From Nocardioides dokdonensis FR1436 (GTDB lineage Bacteria; Actinomycetota; Actinomycetes; Propionibacteriales; Nocardioidaceae): 64,000 nt of DNA. The stretch spans positions 3,224,001 to 3,288,000 of the forward strand of contig NZ_CP015079.1 of the NCBI RefSeq assembly GCF_001653335.1. The letters are read 5' to 3'. Numbering within the stretch: the stretch's first letter is position 1; each line of letters starts with the position of its first letter. The notes beneath the pieces are model-generated. The model did not search any database. It saw only the letters and a program-made list of their open reading frames with translations, and had not been told where the DNA came from. Shown piece after piece: positions 1 through 64,000 of the stretch. The translations under genes and the position numbers were made by a program.

Positions 1-1
1 C

Positions 2-1681
<1,680 letters not shown>

Positions 1682-1725
1682 CGCCGCCAGCGTGATGCCA
1701 GCAGCGTGACGCCGGGCGCGGCTAG

Positions 1726-1731
1726 TAGCGT
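1726..1731 (+). promoter_or_regulatory. -10 box of a probable leaderless promoter for the Nudix gene
   Basis: TAGCGT fits the actinobacterial TANNNT -10 pattern and ends exactly 7 nt before the ATG at 1739, so transcription would start at or next to the start codon. No convincing -35 element is visible. The same spacing recurs at three other genes in this window, which supports the call. Confidence 0.55.
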
Positions 1732-1738
1732 CACGCTC

Positions 1739-2365
1739 ATGCAGCCCGAGCACCCGCCCCTGGAGGACGAGCCGACCAGGTGGCCGGTGGCCTCCTCCGG
1801 CGACCTGCACCGCGACGGCTGGGTGGTCGCGCTGCGGGAGGACCACATCCGTCGGCCCGGGCACCCCGAGGAGGAGCCGTTCCGTCGGGTCGTCCTGGAG
1901 CACCCGGGGGCCGCGGTCGTGCTGGCGGTCGACGAGCAGGAGCGGGTGCTGTGCCTGTGGCAGTACCGCCACGCCGCCGGACACCGCTTCGTCGAGATCC
2001 CGGCCGGGCTGATGGACGGCGACGGCGAGGACCCTCTCGACGTGGCGCAGCGCGAGCTGGCCGAGGAGGCCGGTCTGGCAGCAGCGCAGTGGACCCACCT
2101 GGTCTCCACGTACGCCTCACCCGGGATCTCGGCCGAGCTGGCCCACCTCTACCTCGCCCGCGACCTGAGCGACGTCGGTCGCGGCGACTTCGAGCCCGAG
2201 CACGAGGAGGCGGAGATGCAGGCCGCCTGGGTGCCGTTCGACGACCTGGTCGAGGGGGTGCTGGCGGGGCGTCTGTGTGACGCACCTCTCGTCATCGCGA
2301 TACTGGTGGCCCAGGCTCGCGGTCTCGCGGGCCGTTCACGGCCGGAAGCGGGTAAGGGCACATGA
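1739..2365 (+). CDS. Nudix hydrolase, ADP-ribose pyrophosphatase type
   Basis: This Nudix hydrolase probably cleaves ADP-ribose or related nucleoside diphosphates, as inferred from its type and position after pyrG. The Nudix box is clear: Glu, seven residues, then RELAEEAGL; the glycine before it is one residue further away than in the strict GX5E consensus. The ATG at 1739 was chosen over an in-frame GTG at 1706 because it lies 7 nt behind a good -10 box and has no Shine-Dalgarno site, so the mRNA is probably leaderless. The product is 208 aa, and its stop overlaps the next start (ATGA), so it is translationally coupled to ald. Confidence 0.88.
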
Positions 2366-3477
2366 AGGTAGGCGTCCCGAAGGAAGTCAAGAACCACGAG
2401 TACCGGGTGGCGATCACGCCCCTGGGGGTCAACGAGCTCGTCGCGGCGGGCCACCAGGTGGTGATCGAGAAGACCGCCGGGCTCGGCTCGCAGGTCACCG
2501 ACCAGGAGTACGTCGCCGCCGGGGCCGAGATCCTCCCCGACGCGGATGCCGTGTGGGGCAGCGCCGACCTGATCTTGAAGGTCAAGGAGCCGGTCGCCGA
2601 GGAGTACCACCGGATGCGGGAGGGGCAGGTGCTCTTCACCTACCTCCACCTGGCGGCCGACAAGCCGCTGACCGACGAGCTGCTGGCCCGCAAGGTCACC
2701 GCGATCGCCTACGAGACGGTGCAGCTCGACAACGGCACCCTGCCGCTGCTCTACCCGATGTCGGAGGTCGCCGGCTGCCTGGCGCCCCAGGTCGGCGCGC
2801 ACTCGCTGCTCAAGGCCCAGGGCGGGCGCGGCGTGCTGCTCGGCGGCGTCGGCGGCGTGGCCAACGCCAAGGTCGTCATCATCGGCGCCGGGGTGTCGGG
2901 CCAGAACGCCGCCAACATCGCGCTGGGCATGGGCGCCGACGTGACCCTGCTCGACACCGACCTCGAGAAGCTCCGGATGTCGTTCTGGCGCTACAACAAC
3001 AAGGTGCACGGGCTGGCCTCCTCGAAGCTGGCGATCGAGCAGCACGTCACCGAGGCCGACATGGTCATCGGTGCGGTGCTGATCCCCGGTGCTGCGGCCC
3101 CCAAGCTGATCAGCAACGAGCTGGTCTCGCGGATGAAGCCGGGCTCGGTGCTCGTCGACATCGCCGTCGACCAGGGCGGTTGCTTCGAGGACACGCGGCC
3201 CACCACGCACGCCGACCCCACGTTCCAGGTGCACGACTCGGTGTTCTACTGCGTGGCCAACATGCCTGGCGCGGTGCCGACCACGTCGACGTACGCCCTG
3301 ACCAACGCGACCCTGCCGTACGCCGTCGCGCTGGCGAACAAGGGCTGGCGCCGGGCGCTGGGCGACGATCCGTGCCTGGCCAAGGGTCTCAACACCCACG
3401 ACGGCCGGCTGACCAACGCCCCCGTGGGCGACGCCACCGGCATCGAGACCGTGTCCCTGGAGCAGGTGCTCTCCTGA
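2362..3477 (+). CDS. ald: alanine dehydrogenase
   Basis: This NAD-dependent enzyme interconverts L-alanine with pyruvate and ammonia. The 371-aa length is typical. The N-terminus [16 protein letters not shown] is the family signature, and the Rossmann motif [11 protein letters not shown] lies near residues 174-184 and is followed by an acidic residue (LLDTD) that favours NAD. The ATG overlaps the Nudix stop by 4 nt, and the next gene starts 3 nt after its stop, so the three probably share a transcript. Confidence 0.97.
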
Positions 3478-3479
3478 CC

Positions 3480-4466
3480 GTGCCCGCCCTCGACGCCCGT
3501 ACGGCGGCCGCGACCGGTGCTCTCGCGGTCGCGGTGCGCACCTACCTCGACCACCTCTCCGTGGAGAGGGGGCTCGCGACGAACACGCTCGCGTCCTACC
3601 GGCGCGACCTGCGCCGCTACCTGGGCCACCTCGCGGCCCAGGGGGTGGAGCGGCTCGACGACGTGACCGAGGCCAGCGTCAGCGCCTTCCTGGTCGGCCT
3701 GCGCGAGGGGGACGCCGAGCACCCGCCGCTGAGCTCGACCTCCGCGGCCCGCACGGTCGTGGCCGTGCGCGGCTTCCACCGCTTCGCGCTGAGCGACGGT
3801 CTGGCGAGCAACGACCCGGCCAGCGGCGTCAAGCCGCCCACCCCGGCCAAGAGGCTGCCCAAGGCCCTGCCGCTGGGCGACGTCGAGGCGATCCTCGAGG
3901 CCGCCGGGGCACCGGGCACCACGCTCGCCCTGCGCGACCGGGCGCTGCTCGAGGTGCTCTACGGCACCGGTGCACGCATCTCCGAGGCCGTGGGGCTCGA
4001 CGTCGACGACCTCGACCTCGCGCCCCAGGAGGACGGCCCGCTCGAGGGGACGGTGCTGCTGCGCGGCAAGGGCGGCAAGGAGCGCATCGTCCCGGTCGGG
4101 TCCTACGCCCGGGCCGCCGTCGAGGCCTATCTCGTGCGCGGACGGCCCGAGCTGGTCGCGGCCGCCTCGAGCGCCGGACCCGGGGGGGCGCTGTTCCTCA
4201 ACGCCCGCGGCGGCCGGCTGTCGCGCCAGTCCGCCTGGACCGTGCTGACCCGGGCGGCCGAACGGGCAGGGGTGTCACGGCACGTCTCGCCGCACACGCT
4301 GCGCCACTCCTTCGCCACCCACCTGCTCGACGGCGGCGCCGACGTCCGGGTGGTCCAGGAGCTGCTCGGACACGCCTCCGTCACCACCACGCAGGTCTAC
4401 ACGCTCGTGACCGTCGACAACCTGCGCGAGGTCTTCGCGACCGCGCACCCGAGAGCCCGAGGCTGA
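3480..4466 (+). CDS. xerD: tyrosine recombinase XerD
   Basis: XerD works with XerC at dif to resolve chromosome dimers. The GTG at 3480 gives a 328-aa protein, close to the usual 300-320. The N-terminal SAM-like DNA-binding domain ([15 protein letters not shown]) is followed by the catalytic domain: Arg in TGARISE (about 166), the HTLRHSF box (about 271-277), LGHAS, and the nucleophile Tyr in TTQVYT (about 306). The start lies 2 nt after the ald stop, and the stop overlaps the helicase ATG by one base (TGATG). Position next to pyrG/ald and upstream of parA-scpAB is common in actinobacteria. Confidence 0.93.
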
Positions 4467-7153
4467 TGACCACGCAGGACCGCACCGCCATCCACGACGA
4501 CCAGGCTCCCCAGGAGGGCCAGCAGCCCCAGGGCTTCGCCTGGCCCCGCGTCGGTGCCGACGACGACGCGGTCTACGACGCGGTGACGGCGTACGCCGCC
4601 ACCAAGGGCCTGGAGCTCTACCCGCACCAGGACGAGGCGGTGCTCGAGCTGCTCGCCGGCAGCAACGTGGTGCTCGCGACCCCCACGGGGTCGGGCAAGT
4701 CGTTGGTCGCCCTGGCCGCGCACGCGACCGCGCTGGCCGACGACCGTGTGTCGTTCTACACCGCGCCGATCAAGGCGCTGGTGAGCGAGAAGTTCTTCGA
4801 CCTGTGCACCGTCTTCGGCGCCGAGAACGTCGGGATGCTCACCGGCGACGCCGCCGTCAACGTCGACGCCCCGATCATCTGCTGCACCGCCGAGGTGCTG
4901 GCCAACCTCGCCCTGCGCGAGGGGCGTCACGTCGACGTGGGGCTCGTGGTGATGGACGAGTTCCACTACTACGGCGAGCCCGAGCGGGGCTGGGCGTGGC
5001 AGGTGCCCCTGCTCGAGCTGCCACAGGCGCAGTTCCTGCTGATGTCGGCCACCCTCGGCGACCTCACCGAGCTGGGGGAGGACCTCACCCGCCGCAACGG
5101 GCGCGAGACCGCGATCGTCGACGACGCCGAGCGGCCGGTGCCGTTGTCGTTCACGTGGTCGCTCGACCCGCTGCCGGAGCGGCTCGAGGAGATCGTGACC
5201 ACCGGCCAGGCGCCGGTCTACGTCGTGCACTTCACCCAGGCCGCGGCTGTCGAGCACGCCACCTCGCTGCTCAACGCCGGCTGGATCCCCAAGCCCACCG
5301 GGATGACCGAACGACTGGCCGGGACCCGCTTCGGGCCGGGGTTCGGCAAGACGCTGAGCAAGCTGCTCAAGCGGGGCGTCGGCGTGCACCACGCGGGCAT
5401 GCTGCCCCGCTACCGCCGCCTGGTCGAGCAGCTCGCCCAGGCCGGTGAGCTCTCCGTCATCTGCGGCACCGACACCCTCGGGGTGGGCATCAACGTGCCG
5501 ATCCGCACCGTGCTCTTCACCGGGCTCGCGAAGTTCGACGGGACCCGCCAGCGGGTCCTGCGCACCCGCGAGTTCCTCCAGATCGCCGGGCGGGCGGGCC
5601 GGGCCGGCTTCGACACCGCCGGCTACGTCGTGGTGCAGGCTCCCGAGCACACCATCGAGAACGAGAAGGCCAAGGCCAAGGCCGCCGCCAAGAACGCCGC
5701 GATGAGCGAGGAGAAGCAGGCCAAGCGCAAGTCGAAGGCCCAGCTGCGCAAGCCGCCCGAGGGCACGGTGGTGTGGACCGAGCAGACCTTCGACAAGCTC
5801 GTCGCCGGCGAGCCCGAGCAGCTGATGTCGCGGATGAAGATCGACAACTCGATGATCCTCAACGTGCTGTCCCGCGACGAGGACGCCTTCGCGGTCCTGC
5901 GGCGCCTGCTCACCGACAACCACGAGGACCCGCGCGCGCAGCGTCGCCTGTCGCTGCGGGCGCTGCGCCTGGCCCGGTCGCTGGTGACCTCCGGGGTGGT
6001 GGTGCGCCTCGACCCGCCTGACGAGCACGGTCGCCGCTACCGGCTGACCCATGACCTGCCGCCCGACTTCGCGCTCAACCAGCCCCTGGCGCACTTCGCC
6101 ATGGAGGCCTTCGAGGTGCTGACCCCGCCGGAGGAGTCCGGCGACCCCGTGACGCACGCCCTGGACGTCGTCTCGGTCGTCGAGGCGGTCCTCGACTCGC
6201 CGCGCCAGGTCCTGATGGCCCAACAGTGGGCGGCGCGCGGTGAGGCCGTCAACGAGATGAAGGCCGACGGCATCGAGTACGAGGAGCGGATGGCGCTGCT
6301 CGAGGAGATCTCCTGGCCGCAGCCGCTCGCCGAGCTGCTGGGCGCGGCGTACGAGGCGTACCGCGGGGCGCACCCCTGGTTGCCCGAGGACGCGCTCGAC
6401 CCCAAGTCGGTGGTGCGGCAGATGTACGAGCAGGGGATGAGCTTCACCGACCTCGTCGGGCGCTACCAGCTGGCCCGCTCCGAGGGGCTCGTGCTGCGCT
6501 ACCTCACCGACGCCTACCGCACGTTGCGCCAGAGCGTGCCCGAGCAGCACCGCTCCGAGGAGCTCGAGGAGCTCGTGGAGTGGCTCGGCGAGACCGTGCG
6601 CCAGACCGACTCATCGCTGCTCGACGAGTGGGAGGCGCTGAGCGACCCCGAGGGCGCGCTGGCCCGGTTGGGTGCCGAGCTCACCCAGCACGCCCCGCCG
6701 CCGCCCCCGCGTCCGCTCACGCAGCAGGGCCGCTCGTTCGAGGTGATGGTGCGCAACGCGATGTTCCGTCGGGTGGAGCTGGTGGCCCGCGACGACCTCG
6801 ACGGGTTGATGGCCCTCGAGCGGGCCGCCGCCGACCGGACCGATCCGGCCCGCGAGGTCGTGATGGGCCGCTCGGCGTGGGACAGCGCGATCGAGGAGTA
6901 CTACGCCGAGCACGACAGCGTCGACCTCGGGCCCGACTCCCGTGGCCCGAAGCTGCTCCTCACGTCCGCCGAGACCGGGGTGCCGGCCGGCCTCGACGAG
7001 GACGCCGCCCCCGCCCGGTTGCTGCGGGTGCGCCAGACCGTCCACGACCCGGCGGGCGACCACGACTGGGTCATCGATGCCGTCGCCGACCTCGACGCCA
7101 CCGACGAGCTCGGCGAGCTGGTGCTGCCCACCGTGGCGTTCCACCGGCTCTGA
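4466..7153 (+). CDS. DEAD/DEAH-box superfamily 2 helicase, DUF3516 type
   Basis: This 895-aa superfamily 2 helicase probably unwinds RNA, by resemblance to Ski2/HelY-like enzymes. Motif I is ATPTGSGKS (about 71-79), motif II is the unusual DEFH (about 163-166), and motif VI is QIAGRAGRAGFD (about 372-383). A lysine/alanine-rich stretch (about 395-425) follows the motor. The C-terminal half matches the DUF3516 region as I know it and has no catalytic motif I can name. The ATG overlaps the xerD stop. The cellular substrate is unknown. Confidence 0.88.
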   Translation: MTTQDRTAIHDDQAPQEGQQPQGFAWPRVGADDDAVYDAVTAYAATKGLELYPHQDEAVLELLAGSNVVLATPTGSGKSLVALAAHATALADDRVSFYTAPIKALVSEKFFDLCTVFGAENVGMLTGDAAVNVDAPIICCTAEVLANLALREGRHVDVGLVVMDEFHYYGEPERGWAWQVPLLELPQAQFLLMSATLGDLTELGEDLTRRNGRETAIVDDAERPVPLSFTWSLDPLPERLEEIVTTGQAPVYVVHFTQAAAVEHATSLLNAGWIPKPTGMTERLAGTRFGPGFGKTLSKLLKRGVGVHHAGMLPRYRRLVEQLAQAGELSVICGTDTLGVGINVPIRTVLFTGLAKFDGTRQRVLRTREFLQIAGRAGRAGFDTAGYVVVQAPEHTIENEKAKAKAAAKNAAMSEEKQAKRKSKAQLRKPPEGTVVWTEQTFDKLVAGEPEQLMSRMKIDNSMILNVLSRDEDAFAVLRRLLTDNHEDPRAQRRLSLRALRLARSLVTSGVVVRLDPPDEHGRRYRLTHDLPPDFALNQPLAHFAMEAFEVLTPPEESGDPVTHALDVVSVVEAVLDSPRQVLMAQQWAARGEAVNEMKADGIEYEERMALLEEISWPQPLAELLGAAYEAYRGAHPWLPEDALDPKSVVRQMYEQGMSFTDLVGRYQLARSEGLVLRYLTDAYRTLRQSVPEQHRSEELEELVEWLGETVRQTDSSLLDEWEALSDPEGALARLGAELTQHAPPPPPRPLTQQGRSFEVMVRNAMFRRVELVARDDLDGLMALERAAADRTDPAREVVMGRSAWDSAIEEYYAEHDSVDLGPDSRGPKLLLTSAETGVPAGLDEDAAPARLLRVRQTVHDPAGDHDWVIDAVADLDATDELGELVLPTVAFHRL

Positions 7154-7285
7154 GCGGACCGCTCCTCGCCCCGGGGACGCCCGCGGCGAGGTGCCGGCGA
7201 TGATTTCGGGGACGACAAGGGGTCTGTGTCGTGGCCAGGCACGACCCGGAGTGCGGCGGTCGGAACCAACAGAAGGAGACCGGAC

Positions 7286-7918
7286 GTGAGTGACGGCGCC
7301 ACCCTCTGGAACGCGGTCCACCAGGAACGCCACCGTCTCGTGGGGGACCTGCAGCGCATCTCGGACGAGCAGTGGCAGGTCCCGTCGCTGTGTCCGGGCT
7401 GGACCGTCCACGACGTGCTCGCGCACCTCGTCGACTCGGCGACCACGACCCGGTTGGGGTTCGTGCGCCAGATGGTCTTTTCACGGTTCGACTTCGATCG
7501 CGCCAACGCCGTCGGTGTGGCGCGCCATCGACGCAGCGACGCGCAGGAGACGCTGGAGGCCTTCCGTGCGGCGGCAGGTCGCACCGACTCACCACCGGCC
7601 TCCCTGGCGACCCGCCTCGTCGAGGCCTACGTCCACGGTGAGGACATCCGCCGGCCGCTCGGGCTCACGGCCCACTACCCGACCGAGCACGTGGTCACGG
7701 CGCTGTCGTACATGGCGCGCACTGGAGCAGGACTTGGTGGCGGAAAGGAACGCGTCGAGGGCCTGCGGCTGAGCCCTTCGGACTTCGATGGACCCATCGG
7801 GCAGGGGCCTGAGGTGCGAGGTGGCGCCATCTCCTTGTTGATGGCAACCAGCGGACGGTCCGTCCACCCCTCAGAGCTGACCGGGGCTGGTGCGTCGACA
7901 CTCGCAGCGCGGGCCTGA
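7286..7918 (+). CDS. maleylpyruvate isomerase/DinB-fold, mycothiol-dependent enzyme family
   Basis: This 210-aa member of the TIGR03083-type maleylpyruvate isomerase family probably has a DinB four-helix fold that binds a metal and uses mycothiol. CPGWTVHDVLAHLVDS and the later VHGEDIRRPLGL carry the family's metal-ligand histidines. The GTG at 7286 was chosen because AAGGAG lies 7 nt upstream; an in-frame start 60 nt earlier has no such site. The substrate cannot be predicted. The family is abundant in actinobacteria, which make mycothiol. Confidence 0.8.
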   Translation: MSDGATLWNAVHQERHRLVGDLQRISDEQWQVPSLCPGWTVHDVLAHLVDSATTTRLGFVRQMVFSRFDFDRANAVGVARHRRSDAQETLEAFRAAAGRTDSPPASLATRLVEAYVHGEDIRRPLGLTAHYPTEHVVTALSYMARTGAGLGGGKERVEGLRLSPSDFDGPIGQGPEVRGGAISLLMATSGRSVHPSELTGAGASTLAARA

Positions 7919-7987
7919 CAGCCAGCGGCGGTCCGCTGGGTCGGGCAGTTCGTCATCCGGGTGATGAAACCGGGAGGGACCGGTGAC

Positions 7988-7993
7988 TAGGGT
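7988..7993 (+). promoter_or_regulatory. -10 box of a probable leaderless promoter for the methyltransferase
   Basis: TAGGGT ends 7 nt before the ATG at 8001. The spacing is identical to that at 1726 and 8656, and no Shine-Dalgarno sequence precedes the ATG, so a leaderless transcript is likely. Confidence 0.55.
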
Positions 7994-8000
7994 CAGTGGC

Positions 8001-8624
8001 ATGCACGAGCACCGGCGGTTCGACGACGAGGCAGCGACCTGGGACGACGACCCGGGCCATGAGGCGCGACAGGTCGCGGTGGCCCGGGCCATCGAGGAGG
8101 TCGTGGACCTCGGCTCCGGCACGCGTGCCCTCGACGTCGGCGGAGGCACCGGCCGGCTGAGCATCCTGCTCGCCGACCGCGTCGGGTCCGTGGTCGTGAC
8201 CGATCCCTCGGCCGGGATGGTGCAGGTCGCCCAGGAGCGGATCGAGGCGGCCGGGCTGGGCGACCGGCTCCGCGCCGTCCGCGCGGACCTCACGACGGAC
8301 CCGCTGGAGGGGACCTACGACGTGGTGTGGAGCTCCATGGCGCTGCACCACGTGCGGGACCTGGACGGGCTCCTCCGGGCGGTGTCGGACCTGCTCGGCG
8401 ACGGTGGGCGACTGGCCGTCGCCGACCTCGAGGAGGACCGGGACGGCGTCTTCCACGCCGGCAAGGTCGACTTCGACGGCCACCACGGGTTCGACCGGGA
8501 GCGGCTGACCGAGCAGCTGACGCGCGCCGGCTTCACCGAGGTCGGCTTCCTCGACGCCACGACCATCGAGAAGGAGGGCCGCGAGTTCGGGGTCTTCCTG
8601 TGCACGGCGACGAAGGGTGGCTGA
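8001..8624 (+). CDS. class I SAM-dependent methyltransferase
   Basis: A 207-aa methyltransferase with the glycine-rich SAM motif LDVGGGTGRLS (about 37-47), the acidic strand-2 end (VVTDPS) and a post-motif WSSMALHHV, as in the UbiE/Methyltransf_11 group. The ATG at 8001 was preferred to an in-frame GTG 18 nt upstream because it lies 7 nt after a -10 box. It appears to be a single-gene unit. The substrate is not predictable from sequence. Confidence 0.85.
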   Translation: MHEHRRFDDEAATWDDDPGHEARQVAVARAIEEVVDLGSGTRALDVGGGTGRLSILLADRVGSVVVTDPSAGMVQVAQERIEAAGLGDRLRAVRADLTTDPLEGTYDVVWSSMALHHVRDLDGLLRAVSDLLGDGGRLAVADLEEDRDGVFHAGKVDFDGHHGFDRERLTEQLTRAGFTEVGFLDATTIEKEGREFGVFLCTATKGG

Positions 8625-8655
8625 GACCCCACGCCAGGGGTGGTCCGCGGGTTCG

Positions 8656-8661
8656 TAGCAT
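8656..8661 (+). promoter_or_regulatory. -10 box of a probable leaderless promoter for the acetyltransferase
   Basis: TAGCAT ends exactly 7 nt before the ATG at 8669, the third case in this window with the same spacing. Confidence 0.5.
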
Positions 8662-8668
8662 CGGTGCC

Positions 8669-8961
8669 ATGAGTGAGGTCGAGGTCGTCCACCAGCCCGA
8701 GCAGCACCGGTACCTGGCGCGCGTAGGAGGTGCCGAAGCCGGTTCCGCGGAGTACGAGCTCGTCGAGGACCCGGCCCGGATCGTCTTCACCCACACCGAG
8801 GTCGGTGACGACTTCGGGGGCAGGGGGTGGGTTCCGCGCTGGCGCGCACGGCCCTGGAGGAGGTCCGCGCAGCGGGGGAGCGCGAGGTCGTCGCGCAGTG
8901 CTCCTTCATCGCCGGCTGGATCGACAAGCACCCCGACTACCAGCCCCTGCTCGTCGGCTGA
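8669..8961 (+). pseudogene. GNAT family N-acetyltransferase (YidJ-like), frameshifted
   Basis: The first half reads as a small GNAT acetyltransferase (YLARVGG..., FTHTEVGDDFGGRG). The expected continuation, V-G-S-A-L-A-R followed by the conserved ending CSFIAGWIDKHPDYQ, is present but in another frame. The shift falls in a G-rich run at about 8816-8828; one extra G would restore FGGRGVGSALAR through to the stop at 8959-8961. The intact protein would be about 97 aa, normal for this family. Either the gene is recently broken, or this is a homopolymer sequencing error; the good conservation after the shift favours an error or a very recent mutation. Confidence 0.8.
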
Positions 8962-9018
8962 GGAGGTCGCCGGACGGCCTCCGACTGTCCACAGATTGCT
9001 CCACAGGGTGGGGGTCGC

Positions 9019-9048
9019 CTGTGCATGAGCGCGGGGGCTCGTGCACAG
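9019..9048 (+). repeat. hairpin upstream of parA
   Basis: CTGTGCATGAGC and GCTCGTGCACAG form an 11-of-12 bp stem with a 6-nt loop. There is no T-run after it, so it is not a canonical terminator. It lies between the acetyltransferase and the parA promoter, next to two TCCACAG repeats at about 8988-9006. Its function is unknown. Confidence 0.5.
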
Positions 9049-9105
9049 ATCAGCGTTCACGATCGCGCTGTGACGCCCCCCGCGTGACAAACCTGCGCGA
9101 GACTG

Positions 9106-9134
9106 TTGTGGGCGGCCCGGCCCGGTCCTAGGCT
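9106..9134 (+). promoter_or_regulatory. candidate promoter for the parA-scpAB-rluB operon
   Basis: TTGTGG (9106-9111) and TAGGCT (9129-9134) are separated by 17 nt, the optimal spacing for the housekeeping sigma factor. Transcription would start near 9141, giving a leader of about 70 nt before the parA ATG. Confidence 0.5.
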
Positions 9135-9210
9135 CGCCGGAGCCCGCCTCGGGTCGCTGTGTCGACAAGGAGTCCGACCGTCGCGTGCGGGGCCGGTGGA
9201 GGAGCAGCTG

Positions 9211-10221
9211 ATGAGCGATGGTGGGATGTCCCCGGGGACCGGAGTCGGCGCGGACGTGACGCAGCTGCCACCGCTGCTCCCACCCCCCGTCCCGCCGCCC
9301 GCCCCCGATCTCGGAGACGATCTGTCCGTGAGCGAATCCCTGCCCTTCGAGCGCCCGGTGCGCAGCGACGCCGGCGCGCCGGTGATCGGCCCGACCGGTC
9401 GCCCGATGCCGGACTTCCCCGAGCCCCGCCCGCTCAGCGTGCACGGCGGCGCCCGGGTGGTCGCGATGTGCAACCAGAAGGGCGGCGTCGGCAAGACCAC
9501 GACGACGATCAACCTCGGGGCCTCCCTGGCCGAGTACGGGCGCAAGGTGCTGCTCGTGGACTTCGACCCCCAGGGGTCGCTGTCGGTCGGGCTGGGGATG
9601 CACCCGCACGAGATGGACCTGACGGTCTACAACCTGCTGATGGAGCGCGACGTCACCCACGAGGACGTCATCGTGCCCTCGGGGGTCCCGGGCATGGACC
9701 TGATGCCCTCCAACATCGACCTCTCCGCCGCCGAGGTGCAGCTGGTCCACGAGGTCGCCCGCGAGCAGACCCTGCAGCGCGTCCTCGCGCCGGCGCTCGC
9801 GCACTACGACGTCATCCTCATCGACTGCCAGCCCTCCTTGGGCCTGCTCACCGTCAACGCGCTCACCGCTGCGCACGGCGTCATCGTCCCGCTGGAGTGC
9901 GAGTACTTCGCGCTGCGCGGCGTGGCGCTGCTGAAGACGACGATCGACAAGGTCCGCGAGCGGCTCAACCCCGGGCTCGAGATCGACGGCGTCCTCGGCA
10001 CCATGTTCGACGGACGCACCCTGCACTCGCGCGAGGTGATGGACCGCCTCGTCCAGGCCTGGGGCGACACGGTCTTCCACACCGTCATCCGACGCACGGT
10101 GAAGTTCTCCGACTCCACGGTGGCCGGCGAGCCGATCACGAGCTACGCGTCGTCCTCCGCGGGCGCCGAGTCCTACCGCGCGCTGTCCCGGGAGGTGCTG
10201 GCCCGTTGGCTCGACGGGTGA
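9211..10221 (+). CDS. ParA/MinD-family chromosome partitioning ATPase
   Basis: This ATPase of the ParA/Soj family is encoded beside scpAB, a usual actinobacterial arrangement, and probably acts in chromosome segregation. After a proline-rich, probably disordered N-terminus of about 80 residues, the deviant Walker A KGGVGKTTTT is clear, followed by DFDPQGSLS and LIDCQPSLG. The ATG at 9211 was chosen because GGAGGAG lies 6 nt upstream; it gives 336 aa. No ParB gene follows, so this is the secondary ParA linked to condensin genes rather than the oriC parAB pair. The next gene overlaps its stop. Confidence 0.9.
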   Translation: MSDGGMSPGTGVGADVTQLPPLLPPPVPPPAPDLGDDLSVSESLPFERPVRSDAGAPVIGPTGRPMPDFPEPRPLSVHGGARVVAMCNQKGGVGKTTTTINLGASLAEYGRKVLLVDFDPQGSLSVGLGMHPHEMDLTVYNLLMERDVTHEDVIVPSGVPGMDLMPSNIDLSAAEVQLVHEVAREQTLQRVLAPALAHYDVILIDCQPSLGLLTVNALTAAHGVIVPLECEYFALRGVALLKTTIDKVRERLNPGLEIDGVLGTMFDGRTLHSREVMDRLVQAWGDTVFHTVIRRTVKFSDSTVAGEPITSYASSSAGAESYRALSREVLARWLDG

Positions 10222-10550
10222 GCATGCCGTCCGCGGACGACCTGTTCCGTCCCACGGCCCCGGCCGCCCCGCCGGAGGCCCCCCAGGGTGACGGCTCGAC
10301 CCCGCCCGCGGCGGGCGAGCCCGCCCGCAAGCGACCCAGCGGACGGGTCCGCCACGACGAGAAGATGACGGTCTACATCACCTCCGACGAGCTGCTGGCC
10401 GTCGAGCAGGCCCGGCTCACGCTGCGCAGCGCCCATGCGCTGGCGATCGACCGCGGCCGCCTGGTCCGCGAGGCGCTCGCGCTGGCGCTGGCCGACCTCG
10501 AGGAGCGCGGCGAGGACAGCGCGCTCGTACGCCGCCTCGTCGAGGAGTGA
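10218..10550 (+). CDS. small conserved protein between parA and scpA
   Basis: I recognise this only by position: a short protein between ParA and ScpA is common in actinobacteria. The first half is Pro/Ala-rich and likely disordered. The second half (MTVYITSDELLAVEQARL, then DRGRLVREALALALADLEE) has the helix pattern of a ribbon-helix-helix-like DNA-binding unit. It could therefore be a partner of the ParA ATPase, which is an inference. The GTG at 10218 overlaps the parA stop by 4 nt (GTGA); an ATG two codons later is the alternative. The stop overlaps the scpA GTG. Confidence 0.75.
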   Translation: MSMPSADDLFRPTAPAAPPEAPQGDGSTPPAAGEPARKRPSGRVRHDEKMTVYITSDELLAVEQARLTLRSAHALAIDRGRLVREALALALADLEERGEDSALVRRLVEE

Positions 10551-11446
10551 GCGCCGTGCCGGTCGTGGTCGCCGAGGACGGCTCCCACAGCCCTGCGTTC
10601 GCGGTGCACCTCGACAACTTCGAGGGTCCCTTCGACCTGCTGCTGCACCTGATCTCCAAGCACAAGCTCGACATCACCGAGGTCTCGCTGTCCCGGGTCA
10701 CCGACGAGTTCATCGCTCACGTCAAGGCCCTGCGGACCGCGCCGGTGCCGGAGGGGGGCACCGGCAGGGACGCAGCGCTCGACCTCGAGCAGACGACGTC
10801 GTTCCTGCTCGTCGCTGCGACCCTCCTGGACCTGAAGGCGGCCCGGCTGCTGCCCCAGGGCGACGTCGAGGACGAGGAGGACCTGGCCCTGCTGGAGGCC
10901 CGCGACCTGCTCTTCGCCCGCCTCATCCAGTACCGCGCCTACAAGCAGGTGGCCGCGGTGGTCGCGCAGCGCCTCACCGACGAGTCCCGCCGCTACCCGC
11001 GCGCCGTGGGGCTCGAGGAGCGCTTCGCCGCACTGCTGCCCGAGGTGCTCATCGGGATCGGCCTGGACCAGTTCGCCGCGCTCGCGGCCCGGGCGCTGGC
11101 GCCCAAGCCGGTGGTCGAGGTCTCGCTGCACCACATCCACGCAGCGAAGGTCTCGGTGCGCGAGCAGGCCGCGGTCGCCGTCGAGCGGCTGCGCCGCTCC
11201 GGCACGATGACCTTCCGCACGCTGTGCCGCGACTCCCCGGACACCCTGACCACGGTGGCCCGGTTCCTGGCGCTGCTCGAGCTGTTCCGCGAGGGCGTGG
11301 TCGCCTTCGACCAGGTGACCCCGCTCGGCACGCTCACGCTGCGCTGGACCGGCGACGACGAGACCGACGCCGAGGCGCTCGTCACCGACGAGTTCGAGGG
11401 CGCCCCGCCCCCCGTGCTCACCGTCGACCCGGAAGGACCCGCATGA
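10547..11446 (+). CDS. scpA: segregation and condensation protein A (kleisin)
   Basis: ScpA is the kleisin subunit that bridges the two heads of SMC and, with ScpB, forms the bacterial condensin. The N-terminal SMC-neck-binding domain is diagnostic: NFEGPFDLLLHLISKHKLDI (about 21-40). The C-terminal winged-helix region is near 215-270. At 299 aa it is of normal size. The GTG start overlaps the previous stop, and its own stop overlaps the scpB ATG (ATGA), so expression is coupled. Confidence 0.95.
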   Translation: MSAVPVVVAEDGSHSPAFAVHLDNFEGPFDLLLHLISKHKLDITEVSLSRVTDEFIAHVKALRTAPVPEGGTGRDAALDLEQTTSFLLVAATLLDLKAARLLPQGDVEDEEDLALLEARDLLFARLIQYRAYKQVAAVVAQRLTDESRRYPRAVGLEERFAALLPEVLIGIGLDQFAALAARALAPKPVVEVSLHHIHAAKVSVREQAAVAVERLRRSGTMTFRTLCRDSPDTLTTVARFLALLELFREGVVAFDQVTPLGTLTLRWTGDDETDAEALVTDEFEGAPPPVLTVDPEGPA

Positions 11447-12114
11447 ACGAGCCCGCCGCCCCGGCCGCCCCGGAGACCCTCGAGGTCCCGGTGGCCGCGC
11501 TGCGCCCGTCGCTGGAGGCCGTGCTGATGGTCGCCGACCAGCCGCTGGACTCCGTGAGCCTCGCGAGCGTGGTGGGGCACCCGGTCGAGACCGTGGTCGC
11601 CGCGCTGCAGCTGCTCGCCGAGGAGTACGACGAGCAGGACCGCGGCTTCGAGCTGCGCCACGTGGCCGGCGGGTGGCGCTACTACACCCGGGAGGCCTAC
11701 GCAGCGGTGGTCGAGCAGCTGGTGCTCGAGGGCCAGCAGGCCCGGCTGACCCAGGCCGCGCTCGAGACGCTCGCCGTGGTGGCCTACCAGCAGCCGGTCT
11801 CGCGCGCCCGGGTCTCCGCGGTGCGCGGCGTCAACGTCGACGGGGTGATGCGCACCCTGCTCACCCGCGGGCTGGTCCAGGAGGCCGGCCAGGACGCCGA
11901 GACCGGGGCGAACCTCTACCGCACCACCCGCTACTTCCTGGAGCGCATCGGGGTCTCGTCGCTCGACGAGCTGCCCGAGCTGGCGCCGTACCTCCCGGAG
12001 ATGGACGACCTCGAGGACGAGCTCGAACGGGTCGGCGGCCTGCCCCGCACCCCCGACGCAGTCCAGGACCACCCTGCCGTGGAACCGATGACCGACAGCC
12101 AGGAGACCCCGTGA
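11443..12114 (+). CDS. scpB: segregation and condensation protein B
   Basis: ScpB dimerises through winged-helix domains and binds the middle of ScpA in the SMC complex. LEAVLMVADQPLD (first winged helix) and LTQAALETLAVVAYQQPVSR (second winged helix, the most conserved part) are present, followed by RGVNVDGVMRTLL. The ATG at 11443 gives 223 aa. The C-terminal tail is acidic. It overlaps the next gene by 4 nt. Confidence 0.95.
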   Translation: MNEPAAPAAPETLEVPVAALRPSLEAVLMVADQPLDSVSLASVVGHPVETVVAALQLLAEEYDEQDRGFELRHVAGGWRYYTREAYAAVVEQLVLEGQQARLTQAALETLAVVAYQQPVSRARVSAVRGVNVDGVMRTLLTRGLVQEAGQDAETGANLYRTTRYFLERIGVSSLDELPELAPYLPEMDDLEDELERVGGLPRTPDAVQDHPAVEPMTDSQETP

Positions 12115-12923
12115 GCCGCGCCCCGCACGACCAGCCCGCCCCCCTCGGGGAGGGGGACGGCCGTGAGATCCCCCTCGACGACGACGGGACGGTGCGGCTG
12201 CAGAAGCTGCTCGCCCAGTCGGGCGTGGCCTCCCGGCGCAAGTGCGAGGAGCTGATGCTCGAGGGCCTCGTGGAGGTCGACGGCGAGGTGGTGACCCGGC
12301 TGGGCACCAAGGTCGACCCGCGCACCGCGATCGTGCGCGTCGACGGGCACCGGTTGCCGCCCATGAGCCCGCACGTCTACCTGGTGCTCAACAAGCCGCG
12401 GGGCGTGGTCTCGACGATGTCCGACCCCGAGGGCCGGCGCACGCTCTCCGACGTGGTGGCCGACCGGCCCGAGCGGCTCTTCCACGTGGGCCGGCTCGAC
12501 ACCGACACCTCCGGGCTGATCCTGCTCACCAACGACGGCGACTTCGCCCAGCGGATGGCGCACCCGTCGTACGAGGTGGACAAGACCTACGTCGCCGAGG
12601 TCGAGGGCCAGGTGCACCGGGGCACGATCAAGAAGCTGCTGGAGGGCGTCGTGCTCGAGGACGGTCCGGTGACGGTCAGCCGGGCGCGGCTCGTCGAGGG
12701 CAGCCACGGCCGCACCGACCGCGGGCGCAGCATCATCGAGCTGGTCATCCACGAGGGCCGCAACCGCATCGTGCGGCGCCTGCTCGACCACGTCGGGCAC
12801 CCGGTGCTCCGACTGACGCGCACCGAGCTCGGCCCCGTGCGACTGGGCGGCCTGCCGTCCGGGGCGCTGCGCGAGCTGACCCGCACCGAGCTCGGCAGCC
12901 TCCTGGACCGCACCGAGCTGTGA
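12111..12923 (+). CDS. rluB: 23S rRNA pseudouridine synthase, RluB type
   Basis: The product converts a uridine of 23S rRNA to pseudouridine; rluB is nearly always next to scpB. An N-terminal S4 RNA-binding domain (VRLQKLLAQSGVASRRKCEELM) precedes the RsuA/RluB catalytic domain with the catalytic Asp in GRLDTDTSGL (about 127-136), and the GRNRIVRRLLDHVGHPV motif follows. The GTG start overlaps the scpB stop (GTGA); the protein is 270 aa with a hydrophilic N-terminal extension. Confidence 0.93.
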   Translation: MSRAPHDQPAPLGEGDGREIPLDDDGTVRLQKLLAQSGVASRRKCEELMLEGLVEVDGEVVTRLGTKVDPRTAIVRVDGHRLPPMSPHVYLVLNKPRGVVSTMSDPEGRRTLSDVVADRPERLFHVGRLDTDTSGLILLTNDGDFAQRMAHPSYEVDKTYVAEVEGQVHRGTIKKLLEGVVLEDGPVTVSRARLVEGSHGRTDRGRSIIELVIHEGRNRIVRRLLDHVGHPVLRLTRTELGPVRLGGLPSGALRELTRTELGSLLDRTEL

Positions 12924-12973
12924 CCTGGGCGACCACTGGTCAAGCGGGGCGCCGAGCCCCGCAGCAGCACCGC

Positions 12974-12979
12974 TAGCCT
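12974..12979 (+). promoter_or_regulatory. possible -10 box for aroH-tyrA
   Basis: TAGCCT matches TANNNT in the rluB-aroH gap and would give a leader of about 45 nt. No -35 sequence is evident, so support is weak. Confidence 0.3.
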
Positions 12980-13031
12980 GGCTCCCGGACCGGCAGCTGC
13001 TGGTCGAGGACGTGCAGGAGGAGGAACTGAC

Positions 13032-13421
13032 GTGGCGGTGCGAGCGATCCGGGGAGCGACCCAGCTCGAGGAGGACTCCCGCGACCACATGCTCGAGCGG
13101 GTGGCCGAGATGGTGACCGACGTGATGGAGTCCAACGGGCTCGAGGTCGACGACTTCATCTCGGTGATCTTCACCGCCACCTCCGACCTGGTCGCGGAGT
13201 TCCCGGCGTACGCCGCGCGGCGACTCGGCTTCGGCGAGGTGCCGCTGATCTGCGCCCGCGAGCTCGAGATCGACCGGTCGATGCCCCGCGTGGTGCGGAT
13301 GATGGCGCACGTCGAGACGGACCTGCCGCGCGCCGAGATCACCCACAGCTACCTCCACGGCGCCGCGGCGCTGCGCAGCGACCTGACCCGCGTCCGCTCG
13401 GTGCCCGACGTCGATGAGTGA
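13032..13421 (+). CDS. aroH: chorismate mutase, AroH class
   Basis: This enzyme converts chorismate to prephenate, the branch point to tyrosine and phenylalanine. The 129-aa protein belongs to the trimeric AroH fold: VRAIRGATQLEEDS at the N-terminus and the VRMMAHVETD strand near the C-terminus are characteristic. The GTG at 13032 follows a strong GGAGGAGGA site. Its 3' end overlaps tyrA by 8 nt, so the mutase and the next enzyme of the pathway are made together. Confidence 0.92.
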   Translation: MAVRAIRGATQLEEDSRDHMLERVAEMVTDVMESNGLEVDDFISVIFTATSDLVAEFPAYAARRLGFGEVPLICARELEIDRSMPRVVRMMAHVETDLPRAEITHSYLHGAAALRSDLTRVRSVPDVDE

Positions 13422-14496
13422 GCCCGCCCGGCTGGTCGGGCCCGTCGAGGTCATCGGCACCGGCCTGGTCGGCACCTCGGTGGCGCTGGCCTGCCGCCGC
13501 GCCGGGCTCGAGGTGCTCCTCAGCGACCGCAACGACGAGCACGTGCGCACCGCGTCCGGCCTGGGCGCCGGACGCGCCCGCCGGCCTGAGGACCGGCCGC
13601 AGCTCGTCGTGGTGGCCGTGCCGCCCGACGCCCTGGGCGACACCATCAACGCAGCCCTGACCGCCTCGGACGCGGTCGTCACCGATGTCGGCAGCATCAA
13701 GGCCCGACCGCTGGCCCAGGTGCTCGCCGACCCCGGGGCCGCCGCGCGGGCCGAGCGCTACGTCGGCAGCCACCCGATGGCCGGCAGCGAGCTGTCCGGC
13801 CCGCTCTCCGCGACCCCGATGCTGTTCGAGGGCCGGCCCTGGGCGATCACCCCTCACCCGGGCTCCGACGTGGCCGCCGTGGAGCTGGTCGAGGACCTGG
13901 TGCGCCTCGCGGGCGCCGTCCCGGCGTGGCTGACGCCGCAGGAGCACGACAAGGCGGTGGCGCGGATCTCGCACGTGCCGCACCTGGTCTCCTCCCTGGT
14001 GGCCGGCCGCCTGGCCGGCGCCCCGTCGAACCACCTGTCGCTGTCGGGCCAGGGCGTGCGCGACGTGACCCGGGTCGCGGCCGGCGACCCCCGGTTGTAC
14101 GGCCAGATCGTCGCCGGCAACGCCGCCGCCGTCGGGGAGCTGCTCTCCGAGCTGCGCGCCGACCTGGACGCGATGATCGAGGCCATCGCCGACGACGCGC
14201 GCGAGGACCTCGAGGACCTGCTCGGCCGCGGTGTCACCGGCACCCGCGCCATCCCGGGCAAGCACGGTGCGCCGGCGACGGCCACCGTCTCGGTCTTCGT
14301 CACCGTGCCCGACCACCCCGGCGAGCTGGCCCGCCTGCTGGCCGACGCGGTCGCCAGCGAGGTCAACGTCGAGGACATCCGCATCGACCACGACACCAGC
14401 CGGCCCACCGGTCTGGTCGAGCTGGTCGTCGACCAGCGCAGTGGCGAGCGGCTGGTCGTGTCGCTGGAATCCCGCGGCTGGGTGACGCACCGGTAG
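13414..14496 (+). CDS. tyrA: prephenate dehydrogenase
   Basis: It oxidatively decarboxylates prephenate with NAD(P) on the route to tyrosine. The Rossmann motif VIGTGLVGTSVAL is at about residues 13-25, the substrate-site signature SHPMAGSE is near 127, and a C-terminal ACT-like domain (VFVTVPDHPGELARLL, about 293-308) suggests feedback control by an aromatic amino acid. 360 aa is normal. The ATG lies inside the end of aroH. Confidence 0.93.
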   Translation: MSEPARLVGPVEVIGTGLVGTSVALACRRAGLEVLLSDRNDEHVRTASGLGAGRARRPEDRPQLVVVAVPPDALGDTINAALTASDAVVTDVGSIKARPLAQVLADPGAAARAERYVGSHPMAGSELSGPLSATPMLFEGRPWAITPHPGSDVAAVELVEDLVRLAGAVPAWLTPQEHDKAVARISHVPHLVSSLVAGRLAGAPSNHLSLSGQGVRDVTRVAAGDPRLYGQIVAGNAAAVGELLSELRADLDAMIEAIADDAREDLEDLLGRGVTGTRAIPGKHGAPATATVSVFVTVPDHPGELARLLADAVASEVNVEDIRIDHDTSRPTGLVELVVDQRSGERLVVSLESRGWVTHR

Positions 14497-14499
14497 GCT
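14494..14499 (+). promoter_or_regulatory. -10 box of a probable leaderless promoter for cmk
   Basis: TAGGCT overlaps the tyrA stop codon and ends 8 nt before the GTG start of cmk at 14508. No Shine-Dalgarno sequence is visible, matching the leaderless arrangement at three other genes here. Confidence 0.45.
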
Positions 14500-14507
14500 G
14501 CGGGCCC

Positions 14508-15221
14508 GTGATCACCAAGGCCTCCGACCCCGACCCGACACGCGACACCGGCATCGTGGTGGCCGTGGACGGCACCTCGGGCTCCGGCAAGTCGAGCACG
14601 TGCCGTGCGGTCGCCTCCCGGCTGGGACTGCGCTACCTCGACACGGGCGCGATGTACCGCGCGATGACGTGGTGGATCCTGGAGCAGGGCATCGACGTCC
14701 ACGAGGCGAGCACGGTCGCCGCGCGCAGCGGCGAGCCCCAGATCGTCTCGGGCACCGACCCCTCCGGGCCCACCATCCACGTCGACGGCCGCGACGTGGG
14801 CGTCGAGATCCGCTCCGACCGCGTGACCGGCGCGGTCTCGCCGGTCTCGACCGTGCCCGAGGTGCGCGCCCGGCTGGTCGACCTGCAGCGCGCCGAGATC
14901 GCGGCTGGTCTCCAGGGTGCCGGGATCGTCGTCGAGGGCCGTGACATCGGCTCCGTGGTCGCCCCCGAGGCGCCCGTCAAGCTCTACCTGACCGCCGACC
15001 CGGCCGCCCGGGCCGCACGCCGCGCCGCCGAGGAGGGTGGCAGCGACGTCGCAGCCACCGAGCAGTCGTTGCGCAGCCGCGACGCCATCGACTCCGGTCG
15101 GGCGGTCTCGCCGCTGACCATGGCCGAGGGTGCGGTGCACCTGGACACCACGTCGTACACGCTGGAGGAGGTCGTGGACCAGGTCGTCGCCCTGGTGGAG
15201 GCGCAGGAGGCGGCCACGTGA
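14508..15221 (+). CDS. cmk: (d)CMP kinase
   Basis: Phosphorylates CMP and dCMP to the diphosphates. The P-loop GTSGSGKSS is at about residues 22-30, RYLDTGAMYRAMT is the classic Cmk signature, and VVEGRDIGSVV is the conserved nucleotide-binding strand. The GTG at 14508 gives 237 aa, and the frame further upstream is unrelated. The stop overlaps the next GTG by 4 nt. Confidence 0.95.
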   Translation: MITKASDPDPTRDTGIVVAVDGTSGSGKSSTCRAVASRLGLRYLDTGAMYRAMTWWILEQGIDVHEASTVAARSGEPQIVSGTDPSGPTIHVDGRDVGVEIRSDRVTGAVSPVSTVPEVRARLVDLQRAEIAAGLQGAGIVVEGRDIGSVVAPEAPVKLYLTADPAARAARRAAEEGGSDVAATEQSLRSRDAIDSGRAVSPLTMAEGAVHLDTTSYTLEEVVDQVVALVEAQEAAT

Positions 15222-15997
15222 GCGGGACGCACCTCCCGCAGGTGCGCTCCGGGCACGCCGACCTGCCGCGGACCGAGCACGTCGCCCATCCGCACCGCCT
15301 GATGCTGCGCAGCCTGCGCCCGGTCTCGCGCTGGCTGCTGCGGCGCCGCTACCGGGTGCAGGTGCTGGGGGCGGCGAACGTCCCTGCCCGCGGCCCGGTG
15401 GTCTTCGCGGCCAACCACGCCGGGGTCATCGACGGGCCGATGCTGGCGATCTACGCCCCGCGTCCGGTGCACGCGCTGACCAAGGTCGAGATGTTCTCCG
15501 GGCGGCTGGGCACCTTGCTGCGCTGGGCGGGCCAGGTGCCGCTGGACCGGTTCCGCACCGACGTGGCCGCCGCGCGCAGCTGTGTGCGGGTGCTGCGCGA
15601 CGACGGCGCCATCGGGATCTTCCCCGAGGGCCACCGCGGCGGGGGTGACCTGCAACGCTTCCACCGGGGGGCGGCGTACTTCTCGTTGGTCGCGGGTGCG
15701 ACCGTGGTGCCCGTGTCGTTCCTCGGCACCCGGGAGCCGGGTGGGAGCAGCAGCTCGCTCCCGCGACGCGGCGCCCGCCTGCACGTCGTCTTCGGACAGC
15801 CGATCGGGATCGACGCGGCGCCGTTCCCGCGGTCCAAGGAACAAGTGGAGGCCACGTCGTTGTTGTTGTGGCAGCACATGGTGCGCGAGCTGGACGCCGC
15901 CAAGGCCCGCACCGGCTGTGAGCTCCCGGGCCCCCTGCCCGCCGGAGAACTCGAACCCGACCCCGCCACCGGGGTCACCGATCTAGGAGCACCATGA
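15218..15997 (+). CDS. plsC: 1-acyl-sn-glycerol-3-phosphate acyltransferase
   Basis: A membrane-associated acyltransferase of phospholipid synthesis. The catalytic NHxxxxD motif (NHAGVID, about 67-73), the phosphate-binding FPEGHR (about 135-140) and VVPVSFLG are in the correct order. 259 aa is typical. Genes of this kind sit between cmk and der in many actinobacteria. The acyl acceptor is assumed from the family. It overlaps cmk by 4 nt and der by 4 nt. Confidence 0.88.
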
Positions 15998-17358
15998 CCG
16001 AGCACGCCGACGGCACCCCCACCGACGGGCCTGTCGTCGACGGCCCCCTGCCGGTGCTGGCCATCATCGGCCGACCCAACGTGGGCAAGTCGACGCTGGT
16101 GAACCGCTTCATCGGCCGCCGCGAGGCGGTCGTCGAGGACGTCCCCGGCGTCACCCGCGACCGGGTGTCCTACGACGCCCACTGGAACGGTCGCGCCTTC
16201 ACCGTGGTCGACACCGGTGGATGGGACCCGGACGCCCGAGGCCTGGCCGAGCGGATCGCCGCACAGGCCGAGATCGCCATCTCGCTGGCCGACGCCGTGC
16301 TGTTCGTCGTCGACGCAGCGGTGGGCATCACCGACGCCGACGAGGCCGTGGTGCGGATCCTGCGCAAGTCCGGCAAGCCGGTCGTGCTCGCCGCCAACAA
16401 GGTCGACGACGAGCGGACCGAGGCTCAGGCCTACGGACTGTGGAACCTCGGCCTCGGCGAGCCGTTCCCGGTCTCCGCGCTGCACGGCCGCGGCTCCGGT
16501 GACCTGCTCGACGCGGTGCTCGCCGCGCTGCCCGAGCCGCCTCCCGAGCGCGACGCCGAGGTCGGCGGCCCGCGCCGCATCGCGATCGTCGGCAAGCCCA
16601 ACGTGGGCAAGTCGTCGCTGCTCAACCGGCTGGCGGGGGAGGAGCGGGTGGTCGTCGACAACGTCGCCGGCACCACCGTCGACCCCGTCGACGAGCTCGT
16701 CACCCTGGGCGGTCGCACCTGGCGCTTCATCGACACCGCGGGCATCCGCAAGCGGGTCAAGGCCGCCTCGGGGCACGAGTACTACGCCTCGCTGCGCACC
16801 TCGATCGCCATCGACCGCGCCGAGGTGGCGGTGCTGGTGGTCGACGCCGACCTGTCCATCTCCGAGCAGGACGTGCGCATCCTGCAGACCGTGCGTGAGG
16901 CCGGCCGGGCGCTGGTCATCGCGTTCAACAAGTGGGACCTGGTCGACGAGGAGCGCCGCTACTACCTGGAGCGCGAGATCGAGCGCGAGCTCGTGCAGGT
17001 GCAGTGGGCGCCGCGGATCAACGTCACCGCCCGCACCGGCTGGCACGTGGACCGCCTGGTTCCCGCCCTGGACAAGGCCCTGGAGGGCTGGCAGACCCGG
17101 ATCACCACCGGTCAGCTCAACTCCTTCCTCGGTCGGCTCGTCGCCGAGCACCCGCACCCGGTGCGCAGCGGCAAGCAGCCGAAGATCCTCTTCGCCACCC
17201 AGCCCTCGACGGCGCCGCCGACCTTCGTGCTGTTCACCTCCGGCAAGCTCGACGACGGCTACGAGCGCTACATCGAGCGTCGTCTGCGCGAGGAGTTCGG
17301 CTTCGTGGGCACCCCGATCGTCATCAACCAGCGGGTCCGCGAGAAGCGCAAGCGCTGA
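15994..17358 (+). CDS. der: ribosome biogenesis GTPase Der (EngA)
   Basis: An essential GTPase needed for maturation of the 50S subunit. It carries two tandem G domains, with P-loops GRPNVGKST (about 26-34) and GKPNVGKSS (about 200-208), G4 motifs NKVD and NKWD, and a C-terminal KH-like domain. 454 aa is normal. It ends a run of six coupled genes, and a tRNA follows about 100 nt later. Confidence 0.96.
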
Positions 17359-17455
17359 GCCCGGCGCGAGCCGGGGTGCCGATGTCGGGCCCCGGCCGGC
17401 GCTGTTGTACTGTTCACGCGTCGTGAGGCGCTGCACCGCAGCGGCTCGGGCAGTT

Positions 17456-17532
<77 letters not shown>

Positions 17533-17534
17533 GA

Positions 17535-17576
17535 AAACCGCCTCTGACCTGCGGAAACGCGGGTCAGAGGCGGTTT
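17535..17576 (+). terminator. strong intrinsic terminator after tRNA-Pro
   Basis: A stem of about 18 bp (AAACCGCCTCTGACC pairing with GGTCAGAGGCGGTTT, then GCG/CGC) closes a GAAA loop and is followed by TTTCGGTTTT. It should stop transcription from der/tRNA, and because A-runs flank it, possibly also transcription from the integrase side. Confidence 0.85.
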
Positions 17577-17633
17577 CGGTTTTGACGTGGATCCTCAGAA
17601 TGGTCGTTTACTAGTCGTAAACGCTTTCGGGGC

Positions 17634-18815
17634 CTACGAATCCGAGCTCGCGTCGTCGCTCTCAGCGAGCCGCTCGAGAAGCTTGGAGAGGTCGGCCGAG
17701 ACCGGCGGCTTGGCGATGTAGTGGTCCCGAGTGACCTGGCTCGAGGAGTGGCCGAGCTGGCGCGAGGCGAGCTCTGACGTTGTGGCCTCCGAGATCAGCG
17801 TCGCCACCGTCTTGCGGAACGTGTGGGGGGTCACCCACTCAAAGCCGGTGTCCTTGCGGATCTGCCGCCACCGCCGCTCGATGTTGACGACCTGATGCCA
17901 CGTGCCGTTGCGGGTGGCGAAGACGGCGTCGTTCTCGTTGGGTGTCGCGAACTCCCGGCGCACGCGGAGCAGCTCGGCTGCGAACCGGGGCAGCACCACG
18001 GTTCGCCGGCTGGCGTCCGACTTCGGCGTGGGCTTGCGATATGTGCCCTTTCCGGTCTCGGTCTTGATCGTGCCCGACACCGTGAGGATGGGCAGATCGC
18101 CATCGAGGTCCAGGTCGCTCCACCGTAAGGCGAGGACCTCGCCGACGCGGCAACCGGTGGCGAGCATCAGGTCGATGATGTCGGCCATGTCGCCGGTGGC
18201 CTTGGGGCCGGAGCGGTCTGCGTTGACCCACCGGCGTACGGCAGCGCGGATCTCAACCAGGTCCTCGACCCGAAGCGCCTTGGTCTCCTGCTTCGGTCGG
18301 TGAACCCGGCTCGTCCCGCGGGCCGGGTTCGTCGGGATCGCGTCGTGCCGCACCGCGAGGTCGAGCATGGCCCCGAGGACGACCTTGGCCTTGCGTTGCC
18401 GGTTCACGCTCTGATCGCGCAACCTCAGCAGGAGCCGGTCCAGCCGACCCGTGGTGGCCTCGCGGAGCTTCAGTCCACCAACGCTGGGCAGCACCAGGTT
18501 GTCCAGCACCCGGCGGTACTCGTTGATGGTGGTCTGCTCGATTCGTCCTTCCGCCTCGAGACCAGTGATCCATGTGTCGGCGAGGTCGATCAGCCGGGTC
18601 TCTGCCGTGAGGAGCTCACCTGCTGGCGCGGTGCGCGTGCCCAGGACGTCTCGCAGGGCTCGCTCCGCAGCGGCCTTGCTCGGACCAGTCGCGGTGACGC
18701 GGCGAGTCTTGCCGTCGGAGTCACGGAACCGGGTCAGGGCTCGATAGCTGCCGTCGCGGATCTTCTCGGTGGTGATGGTCCCCCAGGTGCCGAGGGGGAG
18801 TGGTGGCCTGGCCAT
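17634..18815 (-). CDS. int: tyrosine integrase 1
   Basis: A 393-aa phage/ICE-type tyrosine recombinase that would insert and excise DNA at the tRNA. An arm-binding N-terminus (GTWGTITTEKI..RALTRFRD), a SAM-like core-binding domain (about 70-170) and the catalytic domain are present: Arg in TGCRVGEVLAL, HTFRKTVATL, LGHSSS and Tyr in RDHYI. It points towards tRNA-Pro and starts 3 nt after the excisionase stop, so xis and int form an operon. The sequence is clearly related to integrase 2 (19727-20923). Confidence 0.95.
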   Translation of the reverse strand: MARPPLPLGTWGTITTEKIRDGSYRALTRFRDSDGKTRRVTATGPSKAAAERALRDVLGTRTAPAGELLTAETRLIDLADTWITGLEAEGRIEQTTINEYRRVLDNLVLPSVGGLKLREATTGRLDRLLLRLRDQSVNRQRKAKVVLGAMLDLAVRHDAIPTNPARGTSRVHRPKQETKALRVEDLVEIRAAVRRWVNADRSGPKATGDMADIIDLMLATGCRVGEVLALRWSDLDLDGDLPILTVSGTIKTETGKGTYRKPTPKSDASRRTVVLPRFAAELLRVRREFATPNENDAVFATRNGTWHQVVNIERRWRQIRKDTGFEWVTPHTFRKTVATLISEATTSELASRQLGHSSSQVTRDHYIAKPPVSADLSKLLERLAESDDASSDS

Positions 18816-18818
18816 GGC

Positions 18819-19037
18819 CTACTCGCCCTCTGCGGGCTCGAGGTGCTCGACGATCCAGGCGTCGAGGTCCGCGCGGCGGTAGCGCAGGCAACCGCCCATC
18901 TTCACGGCGCGTGGTCCGAACCCGACCCGGCGTGTCCGCCAGGTGTAGAGCGTCGCCTTCGGGATGGCGAGGTAGGCCGCAGCCTCGTCGATGGTGAGGA
19001 TCATGCTCTCTTGGCTGGTGCCGACGGTGGTACTCAT
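18819..19037 (-). CDS. excisionase / AlpA-like MerR-type DNA-binding protein 1
   Basis: A 72-aa helix-turn-helix protein of the excisionase type: LTIDEAAAYLAIPKATLYTWR is the recognition part, and LRYRRADLDAWIVEHL is the usual C-terminal helix. The ATG at 19037 was chosen because AAGGAG lies 6 nt upstream. It precedes integrase 1 with a 3-nt gap and would direct excision. Confidence 0.88.
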   Translation of the reverse strand: MSTTVGTSQESMILTIDEAAAYLAIPKATLYTWRTRRVGFGPRAVKMGGCLRYRRADLDAWIVEHLEPAEGE

Positions 19038-19272
19038 CGTGTGCTCCTTCGTGGCCACGAGAACAGGTTTGCCCTCGTGACTGAAGGTGTGCGGCCCACA
19101 CCGCGCGGACTGTGGAGAATTGACCCCTAATCGACCTTCTGGAGCGGTCGCAGGTGCCACGCGGACCAGCGGTGTCCACGGGACCGACCGGCGAGGCGCT
19201 CGCGGACACCTCTGCTGCTGCGGGGCGTGGGTTGTCGGGTTGCGATCGAGCTTGCTGTGTTTTGCGCTCTTA

Positions 19273-19310
19273 GCCAGAGGTCGCAGGTTCAAATCCTGCC
19301 CCCGCTACCA
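19273..19310 (+). pseudogene. 3' fragment of a second tRNA (putative att remnant)
   Basis: GCAGGTTCAAATCCTGC forms an intact T-arm, followed by CCCCGCT, discriminator A and CCA. No matching acceptor, D or anticodon arms lie upstream, so only the 3' part exists. From memory it resembles the 3' end of actinobacterial initiator tRNA more than tRNA-Pro. A displaced tRNA 3' end is the usual scar of tRNA-targeting elements and would mark the junction between two insertions. Confidence 0.75.
19279..19298 (+). repeat. 20-bp direct repeat, copy 2 (putative att core)
   Basis: Identical to 17501-17520. It lies between the two divergent excisionase-integrase modules and inside the tRNA 3' fragment. Confidence 0.7.
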
Positions 19311-19312
19311 AA

Positions 19313-19346
19313 TTCAGGCTCGGAATCTACGGATTCCGAGCCTGAA
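19313..19346 (+). terminator. 15-bp perfect hairpin after the tRNA fragment
   Basis: TTCAGGCTCGGAATC and GATTCCGAGCCTGAA are perfectly complementary around a TACG loop. It begins 2 nt after the CCA end, the same layout as tRNA-Pro and its terminator, so it was probably carried along with the tRNA 3' end. The T-run afterwards is weak (AGCATTT). Confidence 0.65.
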
Positions 19347-19489
19347 AGCATTTAGAGATTTGATCAAGTGTCCACTTACGGTCCAGAAACCCGGGCCAGG
19401 AACCTGCTGCGAGGCTGACCAGCCCGCGGGTTACCGGGCCGGCACGGTTGGTGCTGGCGAGCGCGGACGTCACTGCTCACCTGACGAGC

Positions 19490-19720
19490 ATGGAGACCAC
19501 CACAACCACGCTGAGCGGCCTGGAGCCGCTCCTGAGCATCGAGGAACTCTCGGAGTACCTCCACGTGCCCGTCAGAACGCTCTACGACTGGCGCCTCACC
19601 GGCAAGGGGCCCTGCGCTGTCCATGTCGGCCGCCAACTCCGCTACTTCGTCAGCGACGTTCACGCGTGGCTTGCCAGCCAGCGGGAGCGCGAGCCGGGGC
19701 ACTCGCCCGAGGGAGCGTGA
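19490..19720 (+). CDS. excisionase / AlpA-like DNA-binding protein 2
   Basis: A 76-aa excisionase-type protein with LLSIEELSEYLHVPVRTLYDWR as helix-turn-helix and LRYFVSDVHAWL as C-terminal helix, homologous to the protein at 18819-19037 but in the opposite orientation. The ATG at 19490 was chosen over an upstream in-frame start at 19448 because the family begins close to this point. Integrase 2 starts 6 nt after its stop. Confidence 0.85.
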   Translation: METTTTTLSGLEPLLSIEELSEYLHVPVRTLYDWRLTGKGPCAVHVGRQLRYFVSDVHAWLASQREREPGHSPEGA

Positions 19721-19726
19721 TGGCTC

Positions 19727-20923
19727 ATGGCTAGGCCACGGACCCCGATCGGAACCTTCGGCGACATCTCCTACGTCAAGGCGAGCGGTGGCCAGTTCCG
19801 AGCCCGTACACGTTTCCGCGATGACGACGGCAAGGTCCGGCGAGTCTCCGCGACTGGCACAACCAAGCGGGAGGCCGAGCGCAACCTCAAGAAGATCGTC
19901 GCAGACCGCTCCTCCTACCGGTCGGCTGGCGAACTGACAGGTGACAGCACATTCACGAGGCTCGTCGATGTCTGGCTGGCAGATCTCGACCTTGAGGCAA
20001 AGGTGGCGCCGAGCACCCGAGCGCTCTACGAGCGCAACATGCGCCAGCTGGTCATGCCCGTGTTCGAGGGCTACACCCTGCGCGAGATCAACGTGAGCAA
20101 GGTTGACCAGTTCATCAAGAGGCTCGCTTCGGCGAAAAGCTACAGCATGGCCAAGCAGGCCAGAACGGTGCTCAGCCTCGCCTTTGGACTGGCGGTCCGC
20201 TACGACGCCATTCAGAAGAACCCCGTGCGCGACACAGCGCGGCTCCGCAAGCCGCCGTCGCAGGCGATGGCGCTGACCGTAGGACAGGTCGACGCTATCC
20301 GCGCCGCCATCCGTAGTTGGCGACGCGGCCCCGGCTTCGCCGGTCCGCCGCCAGACGGGCAGCTGGAGCAGATCATCGAGGTCATGTTGGGCACCTCCGC
20401 CCGGATCGGGGAGGTTCTCGCCATTCGCAAGTGCGACGTCGACGTAACGGGTGCGCCAGCCACGATCCGAATTTCCGGGACGATCGTTTCGCCGGCTGGG
20501 AAGCCGACGCGTCGGCAACCCCATCCGAAGACGTTGAAGTCGACCAGGACGGTCTCGGTCCCATCGTTCACGGCTGCGGTCCTGCGCGATCGACTTGTGA
20601 AGATCGCGTCCGAGGATCCTGAGCACCTGATCTTCTTCAGCCGCAACGGGACGCCGCTGACGACGAACAACATCCGGCGGCGGCTTCGGGCGGTCCTGGA
20701 CGAGGCCGGCATTGTGGGCGTGACGCCGCACTCCTTCCGGCGAACGGTCGCCACTGTGATCGATCGCGCGGGCGGGGCTGACCTCGCGGCCGAGCTGCTG
20801 GGTCACACCTCGTCGAAGATCACCAAGGAGCACTACATCCAGCCCGATGAGGCGGTAGACCCGGTGACGGCGGAGATCCTCGAATCGCTGGCGCCGAAGC
20901 GATCGGAGGGTGGTGAGCTGTGA
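19727..20923 (+). CDS. int: tyrosine integrase 2
   Basis: A 398-aa tyrosine recombinase. N-terminal arm-binding region (GTFGDISYVKASGGQFRARTRFRD), core-binding region about 70-180, catalytic Arg in TSARIGEVLAI, HSFRRTVATV, LGHTSS, and Tyr in KEHYI. Length and domain order match integrase 1, so the two share an ancestor, but their sequences have diverged. It faces into the conjugative element and is the better candidate for mobilising it. Confidence 0.95.
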   Translation: MARPRTPIGTFGDISYVKASGGQFRARTRFRDDDGKVRRVSATGTTKREAERNLKKIVADRSSYRSAGELTGDSTFTRLVDVWLADLDLEAKVAPSTRALYERNMRQLVMPVFEGYTLREINVSKVDQFIKRLASAKSYSMAKQARTVLSLAFGLAVRYDAIQKNPVRDTARLRKPPSQAMALTVGQVDAIRAAIRSWRRGPGFAGPPPDGQLEQIIEVMLGTSARIGEVLAIRKCDVDVTGAPATIRISGTIVSPAGKPTRRQPHPKTLKSTRTVSVPSFTAAVLRDRLVKIASEDPEHLIFFSRNGTPLTTNNIRRRLRAVLDEAGIVGVTPHSFRRTVATVIDRAGGADLAAELLGHTSSKITKEHYIQPDEAVDPVTAEILESLAPKRSEGGEL

Positions 20924-21002
20924 GTGCCGGTACGCCGATGCGCTCGGTGGGACCCTCCGTGTCGAGGTCCAGGTCGGCGACGAGACGTACCAGATCGCCT
21001 GA
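20913..21002 (+). CDS. possible 29-aa small protein after integrase 2
   Basis: A GTG inside the end of integrase 2 opens a short frame (V-S-C-E-C-R-Y-A-D-A...) ending in TGA immediately before the convergent gene's stop. Third codon positions are mostly G/C and the composition (GDETYQIA) looks protein-like. The GGAGGG upstream is too close for an ideal ribosome site, so this is only a candidate. Confidence 0.3.
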   Translation: MSCECRYADALGGTLRVEVQVGDETYQIA

Positions 21003-22319
21003 TCACATCGCTGGGCCGGACTGCGCCCGGCGCGGCTCAGGTCTGTGTACGAGGGCTGCTGCCAGCTCGACTCGACTCGCAGCAGCCCTTTTCGGTGCCC
21101 GTGGTGTCTCGGCCTGGGGGCGCAGTTCATCGCGCACCAGTTCGAGGAGTTCCTGGCATACGTCGGCGGTCATGGGCACGTAGCGCTGTCGCGTCGGCTT
21201 CACGAGGCCAGCTGCGTCCTTGTCGACACGAGGGAAGGGCACACGAGCGAAGTAGATCCGCTCTCGGGCGCCTTGTTGGATCACCTGGGTGATGCGCTCG
21301 TCGATCTCGCGCCCGAGTTGGGCGAGGTGACGAAGGGGCCCGGAGTCGGCGACATCTGTTCCGGCCTGAACGGCGCGGGTGACCTGCTCGATCCGACTCG
21401 CGGCGAGGGCTGCTTCGCCGGCGGCGGGGCCGCCGTTGCCGATCATCCCGCCGATGTCTTTGGTCGCGTGGATGAGGCGAAGGTACGTCGAGGAGCGGTC
21501 GGTCCACTCGGACGAAGCACGTGGGTCGAGAGTGGCGGCATCGCGGGAGACGATGCGCTGGGAGTCGAGGAGGAGGCGCAAGCTTCGGGCGTCGGGAAAC
21601 TCGTCGAGGTGGACAAGCACGTTGTGCTGCGCCTGGAGGACGCCGATAAGTCCGGGCAGTCCAGGTCCCTCGACGAGTGTGCGTCGGGGTTGCCACCCGC
21701 GGAGGTCGATCGTGTAGTCGGGCTCGTCATACCCGGCGAAGGTCGCGCACGTCTCGGCCGCGCGAGCAAGCCAGCCTGCCTCCTTGAGCGGCTTCCAGCC
21801 AGGGATGTGGGCGTAGCGGCGGTCGAGTCCGACGAGACCGCGGGCCACGTCGCAGGCGTCCTTGAGCAAGGTCATGCACTGCACCTGGGAGAGCCGGCCG
21901 TATCCGAGTCCGGCGTCGAAGTCATGTTCTCCGAGCGTTGCGGCTCGCGCGACCTGTCGCCAAGACTCGACCATCGCGAACGGCTGCTCGATGGTCAGTT
22001 CGTCGAGCCCTGGAAGCCCGCTCGAGTGGGCGATCGCCACGTCGAGCCGGTAGCGCAGCTCTTCGGCCGGGCCGCGGGTCCGGGTGCTGGTCCCTAGGAG
22101 GTTCATCCGCGGGTTCGCGGCGCGCACCGCCTGAACGCACCACACGAGCGCTGAATGGCGGTACCGGCCGATCTGCTCTCCAAGGAGGCGACGTTCCTCG
22201 ACGGAGGTGGTCTCCGGGATGCTGTGGCTTCCGGCGCCGCCGAGGCGTTGTTGGACGCGGTGCTGGCGCAGGAGTGTGCTGAGTTCGGCGCGCAGGTGGC
22301 CGCCGTTCTCGGCGTACAT
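21003..22319 (-). CDS. conserved element protein of unknown function (438 aa)
   Basis: I do not recognise the family. The protein is mostly alpha-helical, without signal peptide or membrane segment, with conserved-looking blocks around WVQAVRAANP-like helices, GYGRLSQVQCMTLL, and a basic C-terminus (PRAPKRAAASRVELA). The ATG at 22319 was chosen because it shares a base with the preceding stop (TGATG); a longer frame upstream overlaps a real gene in another frame. Context among SSB, DUF4913 and coupling protein suggests a DNA-processing or element-maintenance role. Confidence 0.75.
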   Translation of the reverse strand: MYAENGGHLRAELSTLLRQHRVQQRLGGAGSHSIPETTSVEERRLLGEQIGRYRHSALVWCVQAVRAANPRMNLLGTSTRTRGPAEELRYRLDVAIAHSSGLPGLDELTIEQPFAMVESWRQVARAATLGEHDFDAGLGYGRLSQVQCMTLLKDACDVARGLVGLDRRYAHIPGWKPLKEAGWLARAAETCATFAGYDEPDYTIDLRGWQPRRTLVEGPGLPGLIGVLQAQHNVLVHLDEFPDARSLRLLLDSQRIVSRDAATLDPRASSEWTDRSSTYLRLIHATKDIGGMIGNGGPAAGEAALAASRIEQVTRAVQAGTDVADSGPLRHLAQLGREIDERITQVIQQGARERIYFARVPFPRVDKDAAGLVKPTRQRYVPMTADVCQELLELVRDELRPQAETPRAPKRAAASRVELAAALVHRPEPRRAQSGPAM

Positions 22320-22615
22320 CAGGGGATGTCTTTCGCCCTGGCCGCGTCGAGCATGTCGAGGAGGAGTTCGACTTGGAGTGCGTCGACGCCGTGCGTCACG
22401 AGGTCTTCGATGGCCCGCTCGGCGATCCCGTAGAGGATGTCGGCGGCCTCGTCGTAGACGTCGCTGATGCCGGGGATGTAGTCGCCATGGATGACGTCGA
22501 GGTGGAGCAGGACCCGCTCGTACTCGGCAGATGCCTCGTCGTTGTACGCGCGCCTCGCGAGCGCTGCGAGGTGCGAGCGGGCCTCGGCGAGTGTGATCGC
22601 GTGGGAGAGCAACAT
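22319..22615 (-). CDS. small conserved element protein (98 aa), unknown function
   Basis: An acidic, helical 98-aa protein (LDVIHGDYIPGISDVYDEAADILYGIAERAIEDLV) without recognisable catalytic motifs. The ATG at 22615 has an AAAGGAA site 6 nt upstream. Its stop overlaps the next gene's start, so the two are translated together. Confidence 0.7.
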   Translation of the reverse strand: MLLSHAITLAEARSHLAALARRAYNDEASAEYERVLLHLDVIHGDYIPGISDVYDEAADILYGIAERAIEDLVTHGVDALQVELLLDMLDAARAKDIP

Positions 22616-22734
22616 GGATGGTTCCTTTCGGTCGGGATCGGAGTCCCGCTTGATGACTCCACTGCGGGGACGACCTACGGACGCCGCTTGCGTGGAGTTC
22701 TGTGGACGGCGCATGACGGCGCCGCGGTTGGGGA

Positions 22735-23316
22735 TCAGCCAGCCCGGCCGGCGCGCGCCCGGTCCTCGATCCGGCGTCGGGCGGCGATGTCTTCGACGAC
22801 GAACTCGACGAAGTCGGCACCGCGGTCCTCGATGACGACCTCGACCCCGGATGGCTGGGCGTCTTCGCCTGGCCAGGTCGTCTGTCGCGTAGGCCGGTCG
22901 CGATCGAGGCGGGTCCCGCAGGTGGCCACCCATTCGCGCAGTCTCTGGCGGGCGTCGGCGAAGTCGCGGTGCCACATGATCGGCGCTGACGGTGACCCGT
23001 CGGGGTCGTAGGAGTTCAGCCAGTGCAGGTGCAGGGCTGAGAGCTCCCAGATCAGCTCGTCGTGGCGGTGCCAGTACGGCGGGATCACGGTTGGCGCCAG
23101 CCCGTAGGTCGAGCGGAGCCAGTCCACCCACGCGTTGAGGTCCAGCCACTCGGCCTCAGCCTCTTCGCTGGACAGCAGGTTCCAGTTCAGCGGTCGGAGC
23201 GGCTCGACTGGTTCGTCGTGTCCGGAGTATTCGGCGGAGCCGTTGAACATCGGGTGGATGCTCGCGTCGTAGTCGGGGTCGAGCAGTGATTCCTGTTGGC
23301 CGTCGACGGTCGGCAT
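22735..23316 (-). CDS. DUF4913 domain protein
   Basis: The core WLDLNAWVDWLRSTYGL...IPPYWHRHDELIWELSALH is the DUF4913 signature as I know it, a family found on actinobacterial plasmids and conjugative elements. 193 aa; acidic N-terminus and a C-terminal half rich in Asp and Arg. The ATG at 23316 lies 12 nt downstream of the SSB stop, so it is probably co-transcribed with ssb. The biochemical role is unknown. Confidence 0.8.
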   Translation of the reverse strand: MPTVDGQQESLLDPDYDASIHPMFNGSAEYSGHDEPVEPLRPLNWNLLSSEEAEAEWLDLNAWVDWLRSTYGLAPTVIPPYWHRHDELIWELSALHLHWLNSYDPDGSPSAPIMWHRDFADARQRLREWVATCGTRLDRDRPTRQTTWPGEDAQPSGVEVVIEDRGADFVEFVVEDIAARRRIEDRARAGRAG

Positions 23317-23328
23317 GACCCGTGCCCC

Positions 23329-23757
23329 TCAGAGGCCGACGACGCGCGGCGGCTCACTCGCCCCGGTCAAGTGGTCGGCCGGCGGGTCGGGCTGGTTCGC
23401 CGGCGTCCGGTCCACCGAGTAGCGGGTCCAGGTCGTGTCGTGGCCGATGTGCTTGGCAACGAACTGCTCCCGCTGCACGGTCTGCTCGTTCCAAGTTTTC
23501 TCGTACTCGGTGATGTAGCCCGACGCGACGAACTGGTCGCCCACCCGGAATCGGGCGTAGGCGCGCTTGGCGGACGCGCCGTACATCACGAGGTTGTGGA
23601 ACGTCGGGTCGAGCTTGGTGAACGACCCGTCGGCCTCCTTGCGCCAGTGCTCTACGCCGACGCGGGCGAAGAACCGGGCGTCCTTGCTGTCGGGCTTGCT
23701 CAGCTCGGGTGCGGTAGCGATGAAGCCGTGGAGGCTCAAATCGGTCGGGATGGTCAT
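23329..23757 (-). CDS. ssb: single-stranded DNA-binding protein
   Basis: An OB-fold SSB homologue of 142 aa that would coat the transferred strand or protect replication intermediates of the element. LSLHGFIATAPEL, FFARVGVEHW and NLVMYGASAKRAYARFRVGDQFVASGYI follow the SSB strand pattern. It lacks the acidic DDDIPF-like C-terminal tip of chromosomal SSB. The ATG at 23757 has AGGAG 6 nt upstream and was preferred to one seven codons earlier. Confidence 0.85.
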   Translation of the reverse strand: MTIPTDLSLHGFIATAPELSKPDSKDARFFARVGVEHWRKEADGSFTKLDPTFHNLVMYGASAKRAYARFRVGDQFVASGYITEYEKTWNEQTVQREQFVAKHIGHDTTWTRYSVDRTPANQPDPPADHLTGASEPPRVVGL

Positions 23758-23986
23758 TGCTGACTCCTGCGATCTCACGGAGCCTCGGATGGCGTCCGCT
23801 CTCAGAAATCAGGTGTCTGCGACAGGCCGCGACGGGGACGGTGTCTTGCTAACCTCAGGGTGTCCCTTCGGCTCCATGGACCTACAAATGCGGGTGAGCC
23901 GGGCGCATCAGCGCATACCGCCAACGTGTCGTTCGTCGTTAGAGGCGAGGCGCCACTCCATTCAGGTATTTCTGTTGGAGGGCGCC

Positions 23987-24142
23987 GTGTGCACCAAGAT
24001 TCCGTACGCCAATCGCTGGCTCGCGCGTCGAGTATTGAAGAAGCTGCAAGAGCAGGGACGACCTGTGCAGTCGATCCATCCGTGCTTTGCGGGCCACCGA
24101 GGGGCATGGCACGTGACAAGTCAGAAGCAGCGCCAGTGGTGA
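23987..24142 (+). CDS. small Cys/Arg-rich protein (51 aa)
   Basis: CTKIPYANRWLARRVLKKL then IHPCF...AWHVTSQ. The pattern of an N-terminal Cys, an ARR-L helix and a late HPC...WHLTS-like ending resembles a widespread family of tiny actinobacterial element proteins, so I judge it real although short. The GTG at 23987 follows TTGGAGGG. It runs opposite to its neighbours. Function unknown. Confidence 0.5.
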   Translation: MCTKIPYANRWLARRVLKKLQEQGRPVQSIHPCFAGHRGAWHVTSQKQRQW

Positions 24143-24160
24143 CAGCGCCACGGCGTTCGG

Positions 24161-25924
24161 TCACCTGCGTCGGAGTGCCGCCTCGATGGCGCTCCGGTCG
24201 ACACGCATCTCCTCGGCGTCGCCGCGTTCGGTCCAAGGGCGTAGATCGGTCACAACAGGCGGCGCACTGCGGAGCAAGACCAGTGCTGTTCCGAAGGGCA
24301 GCGTGCGGATGGCCTCGGGGGGCATGACGGGCACGCGGCGCATCGAGCGTTGGAGAGACCGCGAGCCGTAGTCGCCGACAGAGATGGTGTCCGTTCGCTC
24401 GTCGCGTTCGCCGATGAGCGCCGAGAGGTCCTGGAGGTCACGTGCGGCCGATGTGCCGCCGAGCACGACCTTGACGATGGACGCATCCCAGATGGCGCCC
24501 GCAGCGTGGTCGCCCCACTTGTCGCGTGCCTGTGAGAGGGATTGCAACACGGGCATTGTGGTGATGCCGGTGCCACCACCTTCGGCCATTAGGACCGGCA
24601 TGGATGGCAGTGGTGACAGGTTCCCGATCTCGTCCAGCGCCATCAACAGTGGCGGATCGAGCCGGGCGCCTGGCGAGGCCGCGGCGAGGTGACGCGCGGT
24701 CTCGACGAGGTCTTCGATGAATGCCGCGACCAGTGACCAGGAGGCGCCAGCGCCGGCACCGGTCGCGAGCAAGTACAGGGTGCCGTTGTTGGTCAGGAAG
24801 CTCGCGGGGTCAAACTCTTCGCCCGGCCCCGGCGAGACCGCGTCGAGGACACGCGGGTCTGCCAGGCAGGACAGCGCAAGGGAAACGCCCATCCAGATCG
24901 AGTCTCTGGTCCGCGGGTCCGAGTGGATCATCGACTCAAGCGAGTCAGCCCAGCCCGGTGCGGCGTGAGGGTCACTACTCAGGATGGCCACTGCGTCGGC
25001 GGCTGCCGACGGCGAGAGCGTCCAACCGAATAGCTCAGCTGGGCTACGCCGGTCGAGAGCGGCGGCGTGCAGCAACGACTGAAGTGCAGTGCGGGTCTTG
25101 CCCTCCCAGAAGCCGCCCGACTCGACCCCACCCGTGGACAAGCCAGTGGCTGACGCGAGGCCGGTTGCTCGGATCATCGCCGTCAGCGGGTCTTCGCAGC
25201 CGCGCACAGGTGACCACCGCAGACCGGACGGGAGGCCATCCGCCAGGCGCTGGGGGTCGAAGACCGCCACCGGCCCGCGACGGCTGCGAGCCGTGATCGT
25301 CGCCGCGATGTTGTCCGGCCGGGTCGCAGTGGTGATTACCGCGCCCGGCGCGTCGAGGATGGCGTTGATGACCATGTGTAGGCCCTTGCCTGAGCGAGGC
25401 GGTCCAAGCACGAGAATCGAGTCTTCGACGGAGGCCCACACCTCAGTGCCGCGAGCTCGGCCAAGGAGGTAGCCGACGTCTGGTGCGTCGGGATGGTCGA
25501 GGGACGGGCGGAGTGTTCGGCCACGTGCCAGGAGGGACCTCCTGGAAGCGGTCACTCGAACATCACGGGACGTGGCGATGCCTGAAAGCCGGCGCGGGTC
25601 ACGTGTGGTGTGTTCGCGCCAGCCGATGACTCGACGCCAGACGATGAGCGCCGCGCAGACGACGCCAGCGAGCATCAAGGCGACCACGAGCCAGTAGAGC
25701 CACGGGGACATGCCTGGCGCGCCCAGCGCCGTGCCGGGGTGATCGGGATCGGCGAGGACGCGTAGACCAGAGGCCCAGCCGTAGGTGGGTTGGTCCTTGC
25801 TGGTGGCCCATGCAGTGATAGTGCCGGCGAGCCGCAGGGCCGCAGAGAGGCAGCCAAGCGCTGCGATTCCGAAGAGCCCGAGGTTGACCAGGTCGTTGTC
25901 GACGGATTGCCCGCGTGGGTTCAT
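24161..25924 (-). CDS. type IV coupling protein (VirD4/TraD-like, TraM recognition type)
   Basis: This 587-aa ATPase would link the relaxosome to the secretion channel at the membrane. Two N-terminal membrane segments (about 12-34 and 75-96) precede Walker A GPPRSGKG (about 174-181); Walker B is in LLMALDEIGN, followed by the MPVLQSLSQARDKWG region. The ATG overlaps the stop of the preceding 163-aa gene (ATGA). Family membership is clear from motif order; partners are inferred. Confidence 0.9.
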   Translation of the reverse strand: MNPRGQSVDNDLVNLGLFGIAALGCLSAALRLAGTITAWATSKDQPTYGWASGLRVLADPDHPGTALGAPGMSPWLYWLVVALMLAGVVCAALIVWRRVIGWREHTTRDPRRLSGIATSRDVRVTASRRSLLARGRTLRPSLDHPDAPDVGYLLGRARGTEVWASVEDSILVLGPPRSGKGLHMVINAILDAPGAVITTATRPDNIAATITARSRRGPVAVFDPQRLADGLPSGLRWSPVRGCEDPLTAMIRATGLASATGLSTGGVESGGFWEGKTRTALQSLLHAAALDRRSPAELFGWTLSPSAAADAVAILSSDPHAAPGWADSLESMIHSDPRTRDSIWMGVSLALSCLADPRVLDAVSPGPGEEFDPASFLTNNGTLYLLATGAGAGASWSLVAAFIEDLVETARHLAAASPGARLDPPLLMALDEIGNLSPLPSMPVLMAEGGGTGITTMPVLQSLSQARDKWGDHAAGAIWDASIVKVVLGGTSAARDLQDLSALIGERDERTDTISVGDYGSRSLQRSMRRVPVMPPEAIRTLPFGTALVLLRSAPPVVTDLRPWTERGDAEEMRVDRSAIEAALRRR

Positions 25925-26412
25925 TCGCCCACGACCCTGACGGTTCCCGAGGTTCGGCCCAGCAGTACGACGTTGCCCCGGTGAGTTGCCAGCAGGGCGG
26001 GCGGGAGGCGGTTCTCCAGCGAGTCCGCGCCGTGGCGGTGCTGGCCGAGTATGACCGCCACAGAAACCTCTTCGTCGGGGAGGAACCCGTTCGTCGCGGT
26101 CGCTGACGGGACCTGGTCGGCTGCCCGCTGCTCATTGGCTTGACCACGGGGAGTGACGATGTCCGTGTAAGTGTTGCCGTCGCCCTCGTGGACTTCGACC
26201 CGCACCGGCGCGCCGAGATCGTCGGCTATGGACTTCACGATCGCCGCAAGGTCACGGCGAGTCGCTGCACCGTCAGGCGTGTAGGGCTCGCGGTCGAGGC
26301 GGATGTCGAGGTAGCCGTCGTCGGTCACGACCACCTCGACCAGCGGCATCAGCACCGGCACCTTGAGGGTGCCGTGGTCATCACGTCGGTACGGCGCCGT
26401 GTTGTTGAGCAT
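25921..26412 (-). CDS. element protein of unknown function (163 aa)
   Basis: No family recognised. A soluble, acidic protein with alternating strands and helices (VEVVVTDDGYLDIRLDREPYTPDGAATRRDLAAIVKSIADDLG), no membrane segment. Its stop is coupled to the coupling-protein start and it begins 2 nt after the ArdC-like gene, so it belongs to a transfer operon. A helper of the coupling protein is possible but unproven. Confidence 0.75.
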   Translation of the reverse strand: MLNNTAPYRRDDHGTLKVPVLMPLVEVVVTDDGYLDIRLDREPYTPDGAATRRDLAAIVKSIADDLGAPVRVEVHEGDGNTYTDIVTPRGQANEQRAADQVPSATATNGFLPDEEVSVAVILGQHRHGADSLENRLPPALLATHRGNVVLLGRTSGTVRVVGE

Positions 26413-26414
26413 GG

Positions 26415-27470
26415 TCAGCGCCCGAGGACATCGACGTGGGTTCGAGTTGGTCCCGTGACTGACTGTGGGGGCCGCTGCGTGCTCAGGGTGTCGCGGTCCA
26501 GGCCCGGCGGATTGCCGTCGCTGACCTTTGTGGTCGGGAGGTTGTCGAGGATCGTCAGCGACGCCGCTCGGACGCGATCGGCGGTTGCTTGGACGACCTC
26601 CATAGGCGACTTCCCGGGTACATCGCTGGCCCAGGTCGAGACGTAGGGAACCGTGTACGTCGTGGTGTCGAGCCCGTGCGCGGCACCGACCATGAGCGCG
26701 ATCGACTCCGCCTCGACTTCGGCGATGCCGCGGTGCATCGCGGCGTCGATGTTGTCGGGCCCGTGGAGCATCACGTGGCCGAGTTCGTGAGCCAGCGTCT
26801 TGACCTGCGCTGCGTCATCCATGTCCATCCGGACCGAGACCTCGTGGGTGAGGTAGTCGGTGAGTCCGTTCGCACCGCCGATGGACCGTGCGTTCGACAC
26901 CAAACGCAGCTCGAACCCGCGAGCCACGATCTGGTCCGCGAGTCCGTCCCAGAGACCCTCGGGGGCCTCGCCTTCGAGCAGCTGCGGACGTGGCGGTTCG
27001 GGAACCGGCTCGCCATCGGTCTGTGAGATGTCCCAGACGTGCGCGGGCTTGAGCCCGATCATCCGTGAGCGAACTGACTCGCTCCACTGCGGCTTCTCGC
27101 CTCGACCGAGACGTCGCCACGAATCGGGGTTCTCCGGCGTCGTCGAGGCGAACCGTGCCGTCACGGGCGCGAGGATCGCGTACCCGCCCTGCCCCTTCAT
27201 GACATGGCGGTTCAGGCTCAGCCACTGCTTGAAGCCGGCGACGTACGTCGGGACCGGACCGGGCACGCGGCCTTCCTGGTACGCCGCGTTGTGCTGGCTG
27301 AAGATCAAGAGGGTGTTGTTGAAGGAGCGCGACCGGAATCGGGCAGCGAACTCCAGTGCTCGACGCCAGTCATCGCCGGTGACGAGTGCGCCCACTGCAT
27401 CGGTGAGCTTCTGATGCAGCGCGTCGATCTTCGCCTCGCGTGCCTCCAGGTCGCGGGTCTGTGTCCTCAT
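26415..27470 (-). CDS. ArdC-like antirestriction protein with zinc metallopeptidase motif
   Basis: The N-terminal half (ALEFAARFRSRSFNNTLLIFSQ...) is the ArdC ssDNA-binding domain, and the C-terminal half carries the HExxH zinc motif in AHELGHVMLHG followed by EVEAESIA, as in ImmA/IrrE-type peptidases. ArdC proteins shield incoming single-stranded DNA from restriction after conjugation. The ATG at 27470 was chosen (351 aa) since upstream residues are low-complexity. It heads the short operon leading to the coupling protein. Confidence 0.87.
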   Translation of the reverse strand: MRTQTRDLEAREAKIDALHQKLTDAVGALVTGDDWRRALEFAARFRSRSFNNTLLIFSQHNAAYQEGRVPGPVPTYVAGFKQWLSLNRHVMKGQGGYAILAPVTARFASTTPENPDSWRRLGRGEKPQWSESVRSRMIGLKPAHVWDISQTDGEPVPEPPRPQLLEGEAPEGLWDGLADQIVARGFELRLVSNARSIGGANGLTDYLTHEVSVRMDMDDAAQVKTLAHELGHVMLHGPDNIDAAMHRGIAEVEAESIALMVGAAHGLDTTTYTVPYVSTWASDVPGKSPMEVVQATADRVRAASLTILDNLPTTKVSDGNPPGLDRDTLSTQRPPQSVTGPTRTHVDVLGR

Positions 27471-27580
27471 AGCTCGCCTCCGCCTCGGATGACTGGTCAG
27501 ATAGGAGGTGCATCGGCTCGGCCGCAAACTCGGTTGCCGTTCTCGTGCGACAAGTTCGCCTGGCTGGGAGACTCTTGTGC

Positions 27581-28012
27581 GTGGCCAAGGGCGGAATCTC
27601 GTGCGGCGTCTGTGGGCATAAGCAACCTGCGACCGTTGACGGCTGGGCTGTGCCGCATATCAACAAGAAAACGGGTGCTCCGTGCGGGAGCGAGTCCGAC
27701 CGAGACGCCGCGGAAAGGCAGCCGGCCGGGGGCTCGCCACGGCAGCCGCGCGTTCGAAAGAAGCGGTCAGCCAAGTTGGTTGTGCCCAAGAAACGCCCGA
27801 AGACCAAGACGCTTCAGGACTACTGCCCGAAGTGCCACGTCTTTGTCATCATCACGAAGGTCGGCGGCAGTCTGACCATGGCGGAACACAACACCAAGCG
27901 AAATGCGCGGTGTGGGATGAGCGGGAAGCCGTTCACCCGGCTGCGGCCGGAGAAGCGCGACGCCATGGAGTATCGAGTGTCAGGAAGCTTCGGTACGGGC
28001 AAGCGACGGTGA
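27581..28012 (+). CDS. putative zinc-binding protein of unknown function
   Basis: The 143-aa product has Cys pairs CGVCGH near the start and CPKCH in the middle, plus a late HN...RC pair, and a highly basic linker (RKKRSAKLVVPKKRPKTK), so a nucleic-acid-binding zinc ribbon is plausible. The GTG at 27581 gives a start just before the first Cys pair; a GTG at 27545 is the alternative. It is divergent from the ardC gene and overlaps the 3' end of the convergent virB4-like gene by 33 nt. Confidence 0.6.
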   Translation: MAKGGISCGVCGHKQPATVDGWAVPHINKKTGAPCGSESDRDAAERQPAGGSPRQPRVRKKRSAKLVVPKKRPKTKTLQDYCPKCHVFVIITKVGGSLTMAEHNTKRNARCGMSGKPFTRLRPEKRDAMEYRVSGSFGTGKRR

Positions 28013-29491
28013 ACTCATCCGGCCCGTTGTGTCGAACAATTCGAGCTCGGCCGGATGCAGTTGATGTTGGACTACGAACGAACGGTGCTTGATGCGCCAC
28101 AGCCCCTGGCCGGTGCCAAGCGTCGGCAAGAGCGACTGCTCGGTCCCGGTCAATCCAAGGGCCGTCGCGGTCGAGCCGAGCTGGTCCGACTCCTGCCGGT
28201 AGACGATCCGAGTCTCCGCGTTCGCGAGTAGCGACGAGGCGAGCGCCCGCATCGCGCTGCCCTGGTCGCCGACGTTGTCGAGGTCGGAGAGCTTGTGGAA
28301 GATCAACATGTTGGCGATGCCGTAGTGCCGGGCAAGTCGCCAGTGGGCATCCATTCGGCGCAGCAGCGCGGGATGGGACATTAAGCGCCACGCCTCGTCA
28401 TACACGACCCACCGTTGTCCACCTGCGGGGTCGAGGAGGGCGGACTCCATCCATGCCGAGGCGCAGGTCATCAGGACCGAGATCAGGGTGGCGTTCTCGG
28501 TGACTCGGGACAGGTCGAGGGAGACCATCGGCAGCGTCGCGTCGAAGCGCACCGTGCTGGGGCCGTCGAACAGTCCAGCCAGGTCGCCGGCTACCAGCCG
28601 TCGCAGCGCATGCCCGACAAGTCGCCCGTCCTCCGTCAGCCGACCGTCCGTGTCGGTCGAACGATCTGGGGCGAGGAGCCGCTCGACGACCATGGGTAGA
28701 ACCGGCACGTCTGACGAGTGGACCGCGTCGGACAGTGCGACGTCGATCGCGGTGTGTTCCAGCGGACTCAGCCGGCGGTCGAGTACGGTCTCGGCCAGTG
28801 CTCCCAGCAGGTCGCGACGTCGAGCCGTGACCTGGGCGAGCCACTGGGCGTCATCGACCGACTCGGGGCGGTGGCCCTCGTCGAGGGGATTCAGACGGTT
28901 GGTCATCCCGTGCCCGAGGGCAATCGCCCGGCCGCCGACCGCTTCGGCGACTGCGGTGTGCTCGCCCTTTGGGTCGCCGGGCACGTACACGCGTCGACCG
29001 AAGGGAATGGAGCGTGTGTACAGGCTCTTCGCCAGCGCCGACTTTCCAGAGCCGACGATGCCGGCGAGCACGAGGTTGGGCGCGGTGATCAGGCCGCGGG
29101 CGTAGAGAACCCACGGGTCGTAGACGAACGAGCTGCCGCTGTAGAGATCCTGGCCGACGAAGACACCGTCGCTGCCCAGGCCGCCCTCGGCTAGGAATGG
29201 GTAGGCGCCTGCCAAGGTTGCGGAGGTGTCTTGGTGCCGAGGGATGCGCAGACGTCCCGGAGTCCTGAGCGCTGCCGGTCCATGGTCGCCGGACTTCGGC
29301 AAGACGACTGTTGCTTTCCGCTCGGCGGTGTTCGCATCGGACTTCGCGCGGGCTTCCGCCCGTCGGGTATCGCGGTCCTCGGTCATCCGGGACTTCGCGG
29401 CAGCGCGCCTCAGTCGACGGTCGTGCCTGCGCTCGCGCCGCGGAGAGACGAGCACGGCGCTGTGCAGGCGGCCGTCCTGCCAGCCGCTCAC
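27980..29491 (-). CDS. VirB4-type conjugation ATPase (motor half)
   Basis: This 503-aa cytoplasmic ATPase would power the T4SS. Walker A is GIVGSGKS (about 144-151), Walker B is in WVVYDEAWRLM, and a C-terminal RQESDQL...LGTGQGLW block is typical of VirB4. It lacks the N-terminal domain of full-length VirB4; the SCO6880-type protein at 35686-37152 probably supplies it. The ATG at 29491 overlaps the preceding stop (ATGA); a methionine 35 codons later is possible because the first residues are unusually arginine-rich. Confidence 0.87.
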   Translation of the reverse strand: MSGWQDGRLHSAVLVSPRRERRHDRRLRRAAAKSRMTEDRDTRRAEARAKSDANTAERKATVVLPKSGDHGPAALRTPGRLRIPRHQDTSATLAGAYPFLAEGGLGSDGVFVGQDLYSGSSFVYDPWVLYARGLITAPNLVLAGIVGSGKSALAKSLYTRSIPFGRRVYVPGDPKGEHTAVAEAVGGRAIALGHGMTNRLNPLDEGHRPESVDDAQWLAQVTARRRDLLGALAETVLDRRLSPLEHTAIDVALSDAVHSSDVPVLPMVVERLLAPDRSTDTDGRLTEDGRLVGHALRRLVAGDLAGLFDGPSTVRFDATLPMVSLDLSRVTENATLISVLMTCASAWMESALLDPAGGQRWVVYDEAWRLMSHPALLRRMDAHWRLARHYGIANMLIFHKLSDLDNVGDQGSAMRALASSLLANAETRIVYRQESDQLGSTATALGLTGTEQSLLPTLGTGQGLWRIKHRSFVVQHQLHPAELELFDTTGRMSSPSLARTEAS

Positions 29492-29892
29492 AGCCCGATC
29501 CTGTGATCAGCGGCGGGCGTCGTTGGCCGGGAGTGCTCTGGAAACTCGCGATGGTGAGCAAGCATGGCCTCGGCCTCGTGTGCGTTCGCGATGACGTCGC
29601 CGACCTGGCGGACCATTTCCCCTGCTCGATGAAGGTCCCACGACACCCGGTACGACGCTGACCGGGCCTTCGCGGACACCTCGGGCACCCACTCGCCCTT
29701 TCGCGGGCCACCGTCATGAAACGAAGCAATCTGGTGCAGCGACTGACTCATCGAGGCGACAGCCGATGCCAGGGAGCCGAGCACCGAGTAGATCTGGCGT
29801 GGGTCGTCGATGGATCGGGTCGCGTGGGCGAGGGCGCGGAGGGCGGTCTGCACTTCGTCGGCATCGGCCGCGGGGTTCTCGAAAGTAGGCAT
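29488..29892 (-). CDS. small helical element protein (134 aa)
   Basis: Unknown family. Almost entirely helical (VQTALRALAHATRSIDDPRQIYSVLGSLASAVASMSQSLHQIASF), without membrane segments. The ATG at 29892 is preceded by GAGGAG at 9 nt. Its stop overlaps the VirB4 start, so it is likely a T4SS accessory factor. Confidence 0.7.
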   Translation of the reverse strand: MPTFENPAADADEVQTALRALAHATRSIDDPRQIYSVLGSLASAVASMSQSLHQIASFHDGGPRKGEWVPEVSAKARSASYRVSWDLHRAGEMVRQVGDVIANAHEAEAMLAHHREFPEHSRPTTPAADHRIGL

Positions 29893-30051
29893 CGTGTGGC
29901 TCCTCAGTGGGCAGTTCGTCATTGAGGAGGTGGCGTGGAGCCCACGCGTCGGCGTCTGGCCGCGTTATAGGACTCCGTTTCGCCATATCCGTCGGACGTC
30001 TCTGGCAGGCTCGTTAGAGACGAATCGGGCGCGGGGAGAAGGGCTGGGTAT

Positions 30052-32751
30052 GTGATCGGAGGTCGACAGGAGAACTCCTGGTCCCCGTCGATCTGGGCAC
30101 GACATTTCGGCAGGGCCCCGTACTGGACCATCGGTGTCGCTGACCAGCACATCACGGTCATGACGCCGACTGGCGTCGTGAACATTCACGTCGCTGAGCG
30201 GGAGAAGCTTCGCTTCGAGCGCGGATCTGTTTGGGTGCGCATGTCGGCTCCTGAGCTCGGGGTTATCCAACCGCTGACAGGCCTCGCGAAACGGGCTGTC
30301 ACGGAGTTCAACCACGCAGTGGCGCGTGAGTTCGCCGAGTACGAGTCGACGCTTGACCTCCAACCCTTTGTCGACGCGTTGGTTCGCTGGTGGTCCGCGT
30401 TCCAAAAGGCGACCCGGGATGCTTGGGCGAAGCGGCGGTGGCTCACCGAAGAGTTCATCGTCGAGTGGGACACGTCGCTCGGTCACGCGGTCTCGGGCAC
30501 CGCCCTATCGATGAACCAGCGGCGGGCGCTCGCCGCACGGGTGAGCGGCGTCGAGGCGGAGGCCGTCAACGCCGCATTCGGCGACTGGAACGTCCGGTCA
30601 CACGCAGCCGACCAGAACAACGCTCTCGTGAACCTTGAACTGATCGACGAACGCTCGTTCTTCGACAGGATCGAGAAGACGCCACTCACCGACGAGCAGG
30701 CCCGAGCCGTCATCTGCTTCGACAACAGGGTGCAGCTCGTCGCGGCCGCGGGTTCTGGGAAGACATCGACGATGGTTGCCAAGGCTGGATGGACGATCCG
30801 GAAGGCCCACGCCAGCGGCGACGAGATATTGCTGCTTGCGTTCAACAAGGCAGCTGCGGCGGAGCTCGGCGAACGATGCATTGCTCGGCTTGCCAACGCG
30901 GACATCCCGGCAACCGGCCTCCGCGCCACTACCTTCCACGCCTTTGGGTTACGTGTGATTGGTGAAGCGACTGGCGAAAAGCCCCGCCTTGCGCCGGGCC
31001 TCGACAAGAACAACGGAGTTGGGCTCTTGGCCGATGTCGTGCGAGCGCTGCGGCGTAGGTCGCCGGAGTTCGCAGCGCGCTGGTCGCTGTTCCAAAACGT
31101 CCTGGGTGTTCCCATGAGCGCCGAGGTAGATCCTGAGCCCGACGCGTGGGATCCGCAGAGGCGTCGAAGCGGCTACCGCGCGCTCAACCTCGACATCATG
31201 AAGAGTGCGGGCGAGCGAGCGATCGCGAACTGGCTCATCAAGTCCGGCGTCGAATTTGAGTACGAGCGTCCATACGAGATCAACCTCGCGGACGCGCAGC
31301 ACTCGCAGTATCGACCCGACTTCTTCTATCCATCAACCGGCGTCTACCACGAGCACTGGGCTCTCGTGCCCGGCCAGGCGGAGCCTCCCGGATACGAGGG
31401 GTACCTCGAGTCCAGTGCCTGGAAGAAGCGAGTTCATCACGCCAACGGCACGACGTTGATCGAGACGGCCGCAAGGGACCTCGGCAGTGGCAGCCTGTTC
31501 GCGCAGTTGGAACATCAGCTCCGAACCACCGGCATCGAACCGGACTTCGACCCGGATCGGCCCGTCCCCGGAAGCCCACTCCTGACGGACCGGGAGATGC
31601 TCAATCTATTCCGGACGTTCCTGGCGCACGCGAAGAGCAATCGACTTGAACCAGCGCACCTCCGATCGCGCGTGTCCAAGGCGCGGAACGGCACTCCTGA
31701 CCTTCGCGAGTCCCTGTTCCTCGATCTGTTTGATGACGTGCGCGAGGAGTGGGACTCCCGGCTTCGCGAGGCCAACGAAGTCGACTTCGAGGACATGTTG
31801 AATCAGGCGACCGATCTGGTCGAAGCAGGGAGGTGGATGTCCCCCTTCCGAGTCGTCCTCGTCGACGAGTTCCAGGACGCCAGCCACGCCCGAGCGCGGC
31901 TTGTGAAAGCACTGGTCAATCGACCTGCGCACTTCCTATTTGCTGTCGGAGACGACTGGCAGTCGATCTACCGGTTCGCGGGCTCTGACATCTCGGCGAT
32001 GACAGAGTTTGAGGAAACCTTCGGGGCTGGCCACATGATGCGGCTGGAGCGGACTTTCCGAAGTTCCCAAGAGCTCAGCACGCTCGCCGGTGACTTCGTC
32101 ATGAAGAACCCGAACCAGTTGACGAAGACGGTCCGTTCGGATCGCTCCCACCCGGCGCCGGTAGAACTCGCCGTGGTCGACACCGACGCCGGGGTCACCG
32201 ACGCGATCGCCCAGAGGCTCAGTGAGCTATCTGCAGCGGTCTCCGAGGGGTCGAGCCTGTCGGTCAAGATCCTTGGCCGCTACCGCTACGAGGAAGAGCT
32301 TGTCCCGCGCACCCGATATCGCGGGCTCGACGTCACATTCCAAACAGTCCACTCATCGAAGGGACTCGAGGCGGACCACGTGATCATCCCGGGACTCAAC
32401 CGCGGTGGATTTCCGAGCACCAAGGAAGACGACCCGCTTCTGCGCCTTGCGCTCCCGGAGGGCGATGACTTCCCGCACGCCGAAGAGCGGCGACTCTTCT
32501 ACGTCGCGCTCACCCGAGCGCGGGACTCGGTGCTACTGATTGCCCGAAGCGGCCGCGAGTCGGAGTTCGTGACCGAGCTGATCAGCGATGGAGTGATATC
32601 CCTACTTGGCGACCACGAGGCAGGCGAGGCTCCCGAGAGGTGCCCGCAATGCGGCCGAGGGCTGATGGTCGTGCGGCAGGGGAAGTACGGACCGTTCCTG
32701 GCATGCAACCGCTTCCCGGCCTGCACGTCGAAGCGGTCAATCACCAGCTGA
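30052..32751 (+). CDS. HelD-like UvrD superfamily helicase with inserted PD-(D/E)xK nuclease and C4 zinc finger
   Basis: This 899-aa superfamily 1 helicase has Walker A AAAGSGKTST (about 231-240), motif II VDEFQD (about 604-609), FAVGDDWQSIYRF and, near the end, FYVALTRARD. Between motifs Ia and II sits a nuclease-like module: E388 (AGERAIANWLI), D423 (QYRPDFFY) and E434 (VYHEHW), as in E. coli helicase IV. A topoisomerase-type C4 finger (CPQCGRG...C...C, about 864-890) ends the protein. It is the first gene of a + strand cargo pair and could act in DNA repair or antiphage defence; the latter is inference from its place in a cargo block. Confidence 0.88.
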   Translation: MIGGRQENSWSPSIWARHFGRAPYWTIGVADQHITVMTPTGVVNIHVAEREKLRFERGSVWVRMSAPELGVIQPLTGLAKRAVTEFNHAVAREFAEYESTLDLQPFVDALVRWWSAFQKATRDAWAKRRWLTEEFIVEWDTSLGHAVSGTALSMNQRRALAARVSGVEAEAVNAAFGDWNVRSHAADQNNALVNLELIDERSFFDRIEKTPLTDEQARAVICFDNRVQLVAAAGSGKTSTMVAKAGWTIRKAHASGDEILLLAFNKAAAAELGERCIARLANADIPATGLRATTFHAFGLRVIGEATGEKPRLAPGLDKNNGVGLLADVVRALRRRSPEFAARWSLFQNVLGVPMSAEVDPEPDAWDPQRRRSGYRALNLDIMKSAGERAIANWLIKSGVEFEYERPYEINLADAQHSQYRPDFFYPSTGVYHEHWALVPGQAEPPGYEGYLESSAWKKRVHHANGTTLIETAARDLGSGSLFAQLEHQLRTTGIEPDFDPDRPVPGSPLLTDREMLNLFRTFLAHAKSNRLEPAHLRSRVSKARNGTPDLRESLFLDLFDDVREEWDSRLREANEVDFEDMLNQATDLVEAGRWMSPFRVVLVDEFQDASHARARLVKALVNRPAHFLFAVGDDWQSIYRFAGSDISAMTEFEETFGAGHMMRLERTFRSSQELSTLAGDFVMKNPNQLTKTVRSDRSHPAPVELAVVDTDAGVTDAIAQRLSELSAAVSEGSSLSVKILGRYRYEEELVPRTRYRGLDVTFQTVHSSKGLEADHVIIPGLNRGGFPSTKEDDPLLRLALPEGDDFPHAEERRLFYVALTRARDSVLLIARSGRESEFVTELISDGVISLLGDHEAGEAPERCPQCGRGLMVVRQGKYGPFLACNRFPACTSKRSITS

Positions 32752-32795
32752 CCGGCGCCGGGCCGTCCATGGCCAGACTTATAGGAGAGAACCAA

Positions 32796-33512
32796 ATGTC
32801 GAAGCGTGAAGAGCGTGAGAGGCAGCGAATGATGGCGATGCTGCCTGATGAAGGCGAGGTGGCGGGGGAGATCTTTGCCGCCATGGCAACGGTGGGGGAG
32901 CCCGGGGCTGTCATCACCCCAGACCTGGCTGCTCTCGCGGCCCAACTCGCTGGTGCTGAGGCCGCCGGACGGTGGCTCAAGGCCGGGCATACGCTTGACG
33001 ACTGCGGGATGGTTCGCAGGTTCTACGAGTACGTCGGTAGCCACATCAGTGAGGACGTCGCATCTGGGGGCCGGCTCGACGGCGCAACGCTTCCAGACGG
33101 AGATGCTGATTCTGACGCAGGGTCCGAACTGGAAGATCCGCGGCCAGTGTCGCGCGGCATTCGTAATGAGCCCGCCCTCGATGCAGATCCCACGTCGCTG
33201 ATAGCGACCGCCGGCGGCTACATCGACGGTGGCTGGGAGGAGTTCCGGAGCTCCCGGTTCTCAACGAAGCTTGATGGAACATGGGTGCTCAACAGTTATC
33301 CCGCGCAGGGTGTTCTGGCGCTGCAATTCATGGGCCGCAACTTCTCGGGATTCGCCGAGGTCTTCAAGGATGACATCGCGACGGTTCGGGTCGCTGCCAA
33401 GGGCCTCAACTTCGCCGTTGAGCTGGTCGATTGCAACGGCAACCAGCTTGTTGCTGTTGGTCCGAAGGGCCGGCTCCGCAACATCTTCAAGCAGCTGGGC
33501 TATGCGATCTGA
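32796..33512 (+). CDS. unknown protein downstream of the HelD-like helicase (238 aa)
   Basis: No family recognised. N-terminal half is helical and acidic (PDLAALAAQLAGAEAAGRWLKAGHTLDD); the C-terminal half is strand-rich (GTWVLNSYPAQGVLALQFMGRN...FAVELVDCNGNQLVAVGPKG). The ATG at 32796 has an AGGAGAG site, 44 nt after the helicase stop, same strand, so the two are likely co-expressed. Confidence 0.7.
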   Translation: MSKREERERQRMMAMLPDEGEVAGEIFAAMATVGEPGAVITPDLAALAAQLAGAEAAGRWLKAGHTLDDCGMVRRFYEYVGSHISEDVASGGRLDGATLPDGDADSDAGSELEDPRPVSRGIRNEPALDADPTSLIATAGGYIDGGWEEFRSSRFSTKLDGTWVLNSYPAQGVLALQFMGRNFSGFAEVFKDDIATVRVAAKGLNFAVELVDCNGNQLVAVGPKGRLRNIFKQLGYAI

Positions 33513-33534
33513 CCGCTGACGTGGGGCGGATGCA

Positions 33535-33936
33535 TCATCGTCGCGTCTTTCGATAGAACAGCTGGTCAGTCAGGTTCATCACCATCTCGTCCAACTCGGA
33601 GGGGCTCGGGAGACTGTCTCGCCACCTCGCCAGCTGCGCGGAGGTCAACCGTTCGGCGTCCTTCGCCCGAACGGCGTAGTAGGTGACCATGTCGGATGCC
33701 AGCGGTGCCGGCCTCCGAAGCCTTACGTGATGCGGCTCGGTCGGTTCCAGAAGCTTGACCTTCAGGTACTCCAGGCACCTGACCGCGCGAAGGTCATCCT
33801 CAGTCACGCCCCGCCTGTTGTGGCGAAGGACCTGCTCTACCAGGGTGCCAAGCCTCCAGCCGGTCCATGTGCGTTCGCCACGCCCTTCAGCTGCCTTGGC
33901 GTTAGGCGATTTGTTATGCGGGGGTGCGGACACCAT
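33535..33936 (-). CDS. unknown protein coupled to the RCC1/CFI-box gene (133 aa)
   Basis: No family recognised. Basic, helical N-terminus (EDDLRAVRCLEYLKVKLLEP) and a C-terminal SPSELDEMVMNLTDQLFYRK. Its ATG shares bases with the stop of the RCC1 gene (TAATG), so it is translated from the same message and is probably its functional partner. Confidence 0.6.
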   Translation of the reverse strand: MVSAPPHNKSPNAKAAEGRGERTWTGWRLGTLVEQVLRHNRRGVTEDDLRAVRCLEYLKVKLLEPTEPHHVRLRRPAPLASDMVTYYAVRAKDAERLTSAQLARWRDSLPSPSELDEMVMNLTDQLFYRKTRR

Positions 33937-35576
33937 TAGCCCCGATCGCCAGGGTTGGGGGCGCGTGCCGCTTCCAGCTTGACGACCACGATGTCCAGGA
34001 GTCGCTTACCGAGACGGCTCAGGATCGAGTCCCGCTCGAACCGCCCCGCGAGTCTCGGGCTGATGCGGTAGTAGAAGCGAGTGAAGGCTCGCCCAGCCGC
34101 CGAAGATGCCAGCGACTCGTCGCGGAACCGGCGAAGGGTCATGACCGCGGGTGCGTCATAGTCCCCGTATATGGCGGTCGCAATGAAGCAGCCTTCGCGG
34201 GGATTGCTCTGCTGGGCTACCCGGACTGGTGGTGTGCCATTCGCGAGAAGGTACGCCGGCCCGTCGGCGAGAACTCGTGTTACGTTCGCGACGGCGTCGA
34301 CACGGGATGCGCGATCGCTTGGAGTCGGCTCAGCACTCGCCAAACCGATGTCGGCGAGCGAGCCGCACGTCCAAAGTGTTCCGTCGCCCTTGATGGCGAG
34401 CAGGCCGCCGTTCTTCCCGCGGTACGGGTGGATTGACCTCACGTTGGTGAGACCCTGGACCTGTACGGGTGTGTTCCGGTCGATGCTCGTTCCGTCGCCA
34501 AGCCGCCCGCGGCGATTCTCGCCCCACGCCCAGACGGTGCCGTCCTTCTTGAGGGCGTAGACGCTCTGGTACACGGCAACGAGTGCGATTGCTTGATCGA
34601 GGCCAACGACATCTACGGGGTTCCAACGATCCTCCAGGGTCCCATCGCCGAGCTGACCGTAGTCATTGCGCCCCCAGGCTGACACCGTTCCGTCGGCACG
34701 CAACGCGAAGACGGATACGCCCTCGTGGTGCTGCTCCTCCCGGTCATACACCCACATGGTCGCTAGAGCCTTTACCTCGGTGAGCCCTTCGACCCGTGTG
34801 GGCACCGACTGGCTTGGAGCCGGACTCGTCTCCGCACTCGCGCCGTTCCAAGGCCTATGCCCGGACTGCGTCTCGGTTTCCCCGAGGGCCCAGGTGTTCC
34901 AGGTGCCGAAGCCATGCTGGCCCCACACCCAGACTGACCCATCCGACCTCAGTGCGTACGCGGTGTACTCCTCCTGAAGGAGTTCGACAACGTCCGTGAG
35001 ACCCGGTACCGGGACCGGCGACCGAAGAATTCCAACCAGCTCGCCGATGCCGAACTGCCAATAGCCATTGTCCCCAGGCCCCCAGGTTCGCTCGTTTCCC
35101 CATGCCCATACGGTTCCATCGGATCGCATTGCGAAGAGCACATCGGAACGGACCGACAAGGCCGCGACCCGGCTGAGACCCTCAATTTTCCGAGGCTTGA
35201 AGTTGTAGATGTCCGGCCCGACCCCCACGTGAGGAACGACGGCGTTGCTTCCCCAAGTCCAGACCGTCCCGTCCGCCTTGACGGCGTAGCCGGTGCTGGA
35301 GTCTGTGGCGATCGCAATGACGTCTGAGATGCCGGAAATGCGGGCGGGTTTAGGACGGTCGTCCGTGGTGCCGTCGCCAAGCTGGGCGAACATGTTGTGG
35401 CCCCACGTCCAAACGGTGCCGTCTGCCTTGAGCGCGCAGCCCCAGTCGTACTCCGTGCAGATCGCGGTTGCGTCATTCAGTGCCGCCACGGGCACTGGCG
35501 AATCGCGATCGACGCGGGTTCCGTCGCCCAGTTGACCGTGGTGGTTGCCACCCCACGTCCACAATCCACTGAACAT
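33936..35576 (-). CDS. RCC1 beta-propeller protein with C-terminal CFI-box domain
   Basis: Residues 1-450 contain eight RCC1-type repeats built on DGTVWTWGxNxxGQLGDGT (for example about 6-20, 56-70, 106-112, 157-161, 216-220, 300-313, 349-363, 402-406), predicting a beta-propeller. At about 463-510 comes the CFI-box, CFIATAIYGDYDAPAV followed by LRRFRDESL and FYYRISP, a C-terminal module found in many bacterial proteins of unclear role. There is no signal peptide. Propellers usually bind partners, so a scaffold or sensor role is plausible. It sits in the cargo block between the two VirB4-related genes. Confidence 0.85.
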   Translation of the reverse strand: MFSGLWTWGGNHHGQLGDGTRVDRDSPVPVAALNDATAICTEYDWGCALKADGTVWTWGHNMFAQLGDGTTDDRPKPARISGISDVIAIATDSSTGYAVKADGTVWTWGSNAVVPHVGVGPDIYNFKPRKIEGLSRVAALSVRSDVLFAMRSDGTVWAWGNERTWGPGDNGYWQFGIGELVGILRSPVPVPGLTDVVELLQEEYTAYALRSDGSVWVWGQHGFGTWNTWALGETETQSGHRPWNGASAETSPAPSQSVPTRVEGLTEVKALATMWVYDREEQHHEGVSVFALRADGTVSAWGRNDYGQLGDGTLEDRWNPVDVVGLDQAIALVAVYQSVYALKKDGTVWAWGENRRGRLGDGTSIDRNTPVQVQGLTNVRSIHPYRGKNGGLLAIKGDGTLWTCGSLADIGLASAEPTPSDRASRVDAVANVTRVLADGPAYLLANGTPPVRVAQQSNPREGCFIATAIYGDYDAPAVMTLRRFRDESLASSAAGRAFTRFYYRISPRLAGRFERDSILSRLGKRLLDIVVVKLEAARAPNPGDRG

Positions 35577-35685
35577 TGCTCGCTACCAGCCCTTGCCTCG
35601 AATCACGACTTGCGGTGGCCGTCGCCACGCAGTTCGCATCATGGCAGCCAGGGCCGACGCCTTGGAGCGGAAATGCTGAGCGTCT

Positions 35686-37152
35686 TTATACCTGACGACA
35701 CAGCGGGAGGGCAGCCGCCGAGAACGCCTGCGCCTGCTGGCCCCATAGTCGGCGGGTCTCGCAGGAGGCTTGGATCGCCGCCTGCTCGATGTCAGCGACC
35801 GCGCGTTCGAGCTCGTCGGGGTCCTGAGCGCTGACCGCGATGAGTCCCGTGGTGCGGAGGATGCCGTGGCCGGCGGTCAGGTCGGCTTCCTGTTGGAGGA
35901 CGTCGTTGAACTCGGCGCTCTGTTGCGCGTCCTCGATCTGGCCGATGCGCTGCCGCTGCGATGCGTCGGAGATGTACTCGGTCTTCTTCTTGCGGATGTC
36001 TCGCGCTGCCTGGTCCGTGCGGAGCGGCGTGTAGAGCAGGGTGAAGGTGCGCCTGACGCCGGAGGAGAGCAGGACCGGCGCGAGGAATCCCGGGTAGACG
36101 AGCGACCGCGGCCATTCGCTAATCCAGAGCACGCAGTGATGCGCGGAATCGCTTCGAACGCTGGACCAGTTCTCGCTCACCGCCACCGGGCCGGCGGTCG
36201 CAAGGTCGCGCCCCATATCGCCGTGACGCTCCAGGGCTCCGGCAACGACGGGGTCGTAGGCCGAGCGAAGGATCACTGCGAGATCGCCCGGCTCCAGCCA
36301 CGATGAGGGCGAGAGATCCGCAGCCCGCAAGGCGGCCGTCACCGTCGCCATCTCCTGGCGCAGCACGGCTGCCGCCCCACGGTTCCCGCCGCCCGCCGCC
36401 TTGATGGCGCGCGCGGCTGCCTTCATGTCGAGCGAGATCGAGACGGTGCTCGCGTGGCGCTCGCCGGCTGGCCCAGCGCGCTCGATCAGTTCGGCATAGG
36501 TCTTTGACGTGAAGGACTCGTCGTTCGCGCCGTGCTGGGACCACCACTCCGCGAGGCCTTTCCCCGAGTCGGGGAGAGTGCGCTCCATAACCTGGACCGA
36601 CGACATGCGACCCGACCGACATGCCGTAGCGAGCACGCGTCCCCAGCTCGCCACACGCCTCTGCTGTTCGATCGGGTCGAGCAGGATGAACGCGGGGTGG
36701 GTGACGCCGACGATCGCGGTGAGCGTCGAGCGGTGCGGGTCCTGGACCATCACGGCGCCGGTCTCGGGGTCGTGCCACTGGCGCAGTCGCGCGGCGTCCC
36801 CTGGCAAGGCCAGGGTTCCCGCCGGCCGGGGCTTCACGATGTGACGTCGGAAGAGCAACTGGCCGCCGCTTGAGCGCCACAGCCACCGGGCGACGATCGG
36901 GAACCACTCGACGAGCTTGTGGCCGCCAACACCGATCCATGCGAGTCCTGCTGAGACGGCCATGATCGGAAGCGCGTACGCCAGAGCGGCACCGCCGCCC
37001 GAGTACAGCGCGAAGACGAACACGACCGCACCGACACCGACCACGACTAGTTGGCTTGCGGACAGCCCGAGAAGCACACCGCGGCGAGCCAACCGGGAGA
37101 ACTTGACGGTCGAGAGTTCGTAGTCACGCGGACCAGCGCTTGCGGTGCTCAT
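35686..37152 (-). CDS. SCO6880-family T4SS protein (PrgI/VirB4 N-terminal half)
   Basis: The N-terminus has two membrane segments (about 28-48 and 52-72) in a PrgI-like arrangement (STVKFSRLARRGVLLGLSASQLVV), followed by a 400-aa soluble region with the polarity of the VirB4 N-terminal domain. There are no Walker motifs, which fits a split VirB4 whose ATPase is at 27980-29491. 488 aa; the ATG at 37152 lies 2 nt after the TrbL-like stop, so the two are co-translated. The family name is from memory of actinobacterial conjugation loci. Confidence 0.8.
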   Translation of the reverse strand: MSTASAGPRDYELSTVKFSRLARRGVLLGLSASQLVVVGVGAVVFVFALYSGGGAALAYALPIMAVSAGLAWIGVGGHKLVEWFPIVARWLWRSSGGQLLFRRHIVKPRPAGTLALPGDAARLRQWHDPETGAVMVQDPHRSTLTAIVGVTHPAFILLDPIEQQRRVASWGRVLATACRSGRMSSVQVMERTLPDSGKGLAEWWSQHGANDESFTSKTYAELIERAGPAGERHASTVSISLDMKAAARAIKAAGGGNRGAAAVLRQEMATVTAALRAADLSPSSWLEPGDLAVILRSAYDPVVAGALERHGDMGRDLATAGPVAVSENWSSVRSDSAHHCVLWISEWPRSLVYPGFLAPVLLSSGVRRTFTLLYTPLRTDQAARDIRKKKTEYISDASQRQRIGQIEDAQQSAEFNDVLQQEADLTAGHGILRTTGLIAVSAQDPDELERAVADIEQAAIQASCETRRLWGQQAQAFSAAALPLCRQV

Positions 37153-37154
37153 CG

Positions 37155-38444
37155 TTAGCTCCCTGAGCGTCCGGCGCCGGCAGGTACGGAATCGGCCGTG
37201 GACGGCACCGGCGGCGACGGCTGCGTAGGCTGCGATGCCGCCGTTGTCTGCTGATCGGCGTGGCCCGCGACGGAAGCACCTGTTCGCGGTCCAGCGCTGG
37301 CGGCCTCCCGCGCGACCATCACGCCACCGACCACAGCTCCTCCTGCCGCCGCTGCCCCTCCGCTCGCTGCTGCACCGCCGCCCGACGCAGCATTGGACCC
37401 ACCCGTGCTCCCGCCGCCCGAAGACGCCACGGCCGGTGTGGGCGGCGTACCGCCGCCACCACCAGAACCGCCGCCAAGGACCTGGGCGGGCTCGGCCATT
37501 GGGCGTCGGCTCATCGGGATCGGCATCGGCCGGTTCAGCGCGGACTTCGCCTCCTGCTCGGCCGACATTGCGTGGTACATGTCGAAGCCCATGAAGCTGA
37601 TCGCCTTGTAGGTCATGTACGGCGCGAAGCCTGCGATGAGCATCAGCACGATGCCCGCGATGGGTTCGCTGACCGACTGCAGGTCGGCGTCGATGGGCGC
37701 AGAGACCTGGGCTGTGGCGAGCAGGAAGATCACGACGAGGACGACCTTGGAAAGGATCAGCGCGATAACAAACTGCGCCCACTTGCCGAGCCAGCCGCGA
37801 GTCTGGTCCCAACTCGAGCCGGCGAGGGCGATCGGTGCGAAGACGATGGCAACGAGGAGCAAAGCTTTCCGGACGAGCAGGCTGATCCACACGATGACAG
37901 CTGCACCGATCGCGAGCCCCGCGAGGAAGATCGTGAGGATCGCGCCAGCGCCCGGCGCCGCGACGTTGATCCCGACGAGCCCAGCCGTGAGGAGACCGAT
38001 GCGATCACCCATCTCGGTCATGTTCGTGCCCGCGGCGTTCACGATCCCGATGCAGAGCTGATCGGTGATCTCCAGAGCGATCGCCAGCAGCGCGAGCGCG
38101 ACGAACGATCCGAGGATCGACTTCGCCAAACCGAGGGCAGCGCGCGTCAACGCGGCCGGTTCTCGGCGCACCATCCCGCCGATCACCTGGAGCATGAAGA
38201 AGCCGAGCATGATGAAGACGGCGACTCCGAACAGGATGTTGTAGACCTTCGTGTACTGGCTGCTCGTGATGTCGACCATGGTGGTCGAGTCAAAGACCTG
38301 CCAGACAGACTCGAACATCCACGCGGCGGCATTGCCCATCGCCTGGGCGAGCCAGTCGAACGGCGCGGACACGAGCGCGCCCGCGGCCTCGCCAGCCACG
38401 TCGCAGACCCCCGAGATCACTGGCACATCGCATACGTCGACCAT
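37155..38444 (-). CDS. TrbL/VirB6-like polytopic T4SS channel protein
   Basis: About six membrane segments (for example 72-92, 108-130, 158-180, 190-215, 226-248, 262-280) are followed by a 130-residue Gly/Ser/Ala/Pro-rich cytosolic tail. This layout is that of TrbL/VirB6, the inner-membrane channel component. The ATG at 38444 has GGAGG 5 nt upstream and was preferred over an adjacent GTG. The gene lies directly upstream of the SCO6880-type gene in one operon. Confidence 0.85.
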   Translation of the reverse strand: MVDVCDVPVISGVCDVAGEAAGALVSAPFDWLAQAMGNAAAWMFESVWQVFDSTTMVDITSSQYTKVYNILFGVAVFIMLGFFMLQVIGGMVRREPAALTRAALGLAKSILGSFVALALLAIALEITDQLCIGIVNAAGTNMTEMGDRIGLLTAGLVGINVAAPGAGAILTIFLAGLAIGAAVIVWISLLVRKALLLVAIVFAPIALAGSSWDQTRGWLGKWAQFVIALILSKVVLVVIFLLATAQVSAPIDADLQSVSEPIAGIVLMLIAGFAPYMTYKAISFMGFDMYHAMSAEQEAKSALNRPMPIPMSRRPMAEPAQVLGGGSGGGGGTPPTPAVASSGGGSTGGSNAASGGGAAASGGAAAAGGAVVGGVMVAREAASAGPRTGASVAGHADQQTTAASQPTQPSPPVPSTADSVPAGAGRSGS

Positions 38445-38472
38445 CACGGCCTCCTTGATCCGTAGATGCCGG

Positions 38473-38787
38473 TCAGACGGCCTGGCCGACGTTCCAGAAG
38501 AAGTTCACGAGTGCGACGGACGCGCCGGTGATGATCGCGGCGCCGAGGCCGACGAGAACCCCGAGCTTGCCGCGCCCCGCGAGGTGCGGGTTCGACGAGT
38601 TGGCGCCGAGCGCCCACACGACTGCGGAGATGATCAGGGCGAGTACGGCGAGGATCAGGCCCACGGTCATCGAGGCGCCGACGATGCCGCGCAACTGGCC
38701 GATGCCGGGCAGGCCGTTCGAGTTGGGGTCGATCTCGATGTCCATCGGGAGCAGGGACACCAATGAGTGCAGTCCGATCTGATTCAC
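38473..38787 (-). CDS. DUF6112-type small membrane protein A
   Basis: A 104-aa protein with two membrane segments (about 37-60 and 76-98) and the motif PNSNGLPGIGQLRGIVGASMTVGL, matching the DUF6112 proteins of actinobacterial conjugative elements; size and topology recall pilin-like VirB2/TrbC. The GTG at 38787 has GGAGG 6 nt upstream. The homologue at 39572-39859 is a probable duplicate. Confidence 0.78.
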   Translation of the reverse strand: MNQIGLHSLVSLLPMDIEIDPNSNGLPGIGQLRGIVGASMTVGLILAVLALIISAVVWALGANSSNPHLAGRGKLGVLVGLGAAIITGASVALVNFFWNVGQAV

Positions 38788-38843
38788 GGTTTCCTCCAAG
38801 GTTGGGTAGGGCCTACGTCGGTCAGGTGTTCGTCGTCGTCCGC

Positions 38844-39575
38844 TCATGCCCCGAGAGCGGGGCCAAGGCTCGTCGTGTGCGGCCGAGTTGGTTCGCATGA
38901 CACCGCACTCGATCGACGCCGCGAGACCCTCCGGTCGGGCTCCACGGCCGTGTGAGAGATGTCGTAGCCGGCCCAGGGGGAGCGGCCTGGGACGTGCCGA
39001 GTGCCGCCGTTGCTGCGCTCGGTGATGACCGGTGCACCGACGACCTGCATTGGCGGTGGGTAGTGCTCCGCGATCCACTTCTTTGCGGCTTTCGACAGCC
39101 CGGACTGTTCAACGGAACGCAGTCGCGCGGGCAGGATCGGCAGCTCGCGCCAGCCAGGGAAGGCGTGGTCGTGCCAGGCCTCGACCGCAGTGTTCTCATC
39201 ACCCGCGATCACATGCCAGCCGTGCGGCTCGCAGATCGCTTGGTAGATCAGGTCTCCGACGCACTGGCACCCACTGTGCGCCTCGCCATGTGTCCAGGGC
39301 TCGCAGCGCAGGTCGGCCGTGAACAGATCAAAGCCGTGCTCGCCAACGGCGACGCTGCCGGGCACGGCGATCGCTCGGTGCCACGTCCGGCTCTGCGTTC
39401 TTGACTGGTCGAGCTTGTGCAGAAACTGCCAGTGCTCGTGTGCCGCTTCCAGGTCTGCCGCCGGCCAGTACGCCGCAGTGAAGCCCAAGGGAGCTCCGGA
39501 CCACCCGGGCGCTGCTTCGACGGCGGATTCATGGAGCATCGCCTCGATGTCGAAGGCGAGTTGTTCACCGGTCAC
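38844..39575 (-). CDS. DUF6349-like element protein (243 aa)
   Basis: TGEQLAFDIEAM at the start and the Trp/His/Cys-rich middle (HGFDLFTADLRCEPWTHGEAHSGCQCVGDLIYQAICEPHGWHVI) match a family I know from actinobacterial elements as DUF6349. It is soluble. The GTG at 39575 overlaps the preceding DUF6112 stop (GTGA). The Cys and His clusters suggest metal binding; function unknown. Confidence 0.7.
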   Translation of the reverse strand: MTGEQLAFDIEAMLHESAVEAAPGWSGAPLGFTAAYWPAADLEAAHEHWQFLHKLDQSRTQSRTWHRAIAVPGSVAVGEHGFDLFTADLRCEPWTHGEAHSGCQCVGDLIYQAICEPHGWHVIAGDENTAVEAWHDHAFPGWRELPILPARLRSVEQSGLSKAAKKWIAEHYPPPMQVVGAPVITERSNGGTRHVPGRSPWAGYDISHTAVEPDRRVSRRRSSAVSCEPTRPHTTSLGPALGA

Positions 39576-39859
39576 AGCTGCGCACCGACATCGAGCAGCC
39601 AGTTCGCCCAGGCGAGTGCGGCGCCGGTCAGTGCGGCGCCCCCCAGCGCAACGAACAGTCCGGTCTTCGCCTTGCTCGCCGCGTGCCAACTGCCGTTCGA
39701 GGAGGAGATTGCCAATGTCGCGCCACAGGTGACGACCATGAGCACGGAGATGATCAGGCCGTAGGTGAGCAGGGCGCCCACGATCGCGCGGAGTTGGCTG
39801 GAGCCGCCAACCGCCCCGAAGTCGGGTCCGACGAGTGGGAGCAGGAGATGAAGTCTCAT
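39572..39859 (-). CDS. DUF6112-type small membrane protein B
   Basis: A 95-aa paralogue of the protein at 38473-38787: SSQLRAIVGALLTYGLIISVLMVV and KAKTGLFVALGGAALTGAALAWANWLLDVG give the same two membrane helices separated by a basic loop. The ATG at 39859 lacks a good ribosome site, so the start is uncertain and the original upstream region may have been replaced by the inserted cadmium transposon. Confidence 0.75.
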   Translation of the reverse strand: MRLHLLLPLVGPDFGAVGGSSQLRAIVGALLTYGLIISVLMVVTCGATLAISSSNGSWHAASKAKTGLFVALGGAALTGAALAWANWLLDVGAQL

Positions 39860-40024
39860 GCCATCAGGTGTCGGCCTATACCGGCGCCGTCGGATGATCG
39901 AACCGACGGAGTGGCATGGCGGAAATGTTTTTCCTCCAGCCGAGTGGTGGCGTGCGAGGGACGCGGTTGACGTCGATGGCGCGCCCATCGTCAATGGTTC
40001 AGCAGAGGCTGTATTGTTCAGTAC

Positions 40025-40396
40025 ATGCTGACCATCGCTACGCGTTTGGACGTGATGAATCGGTTGGGTCGGGCGATGGCGGACCCGACCCGTTCCCGGC
40101 TTCTTATGGCTCTGCTGGAGCGGCCTGCCTATCCCGCTGATTTGGCCCGCGAGCTCGGGTTGACCCGGTCGAACGTGTCGAATCATCTGGCGTGCCTGCG
40201 GGACTGCGGCATCGTGGTGGCTGAACCCGAGGGTCGGCAGACGCGGTATGTCATTGCCGATCCGCATCTGGCGCGTGCCCTGACTGCGTTGGTCGAGGTC
40301 ACTCTCGAGGTCACTCTCGCGGTCGATGAGAGTGCACCTTGTATCGACCCGACATGCTCGGTACCCGAGTGCGGGAACGGAGGGGCAGGGGCGTGA
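40025..40396 (+). CDS. cmtR: CmtR-type cadmium/lead-sensing ArsR family repressor
   Basis: A 123-aa winged-helix repressor that should release DNA on binding Cd or Pb. LTRSNVSNHLACLRDCGIV carries the recognition helix with the Cys-x3-Cys pair (C-L-R-D-C) used by mycobacterial CmtR, and the third ligand is in SAPC near residue 109. Extra Cys residues (DPTCSVPEC) extend the C-terminus. The ATG at 40025 overlaps TTCAGTACATGCTGA, an imperfect dyad that may be the operator. Its stop overlaps the cadD start (GTGA). Confidence 0.9.
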   Translation: MLTIATRLDVMNRLGRAMADPTRSRLLMALLERPAYPADLARELGLTRSNVSNHLACLRDCGIVVAEPEGRQTRYVIADPHLARALTALVEVTLEVTLAVDESAPCIDPTCSVPECGNGGAGA

Positions 40397-40992
40397 TCCT
40401 GTCCTCCGCGCTGCAGGCGATGGGCCTGTTCATCGCTACCAATATCGACGACATCATCGTCCTCTCACTGTTCTTCGCGCGGGGAGCCGGACGCAGTGGG
40501 ACCACGGCCCGGATCCTGGTGGGCCAGTACCTGGGGTTCGCTGGCATCTTGGCCGCAGCAGTGCTCGTGTCGTTGGGCGCAGGAGCGTTCTTGCCCGAGG
40601 AAGCGATCCCCTACTTCGGACTGGTCCCCCTGCTGCTGGGCCTGTGGGCAGCGTGGCAAGTCTGGCGATCCGGCGACGATGATGATGACGACGCGAAGAT
40701 CGCCGGCAAGCCGGTGGCTGCCTGGACGGTGGCTGCAGTCACGTTCGCCAACGGTGGGGACAACATCGGGGTCTACGTGCCGGTGTTCCTCAACGTGGGG
40801 GTCGCTTCCACTGTTGCGTTCTGCGTCGTCTTCCTGGTCCTCGTGGCAGCTTTGGTCATGCTGGCCAAGTTCGTTGCGACTCGTCCCGGGATCGACGAGG
40901 TCCTCGAACGCTGGGAGCATGTTCTGTTCCCCATCGTCCTGGTCGGACTGGGCATCGTCATCCTCTACACCGGCGGAGCCTTCGGCCTCTGA
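40393..40992 (+). CDS. cadD: CadD-family cadmium resistance transporter
   Basis: A 199-aa membrane protein with five to six hydrophobic segments and two symmetric acidic motifs, FIATNIDDIIVLSLFFA and TFANGGDNIGVYVPVF, diagnostic for CadD transporters. A loop rich in Asp (GDDDDDDAK) separates the halves. The GTG at 40393 overlaps the cmtR stop, so repressor and transporter form one self-regulated operon. The protein exports or sequesters cadmium. Confidence 0.9.
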   Translation: MILSSALQAMGLFIATNIDDIIVLSLFFARGAGRSGTTARILVGQYLGFAGILAAAVLVSLGAGAFLPEEAIPYFGLVPLLLGLWAAWQVWRSGDDDDDDAKIAGKPVAAWTVAAVTFANGGDNIGVYVPVFLNVGVASTVAFCVVFLVLVAALVMLAKFVATRPGIDEVLERWEHVLFPIVLVGLGIVILYTGGAFGL

Positions 40993-41119
40993 TCGAACGA
41001 CAACACATCGTGTCGCTCGCTCGGGCTCTGCTCGTTGGGGCCTGGGCAGATCTCGGCGTGGAGGCGAAGGCACATCCGCAAATGCCCGCAACGTTGCGCT
41101 GTGGCCTGCTGGACATCGG

Positions 41120-43384
41120 CTACTGGTTCTGAGGTGGGTTGGCGGTCGCGTTCGTGCGGTTGGCGGCGTAGGTGGTCCAGTTGCTGCCGGCGTACCCGGC
41201 CCACTTCGTGGCGGCCCCGGTGCTGATGCCGATGAGGCTGGCGAACACCGCGGGTGGGACGGTGGCCGCGAGGTGGAGCATGGCGGAGTTGCGGCTGGTC
41301 CGGGTGGTGATGCCCAGCTTGTTGAGCCGGCCCATCATCGAGGTCGGGTTCTGGTGGTGGCCGGCCCACTTGCCGGGGAACAGCCAGCGCTGGTCGGCCA
41401 GGGTGCTGGCCGCGCCGAACGGTTTCGCGATCGGCAGCGACGTCACGAGCGCGTCCAGGGGCGGCGGGAGTAGGAGTGGCTCCGCACCGAGCCGGAGGTA
41501 GGTGCCGTCATCGTCGAGGGTGAGGTCGTCCGTGGTGAGGGAGACGATCTTGCTGAGGGGTTGTGCGTAGAGCAGCACGAGGCAGGCAGCTGCGCGGTCC
41601 TCGATGCTCGCGGAGTCCTCGTCGTGGAGCATGCGGCGCACGAGTGCCCAGTGTTCGTCCTGGTCGAGCTGAGTGCGGGGTCCTGCCGCTGGGACGGCAT
41701 CGGGCAGCGCGAGTCCGGGCAGGTGGCCGTGGTCGAGGAGCCAGCGTGGGAATCGGATCCGGGTCGCGCGTCGTGTCGAGAGCCAGGTGTCGAGGTCGGC
41801 TTGGGTGCAGTCGTCGACGGTCCGGCCACGCCTGGTGAGGTGGTCGAGGAAACGTTGGGCGGTTCGGATCTCTTGCCGGCAGCGGTCGCTGATCGTCGCG
41901 TTGAGTCGACCGTGGCGATCCGGTTTGGCGCGGGCGATGACGTGCCAGCGGACGTAGCGTCCCAGCGTCTGCTGGTGTCGAGGGTCGGCGATTTCGTCGA
42001 TGACGGCGGCGGCGAAGCGTCGAAGACGGGTGGCTTGCTCGTCGCGGTCGGGCAGGACACCGGTGGCGACGAGGAGGGCGCGTAGGTAGCCGACGGAGAA
42101 CCGGTCGCCTTCGGCGTCGAGGAGCTCGTGGCTGAGTTCGTCGTGCTGACGGGCGAGGCGGGCGAGCAGGGTGAGGCTCTCGATGCGGTCCCAGTTGTTC
42201 AGGATGGATCGGGGGCGATGGGTCGCGACGAGGACGTCGCGGACCTCCTTCACCCCGATGGGGATGGTGCCGTCGGGTCCGGCGAGGAGACGGTCGATCC
42301 GGTCGGTGGCCTGGCAGCCGAAGCACCAAGGTCGGCCGTTCCTGGTGGCCCGTCGGCCCAGAGCGTGCTGCCCGCACACGGAGCAATCGACGATGGGCGC
42401 CTGGTAACAGGTCGCACAGATGTCGGGGCTGACGGTGGTGGCCCTGAGCGCGACGCGGCGGGTCCGGCCACAGATGCCGCACTCGCGTTCAGGGTGGCGG
42501 TAGCAGCCGGCGCAGAGGTTCTTGCCGGTGCCGGTGCCGATGCGCCCGTCCGCGCGAGCAGCGAGTGGAACTACCTGACCGCACTCATCGCAGGCAACGG
42601 TGCCGGTCCGGGTCTTGTCGTAACAGCCGGTGCAGACCGCCCCGCCGGTCGCCGTGCGGGCGTTGACCCGGCGATCTCGGCCGCAGATCGAGCATGGTTC
42701 GGTCGGCGCCCGCCGAGCGATGCAGGAGCGGCAGTAGCCCAGTCCGTCGCGGGTGGAGCGCTTCAGACCCCGCAACTCCTGACACCCGGCGCACACTTCG
42801 AGTGGCCGGGCCCGGTCGTGGCAGCGCGGGCAGACGGGCTGGCCATCAACGTCGCGCGATCGGATGCGGTGCCCGTCGCGTCCGCAACTCGAGCAGGTCG
42901 CTGTGAGGAGCCGGCTGTAGCAGGTCGTGCAGATCCGTTCGCTGTCGCCGTGGGTGTGGACCAGCGTTCGCGGACGTCCGCAGAGCGCGCAACCGGGCGA
43001 GGTCAACCCGGTGATGCCGGCTGCGATGGCGGCGTAGATGAACTCGGCGACCACCTTGGGCATCCGCGACCCACCGGCGGTCAACGCTTCGGGATGTGCG
43101 ACGAGGTGGCGGGTGAGTGCAGCGCGGGCACCGGGCGCGGGAGCGACCTGAGCCATCAGGTCCCCGACAGACTCCGGGGTCACCGTCGGGTCGCGTGCGA
43201 GGAGCAGCCCGGTCACGATGGCGAGCTGGTCGGCTCGTTTGGTGGCGAGTTGCTCGGCGGCTCGGCGCCGCTCGTGGCAACTGCAGATCAGCACCCCGGG
43301 CGCGCGACCGCTGCGTGCCCGACCGCAGTTCGCGCAGGGCCGCGCGCCGGGCGATGGCGACACTGGCGCCGGCTCAGGCGTCAC
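41120..43384 (-). CDS. zinc-ribbon-repeat protein with degenerate tyrosine-recombinase domain (TnpB-like)
   Basis: The N-terminal half of this 754-aa protein contains eight CxxC...CxxC (or CxC) zinc ribbons: residues about 17-36, 132-155, 164-188, 198-221, 231-254, 265-294, 302-326 and 334-357. The C-terminal 300 residues follow a tyrosine recombinase layout, with a core-binding part (about 455-560) and a catalytic-like part, but the first Arg motif reads AQPLSKIVSL and the H-x-x-R box reads TSRNSAML, so it is probably inactive. It overlaps the HTH gene by 11 nt. By analogy with TnpB of Tn554 it may shape the transposition complex. Confidence 0.7.
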   Translation of the reverse strand: MTPEPAPVSPSPGARPCANCGRARSGRAPGVLICSCHERRRAAEQLATKRADQLAIVTGLLLARDPTVTPESVGDLMAQVAPAPGARAALTRHLVAHPEALTAGGSRMPKVVAEFIYAAIAAGITGLTSPGCALCGRPRTLVHTHGDSERICTTCYSRLLTATCSSCGRDGHRIRSRDVDGQPVCPRCHDRARPLEVCAGCQELRGLKRSTRDGLGYCRSCIARRAPTEPCSICGRDRRVNARTATGGAVCTGCYDKTRTGTVACDECGQVVPLAARADGRIGTGTGKNLCAGCYRHPERECGICGRTRRVALRATTVSPDICATCYQAPIVDCSVCGQHALGRRATRNGRPWCFGCQATDRIDRLLAGPDGTIPIGVKEVRDVLVATHRPRSILNNWDRIESLTLLARLARQHDELSHELLDAEGDRFSVGYLRALLVATGVLPDRDEQATRLRRFAAAVIDEIADPRHQQTLGRYVRWHVIARAKPDRHGRLNATISDRCRQEIRTAQRFLDHLTRRGRTVDDCTQADLDTWLSTRRATRIRFPRWLLDHGHLPGLALPDAVPAAGPRTQLDQDEHWALVRRMLHDEDSASIEDRAAACLVLLYAQPLSKIVSLTTDDLTLDDDGTYLRLGAEPLLLPPPLDALVTSLPIAKPFGAASTLADQRWLFPGKWAGHHQNPTSMMGRLNKLGITTRTSRNSAMLHLAATVPPAVFASLIGISTGAATKWAGYAGSNWTTYAANRTNATANPPQNQ

Positions 43385-43733
43385 TGGCGCCGGTGATGGT
43401 GGCCCGCCGTGGCCGGTTCTTGCTCACCGGACCGGTGCCCGTGGCCGGCGCCGCGCCGGCAGCCTTCCGTCCGCGCTTGGAAGTGGCGATGACGTAGGGC
43501 TCGATGAGGTCGTTGGGGGTGCAACCGAAGATGTCGCACAGGGCGGCGAGGAGTCGCATGTTGAGGCGTTCGGGTTCGCCGGTGACGATCCGGTAGACCT
43601 GCGTGGAGGTCATCACCACGCCGCGGTCGGCGAGCAGTGGCACGAGTTCGGTGGTGTTGTGCAGGCCGGCCTCGCTCATCACCTTCCGCAGGTGCCACCG
43701 GTAGGCAACGCTCTTCGTGATCGGGGTGGTCAT
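43374..43733 (-). CDS. XRE-like helix-turn-helix protein of the recombination module
   Basis: The 119-aa protein has a Cro/XRE-type domain (STQVYRIVTGEPERLNMRLLAALCDIFGCTPNDLIEP) and a basic Ala/Pro tail. The ATG at 43733 overlaps the integrase stop (ATGA). It takes the position of TnpC in a Tn554-like unit and may regulate or assist the recombinase. Confidence 0.85.
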   Translation of the reverse strand: MTTPITKSVAYRWHLRKVMSEAGLHNTTELVPLLADRGVVMTSTQVYRIVTGEPERLNMRLLAALCDIFGCTPNDLIEPYVIATSKRGRKAAGAAPATGTGPVSKNRPRRATITGASDA

Positions 43734-44857
43734 GGCTGCTCGCTTCCGTCGTCGGGCGGGGAGGTGAAGGCGTTGTCGAGGGCGTTGCGAAGCACGCGGT
43801 TGCGGTAGTCCCCGGAGACGCCGGTGTAGAGCGCGGTGGTCGAGCCCCAGCGGTGGCCGACCTGCTGCTGGACGAACAGCGGGTCGAAGCCGTCCTCGAT
43901 CAGGTGGGTCACGTACGAGTGCCGCAGACAGTGCGGGTGCAGCACCCGGTCGAGGGCGAGCTGGTCGCGCCAGTCGGCGAACCGGTCGTCGATGTGGGCC
44001 AGCCGGATGCGGCCCTGACGTTCGGTGGGCCACAACACCGCCGGGTCGGCCAGCCCGAAGCGCGGGAGGACTTCCTCGACGTACTCCTCCACGACCGGCC
44101 GGGTCCAGTCGAACACCGTCAGCACCGCCCGTCGGCGGGGCTGGGAGCCGCGGCTGGCCTTGCCCCATCGGACGTTGCACACGCCGTAGCGACCGAACTC
44201 GAGCGCCTTGGGGTTGCGAGTGAAGTCATGGAGGTCGAGCATCGCCGCTTCACGACGGCGCAGGCCGTAGCCGTAGATGACCTTGAACAGGGTCGCGTCC
44301 CGGAACAGCGTCAGCCAGCCCTTCCGCTTCGAGGTGCGGGCGAAGTCGACGTGGTCGTCGGCGTGGTCGAACAACGCCTGGACCTCGCCCCGGGTCAGTG
44401 GGCGAACCGCTGGCCGTGCCTCGTGGTCGGCCACGTGGACCGCGGTGTTCCACTCGTGACAGACCTGGATCGGATGAGTGCCGAACAGCTCCATGCACTG
44501 ATCGGCCCAGCCATAGCGGCCATCGATCAGGTAGGCGCAGAACAGCGCCACCGAGTTCTGGTACGCCCTGATCGTCGACGGCGTCAGCGGCCGAGTCCCG
44601 GACAGCAGTTCACTGGTCCACTCCTCGACGTCGGCGGCGCCCCACTCCCACGGCGAAGAGGCGCAGAAGTCCGCGAACCGACGGACCTGCGACTCCCGCG
44701 TCTGGATCGTCCGCGACGCCAACAGGCGCGAGGACTGCTGGCCCGCCCACCCCGCGAGCATCTCGTCGAACATCTGCTCAGCGGGACGGAGGGCAGAGAC
44801 GTTGCCCGGCCGCAGCACGACGACCGAGCCATGCCCACCATCCTCCCGAGATCCCAT
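43730..44857 (-). CDS. tyrosine recombinase of the Tn554-like module (TnpA-like)
   Basis: A 375-aa active-looking tyrosine recombinase: core-binding domain about 40-125, Arg in GYGLRRREAAML, HCLRHSYVTHL, VGHRWGSTT and the nucleophile Tyr in TALYTGVS. It is unlike the tRNA integrases at 17.6-20.9 kb. It is the first gene of a coupled three-gene transposition operon; the repeats at 44868-45021 lie directly upstream and are its likely binding sites. Confidence 0.9.
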   Translation of the reverse strand: MGSREDGGHGSVVVLRPGNVSALRPAEQMFDEMLAGWAGQQSSRLLASRTIQTRESQVRRFADFCASSPWEWGAADVEEWTSELLSGTRPLTPSTIRAYQNSVALFCAYLIDGRYGWADQCMELFGTHPIQVCHEWNTAVHVADHEARPAVRPLTRGEVQALFDHADDHVDFARTSKRKGWLTLFRDATLFKVIYGYGLRRREAAMLDLHDFTRNPKALEFGRYGVCNVRWGKASRGSQPRRRAVLTVFDWTRPVVEEYVEEVLPRFGLADPAVLWPTERQGRIRLAHIDDRFADWRDQLALDRVLHPHCLRHSYVTHLIEDGFDPLFVQQQVGHRWGSTTALYTGVSGDYRNRVLRNALDNAFTSPPDDGSEQP

Positions 44858-44867
44858 GCCGGCGACC

Positions 44868-45021
44868 TTACATCAGATGTAAGTATCGTGCATCCGATGT
44901 AATCCCATGCATTAAACTGCAGGTCACGACGCCAATGGCCCGTCGGTAGTGAACCGTCGGACTGACGCTCACGTCACCGTTCACGCTTACATCTACCGTA
45001 AGAATCTTCCGTTAGATGTAA
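44868..45021. repeat. cluster of TTACATC/GATGTAA motifs at the transposon end
   Basis: TTACATC-A-GATGTAA (44868-44882) is a 15-nt palindrome. GCATCCGATGTAA (44890-44902) repeats one half. TTACATCTACCGTAA (44987-45001) and TTCCGTTAGATGTAA (45007-45021) form a 13-of-15 inverted pair around five bases. This is the arrangement expected of recombinase-binding sites around a crossover point, immediately upstream of the recombinase gene and inside the 3' end of the M23 gene. Confidence 0.7.
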
Positions 45022-46119
45022 TTTCCGAGGTAACGGCTTGGCCGTCCAATGCAGATGGTCGTAGTGGCCGCCGGTGACGCTGTTGGGGTCGTGCATCCCG
45101 CCGCCGTCGTACTTCCTCCAGCCTTCGTCGGCGCGAGCGACTGACCAGATCCGGCCCTGCCAGATGACGTACTCAACGCCCAGGGTTCTCGCGTTGTCCT
45201 TCACCCAGTTGGTGACCTGCCAGCCATAGTCGAGGGCGTGACCAGTCGCGGCTGTGCCAAGGGCGTTGCCGAAGGTGCCGTCGCAAGCACGGCCGAGCGA
45301 GTGCTCCGAAGGCTGGCCTGGCCGTGGTGACCAGCAGGCCCACGAACTCTCCGGGAAGTTGGCCCGGATCTGGGCGAGGATGTGGGCGGTTCGCTCGGTG
45401 ATCTCGCCGTCGGTCGTCGGGTCGTCGACGAGGTTTCCCGCGTCGTCGCCGTTGAACGACGATGCCTGGCCACCAGAGGCTGCACATCCCGCGGAGGCAG
45501 GGTCGGTGCCGGCTTCGATGTCGACCGCTCCGTGGCTCGCGAGCCACGGCTCCGGGTCGATTGGTGCGCCGTCCGTGCCGCCGGGCCTAACCTCGAAGTG
45601 GAGATGCGGACCGGTCAAGTAGCCAGCCACGCCGACGTCGGCGATGTACTCGCCAGCCGTCACGGACTGTCCGACCTCGACGTGAATCCCATCGGCGTAC
45701 ATGTGCGCGTATCCGGTGGTGACGGTCCTGCCGCCAACGTTGTGTTCGATGAGAATCAGGTTCCCGTATCCGCTGGCAGCACCGGCGAACACAACGCGCC
45801 CGTCGGCAGCGGCGAGGATGTGCGTTCCCGTCGGTGCCGCGAGGTCAACCCCCGTGTGGAGCTTCGTCTCGCCGGTGACTGGGTGAACCCGGATACCGAA
45901 ACCACTCGTCTTGACCCACGTGCCGGCCGGCAACGGCATGACCACGTGGGAGGTCGCTGGGATCAGGGCAGGCGTGTTTCTGACGTTGCCGAAAGCACTG
46001 CTCGTCGTCGGCAGGCAGGAGGCCTGGGCGGCGGGATTGAGCAGGGCACCGAGTGCGAGAAGGAAGGCGGCTGGACCGAGGGTGAACGCCAGTACGCCGC
46101 TGAGGACTGCCTTGCGCAT
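44974..46119 (-). CDS. secreted M23 peptidase with C-terminal ARB_07466-like domain
   Basis: A T4SS-associated cell wall hydrolase. An N-terminal signal or membrane anchor (about 5-33) is followed by a LytM/M23 domain with HTGVD and GPHLHFEV zinc ligands, and a second domain (about 245-365) with HSLGRACDGTFG and GGHYDHLHW resembling ARB_07466-type modules. It would open peptidoglycan for the transfer channel. The last 20 or so codons fall in the repeat-rich transposon end, so the natural C-terminus was probably replaced. Confidence 0.87.
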   Translation of the reverse strand: MRKAVLSGVLAFTLGPAAFLLALGALLNPAAQASCLPTTSSAFGNVRNTPALIPATSHVVMPLPAGTWVKTSGFGIRVHPVTGETKLHTGVDLAAPTGTHILAAADGRVVFAGAASGYGNLILIEHNVGGRTVTTGYAHMYADGIHVEVGQSVTAGEYIADVGVAGYLTGPHLHFEVRPGGTDGAPIDPEPWLASHGAVDIEAGTDPASAGCAASGGQASSFNGDDAGNLVDDPTTDGEITERTAHILAQIRANFPESSWACWSPRPGQPSEHSLGRACDGTFGNALGTAATGHALDYGWQVTNWVKDNARTLGVEYVIWQGRIWSVARADEGWRKYDGGGMHDPNSVTGGHYDHLHWTAKPLPRKLHLTEDSYGRCKRER

Positions 46120-46125
46120 CCGCGG

Positions 46126-46788
46126 TCATTCCAGCGGATCGTCGAGCCTGGACAGGCGCAGTAGGTGGCACTTTGGATACGTCGGCGCGCAGACGATGAA
46201 CACGGTGAACGCGACCTCGTGCTGGCTTGCGACGTCCTCGCCTTCCCAGACACCCTCTCGGTGGCGCGTCCCTCTGATCGTGAAGGCGGTGGTGCCTGGC
46301 AGAAGTTCGTCGCCTGCCTGCGCTTCGGCAGTCGCCCACAGGTCCGGAACCGTCGCCGACACCACCTCGATCCACTGTCGGGTCTCGTACTTCCGCAGCT
46401 CGATCCAGATTTGGTCGGTCGGGAGGTAGTTCGCGATGTCGGCGACCAGTCCCGCAGACGATTCGCCGGTCGGATCTGCCACTGAAACCAGTTGCTCGGT
46501 CACCGACTTTGGGGTGCTCGTAGTCCGCGTGTCCCAAGCGAACAATGCCGTCGCGACTTGTCGCGCGAAGGCCTCCGGTTTAGCCGCGTCCAGCGACGGA
46601 GGCGAGGTCGGGGTAGCGATCGGTTCTGACGAAGGAGGCTTGGCCGTTGTACCTGCCGCCGATGACGGGTCGCGGTTCGCGAACACCGCGTAGCTGACGA
46701 CGGCGACCAGGAGGACCAGAACTCCGGCAGCGACTATGAGGAGTTGGCGCCACCGAGTGCCGGTCGTGTCGGGCAGTTGGATCCGCAT
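46126..46788 (-). CDS. single-pass membrane protein, possible VirB8/TcpC-like T4SS component
   Basis: The 220-aa protein has a short cytosolic N-terminus, one membrane helix (about 16-37), a Ser/Pro/Thr-rich linker and an extracellular alpha/beta domain (about 70-215). That topology and its place between M23 and ParB genes fit a VirB8/TcpC-like assembly factor, but no specific motif proves it. Located 6 nt upstream of the M23 gene. Confidence 0.65.
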   Translation of the reverse strand: MRIQLPDTTGTRWRQLLIVAAGVLVLLVAVVSYAVFANRDPSSAAGTTAKPPSSEPIATPTSPPSLDAAKPEAFARQVATALFAWDTRTTSTPKSVTEQLVSVADPTGESSAGLVADIANYLPTDQIWIELRKYETRQWIEVVSATVPDLWATAEAQAGDELLPGTTAFTIRGTRHREGVWEGEDVASQHEVAFTVFIVCAPTYPKCHLLRLSRLDDPLE

Positions 46789-46817
46789 TCGTCGTCCTCT
46801 CGTTCTCGGGTGACCAG

Positions 46818-47804
46818 TCAGGCCGGCGCGAGTGCGCGCTCTGCTTCGACCGTTCGTGCAAAGGTCGTCGTCTCTTCCAGGACCTGGTTGAACGTCGCCC
46901 AGTCCTCGGCAGACAGCTCTGTGGCGACTTGGTGGACGTCGTAGTGCTTGGACCAGCCGTCCATTTCTCGCCAGACCATCGCGAACGACTTCACGGACCG
47001 CTTGGCGTTCGCTGCAGCAGCAGCTCGCCTCGCCCGGTTCTCGCGCATCCGTCGCAGACGGTCGGCGTCGTCGCGGGCGCGCTTCGCGTCGGCCTCTGCG
47101 TCGACATCCACGTCAGGGGAATCCATGCGCCGTTCGGCGGCTTCGACCACAGCTCGAACGCGCTGATAGCCAGGATCGACAGGACCGCCGTTGCGAATCC
47201 GCTCGAGCTCATCGGCGGCCACCTGACGTACCCCAGCGGATAGGTCCCGGTCAGCCGCCACGCGTTCCATCGCGAGGATCTGGTTCAGTCGCGTGTACGA
47301 AGCGGAGCCGGTGACCATCTCGGCAGCCCGTCGTCGCCCGTCGCCATGACCCCGGGGGCACGGTGCCGCCGAATCGGCGGCACCGTCCTGCGTGTCACCG
47401 TCACCGCGGGGGCCGTTGAACTGAGTGGCCTCCTGCCGACGCGCTGCGTCCTCTTCGAGAAGGGCCACCATCTCCTTGTAGAGCTGCGCCGCTTCGTACG
47501 TCGTCAGCGGCTTGTGGGTCAGGTTGTCGTCGCGCTCGGCGAGCAAGAGAGTCAGCTCGTCGCTGAGCCCCGACCGCACCCAGACGCGGACATTGCTCCA
47601 TCCGAGCTGTCGGGCTGCTTCGAGCCGGCGGAACCCGCAGATCAGGAAGCCGTCAGTCGTGATCGTGATCGGCTGGAGGAGGCCGAAGCGTTCGAGAGAC
47701 TTCTTCAATTGATCGAGGTCGCCGGGATCGCGCCGGTGGCGCGCGCCAACTTGAATGGACTCGATGCTTCGCTGGAGCTCGGCGCGACCGCGTGACTCAG
47801 ACAT
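46818..47804 (-). CDS. ParB N-terminal domain protein of the element
   Basis: ParB/RepB-like nuclease domain at the N-terminus: HRRDPGDLDQLKKSLERFGLLQPITI and the nucleotide-binding GFRRLEAARQLGW (about 61-73), followed by a helical region (TYEAAQLYKEMVALLEE) and a charged coiled-coil-like stretch. 328 aa. The ATG at 47804 lies inside the end of the previous gene. No ParA gene is adjacent, so it may act in replication, maintenance or transcription control of the element rather than classical partition. Confidence 0.8.
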   Translation of the reverse strand: MSESRGRAELQRSIESIQVGARHRRDPGDLDQLKKSLERFGLLQPITITTDGFLICGFRRLEAARQLGWSNVRVWVRSGLSDELTLLLAERDDNLTHKPLTTYEAAQLYKEMVALLEEDAARRQEATQFNGPRGDGDTQDGAADSAAPCPRGHGDGRRRAAEMVTGSASYTRLNQILAMERVAADRDLSAGVRQVAADELERIRNGGPVDPGYQRVRAVVEAAERRMDSPDVDVDAEADAKRARDDADRLRRMRENRARRAAAAANAKRSVKSFAMVWREMDGWSKHYDVHQVATELSAEDWATFNQVLEETTTFARTVEAERALAPA

Positions 47805-48654
47805 GCGCCCGCTCCGTTGGGACGGGGGCTGCGTTCGCGATGGCGTCGGCGATGCCAGTGAGGTGGAACAGTTCGTCGTAGCGTTCACCGGTCAGGAGGC
47901 GCTTGAGAATACCCCTCCCGGCGGCCGTGTGTTCGAGACTCGGCTGATCGTGTCCGAGTACGGCATGGAGGACCGCGATCCACGAGTCCTGATCGATATC
48001 CAAGTGGCATCGGATCGACGGGTCGCGGCGCAGCGACTCGAAGGTGCTCCGCTTGTTGCCGGTTCGGATCAAGCGCGCGGCGATGCATTCCAAGGCCATC
48101 TGGGCCGCCGCTCGCGACCATCCCGAATCCACGAAGAACTCGACCGCAGTCTCGAGCGCGACCCAGGCGTTCGTCGGCTCGGCGTCTGGTTCCTCGCTGT
48201 CGGGATCGACCGCCAGCGGGTCTTCCACGTCCGACAGGTCGTCGAGTGACCAGAACGAGGGATGGAAGTCCGCGAGGTTCGTCTCGTGGTCGCTGATGCG
48301 GTCGGCGTCGTGGAAGTCAGTGACGTCGTCGGTGCGGACCTGGTCAGTGCCGCAGAGCAGTCCTTGTGCGCGCTCCTCGTAGAACATCTGAAGCGCCACG
48401 GCGTGCGTGATTACTGCCCAGGGGTCGTCGGCAATGCGAGCCGCGCGAGTGCGCATGACGTCCCACGCAGCGGCCGCGGCCTCGGCCGGATCGCGATGGT
48501 GCTTTGCTGCGAGACTGGCGTACTTCCGGGTGGTCAGGGCCATCAGTTCGGCGACGTCGGGGTCGTGCTCCCATGGGCGGTCGCCTCCGTAGTGAACGTC
48601 GACGAGGAGCAAGCGCAGGCGCTCGGGGTCGTCGAACGGGTGGATGTCGCTCAT
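47797..48654 (-). CDS. element protein of unknown function (285 aa)
   Basis: No family recognised. Acidic, mostly helical, soluble; the first 110 residues (AALEAAAAAWDVMRTRAARIADDPWAVITHAVA-like helices) resemble a DNA-binding domain only loosely, and residues about 165-215 contain ALECIAARLI. The ATG overlaps the preceding stop (ATGA). Operon with ParB and primase suggests a role in replication control. Confidence 0.72.
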   Translation of the reverse strand: MSDIHPFDDPERLRLLLVDVHYGGDRPWEHDPDVAELMALTTRKYASLAAKHHRDPAEAAAAAWDVMRTRAARIADDPWAVITHAVALQMFYEERAQGLLCGTDQVRTDDVTDFHDADRISDHETNLADFHPSFWSLDDLSDVEDPLAVDPDSEEPDAEPTNAWVALETAVEFFVDSGWSRAAAQMALECIAARLIRTGNKRSTFESLRRDPSIRCHLDIDQDSWIAVLHAVLGHDQPSLEHTAAGRGILKRLLTGERYDELFHLTGIADAIANAAPVPTERAHV

Positions 48655-49004
48655 AGTTCGACTCCTCGATCTGTGGTGGGTGTGCTCGGCAGCGGGCGCG
48701 CGATCGCGCGTCGCGTGACTCGGGCGGCGGAGCGTGGCGCACGCTGGGCTCGACGGTTCAGTTCGGCCTGCAGGTCGATGCCGCGACGGATGAACTTTGA
48801 GCCGACAGCCGTCGGAACGTCACTCGGACGGACCCAAGCGACGGACGAGGAGACAGGGTCCTGTGCGGCCGTGCTGCCGGGCGTTCGAACCGAGGGATCC
48901 GCATGCTTGGCGAGCGCACTGAGTTCGTGGTCGACCTGTTCTCGAGGTGGCTCGGGGGCGTACAGGGACCGGTCGAGGTGGCGCTCGTACGGGTCGGTGT
49001 TCAC
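48651..49004 (-). CDS. small basic element protein (117 aa)
   Basis: No family recognised. A low-complexity middle (SALAKHADPSVRTPGSTAAQDP) precedes a conserved-looking block, WVRPSDVPTAVGSKFIRRGIDLQAELNRRAQ, and an Arg-rich end. The GTG at 49004 overlaps the primase stop (GTGA), and its own stop overlaps the next start, so it is certainly part of this operon. Confidence 0.65.
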   Translation of the reverse strand: MNTDPYERHLDRSLYAPEPPREQVDHELSALAKHADPSVRTPGSTAAQDPVSSSVAWVRPSDVPTAVGSKFIRRGIDLQAELNRRAQRAPRSAARVTRRAIARPLPSTPTTDRGVEL

Positions 49005-49906
49005 AACGTCACCGCCTCAACCGCTCGGGTAGGGCCCGCTAGGTTCGCCGGCCCGAGTCTCGTCGCGATCCGGTACGCCGAACGGATGGTCGCGGCGGCC
49101 TCCCGATCGGACAGTCCGGCCTGCTGTGCGGCCACGCCCAGAACGCCAGCCGCCGTCTGGAACGGATAGTTGGACTCGGCCATGCGGCACGCTGCCCAGA
49201 ACAGGCCGCCGTTGCGATCGCCCTCTGGGCGGCTCGCGACCCAGTCCGCGAGCTTTTCCGGACGGGCACTCGCGCTGGGAAGGTCAGGTGGCGGGGCGTG
49301 TCGTCGAGGTGGATCGAGGAAGTTCCGCAGCGCTGTGCCATCGATGGAGCGAGGCTGATGGGAGGCGAGAGCGACCAGTCCGTACCCGCGCTCGCTGCCG
49401 TCGGCTACGACAACTCGCGAGGGCGGGGCGATGACGTACCCACCGTCTCCTCGGAAATCGAGGTGATGCCCAGGCAGTTGCCATGATCGGTGCTCCTGGC
49501 CGTGCCAACGCAGGAAGTAGGCGTGGAGGCCGCCCGACGGCGTTCTGACCTGCCACGCCCAGTCAGAGACGAGGCCGGCGTGTTGTGCCTTCTCGAAGGC
49601 GGCGAAGCCCGAGCCGCCAGAGTGGACGTCGACGTCTACGACATCGACGCCGGACGCAGCGCCGGTGGGGATCCCGAGGTTTGCCGTCGGCCACGCCGAC
49701 CACCATCGGGACACGGTGCCCGGTTCGGCGGTGGCGTCGTGGAATCCGTGAGTCGTCAGGGGACGCTTCTCGCCCGGTGCGCAAGGAAATACCGGGATGC
49801 CGTGAGCAGCGAGTTCAAGCGCTGCCGACGCCAGCGACGCGTCCGGCGCGGCGAGGTCGCGGACGAGCTGAGGCGACCAGCGCGTGGTGTCGGTTGAGTG
49901 GTCCAT
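49001..49906 (-). CDS. bifunctional DNA primase/polymerase (Prim-Pol)
   Basis: A 301-aa Prim-Pol-domain protein that would prime or copy element DNA after transfer. VFPCAPGEKRPLT at the start, the catalytic DVVDVDVHSGG (about 85-95) and TPSGGLHAYF are the family blocks; a helical C-terminus follows. The ATG at 49906 was chosen; a GTG three codons upstream is the alternative. First gene of the - strand operon leading to ParB and the M23 peptidase. Confidence 0.88.
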   Translation of the reverse strand: MDHSTDTTRWSPQLVRDLAAPDASLASAALELAAHGIPVFPCAPGEKRPLTTHGFHDATAEPGTVSRWWSAWPTANLGIPTGAASGVDVVDVDVHSGGSGFAAFEKAQHAGLVSDWAWQVRTPSGGLHAYFLRWHGQEHRSWQLPGHHLDFRGDGGYVIAPPSRVVVADGSERGYGLVALASHQPRSIDGTALRNFLDPPRRHAPPPDLPSASARPEKLADWVASRPEGDRNGGLFWAACRMAESNYPFQTAAGVLGVAAQQAGLSDREAAATIRSAYRIATRLGPANLAGPTRAVEAVTL

Positions 49907-50222
49907 GCCGTCCACGTTGCGCGCAGGGGGGCACCAATTATCGCCCGTCCTGAGGGCGCCCGTCCCAGGGACGGGCGCCCTCGTCAGGATGCGTTTGCGC
50001 AGGTCAGGAGGGGGCCCGTCCTAAAGTTGAAAAATCTTTCGTCAGGTTGTGATGGGGCGCCCGTTAACGGGGATGCAGCGACGGTTGACGGGCCGCAATC
50101 AACGTCACAACACGGCGAACCGAGCCAATTCGTCGGATGGCCCGGCTACCGTTGGGGCTGGAACTTGAGCTACATGGACCTCCCGACCGGGGGACGGCCG
50201 GCGCACTGAGGAGGTCATGGGG
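49907..50222. promoter_or_regulatory. divergent control region with GC-rich palindromes
   Basis: This 316-bp gap between the primase operon (-) and the gene at 50223 (+) contains a 29-nt palindrome (49953-49981, AGGGCGCCCGTCCC around a single A) and a 12-nt palindrome CCCGTTAACGGG (50060-50071). Promoters for both directions should lie here. The same 13-mer recurs as an inverted pair in the relaxase gene. Confidence 0.6.
49953..49981. repeat. 29-nt palindrome built of two GGGACGGGCGCCC motifs
   Basis: Arms AGGGCGCCCGTCCC and GGGACGGGCGCCCT are perfectly complementary around a central A. Exact 13-mer copies occur again at 63312-63324 and, inverted, at 63356-63368. Confidence 0.85.
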
Positions 50223-51046
50223 ATGCCAGAGATAAAGGGCACGTTCCAGTGGGATGACGACGACCTCACCCCCGGCCAACCAAGGACGGCGGGCTCAACC
50301 ACAACCTCTACGGCGGCGAGGGCAAGGGCACGAAGGGCCAGGCGCACTTCATTCCCGACGAGGACCAAGACGAGCCCGAGCCGCAGGTCGTCTATATCAA
50401 CGACTACGCAGAACCGCCTGCACTTACCTGGGGACAACAGCTCGTTGCCGACGTGGCGCGCATCCTCATCGAGGGCGGCGTCGAGATCGCGAAGCCGATC
50501 GTCGCCAACTGGTGGACTGTCACCGCAGTTCCGGCGATGAAGTCCAGGTGGGAAGGCCTCCAGGCCTCGCGTACGCGGCGCAAAGCAATCAAGGCCAAGG
50601 AGGCCACCGCTGTCCTCGTTGCAGAGATCGTCGACGCTGATGCGCTGACGCAGGAAGTGGTCACGGCTGAAGGTGAAAACCTCACCATGACAAGCGAGCA
50701 ATACGAGCAACTCGTCCACGCGTTGGCTGCCGCCGACGAGGTTCGTGCGATGCTCCGGGACGCCATCGAGCACGCAGATATCGTTGATGGAGAACCGACC
50801 GCGCTCGCGCAACTTCAGGAGCTTCGGGCGCTGCCTTCCGATGAGCGCGCGAAGCGCATTGGTGACTACTTCATCGCGAACCCAACCATTCTCGAAGACC
50901 TCGGTCGAAGCCTGATGGAGCACCGGCCCCTACAGCTCGTCCATCCGGCTGAGAGGCGCGACGCGGCGCTTCTCAGCCCGACGGTTGTGCATTCCGCTCG
51001 GAATGGAGACCAGTCGCGGGAAGATGAGGAGCACCCAATGGCGTGA
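50223..51046 (+). pseudogene. element protein of unknown function, apparent frameshift near 50275
   Basis: The ATG at 50223 (GGAGG 8 nt upstream) starts a plausible protein, MPEIKGTFQWDDDDLTPG. About 50 nt later the protein-like sequence continues in another frame (KDGGLNHNLYGGEGKGTKGQAHFIPDE...VVYINDYAEPPALTWGQQLV) and reads through to 51046. A missing base near 50277 would join the two. The C-terminal part is helical with DADALTQEVVTAEGENLTMTSEQYEQL. If translation instead begins at the GTG at 50453, an intact 197-aa protein results. Function unknown. Confidence 0.55.
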
Positions 51047-51134
51047 GGCAGGCCGTGATCCTCAGCCGTTGAAGAGAGGGAGCATTGAAGTCGGGGCGTG
51101 TGGGCGGCTGAAGACTTCATCTCTCGAAATCGGG

Positions 51135-54100
51135 CTAGGACGCCGGTCGTCTCGGCGACTTCGGCGTCGGCGAGATCCTGCGCTGTCCCCAGCCGTTGTT
51201 CTTCACGATCTCCTTGGTGCGCGTGGGCAGATCGACAGGAGGTTCGTAGTCGTCGCGCCGATCGAAGATGTCCTCGCGCAGCGTCTCTTCGGCCGCACCA
51301 ACATGACCCTGGGCTTCCAGCACCTTGGCGAGATCCAGCCGACTGACTTCGTCGTACGGCGCGGCCGTGCATGCGATCTCCGCTGACTCCCGGGCGAGGC
51401 TGAGATCATTGCGCTGGAGCGCGTCGAGAACAACAATGTGTGCGGTGTCGACGATTGCGCACGGGATCAGGTCCTGCAGGCGCTCCCCGTCGAGCAGCCA
51501 GCTCCAGCCCTGGTCGCGCAACTGATCGAACGGCTTGCCGCTGACGAGGTGCAGCGCCTGGACGAGATCGGCGATCCCGTCTGCGCCGCGGGCTTGCCCC
51601 CGCGCACGAAGGCGCCGGAAGAGGTCGACATCGACGAGCAGGTCGTCGACCTGATAGCCGTGCCATTCCGTCTCCGGGTGGTCGCCTTGCTTCGGGATGT
51701 GCCACTCGCCGGTGCGCGGATCCTTCCCGAGCCACTCGCGCAGGTGGCCTACGTCCGTTCGGGCGCGAGGTTGGCCGATGTGGAACGCCTCGGCGATCGT
51801 TCGTGACATCACACCCTCGGGGTGGAGAGCCACGAAGGCGAGCAGTTCTGAGTAGTACGGCCGGCGCTTGACGATCTGCTCGACCAGCTTGCCGTGGGCC
51901 GCGACCCGAACCGGGCCGAGGAGCGTGAGCCGGGGAAGCCGTGAGTCATCGTCGAACCATGCCGCGACGTCCTCGTCCAGCGTTGGGTCGAGGTCAGCGA
52001 GAGCCTCAGCAGCTTCATCGATAGCGTTGGGCGCAAGCTCGTTGATGTCGTCCTCCGTCGCCGCCGCTACGTCCACGTAGGCATCGGTTGGCTCTGGGAG
52101 CAGTGACGTGGAGCCGGTCGCGCCGACGAGGCGCGGACGTGTGAACTCGGTGCGCAGTGCTCCGGCCTGATCGGTGACCGACCGCCAGCCATCGGCGGCT
52201 TGCGCGAAGTTCGGGATGTCGGTGGTCGGCGTCACTCGCGTGACGTCGACGATGGCGGCGCAGAGCGTTGCTTCCTCGGCCGTCAGCCCAGCAGCGGCAA
52301 CGTCGATCCCGATGGTCGGCGTCGTGAGGCGTCCCGCCGGGGTGAACTCGAAGACAGCTGTATCCTCCGGCGGCGCTGCGGCCACGGTGACGACTGCAAC
52401 CCCGAATCGCCCTATCGACTGTGCCCGGGCGTCATCGATGACAGCGGCCAGGTCGACGTTGGTGGCGATGACCACCTGCCACGGATCGGGCTCGTCGCCC
52501 TGCCGTCGGCTCGCAGTCTGGATCTCGGCCGTCACCGAGCGGACGGCAGCGTCGTCGGTGTCGTGAGTACGCAGCCGCAACGTGTCCAGGTCGCCTAGTT
52601 CCTCGCCGATGCCGAAGGTATCGGTCTGCACGAGTACCGACCATGGGTTCAGGGCCAACTCGGCGGCAGCATGCCGCGCGAACGCTAGCGCATGATCGCC
52701 GTCGCCAGTCAGAGCGATTGAGCCCAGCGGCTCGAGGTTCACCAACCACAAGACTCCGCCGTCGTCACGACCGACGCTGACGAGCATGGGGTACGGAGAC
52801 AGCACGTCGTCGTCCACGACAACTGTGCGGAGCTCGACCTGCCAGCGCTGCTCCTCGCCCTTCCACGGAGCCGATAGCTCCACGCGTTCGGCGAAGTGGA
52901 ACGTCGCGACCCCCCGAGATAGCGAGACGGATGTCAGGGCCGGGAGTGGCGTGTCCATGTCGCGCGACTGAGCAGCGATGTTGTTGAGCGCGGCGTCGAG
53001 CCCTTCGATGTCGTAGGCCGATCGGTCGCCGTAAGCAGTCGCGGTTTTGTCGACCTTGATCAGCTCGGGCGGATTGGGGGCAAGGGTCTGACCCGGCCGG
53101 CGGTAACGGAGTTGGGTGCGGCGATGGGCGCGCACCGCCAGGAGAACGGCACCGGCGAGGAGCCCGCCACCGGCCACTCCCGGCAGCAGCCAGGCGGGCG
53201 GGCCCTCTGCCGCCGGGTCGTCCGCATTGCCCACGGGTGTGGCCAGCTCGGCGGCGGGTTGTGTCGGCTCAGCCTGAGGTGTCGGGACTTCAACCTCGGG
53301 CTGCTCAGCAAGCGGCGGCTCTGTGGTTGGAGGCGGCGCGACCGTGGCCTCATCGTCATGAGGCTGAGCCGGGTCGGCCGTTTGCGGAATCGTCAGCTCC
53401 CAGCCGGGGCGAATCAGGTCGGGATCCTCCAAATGCGCGCCGTCGGGCTGCGCGGTAGCGCGCGATGCCTCGAAGATCTCCGGATACCGAGCGCCGTCGC
53501 CGAGCTCCTGCTCAGCGATCTCCGACAGGGTGTCGCCGGGCTGAACCACGACGGTCTCGGATTCCCTCGACTCGACGATGGGCACGCGAAGGACAGTTCC
53601 TGGCGTGATGAAGTCGGGGCGCCCGTTGAGGACGTCTCTGTTGAGGTCGACGAGTTCGGTGAAGCGAGCGCCGTCCCCGAACAGCCGCTCGGCGATCCGC
53701 CACAGACTGTCGCCCCGGGCGACCGTGTACGGGCGTGTCTGGGGGTTCTCCGAGTTCAAGTTCGTTTCGTCAGACGCGGGCGGGGCTGACGCTGCCGGGA
53801 CCGCGTCGGCCCCCATCCAATTAGGCGACTCAGGCGCCACAGCGGCGACGGCGTGCGCAGGCGGACTAGGCAGAGCGGCCACGATGGTCGGACCGGCCAC
53901 GAAGAGCAGGGCGGCAGCGCCGACCAGCTGGGCTGCGAACTGTTGGGGCATCGCGAGTCCGGGGAGCGCTGGCACCGGTACACGGCGTACCTCCGAGACG
54001 GCTGCCAACAGGACCGGTCCCGTCACAACCGCCCAGGCGCCCCAGCCCACGGTGGCGAAGGCGGCAAACGCGAGACTGCCGTCATCTGGTCGGGCGAGCA

Positions 54101-54236
54101 TTCGCCGGAGCTCGCCGGGATCGGGATCCCACGGTGCGAAGCCGATGGCGATGAGGACGGCCGGGAACGCCACGACAAGCCCGAGCAGGGCAAGGCAGGC
54201 GAACAGCCCGCGGATCCGTTGGCCGAGTGTCGTCAT
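51135..54236 (-). CDS. LysM and BTAD domain membrane protein of the Tad locus
   Basis: 1033 aa. Membrane segments at about 10-32, 58-82 and 98-122; a LysM module at about 168-218 (YTVARGDSLWRIAERLFGDG) and a second LysM-like module at about 229-290 (VVVQPGDTLSEIAEQELGDG); another membrane helix near 347-367; then a cytosolic region and, at the C-terminus (about 810-1010), a winged-helix plus bacterial transcriptional activator domain (TLLGPVRVAAHGK..., SWLLDGERLQDLI). Proteins of this design accompany actinobacterial Tad pili and could couple the cell wall state to pilus assembly; that role is inferred. It overlaps the preceding TadG-like gene by 4 nt. Confidence 0.82.
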   Translation of the reverse strand: MTTLGQRIRGLFACLALLGLVVAFPAVLIAIGFAPWDPDPGELRRMLARPDDGSLAFAAFATVGWGAWAVVTGPVLLAAVSEVRRVPVPALPGLAMPQQFAAQLVGAAALLFVAGPTIVAALPSPPAHAVAAVAPESPNWMGADAVPAASAPPASDETNLNSENPQTRPYTVARGDSLWRIAERLFGDGARFTELVDLNRDVLNGRPDFITPGTVLRVPIVESRESETVVVQPGDTLSEIAEQELGDGARYPEIFEASRATAQPDGAHLEDPDLIRPGWELTIPQTADPAQPHDDEATVAPPPTTEPPLAEQPEVEVPTPQAEPTQPAAELATPVGNADDPAAEGPPAWLLPGVAGGGLLAGAVLLAVRAHRRTQLRYRRPGQTLAPNPPELIKVDKTATAYGDRSAYDIEGLDAALNNIAAQSRDMDTPLPALTSVSLSRGVATFHFAERVELSAPWKGEEQRWQVELRTVVVDDDVLSPYPMLVSVGRDDGGVLWLVNLEPLGSIALTGDGDHALAFARHAAAELALNPWSVLVQTDTFGIGEELGDLDTLRLRTHDTDDAAVRSVTAEIQTASRRQGDEPDPWQVVIATNVDLAAVIDDARAQSIGRFGVAVVTVAAAPPEDTAVFEFTPAGRLTTPTIGIDVAAAGLTAEEATLCAAIVDVTRVTPTTDIPNFAQAADGWRSVTDQAGALRTEFTRPRLVGATGSTSLLPEPTDAYVDVAAATEDDINELAPNAIDEAAEALADLDPTLDEDVAAWFDDDSRLPRLTLLGPVRVAAHGKLVEQIVKRRPYYSELLAFVALHPEGVMSRTIAEAFHIGQPRARTDVGHLREWLGKDPRTGEWHIPKQGDHPETEWHGYQVDDLLVDVDLFRRLRARGQARGADGIADLVQALHLVSGKPFDQLRDQGWSWLLDGERLQDLIPCAIVDTAHIVVLDALQRNDLSLARESAEIACTAAPYDEVSRLDLAKVLEAQGHVGAAEETLREDIFDRRDDYEPPVDLPTRTKEIVKNNGWGQRRISPTPKSPRRPAS

Positions 54237-54658
54237 TGCTCCGTGCCTCCAATGGTTCGTACGACCCGAGCGGATGCCTCGCCGGTGACGGTCAGGTTCG
54301 AGAAGCCGATGGCCCCGAGGAACTGGGGGTCGTAGTGGTCGGTCACTGTCACGGTGACCGTGTCGCCGCCGGTGATCTCGACCGTCCCTTCGACGTGAGC
54401 AGCCGCGAGGTACTCCTTGGCGGCGGTCCGTGCAGCGGCCAGATCAACGTCAACCGAGCGGCCCTCGATCGCGGCCGGCGCCTGAATCCTCTGCCCTCCG
54501 GCGCGGGCGGCCTGGGCCGCGATGTCGTGGGCTCGCTGCTGAGCATGCACTTGACCACCGAGGTCGACGGCGAGACCGACAAGCATGATCATCACGAAAC
54601 TTGCGGTGACCAGCCAGACGCTGATCGAGCCGCGCTCGTCACGCACGCGGCGGGTCAT
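54233..54658 (-). CDS. TadG-like minor pseudopilin
   Basis: A 141-aa protein beginning RDERGSISVWLVTASFVMIMLVGLAVDLGGQVHAQQRAHDIA, the TadG/TadE-type N-terminus with one membrane helix and an extracellular strand-rich domain. The residue five after the cleavage-site Gly is Trp rather than Glu. Overlaps both neighbours by 4 nt, so it is tightly coupled in the Tad operon. Confidence 0.82.
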   Translation of the reverse strand: MTRRVRDERGSISVWLVTASFVMIMLVGLAVDLGGQVHAQQRAHDIAAQAARAGGQRIQAPAAIEGRSVDVDLAAARTAAKEYLAAAHVEGTVEITGGDTVTVTVTDHYDPQFLGAIGFSNLTVTGEASARVVRTIGGTEQ

Positions 54659-55080
54659 GACCGCTCCCTGAACGAGTCAAGCGGCGAGGTAACCGTGGCC
54701 GTCACGGTCCGCGATCCGGGGACGCCGGGAACGGCCAAATCTCCGAGGTTGAGACGACAAGAGACGGTGACCTGGACGGACCCGGGGGTTCCGACGGGCT
54801 TCGCAAAGTCGGATGAGTCGATCGAGACCTGGACGGTGATGCAATCGATGTCTTGGTTCGCCAGGCTGGCCCGCGCTGCTTCCTCGGCGCCGGAGCGTGC
54901 CTCCTGGCTGGTTCGTGCGATCGAGGCAGTTCGCGCACCGTCGGCGGCGGCGGATTCGACCGCTCCGTGAGTCATCGCAGTGCGCCCGCCGAAGATGATC
55001 AGGCCGACGAACAGAGCGAAGGCAGGCACGCCAATCACTGCCTCGACGGCGGCAGAACCTCGCTCGTCCCGGCCGCTCAC
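54655..55080 (-). CDS. tadE: TadE-like pseudopilin 1
   Basis: A 141-aa pseudopilin: DERGSAAVEAVIGVPAFALFVGLIIFGGR has the G-x4-E processing signature with Glu at +5 and one hydrophobic helix. The extracellular part contains two Cys (DIDCITV, VSCRLNL) that may form a disulfide. Coupled to both neighbours. Confidence 0.86.
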   Translation of the reverse strand: MSGRDERGSAAVEAVIGVPAFALFVGLIIFGGRTAMTHGAVESAAADGARTASIARTSQEARSGAEEAARASLANQDIDCITVQVSIDSSDFAKPVGTPGSVQVTVSCRLNLGDLAVPGVPGSRTVTATVTSPLDSFRERS

Positions 55081-55484
55081 GGCGCCGTGATCCTCTCAGT
55101 CGGAAGCGAAGCCGACTGCTCGATTCGCGGCGTCCAGCCCGGAATGACGCTCAGACTGTTCCCTATCACCGTCACGGTGACTGTCGTAGCCGTCCGATCA
55201 GCCGTCACGCTAACGCCCGACAAGACGTCGTCGCCTCCAGCGTCGGAGACGAACGCGTCGGCGGCAGCGACGCCGTCCGACTGCGTTCCAGACTCCGCAC
55301 TTGCCGCACGAGCACCCTCCTGCGCGGCGGCAATCGCCACGCTTCGGGCGTGGTAGAACAACGCGGCCTGCATCCCCAGGAACATCACCGCGAACAACGC
55401 AGGCAGCAGGATCACGAGCTGGATCGACACCGACCCGTGCTCGTCCCTTCGCCTACTTGATGTTGCCGGCCTGTGCTGTGACAT
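55077..55484 (-). CDS. tadE: TadE-like pseudopilin 2
   Basis: A 135-aa pseudopilin with DEHGSVSIQLVILLPALFAVMFLGMQAALFYHARSVAIAAAQEGARAA. The usual +5 Glu is Gln. The ATG at 55484 overlaps the end of flp by 32 nt; if translation starts there, the cytosolic leader is longer than needed, so a later start is possible. Confidence 0.84.
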   Translation of the reverse strand: MSQHRPATSSRRRDEHGSVSIQLVILLPALFAVMFLGMQAALFYHARSVAIAAAQEGARAASAESGTQSDGVAAADAFVSDAGGDDVLSGVSVTADRTATTVTVTVIGNSLSVIPGWTPRIEQSASLPTERITAP

Positions 55485-55641
55485 AGGCCTTCACCGCTGC
55501 CACCACTACGCCGACGATGGCGATCACGGCGACAGCCCAGAGCACGTGCTCCGTGGTCACTGAGCCGCGCTCGGTACGCGCACGCATCCGTGCGTCGAAC
55601 CCGAGGGCGACTCCGAGTAGGAGTCCGATCAGTCGGTTCAT
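55453..55641 (-). CDS. flp: Flp-type major pilin
   Basis: A 62-aa prepilin: a long basic leader (MRARTERG), then the G/SVTTE processing site with Glu at +5, then a single hydrophobic helix (HVLWAVAVIAIVGVVVAAVKAYV) and a very short tail, exactly the Flp design. A strong GGAAGGAAAC ribosome site precedes the ATG at 55641, suggesting high expression. It is the probable structural subunit of the pilus fibre. Confidence 0.85.
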   Translation of the reverse strand: MNRLIGLLLGVALGFDARMRARTERGSVTTEHVLWAVAVIAIVGVVVAAVKAYVTAQAGNIK

Positions 55642-55685
55642 CTCGTTTCCTTCCTGTCCGCGGTCCTTCCCCGTCGGGCTGGCTA

Positions 55686-56591
55686 TTAGGTGTTGCTGAA
55701 CATCCGGAGCAGGGACGGTGCGACGAGCAGCGCCATGAACACGACGCCGAGCAGGGATCCGGGGATGGTCATCCGCTCGCCGACGGCATTGGCCTCGGCG
55801 ACCTCGTCGTTGAGCATTGCCGTTCGCATGGCGGCCGACCGGGCACGCAAGTGGCTGTACACGCTGGAGCCTTCCTCTCCGGAGAGCCGCATGATGTCTG
55901 CGAAGTCGTCGAGTTCCGGGAGGCCGAGCTCGTCCGCAAGGGTGTGGAGCGCGTCCCACGGAGGCTGACCCGACCACCGGGATCGGGTCAGTTCCTCCGA
56001 CAGTCGGGTGAACACCCACGAGTCGCCAACAAGTGCCGCGGCCTCCATCGCTTGCCGGACGCCCGAACCGTTGTTGCGCTCCAGAGCCACGAGATCGATG
56101 TAGGCGCCCAAGGCACGCGCGAACTCGATTCGAGCCTTCTTGGCGTCGTCGATCACGTTGTAGTTGGGCACGAAGAACATCACTGCGGCGAGGCCGACCG
56201 ACGCTGCGCCAGACAGGGTGATCGGGAGCCCCAATCCGAGAAGGTTGAAGAACAGGGACAGCAGGGGCGGAATCAGTAGGCCGAGGAACGCGAAGACGAT
56301 CTTGTCGCCGTAGAACTGCGCCACCGAGATGCGGAGCACCGCAAGCTCGCGAGTTGGCGTGCGCACCCAGAGGCCTGCAGGGAGCGACTTGATGGCCCAC
56401 AGCCCAATCCGTTCCTTGCCCTGCGGTGCGACGTTCGATGGCCCCGCGGGCCGGCGAGGGTTCCCGGGCGCGAGCCGACTGAGTGCGTCGGCGAGGTCCG
56501 GCTCTGTCGGCATGATGCGGATGACGAGAAGTGCCAGTCCGAACGAGACGAGAGCGCCGCTGGCGAGGGCTGTCAGGAGACCGGGAGTCAT
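55686..56591 (-). CDS. tadC: Tad pilus platform protein TadC
   Basis: A 301-aa inner-membrane protein of the type II secretion system F family. Membrane segments near 7-25, 103-123, 128-147 and 275-297 flank the cytosolic T2SSF domain (GAYIDLVALERNNGSGVRQAMEAAA; DDFADIMRLSGEEGSSVYSHLR). Works with TadB as the platform for pilus assembly. The start overlaps tadB by 4 nt. Confidence 0.9.
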   Translation of the reverse strand: MTPGLLTALASGALVSFGLALLVIRIMPTEPDLADALSRLAPGNPRRPAGPSNVAPQGKERIGLWAIKSLPAGLWVRTPTRELAVLRISVAQFYGDKIVFAFLGLLIPPLLSLFFNLLGLGLPITLSGAASVGLAAVMFFVPNYNVIDDAKKARIEFARALGAYIDLVALERNNGSGVRQAMEAAALVGDSWVFTRLSEELTRSRWSGQPPWDALHTLADELGLPELDDFADIMRLSGEEGSSVYSHLRARSAAMRTAMLNDEVAEANAVGERMTIPGSLLGVVFMALLVAPSLLRMFSNT

Positions 56592-57445
56592 GCCGCATCA
56601 CCCGTCCGAGCGATCCGAGCTCCGAGGAATCTGGGCAACTCCCGGCCGATCGCCATCCGTTTCATCCACACGAGCAAACTGATGTACGCCGCAAGAAGTC
56701 CGACGAGAATCACCTGGCCAAACGGGCTTCGGTACGGCTCAACGTACGTCCCGGATACTGCGAGCACGACGAGGACGCTGGCGCTGATGATCGTCACCCA
56801 CCGCGCTGTCGCACGGGGCTTGGCTCGATCGGCCTCGACCTGCCGCCGAGCGCGGACGTCAGCTGCCACCGACTCCGCGAGGCCGTCGAGCACGCTGGCC
56901 AGGCCCGCCCCGCGACGTCGAGCGCCGAGGATCAGGTTGGCGGCAACGAGGTCCCCGGTGGAGTCGTCCAGTTCGTCGGCGAAAGCGCGGAGAGCCTGTT
57001 CTGTCGACCAACGCGCCCGGAGCCGTGCCACGAGCCGTGTCACCTCGGGCGCGATTGCAGCGGGAGTGGATCGCAGCGTTGCGACCAACGCCTGCTCAAG
57101 TCCGACACCGACCGTGAGGACGCCCGCGAGCGACCGGGTCCATTCCTCCATCGCTTCGAGTCGCCCGATCCGCGTCTGAGCTGGGCCAGACGACAGCAGA
57201 GCGGGAAGGCCGACGAATGCGATCGGGACGAGCAAGAGCGCCATCGCCCAGCCCGTCACCATGACAGCGATCAGTCCGGTGATGGCTCCTGCGGCCAGAA
57301 GCCATTGGGTCTGCCTCGGTAGCGGCTTCAAGTGGCGTTTGCGTGGCGGTCGTTGCACGACTTCTGACGGCGTCAGGCCGACGACGAGTGCGATCACTCC
57401 GCCGACGATCAACGCACCTGCGAGAGCCGGGACGAGGACGATCAT
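56588..57445 (-). CDS. tadB: Tad pilus platform protein TadB
   Basis: A 285-aa T2SSF-domain membrane protein: segments near 3-23, 49-68, 71-88, 217-237 and 245-262, with the cytosolic motif WTRSLAGVLTVGVGLEQALVATLRSTP and ARRRGAGLASVLDGLAESV. The ATG at 57445 overlaps the tadA stop (ATGA). Confidence 0.9.
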   Translation of the reverse strand: MIVLVPALAGALIVGGVIALVVGLTPSEVVQRPPRKRHLKPLPRQTQWLLAAGAITGLIAVMVTGWAMALLLVPIAFVGLPALLSSGPAQTRIGRLEAMEEWTRSLAGVLTVGVGLEQALVATLRSTPAAIAPEVTRLVARLRARWSTEQALRAFADELDDSTGDLVAANLILGARRRGAGLASVLDGLAESVAADVRARRQVEADRAKPRATARWVTIISASVLVVLAVSGTYVEPYRSPFGQVILVGLLAAYISLLVWMKRMAIGRELPRFLGARIARTGDAA

Positions 57446-58911
57446 GACGTGCGTCCTTGCTGGAGCAGGTAGCCAGAGAGGTCGAAGCCGTGCACGGTGA
57501 GCGCCCGGTAGGCGTCGGGCAGAACATTCGGGGCGGCCACTCCGTTGGCGTCTGGCGAGAAGACGTGAGTCGTGGCGTAGCCGGTCTCCTTCTCGCCAGG
57601 ATCGAGAGCGATGATCTCGGCCACCCGTCGCTGACGTGTCGGTCCGGCCGGACCAGTGGTCGTCTGGAGGTCGAGGTGGACGATGATGTCGACGGTCGCC
57701 GCGAGCTTGCTGGTGGCGAGTGCCTGAGTGACGTGAGATCCCGCCTCCATGGCGCATGTCACGAGCTTGCGGACAGCTGCGACGGCATCTGAGGCGTGTG
57801 TTGTCGAAATGGAGCCGGTCCCGGACTCCATCGCCTTGATCATCGCCCAGATCTCCTTGCCCCGAACCTCGCCGACGATCTGGCGCGCGAGGTTGAACCG
57901 GAAGGAGTCGACGAGGGCTTCGTCGAGCGTGAACTCGCCCGCCTGCCGTCCGTCGGCACCGCGCTCGCCGGAGCCCGGCCTGGCTTCCCAGGGGTGCACG
58001 ATTCGGTGCCGATCGGGCAGCTCGTGGAGGTGGAGCTCGTACTCGGTCTCGAACGTGCCGATCGCCTCAAGCGGGTCGATCTCGGCGCACAGAGCGCGCA
58101 CGAGAGTGGTCTTGCCTGCTCCCTGACACCCCGAGACGACGATGCTCCGACGTGCCTTCACTGCGGCCGACAGGAAGGAAGCGGCCACCGGCGTCAGCGT
58201 CTGACGATCGACGAGGTCCTCGAGCCTGACTTCCATGAGTCGGTGGCGGCGGATGACGACGGAGGGTCGAGGTGTGACCCAGGCCGCAGCTGCGAGCCGG
58301 GATCCGCCGTCCAGCCGCAAGTGGAGGCGAGGCTGTGCCTCCGAGAAGCCGCGTGCGTTCACCTCGCTGCGAGAGGCGAGGAACACCAGGAAGTCGATCA
58401 GGTCCTCGTCGGAGTCCGCGACCGCGGGACCTTCGAGCAGCGAACCGTCGATCAGTTCGAGCAGTACGCGGTCGTGGCCGGTGATGATGATGTTCTCGAT
58501 GCGGTCGTCGTCGACGAGCGGTTGGAGGCGACCGAGTCGGAAGAGGGAGTCGAACACCGCGTGGGCCAGGCGGGACTGTTCAGCCGCTGACATCGACGCG
58601 GAGCCGGCATTCACCCGGTCGACCATGGCCGTGTCGATGAGCTCCAGGACGATGGCACGTCCGAGTTCCTGCTGGCCGGTCTTGTCGAGGCGACCGCGGT
58701 CAGCCGCGACTGCCTGACTGAGTTGGTCTGAGGCCTTCGCGCGCAGGGAAGCGACCACCTGCCAATCGACGCCCTTGGCGGCTTGCGGGGGTGCGACTGG
58801 CATCCGCAACACGGACCCGACGTGGCGCGGCGTTGCAGCATCGACGTCGGCTGCCGGCTGGGCGAACAGCGGCAGGGACTTTGGATCGTCCACGAACCGC
58901 CCGGAAGTCAT
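57442..58911 (-). CDS. tadA: Tad pilus assembly ATPase TadA (CpaF)
   Basis: A 489-aa secretion ATPase that powers pilin polymerisation. N-terminal domain includes ENIIITGHDRVLLEL; Walker A is GCQGAGKTTLV, followed by the acidic TFETEYELHL (Asp-box equivalent), and Walker B/His region in RQIVGEVRGKEIWAMIKAMESGTGSISTTHA. The ATG at 58911 overlaps the tadZ stop by 4 nt. Confidence 0.93.
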   Translation of the reverse strand: MTSGRFVDDPKSLPLFAQPAADVDAATPRHVGSVLRMPVAPPQAAKGVDWQVVASLRAKASDQLSQAVAADRGRLDKTGQQELGRAIVLELIDTAMVDRVNAGSASMSAAEQSRLAHAVFDSLFRLGRLQPLVDDDRIENIIITGHDRVLLELIDGSLLEGPAVADSDEDLIDFLVFLASRSEVNARGFSEAQPRLHLRLDGGSRLAAAAWVTPRPSVVIRRHRLMEVRLEDLVDRQTLTPVAASFLSAAVKARRSIVVSGCQGAGKTTLVRALCAEIDPLEAIGTFETEYELHLHELPDRHRIVHPWEARPGSGERGADGRQAGEFTLDEALVDSFRFNLARQIVGEVRGKEIWAMIKAMESGTGSISTTHASDAVAAVRKLVTCAMEAGSHVTQALATSKLAATVDIIVHLDLQTTTGPAGPTRQRRVAEIIALDPGEKETGYATTHVFSPDANGVAAPNVLPDAYRALTVHGFDLSGYLLQQGRTS

Positions 58912-59675
58912 GAGTTCACCTGCGCGAGGAGTGCCGTGCGCCGTCGCTGGATGACTCCATGGATCGCCTCGATGCTGGCCCGAATGCTTCTCACGTACGG
59001 GGCCGTGTCGAAGTGCTTGGGCTGCTGAGATCCGCGGTGAAAGACCGCAGAGCCCTCGGCGTCGTCGGCGATGCTGGCAACCACAGGCTGACCCACGACC
59101 GAGCTCACTTCGGTGGCGCCATACGGCTTGCCTTCGCCGATCAGGAGGATGCCTGCCTGCCGCAGATCGCCTGCTGGTCGAGCAATCGCGTCTGCCCACG
59201 TCCGCGCTGCGGAGAGCGCCGGGAGGTTGGTGCGAGTCACCAACAGAGTCAGGTCCGCTGTGTCCATGAGTGCCTCCGGGGAGCCCGACAGTCCAAGCCG
59301 ACCGGCGTCGATGACGACGTCCTGCCCGTTCTCCTCGAGCTGGCCCAGGGTCTCGGCTAGCGGTGTCCACACATCACGTAGCGCGGCCGCCTGGGTGCGG
59401 GAGCGCGTGCCGGCCAGCAGGCTGACGTGCGTGTCGGGAATCAGTCCGATTGCCTCCCTGAGCGCGTCGGATGGCGGTAGCGCCGAGAGTGCGAGTTCGA
59501 CGATGCCCACGTCGTACTCGCGGGTTCCTCGGAAGTAGCCGGCCAGGATGGCGGAACCGCCCGTCGGGTCGGCCTCGACCAATACCACCGGACGCGGCCA
59601 GAGGAACGCCAGGGCCACCGCGGTGGTGGTCACGCCGGGCGAGCCGGACGCGGACGTGAGAGCGATGACAGCCAT
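58908..59675 (-). CDS. tadZ: TadZ/CpaE-like MinD-family ATPase
   Basis: A 255-aa P-loop protein of the SIMIBI/MinD type: SASGSPGVTTTAVALAFLWPR has a degenerate Walker A (G-S-P-G-V-T-T without the usual Lys), then LVEADPTGGSAILAGYF and DVVIDAGRLG. In Tad systems TadZ localises the machine at a pole. The missing P-loop Lys suggests weak or no ATP hydrolysis. Coupled to the next gene by TGATG. Confidence 0.8.
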   Translation of the reverse strand: MAVIALTSASGSPGVTTTAVALAFLWPRPVVLVEADPTGGSAILAGYFRGTREYDVGIVELALSALPPSDALREAIGLIPDTHVSLLAGTRSRTQAAALRDVWTPLAETLGQLEENGQDVVIDAGRLGLSGSPEALMDTADLTLLVTRTNLPALSAARTWADAIARPAGDLRQAGILLIGEGKPYGATEVSSVVGQPVVASIADDAEGSAVFHRGSQQPKHFDTAPYVRSIRASIEAIHGVIQRRRTALLAQVNS

Positions 59676-60346
59676 CAGCGGTCCCGGGAGTCCAGAACCA
59701 GAGCCACACGGCCTGTGGCGACCCGAGCCGCCAGCACTGCCGCGTCCTCGTGGCGAACGAGCAGGTCAACGACGGTCTCGCCCGTCTCCTCGTTGACATG
59801 CACGGCGACTACGTCGGCCTCGCTGTACTCCGGAGTACCGCCTGGTGCATCGCCGTCCTGGGCTGGTGTGACAACGACCCTGACGTGATCGCCCGAGTGC
59901 AACGCCGACCCGGGCGCCTGGGCCGATGTGAGTGCAACACCCACGACAGACTGGCCAGTCGGAGGCAGAGATGCGTTCGAGAAAGAGCCGGGAGTCAGCG
60001 CCGATCCGCTCGCAATATCGAAGGTCGCGCGTTGGCCGACCACAGACTCGAACCTGTCCGCTGACACCGGGGTGAGGGCCGGGTCGGAACTGAGGCGCAC
60101 CGTCGTCAGATCGTTCTCGTCGATGACTGAGCCGCGCTCGATGTCCGTCCGTGCAACGAGGACTTCCTGACTGTTGGTCGTCGCCGACCAGGTCCAGCCT
60201 GCGACCACCGCACCCAGACAGATGGCGACGATCGCGATCGCGACCATCCCGGGCTTCCGTCGAAGTTTTGGAGGCGGGGCGATCCCGCCGTCAGTCGCTC
60301 GCGGTTCGCGGCCGATGGTCTTGTCGTCCCGAATGGATGTCGTCAT
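59675..60346 (-). CDS. cpaB: CpaB/RcpC-like SAF domain protein
   Basis: A 223-aa protein with one membrane helix (about 34-55) followed by an extracellular SAF domain, VLVARTDIERGSVIDENDLTTVRL, as in CpaB/RcpC of Tad pili. It is the likely periplasmic or wall-spanning part of the machine. The ATG at 60346 follows the preceding gene by 34 nt. Confidence 0.85.
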   Translation of the reverse strand: MTTSIRDDKTIGREPRATDGGIAPPPKLRRKPGMVAIAIVAICLGAVVAGWTWSATTNSQEVLVARTDIERGSVIDENDLTTVRLSSDPALTPVSADRFESVVGQRATFDIASGSALTPGSFSNASLPPTGQSVVGVALTSAQAPGSALHSGDHVRVVVTPAQDGDAPGGTPEYSEADVVAVHVNEETGETVVDLLVRHEDAAVLAARVATGRVALVLDSRDR

Positions 60347-60380
60347 GGGTCCCTCGCTTGTCCTCCCCGCGGCAGGTCGC

Positions 60381-61340
60381 TCAGTTCACGAGCACCTGCG
60401 CCTCTCCGATGGAGATCTCGACAGCACGGGTCAGGCCGTTCAGTCGGATCGTTCCGGTCTGCCCGGCGCCGGCCCAGGTGATGACCCAGTCCGAGGTGGC
60501 CGTGACGGTGTACTTGTCGCCGGGCTTGCCGGCGCTCGACTTCTGATAGGTGTGGCCACACGTCGGTGACGACCGGTCGTCGTACTCCGCCTTGTACGGC
60601 GTGCCCGGCCCGTTGCAGATGACCTCGGTTCCGTCTCCCATGACCCAGGTGACGCGATGGAGACGAGCTGTGGCGGTGACGGTGATGCCGCCAGCCGACG
60701 CCGAGGCGTTGATCGGTCCAACCGTGTGGCTGTCCGGGTTGGCCGCCCACATCCACACGGGCATGCCGACGATGCCGATGCTGCCGGGTCCGGGCTTCGG
60801 GGCGATGCCGATGTTGATCGCCGACAGGTTCATCTGGTCGATCGCGAGAGTCGCGACCTCACGCGGGGTGGGTCCTGCGCCTGAGTTCGGCGGAGGGTCG
60901 GCGGACCAGATGTAGATGTCGATGTCGGTCTGCGGTTGGTAGCACCTATACACGGCGCCATCGCCCGGCTCGTGTCCTTGCCACGCTGGATCGCCCGCAG
61001 GCGGCTGTGGATCGACCAACTGGATGTAGCAGTTGTAGCTGTTGGACCAGTAGCCGTACTCGCTCGAACACGGCACCGGCCCCGGCGGCGGCTTGTGAAT
61101 GTTCTGAGCCGTCCCGTCCCAGTAGCAGGCCTGCCCGGACCCTGTGTCCTTCGGCCCGTCGTCTCCCGGATCGCCCGGCTGGCCGGGATTCCCGGGAACC
61201 TCGATCCAGATCAGGCAGACGCCAGTTTCCGGGTCAGTGACCTGGCAGACCGTGTCGGCGGCTGCTGGCGACCCAACGCTGAGGAGGAAGCTCGCGACGG
61301 CGAGCGGCAGGAGGACGGCATCGGTGATCAGGCGTCGCAT
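60381..61340 (-). CDS. secreted protein of unknown function in the Tad operon (319 aa)
   Basis: A signal peptide (about 1-29, ending SPAAAD) leads to a Pro/Gly- and Cys-rich extracellular region (about 30-150, GNPGQPGDPGDDGP and several Cys) and a strand-rich C-terminal domain (TVTATARLHRVTWVMGDGTEVIC), possibly PKD/immunoglobulin-like. Position before cpaB and surface location suggest an adhesin or pilus-associated protein, an inference. The ATG at 61340 lies inside the end of the upstream lipoprotein gene. Confidence 0.72.
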   Translation of the reverse strand: MRRLITDAVLLPLAVASFLLSVGSPAAADTVCQVTDPETGVCLIWIEVPGNPGQPGDPGDDGPKDTGSGQACYWDGTAQNIHKPPPGPVPCSSEYGYWSNSYNCYIQLVDPQPPAGDPAWQGHEPGDGAVYRCYQPQTDIDIYIWSADPPPNSGAGPTPREVATLAIDQMNLSAINIGIAPKPGPGSIGIVGMPVWMWAANPDSHTVGPINASASAGGITVTATARLHRVTWVMGDGTEVICNGPGTPYKAEYDDRSSPTCGHTYQKSSAGKPGDKYTVTATSDWVITWAGAGQTGTIRLNGLTRAVEISIGEAQVLVN

Positions 61341-61942
61341 GGCGTTCGCTCGATGTCCTGGCTGGAGGCAACACGCCACGCGCCATCGGGATCGGAGTCC
61401 CACTGATAGTTCGCGACCGAGTACCGGATCCATCCCGTGTCCGGTCGTTCCGGAGTTACGACGGACTTGCCGTCCGCGTCGAGTACGTCGACGCCGCTGA
61501 CGTCGAAGCACACATCGATCTGCACGGTCGGTACCTTGCCGGCCTGCGGATCTGAGTTGTCGAGGTTGACCGACTGGACCTCAAGCTCGACGACCTTCGT
61601 CTCGCCGATCTGGTGCAGGCCTTGCTCGCGCTCACGCTTGAAGAGCGTCTGCTGCGTCGTCAACTCGGTGCTGATCGCCACTGACTTGAGCTTCGACAGT
61701 GGCTGGGTCGGGTCACGCCGAAGCTGGTTCCGGATCGCGTAGTAGTCGTTCACCGTCGCAGTCGCTGCCGCTGTCGCGGACTCCGAGGGGGACGTGGGCG
61801 TCGGGCTGCTGGAGGAAGGGCTCGACGCCGGTGGATTGGAACGCGGATCTGTCGGATCGCCATCGTCATCGGCACACGACGTCCCCGCGACCAGCAGCAG
61901 TACCGCGGTCGCGAGTGAGAGTGCTCCTCGTGAGTTCGTCAT
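61328..61942 (-). CDS. putative lipoprotein (204 aa)
   Basis: N-terminus TAVLLLVAGTSCADDDGD resembles a lipobox with Cys at about 23, followed by a Ser/Pro/Thr linker and a folded domain (about 60-200) with an NTF2-like feel (VNDYYAIRNQLRRDP...). First gene of the - strand Tad operon, divergent from the relaxase. Function unknown; probably anchored outside the membrane. Confidence 0.7.
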   Translation of the reverse strand: MTNSRGALSLATAVLLLVAGTSCADDDGDPTDPRSNPPASSPSSSSPTPTSPSESATAAATATVNDYYAIRNQLRRDPTQPLSKLKSVAISTELTTQQTLFKREREQGLHQIGETKVVELEVQSVNLDNSDPQAGKVPTVQIDVCFDVSGVDVLDADGKSVVTPERPDTGWIRYSVANYQWDSDPDGAWRVASSQDIERTPCDA

Positions 61943-62276
61943 GGCCGAGTCCCTGCGAAACTCCCCGAGATTCCCCCGAGGAAGTTCGAACGGCGTCCGG
62001 CCAGCGGTCCGACGCGAACGCCGATCTGTCCTATTGAGTCACGACAAATGGGCCCTACGCAACAGTTCGTCATCCGAAGCTCCTTCCGAGTCGACTCTTG
62101 CCGATCACTCCACAGGTGTCGAAGCCCGCCCGTCCTGCCCTGCCGCCGGCCTCGATTTCGTCCTACACGTCTTGCAGAACGAGGGGTAAGGCCGGCGAAT
62201 GGCCTGTGGATAGACGCCTGCGACGGTAGGGCTGTGGACCTTCCGCGACACCTCCTGGACGAGGAGGTGAGGCGCA
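61943..62276. other. divergent intergenic region before the relaxase (candidate oriT/promoters)
   Basis: 334 bp separate the Tad operon from the relaxase gene. MOBF relaxases are often encoded next to their oriT, so the nick site could lie here. I see only short imperfect dyads (GCGTC...GACGC around 61993-62015; GGCC flanking GGCGAAT at 62190-62204) and repeated TGTGGA, none conclusive. Confidence 0.4.
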
Positions 62277-64000
62277 GTGACCGTCTCCATGCGCGTGATG
62301 TCAGCGGGCACTGGCTACCAGTACCTGCTCAGGAGCGTGGCCGCAGGCGACGGGAACCGGCAGTTGTCGACGCCGCTCACGCGGTACTACACGGAAGCCG
62401 GTACACCGCCCGGTCGTTGGGCGGGCTCGGGCCTACACGCACTCGGCCACGGAGAGATCCGGCAGGGCGACGTCGTCGGCGAGCAACAGCTCGCGCTCCT
62501 CCTGGGTGGGGGCAGTGATCCGGTCACAGGCTCGCCCCTCGGGCGCGCGTATCCGAATCCCTCATCAAGCCCCGACGAATACGGCTCCGACGCGGCGCAG
62601 TCGGCGCGACGAGCAGTCGCCGGATACGACCTAACCTTCAGCGTCCCGAAGTCCGTTTCGGCACTCTGGGGCGTGGCCGACGAGGGCACCCAAGCTCTGG
62701 TGGTGGAGGCCCATCACCGAGCGATCGCCGAGGTCCTCGACCTCGTTGAGAGGGAAGTCGCCGCGACTCGTCGCGGAGTCAGTGCGGGTAACGGCGCCGT
62801 TGCTCAGGCCGACGTGGTCGGTGTCATCGCGACGGCCTTCGACCATTGGGACTCACGACTCGGCGACCCTCAGCTCCACACCCACGTCGTCGTGTCCAAC
62901 AAGGTCCAGACTACGGAGGACGGGCGCTGGCGCAGCCTGGACGGGCGCCCCCTTCACGCAGCGGTCGTCGGCCTGTCGGAGCACTACAACGCGGTGCTGG
63001 CTGACCGGTTCACTCGACTGTTCGGGATCGAGTGGGAACAGCGGGCGCGTGGTCCTGAACGGACATCGGCCTGGGAGTTGGCGCCCGTCCCGGACGACCT
63101 GATCCGCGAATTCTCTTCCCGATCACGCGGCATCGAGATCGAGAAGGATCGCCTGATTGAGGCGTACGTCCGCGACCACGGCAAGCGCCCGTCCTCCGCC
63201 ACGATCATCCGACTCCGGGCCATCGCGACTCTGTCGACCCGGCCGGAGAAGACCATCCGATCGCTTGCGGACCTCACCCTGGAGTGGCGAGGACGGGCGG
63301 GTCAGATCCTTGGGACGGGCGCCCCCGAGTGGGCCCGTCAGATCACTGGCAAGGGGGGCGCCCGTCCCATGCCGGCGGCGCTCCTGCGCGCCGATGACAT
63401 CTCGCTCGATGTAGTCGGCCAGATCGCCGATGCCGTCGTCGATGTTGTCAGCGAAAAGCGGTCGACCTGGCGCCATTGGAACCTCTGGGCCGAGGCCTCA
63501 CGCCAGACAATGGGCTGGAGGTTCCAAAGCGCCGACGACCGCGAGCAGGTCATCGGGCTGATCGTGGCCGACGCCAAGGCTCGGTCGGTCATGTTGACCC
63601 CACCCGATCTCGCGCAGCTCCCGGAGATGTTCCGCCGCGCGGACGGCACCTCACGATTCCGGCCGCACCACTCGACGATCTACTCGTCGACGGATCTTCT
63701 GGCCGCCGAGGATCGGCTGCTCGAACTCAGCTGCCTCACGGATGCGCCGATCGTCGGCGTCGACGGAGTCGCCCGAGCCGCTTCCACGGAGGACGGTCAA
63801 CACCTACTCAGCGACAGCCAGGCCGAGGCCCTTGCGAAGGTCAGCGCGTCTGGACGTCAACTCGACCTGATCGTCGGCCCTGCCGGGGCGGGTAAGACGA
63901 CGGCGATGCATGCCCTCCAACGAGCATGGCGTGCCGAGCACGGACCCGACAGCGTGGTCGGCCTCGCGCCGAGCGCGGTGGCAGCGCAGGTCCTTGCTGA
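62277..64000 (+). CDS. MOBF (TrwC-type) relaxase-helicase, 3' end outside window
   Basis: The N-terminal relaxase nicks oriT and pilots the strand; the C-terminal half is an SF1 helicase. The catalytic tyrosines are in GYQYLL and RYYTEAGTPPGRW (about 14-38). The HUH metal site is DHWDSRLGDPQLHTHVV with H201 and H203. Walker A of the helicase is GPAGAGKTT (about residue 535). The GTG at 62277 has GGAGG about 9 nt upstream. 574 codons are visible. The gene contains an inverted pair of 16-bp arms at 63311-63369. It supplies the mobilisation function for the element. Confidence 0.92.
   Translation, partial: MTVSMRVMSAGTGYQYLLRSVAAGDGNRQLSTPLTRYYTEAGTPPGRWAGSGLHALGHGEIRQGDVVGEQQLALLLGGGSDPVTGSPLGRAYPNPSSSPDEYGSDAAQSARRAVAGYDLTFSVPKSVSALWGVADEGTQALVVEAHHRAIAEVLDLVEREVAATRRGVSAGNGAVAQADVVGVIATAFDHWDSRLGDPQLHTHVVVSNKVQTTEDGRWRSLDGRPLHAAVVGLSEHYNAVLADRFTRLFGIEWEQRARGPERTSAWELAPVPDDLIREFSSRSRGIEIEKDRLIEAYVRDHGKRPSSATIIRLRAIATLSTRPEKTIRSLADLTLEWRGRAGQILGTGAPEWARQITGKGGARPMPAALLRADDISLDVVGQIADAVVDVVSEKRSTWRHWNLWAEASRQTMGWRFQSADDREQVIGLIVADAKARSVMLTPPDLAQLPEMFRRADGTSRFRPHHSTIYSSTDLLAAEDRLLELSCLTDAPIVGVDGVARAASTEDGQHLLSDSQAEALAKVSASGRQLDLIVGPAGAGKTTAMHALQRAWRAEHGPDSVVGLAPSAVAAQVLA
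63311..63369. repeat. 16-bp inverted repeat inside the relaxase gene
   Basis: TGGGACGGGCGCCCCC (63311-63326) and GGGGGCGCCCGTCCCA (63354-63369) are perfect inverted arms with a 27-nt spacer. They contain the same 13-mer as the palindrome at 49953-49981. A near copy (TGGACGGGCGCCCCC) lies at 62938-62952. Confidence 0.85.

Follow-up and report, generated by a model that had tools for sequence, protein, structure and literature searches.

Why would a Tad/Flp pilus operon sit beside the relaxase gene of a conjugative element in the soil actinobacterium Nocardioides dokdonensis FR1436? The way in which monoderm donors establish and maintain mating contact is, to our knowledge, little understood. 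We analysed a 64,000-nucleotide stretch of the chromosome (the window, in which positions below are counted) along with related loci in other genomes and on plasmids. We propose that the Tad block belongs, as a fixed module, to a family of MOBF/T4SS ICEs in Nocardioidaceae and their relatives, and that it builds a Tad pilus with which the donor makes mating contact, a reading to which we give a probability of a little under 0.6.

The Tad operon

Positions 51135-61942 of the window hold a 12-gene Tad operon on the minus strand, listed here in operon order:

61328-61942, minus strand: lipoprotein-like protein, the operon's first gene (no Pfam match)
60381-61340, minus strand: secreted PKD-like protein, 319 aa, candidate surface or tip protein (fold search)
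59675-60346, minus strand: CpaB/RcpC-like SAF protein (Pfam SAF, 1.5e-10, above cut-off)
58908-59675, minus strand: TadZ-like protein (NCBIfam CpaE_hom_Actino, E 4.2e-11)
57442-58911, minus strand: TadA ATPase (Pfam T2SSE, PF00437, 8.7e-19, above curated cut-off)
56588-57445, minus strand: TadB platform protein (Pfam T2SSF, 8.8e-12; start from translation)
55686-56591, minus strand: TadC platform protein (Pfam T2SSF, 6.3e-6)
55453-55641, minus strand: Flp major pilin candidate, 62 aa, with a G/SVTTE processing-type motif (translation)
55077-55484, minus strand: TadE pseudopilin 1 (Pfam TadE, 4.8e-10)
54655-55080, minus strand: TadE pseudopilin 2 (Pfam TadE, 4e-8)
54233-54658, minus strand: TadG-like pseudopilin (Pfam Tad, 9.9e-9; TadE, 7.6e-6)
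51135-54236, minus strand: LysM / pseudo-FtsK / SARP membrane protein ("LysM-BTAD"), 1033 aa (Pfam LysM, above cut-off)

An earlier reading of this DNA from its sequence alone (the sequence-only reading) had counted ten genes, from CpaB to the LysM-BTAD protein. Open reading frames and Pfam searches place the genes that it named where it claimed them, on the same strand, but the block has 12, the secreted protein (60381-61340) and the lipoprotein-like protein (61328-61942) having been missed. The three TadE/TadG pseudopilins are above Pfam cut-offs, and TadB and TadC have one T2SSF domain apiece, likewise above cut-off. TadA matches the NCBIfam TadA-family model at 1.2e-33, below that model's cut-off, and the TadZ-like match is weak (42.6 bits against a cut-off of 154 for CpaE_hom_Actino, with no Pfam match). 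Flp has a sub-threshold Pfam match only (DUF4244, 0.0058), with no Flp Pfam model above cut-off; the Glu at +5 of its processing-type motif (G/xxxxE) is kept in 32/32 homologues.

For comparison with relatives, window-type loci are those with a TadA identity of at least 73%; 34 of the 41 such loci listed were tested, the other seven lying in unchosen genomes, and 33 are testable in that their contig could show relaxase pairing. The secreted PKD-like protein and the lipoprotein-like protein are each present in 32/32 of the window-type loci listed. The top fold matches of the former are PKD domains, with a best E of only 1.8e-3, and Pfam PKD_4 is matched in 7 of 29 members of its family.

No prepilin peptidase (TadV) was found on the element, and the A24 peptidases of two plasmid relatives had no match in the 122 kb around it (best E 0.32). 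The sole PF01478 (A24 peptidase) match of the genome is at 3,136,902, outside the element, and an A24 peptidase is present in all 58 genomes searched, which fits the earlier claim that an off-element enzyme must process the pilins. Since a Tad peptidase can be encoded apart or borrowed from other systems (PMC6668835), the missing peptidase of its own is no bar to membership of the Tad systems.

The element around the operon

Divergent to the operon lies the relaxase gene, across a short gap:

62277-65759 (window part 62277-64000), plus strand: MOBF relaxase-helicase (Pfam TrwC, 4e-86)
61943-62276, no strand: relaxase-Tad gap, with a conserved motif near 62165, oriT/promoter candidate

The motif, ACAC-N5..8-GCA-N1..3-CGAGG, was found in 31 of 33 relaxase-Tad gap regions and is a candidate oriT. 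In the window it is flanked by a perfect 9-nt inverted repeat, which we dropped as oriT evidence after finding that the mean flank repeat over the 31 regions is 5.77, against 5.77 in shuffles.

The T4SS genes lie on the other flank of the operon, together with the primase and ParB genes, so that both flanks are as the sequence-only reading described them:

49001-49915, minus strand: bifunctional primase/polymerase (Pfam Prim-Pol, 8e-33)
46818-47888, minus strand: ParB-like protein (Pfam ParB_N, 5.8e-6, barely above cut-off)
44974-46119, minus strand: M23 peptidase, which may have a VirB1-like role (Pfam Peptidase_M23, 6.1e-28)
39572-40267, minus strand: DUF6112 protein (Pfam, 5.1e-27)
37155-38447, minus strand: SCO6881/TrbL, VirB6-like (NCBIfam, 5.5e-29; Pfam TrbL, 1.3e-4; both below cut-off)
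35686-37890, minus strand: SCO6880 family T4SS protein (NCBIfam, 6.7e-137)
27980-29491, minus strand: VirB4-type ATPase domain protein (NCBIfam conju_CD1110, 3.9e-17, the profile's second half, below cut-off)
24161-25924, minus strand: VirD4/TraG coupling protein (TraG-D_C, 6.3e-26; T4SS-DNA_transf, 2.1e-19; above cut-offs)
17456-17532, plus strand: tRNA-Pro(GGG), likely integration site (ARAGORN)

The VirB4 profile is split across two proteins, and the Pfam AAA_10 match of the VirB4-type protein (4.6e-4) is also below cut-off. Two integrases (17634-18815 and 19727-20923) adjoin the tRNA-Pro gene, and the gene to its left is present in 40/40 genus genomes. A search for the 46-nt tRNA-Pro end, allowing up to 3 mismatches, gave no second full copy; 20 nt of it are repeated at 19279 and about 15 nt at 106813. 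We rejected the 106.8-kb partial repeat as the right end, since 4 of 40 genus genomes (FR1436 included) have the gene to its right, which, not being core, is no marker of that end. The FR1436 genome holds another element of broadly this type.

Linkage and co-inheritance with the transfer genes

The block is linked to, and co-inherited with, the relaxase and the T4SS. In 32 of the 33 testable window-type loci listed, 3.37-3.48 kb separate tadA from a TrwC domain encoded on the other strand (MOBF matches are those listed, with those under about 215 bits omitted except for one at 165). A second set, a named collection that shares some loci with the first, shows this pairing in 39 of its 43 loci. 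A spacing this constant in both sets means that the linkage is not local chance. In the collection's 49-72% TadA class, Tad is not beside the relaxase (pairing in 0/24), and the pairing thus marks this element family. SCO6880 is within 70 kb of TadA in 54 of 62 loci among the matches listed (TadA identity at least 49%, in 49 chosen genomes; 13 SCO6880 matches below 337 bits omitted from the count). As a chance control, we took the 42 T2SSE ATPases that score at least 130 bits in 20 of the 65 genomes, of which 1 is near SCO6880; this cut omits five T2SSE matches (84-113 bits) near SCO6880 that resemble more distant Tad loci. SCO6880 is above cut-off in 46 of 49 TadA-positive genomes, versus 2 of 16 hand-picked others.

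Pilin and platform genes accompany TadA in 32/32 of the window-type loci listed and in 39 of 40 in the named collection, where the one exception misses the lipoprotein only. This constancy argues against TadA being a VirB11-type motor for the T4SS itself, with the pilins secondary, as does the lack of any listed TadA-like ATPase near the T4SS of Tad-less relatives. Although TadA does belong to the VirB11/CpaF superfamily (its match to the VirB11 profile is 1.6e-25, below cut-off) and none of the genome's other T2SSE-type ATPases lies inside the element as far as mapped, we regard such a motor as highly improbable.

The sequence-only reading had proposed comparing the TadA tree with that of the relaxase. 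We built trees for TadA, the MOBF relaxase and SCO6880 from the 29 of 34 elements that have every gene on available sequence (G234b, with a partial relaxase, is out, and the LysM-SARP gene was not included). The trees are congruent, with correlations of 0.919 for TadA and MOBF and 0.791 for TadA and SCO6880 (range over the three genes 0.79-0.92), and the best of 499 permutations stayed below 0.36 for every gene pair. In each of G175 and G359, elements a and b belong to separate clades whichever of the three trees is taken, and host descent is therefore no explanation for the congruence. Together, the constant relaxase spacing and the congruent trees indicate that the Tad operon travels with the transfer genes, as had been suggested from the sequence alone.

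Might the block instead be a resident chromosomal Tad locus that adjoins the ICE by accident? The FR1436 genome also has resident Tad-like loci; their TadA, however, is only 29-33% identical and the loci are different ones, and in many genomes, as well as on the plasmid pYJNG, the block again accompanies the relaxase. Two outcomes that the sequence-only reading had set against its own proposal, absence of the block from relatives and identity with a resident locus, were thus looked for and did not occur, and we find an accidental neighbour barely credible.

Relatives without Tad

That Tad always accompanies this T4SS can be rejected, since 28 of 82 SCO6880 loci have no listed TadA within 70 kb. 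Five of the 28 have a distant TadA-like match nearby (G375:2435406, G337:2077828, G273:C1:1027364, G333:C17 and G175:C11), and for some of the rest no TadA-like match is listed. A survey that scored a subset of the first-look candidates listed no T2SSE match on contigs G100 C15 and G388 C47 or within 70 kb of three further loci (G243:3885, G229:1896273 and G351:510380). Five Tad-less elements placed in the trees form one clade, a sister clade with a related T4SS backbone and relaxase, and the four that we opened have other genes at the Tad position. If those elements transfer, Tad is dispensable for the sister-clade backbone, and because this clade keeps T4SS and relaxase without Tad, an essential role of Tad in transfer for the whole class is unlikely.

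Some relatives are damaged. Frame breaks were sought in the TadA and LysM-SARP genes, and there is a stop codon in TadA of G199 and a truncated LysM-SARP protein in L089; the Tad operons of L065 and L091 contain extra DNA.

Comparison with known systems

The earlier statement that Tad pili are normally chromosomal proves too strong. Among 16 hand-picked Tad-bearing actinobacterial plasmids, 14 have a VirB4-type (AAA_10) match, the two others being pCHL and pA-N39; AAA_10 is also matched in 10 of 14 control genomes. One of the 16, pAL1, has been described as conjugative (PMC3534580). The linear Cutibacterium acnes plasmids pIMPLE-HL096PA1, p09-9 and p15.1.R1 carry a Tad locus like that described here, with SAF, TadZ, TadA, two TadB/C, an unknown ORF, three TadE and LysM/BTAD in the same order (PMC3666418), along with VirB4- and TcpC-like genes (PMC5696575). 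They differ in having an FtsK/TraB-like translocase and sigma/anti-sigma genes upstream, whereas FR1436 has an integrated element with a directly divergent MOBF relaxase; the word "relaxase" is absent from the C. acnes plasmid paper (PMC5696575).

What might such a pilus be for? Linkage by itself is no proof of a mating role, since a pilus that serves host adhesion or DNA uptake might equally be retained. One option is that the pilus benefits the host through adhesion, biofilm formation or niche colonisation, and is stably carried by the ICE family without being used in mating. In many of the cases described, attachment is what Tad pili are for (PMC10934763), the C. acnes authors discuss host colonisation (PMC5696575), and, as the sister clade demonstrates, the backbone persists when Tad is missing. 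Against this, the genes from Prim-Pol/ArdC to the relaxase vary among the four Tad-less elements opened, while the place of Tad is fixed (32/33) and its tree congruent, and plasmids that are only distantly related also carry Tad blocks together with VirB4-type matches (14/16). We consider a host-benefit trait possible, if doubtful.

Chromosomal Tad/Flp loci, such as those of Micrococcus luteus and Bifidobacterium and Kil of Myxococcus, encode the same machine as the FR1436 element; they differ in having other roles and in not being described as part of a conjugative element. Kil shows that a Tad pilus whose tips are of TadE/F/G type can function in bacterial cell-cell contact (PMC12075869). 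In another actinobacterium, Flp-dependent transformation has been described (PMC4322843; cited in PMC5696575), and the block could be a machine for DNA uptake, as is reported for the Flp pili of M. luteus, or a secretion apparatus. There is, however, no evident reason for a competence trait to lie beside a relaxase, and we hold this to be very unlikely.

The T4SS-type ICEs of Actinobacteria described by Ghinet et al. 2011 are alike in having an integrase, a VirD4-type coupling protein, VirB4 and a MOBF relaxase (PMC3218068). In that paper, TadA is unmentioned and "pilus" occurs once, for Gram-negatives. We return, then, to a pilus for mating contact.

The IncI thin pilus and the PAPI-1 pilus belong to other classes of type IV pilus. 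In both the IncI (R64) and PAPI-1 systems, a type IV filament beside a T4SS aids or allows conjugation (PMC12857230). Their hosts are diderm and their pili are not Tad, in contrast to monoderm FR1436. By analogy, our best reading of the FR1436 block is an element-encoded contact pilus for mating, like the IncI thin pilus. That dozens of related elements keep Tad and relaxase together suggests such a role, in which the pilus would help cells to touch during DNA transfer.

A possible mechanism

We infer that a Tad (type IVc) pilus made by the donor would join donor and recipient, and that the monoderm T4SS would then move the DNA. TadA, with TadB/TadC and TadZ, would polymerise Flp through the wall; the two TadE proteins and TadG, perhaps with the secreted PKD-like protein, would form the pilus tip; and the resident A24 peptidase would presumably mature the pilins.

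The last gene of the operon may hold the switch. LysM is matched in 24/24 family members of the 1033-aa protein; the BTAD match is weak at sequence level, reaching E<=0.01 in 1 of 24, and the fold at about residues 760-1019 matches AfsR (Z 12.2) and EmbR (Z 12.0). Residues 349-668 have fold matches to FtsK/EccC/TcpA. The P-loop GxxxxGK[ST] is absent from this part in all 23 members of the fold alignment (L063 and L064 are out for want of a start codon), and we therefore claim no ATPase activity for it. A regulatory function of the protein is plausible: it could read the state of the cell wall and turn transcription on, perhaps at the shared relaxase-Tad gap. More speculatively, and in our view unlikely as a whole, the system may be a dedicated monoderm Tad mating pilus with its own envelope sensor, in which the LysM/pseudo-FtsK/SARP protein would read peptidoglycan or mating contact and co-activate pilus and relaxase from the membrane via a shared oriT/promoter gap.

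Significance

It is already published that C. acnes plasmids thought of as putatively conjugative carry Tad, and any functional connection between their Flp pili and the conjugation apparatus was called "unclear" (PMC5696575). In a T4SS review dated 2025 the terms Tad and Flp each have 0 occurrences (PMC12857230). What is new here is the MOBF-coupled ICE family, the co-inheritance of Tad and the LysM/pseudo-FtsK/SARP architecture. With an ICE family that co-inherits Tad, relaxase and T4SS, and with a sister clade that naturally lacks Tad to serve as its control, the question of how monoderm donors achieve mating contact becomes directly testable.

Genomic context of the Tad operon

The window spans positions 3224001-3288000 of contig C1 in a complete genome (4.38 Mb). 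At a tRNA-Pro gene, which two tyrosine recombinases adjoin, G+C content drops from 0.71-0.74 to about 0.66. Rightward from this gene stand a VirD4/TraG coupling protein, a VirB4-type ATPase, SCO6880, SCO6881/TrbL, DUF6112 and an M23 peptidase, followed by ParB, Prim-Pol, the Tad operon, a divergent MOBF relaxase and, beyond the window, a BREX system. This T4SS seems to encode its VirB4 in two separate proteins, since the match to the VirB4-like profile NF045971 (752 positions) divides between the SCO6880 protein (profile positions 188-363; window 35686-37890) and a separate ATPase protein (positions 375-729; window 27980-29491). The T4SS gene region also holds a large RCC1-repeat protein (window 33936-35576). 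Left of the element (window 17456-19300), tRNA-Pro, an integrase and 20 nt at 19279 that repeat the end of the tRNA suggest a small remnant or tandem integration. Past the relaxase, two fetched regions (L007 and L008) contain:

L007:5803-19861 (window numbering about 67803-81861), just past the relaxase: BREX type I set (BrxA, BrxB, BrxC, PglX, PglZ, BrxL)
L008:2170-3435, after the BREX type I set: GajB-like helicase

Together they make up a defence island that either belongs to the conjugative element or borders it.

Gene content of the operon

The twelve minus-strand operon genes overlap one another or lie within gaps of about 45 bp. The sequence-only reading had described ten; its gene set stands, its count does not, as two unnamed genes (one lipoprotein-like, one secreted) also belong. 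Pfam matches back TadA, TadB, TadC, two TadE, TadG, CpaB/SAF and LysM, and the TadZ match is weak. Flp (62 aa) carries the motif G|SVTTE, with Glu +5 kept in 32/32 homologues. The secreted protein has a PKD-domain-like C-terminal half (its four best Foldseek hits are all PKD, the best at E 1.8e-3 and none below 0.001), and Pfam PKD_4 is found in 7 of 29 members, the window's own being without it.

The large protein comprises, in order, N-terminal hydrophobic segments, LysM domains, a hydrophobic segment (348-369) and an arginine-rich stretch. In its predicted model (mean pLDDT 78.5), residues 349-668 adopt an FtsK/EccC/TcpA motor fold (Z up to 11.6; Foldseek E 1.5e-5), a region in which the P-loop motif is absent from all 23 family members examined, and the C-terminal SARP region resembles AfsR (Z 12.2, rmsd 3.9 over 224 residues) and EmbR (Z 12.0). 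The name "BTAD", first given to this protein from its sequence, is thus backed by predicted fold and hardly by sequence alone (1/24 family members at E<=0.01). A LysM+BTAD protein in the tad locus of a C. acnes plasmid has already been tabulated (PMC3666418); we propose here the FtsK-like middle part and that the protein may act as a membrane sensor.

The earlier observation that the Tad block lacks a prepilin peptidase holds: the single A24 peptidase of the genome lies away from the element, with neighbours that we take to be aroE and aroC from their resemblance. Each of the 58 genomes tested has one A24 peptidase or more, and one lies near Tad or T4SS genes in pXCEL01 and pLMV7 (from annotations) and in genomes G322 (two), G264, G110 and G229.

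Linkage to conjugation genes

TadA was searched for in an order-wide sample of 391 genomes, and MOBF and SCO6880 in 65 of these, hand-picked to comprise 49 whose TadA is 49% or more identical and 16 others. In this hand-picked set, SCO6880 exceeded the cut-off in 46/49 TadA-positive genomes versus 2/16 others. Within 70 kb on the contig, 54 of 62 TadA loci have SCO6880, 52 have MOBF and 49 have both; as a control, SCO6880 lies that close to 1/42 T2SSE ATPases (at least 130 bits; 20 of the 65 genomes), though five T2SSE matches of 84-113 bits, under the control's cut, do have SCO6880 nearby and resemble Tad loci of a more distant kind.

Where TadA is at least 73% identical, an opposite-strand relaxase domain lies 3365-3484 bp off in 32 of 34 tested loci, the exceptions being a 3.8-kb contig (G339) and a locus where the domain was not found (G388 C34), and the order of the twelve genes is intact in 32/32 fetched loci (L060-L091). 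In a second, named collection, part of which is shared with the first sample, MOBF is divergent in 39/43 loci (TadA at least 72%, enough upstream sequence), the other 11 operon genes are kept in 39/40 loci with both flanks, and MOBF is adjacent in 0/24 loci of the 49-72% TadA class. The Microbacterium plasmid pYJNG has the same arrangement, with an annotated mobF (relaxase 64.5% identical). These pairings, and the nearby SCO6880, uphold the proposal that the block travels with conjugation genes. Blocks of this kind also occur in MAGs labelled Acidimicrobiales, Mycobacterium and Thermoleophilaceae (L157, L192, L199), through either wide transfer or binning errors.

TadA relatives are found on many actinobacterial plasmids. 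Among 16 Tad-bearing plasmids hand-chosen from the first 36 listed, a VirB4-type (AAA_10) match is present on 14, above the cut-off on 13 of them, and is absent from pCHL and pA-N39, a count that covers Tad-bearing plasmids only and is to be read beside AAA_10 matches in 10/14 control genomes (3 over cut-off). One of the 16, pAL1, is described as conjugative (PMC3534580), and Denise et al. find that, of the filament types, Tad is the one that plasmids carry most frequently (PMC6668835). Nearest among published systems are C. acnes plasmids with Flp pili and conjugation genes, whose link the authors call unclear (PMC5696575); we found no description of a Tad-MOBF ICE family in open-access PMC text.

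The relaxase-Tad gaps (275-386 bp) contain a candidate oriT, the motif ACAC-N5..8-GCA-N1..3-CGAGG, in 31/33 gap regions, lying 60-134 bp ahead of the relaxase start. Across 32 loci (657,060 bases, both strands; window region excluded) it has 31 matches, 30 of them in the gap, a figure not independent of its discovery because the motif itself was derived from that gap alignment. In the window region the motif matches once more, within the relaxase gene. Comparison across motif-bearing gaps found no conserved inverted repeat at the motif. In four Tad-less elements it occurs once about 115 bp before the relaxase, once 6.8 kb off and twice not at all; in the second element type it is 3.5 kb off.

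Co-inheritance and Tad-less relatives

The congruence of the TadA and relaxase trees, raised as a check by the sequence-only reading, is borne out: across 29 elements, patristic-distance correlations are 0.919 (TadA-MOBF), 0.791 (TadA-SCO6880) and 0.856 (MOBF-SCO6880), against a permutation maximum of about 0.35, with quartet agreement of 0.75, 0.71 and 0.77, respectively. Host descent does not explain this, because the two elements (a and b) of genome G175, and likewise of G359, fall in separate clades in all three trees. The agreement is imperfect, and some recombination is likely.

The window's genome has a second element, with a Tad block at 18-29.5 kb (TadA 50% identical), near which about 55 kb spanning the numbering origin holds relaxase, TraG, VirB4-type, SCO6880 and M23 genes. 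TraG, VirB4-type, M23 and SCO6880 are present there in two copies (4360116-4368362 and 1-11252), one SCO6880 copy, at 4.367 Mb, being in pieces, and the genes for the secreted protein and the lipoprotein are at the opposite block end to those of the window operon. A further Tad-like locus (2340689-2341462; L012), whose TadA match has an internal stop codon, is possibly a pseudogene.

Among first-look candidates scored, no T2SSE match was found within 70 kb of the SCO6880 genes G243:3885, G229:1896273 and G351:510380, or on contigs G100 C15 and G388 C47. Four such elements that we opened (G351, G388 C47, G243, G100) share SCO6880, DUF6112, M23, ParB and ArdC with the window, three have Prim-Pol, and in all four other genes take the Tad position before the relaxase. 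Such Tad-less relatives speak against Tad being strictly indispensable for transfer. Five Tad-less elements form one clade (support 0.64 in the MOBF tree and 1.0 in the unrooted SCO6880 tree, where it stands next to a Tad-positive element), which argues for a single gain or loss of Tad among the elements compared; loss is mildly favoured by the presence of Tad in the second element type, which is the outgroup in the MOBF tree.

The Tad block is a real, conserved and co-inherited module, and its best reading, to which we give a probability of a little under 0.6, is that of a putative mating-contact pilus.
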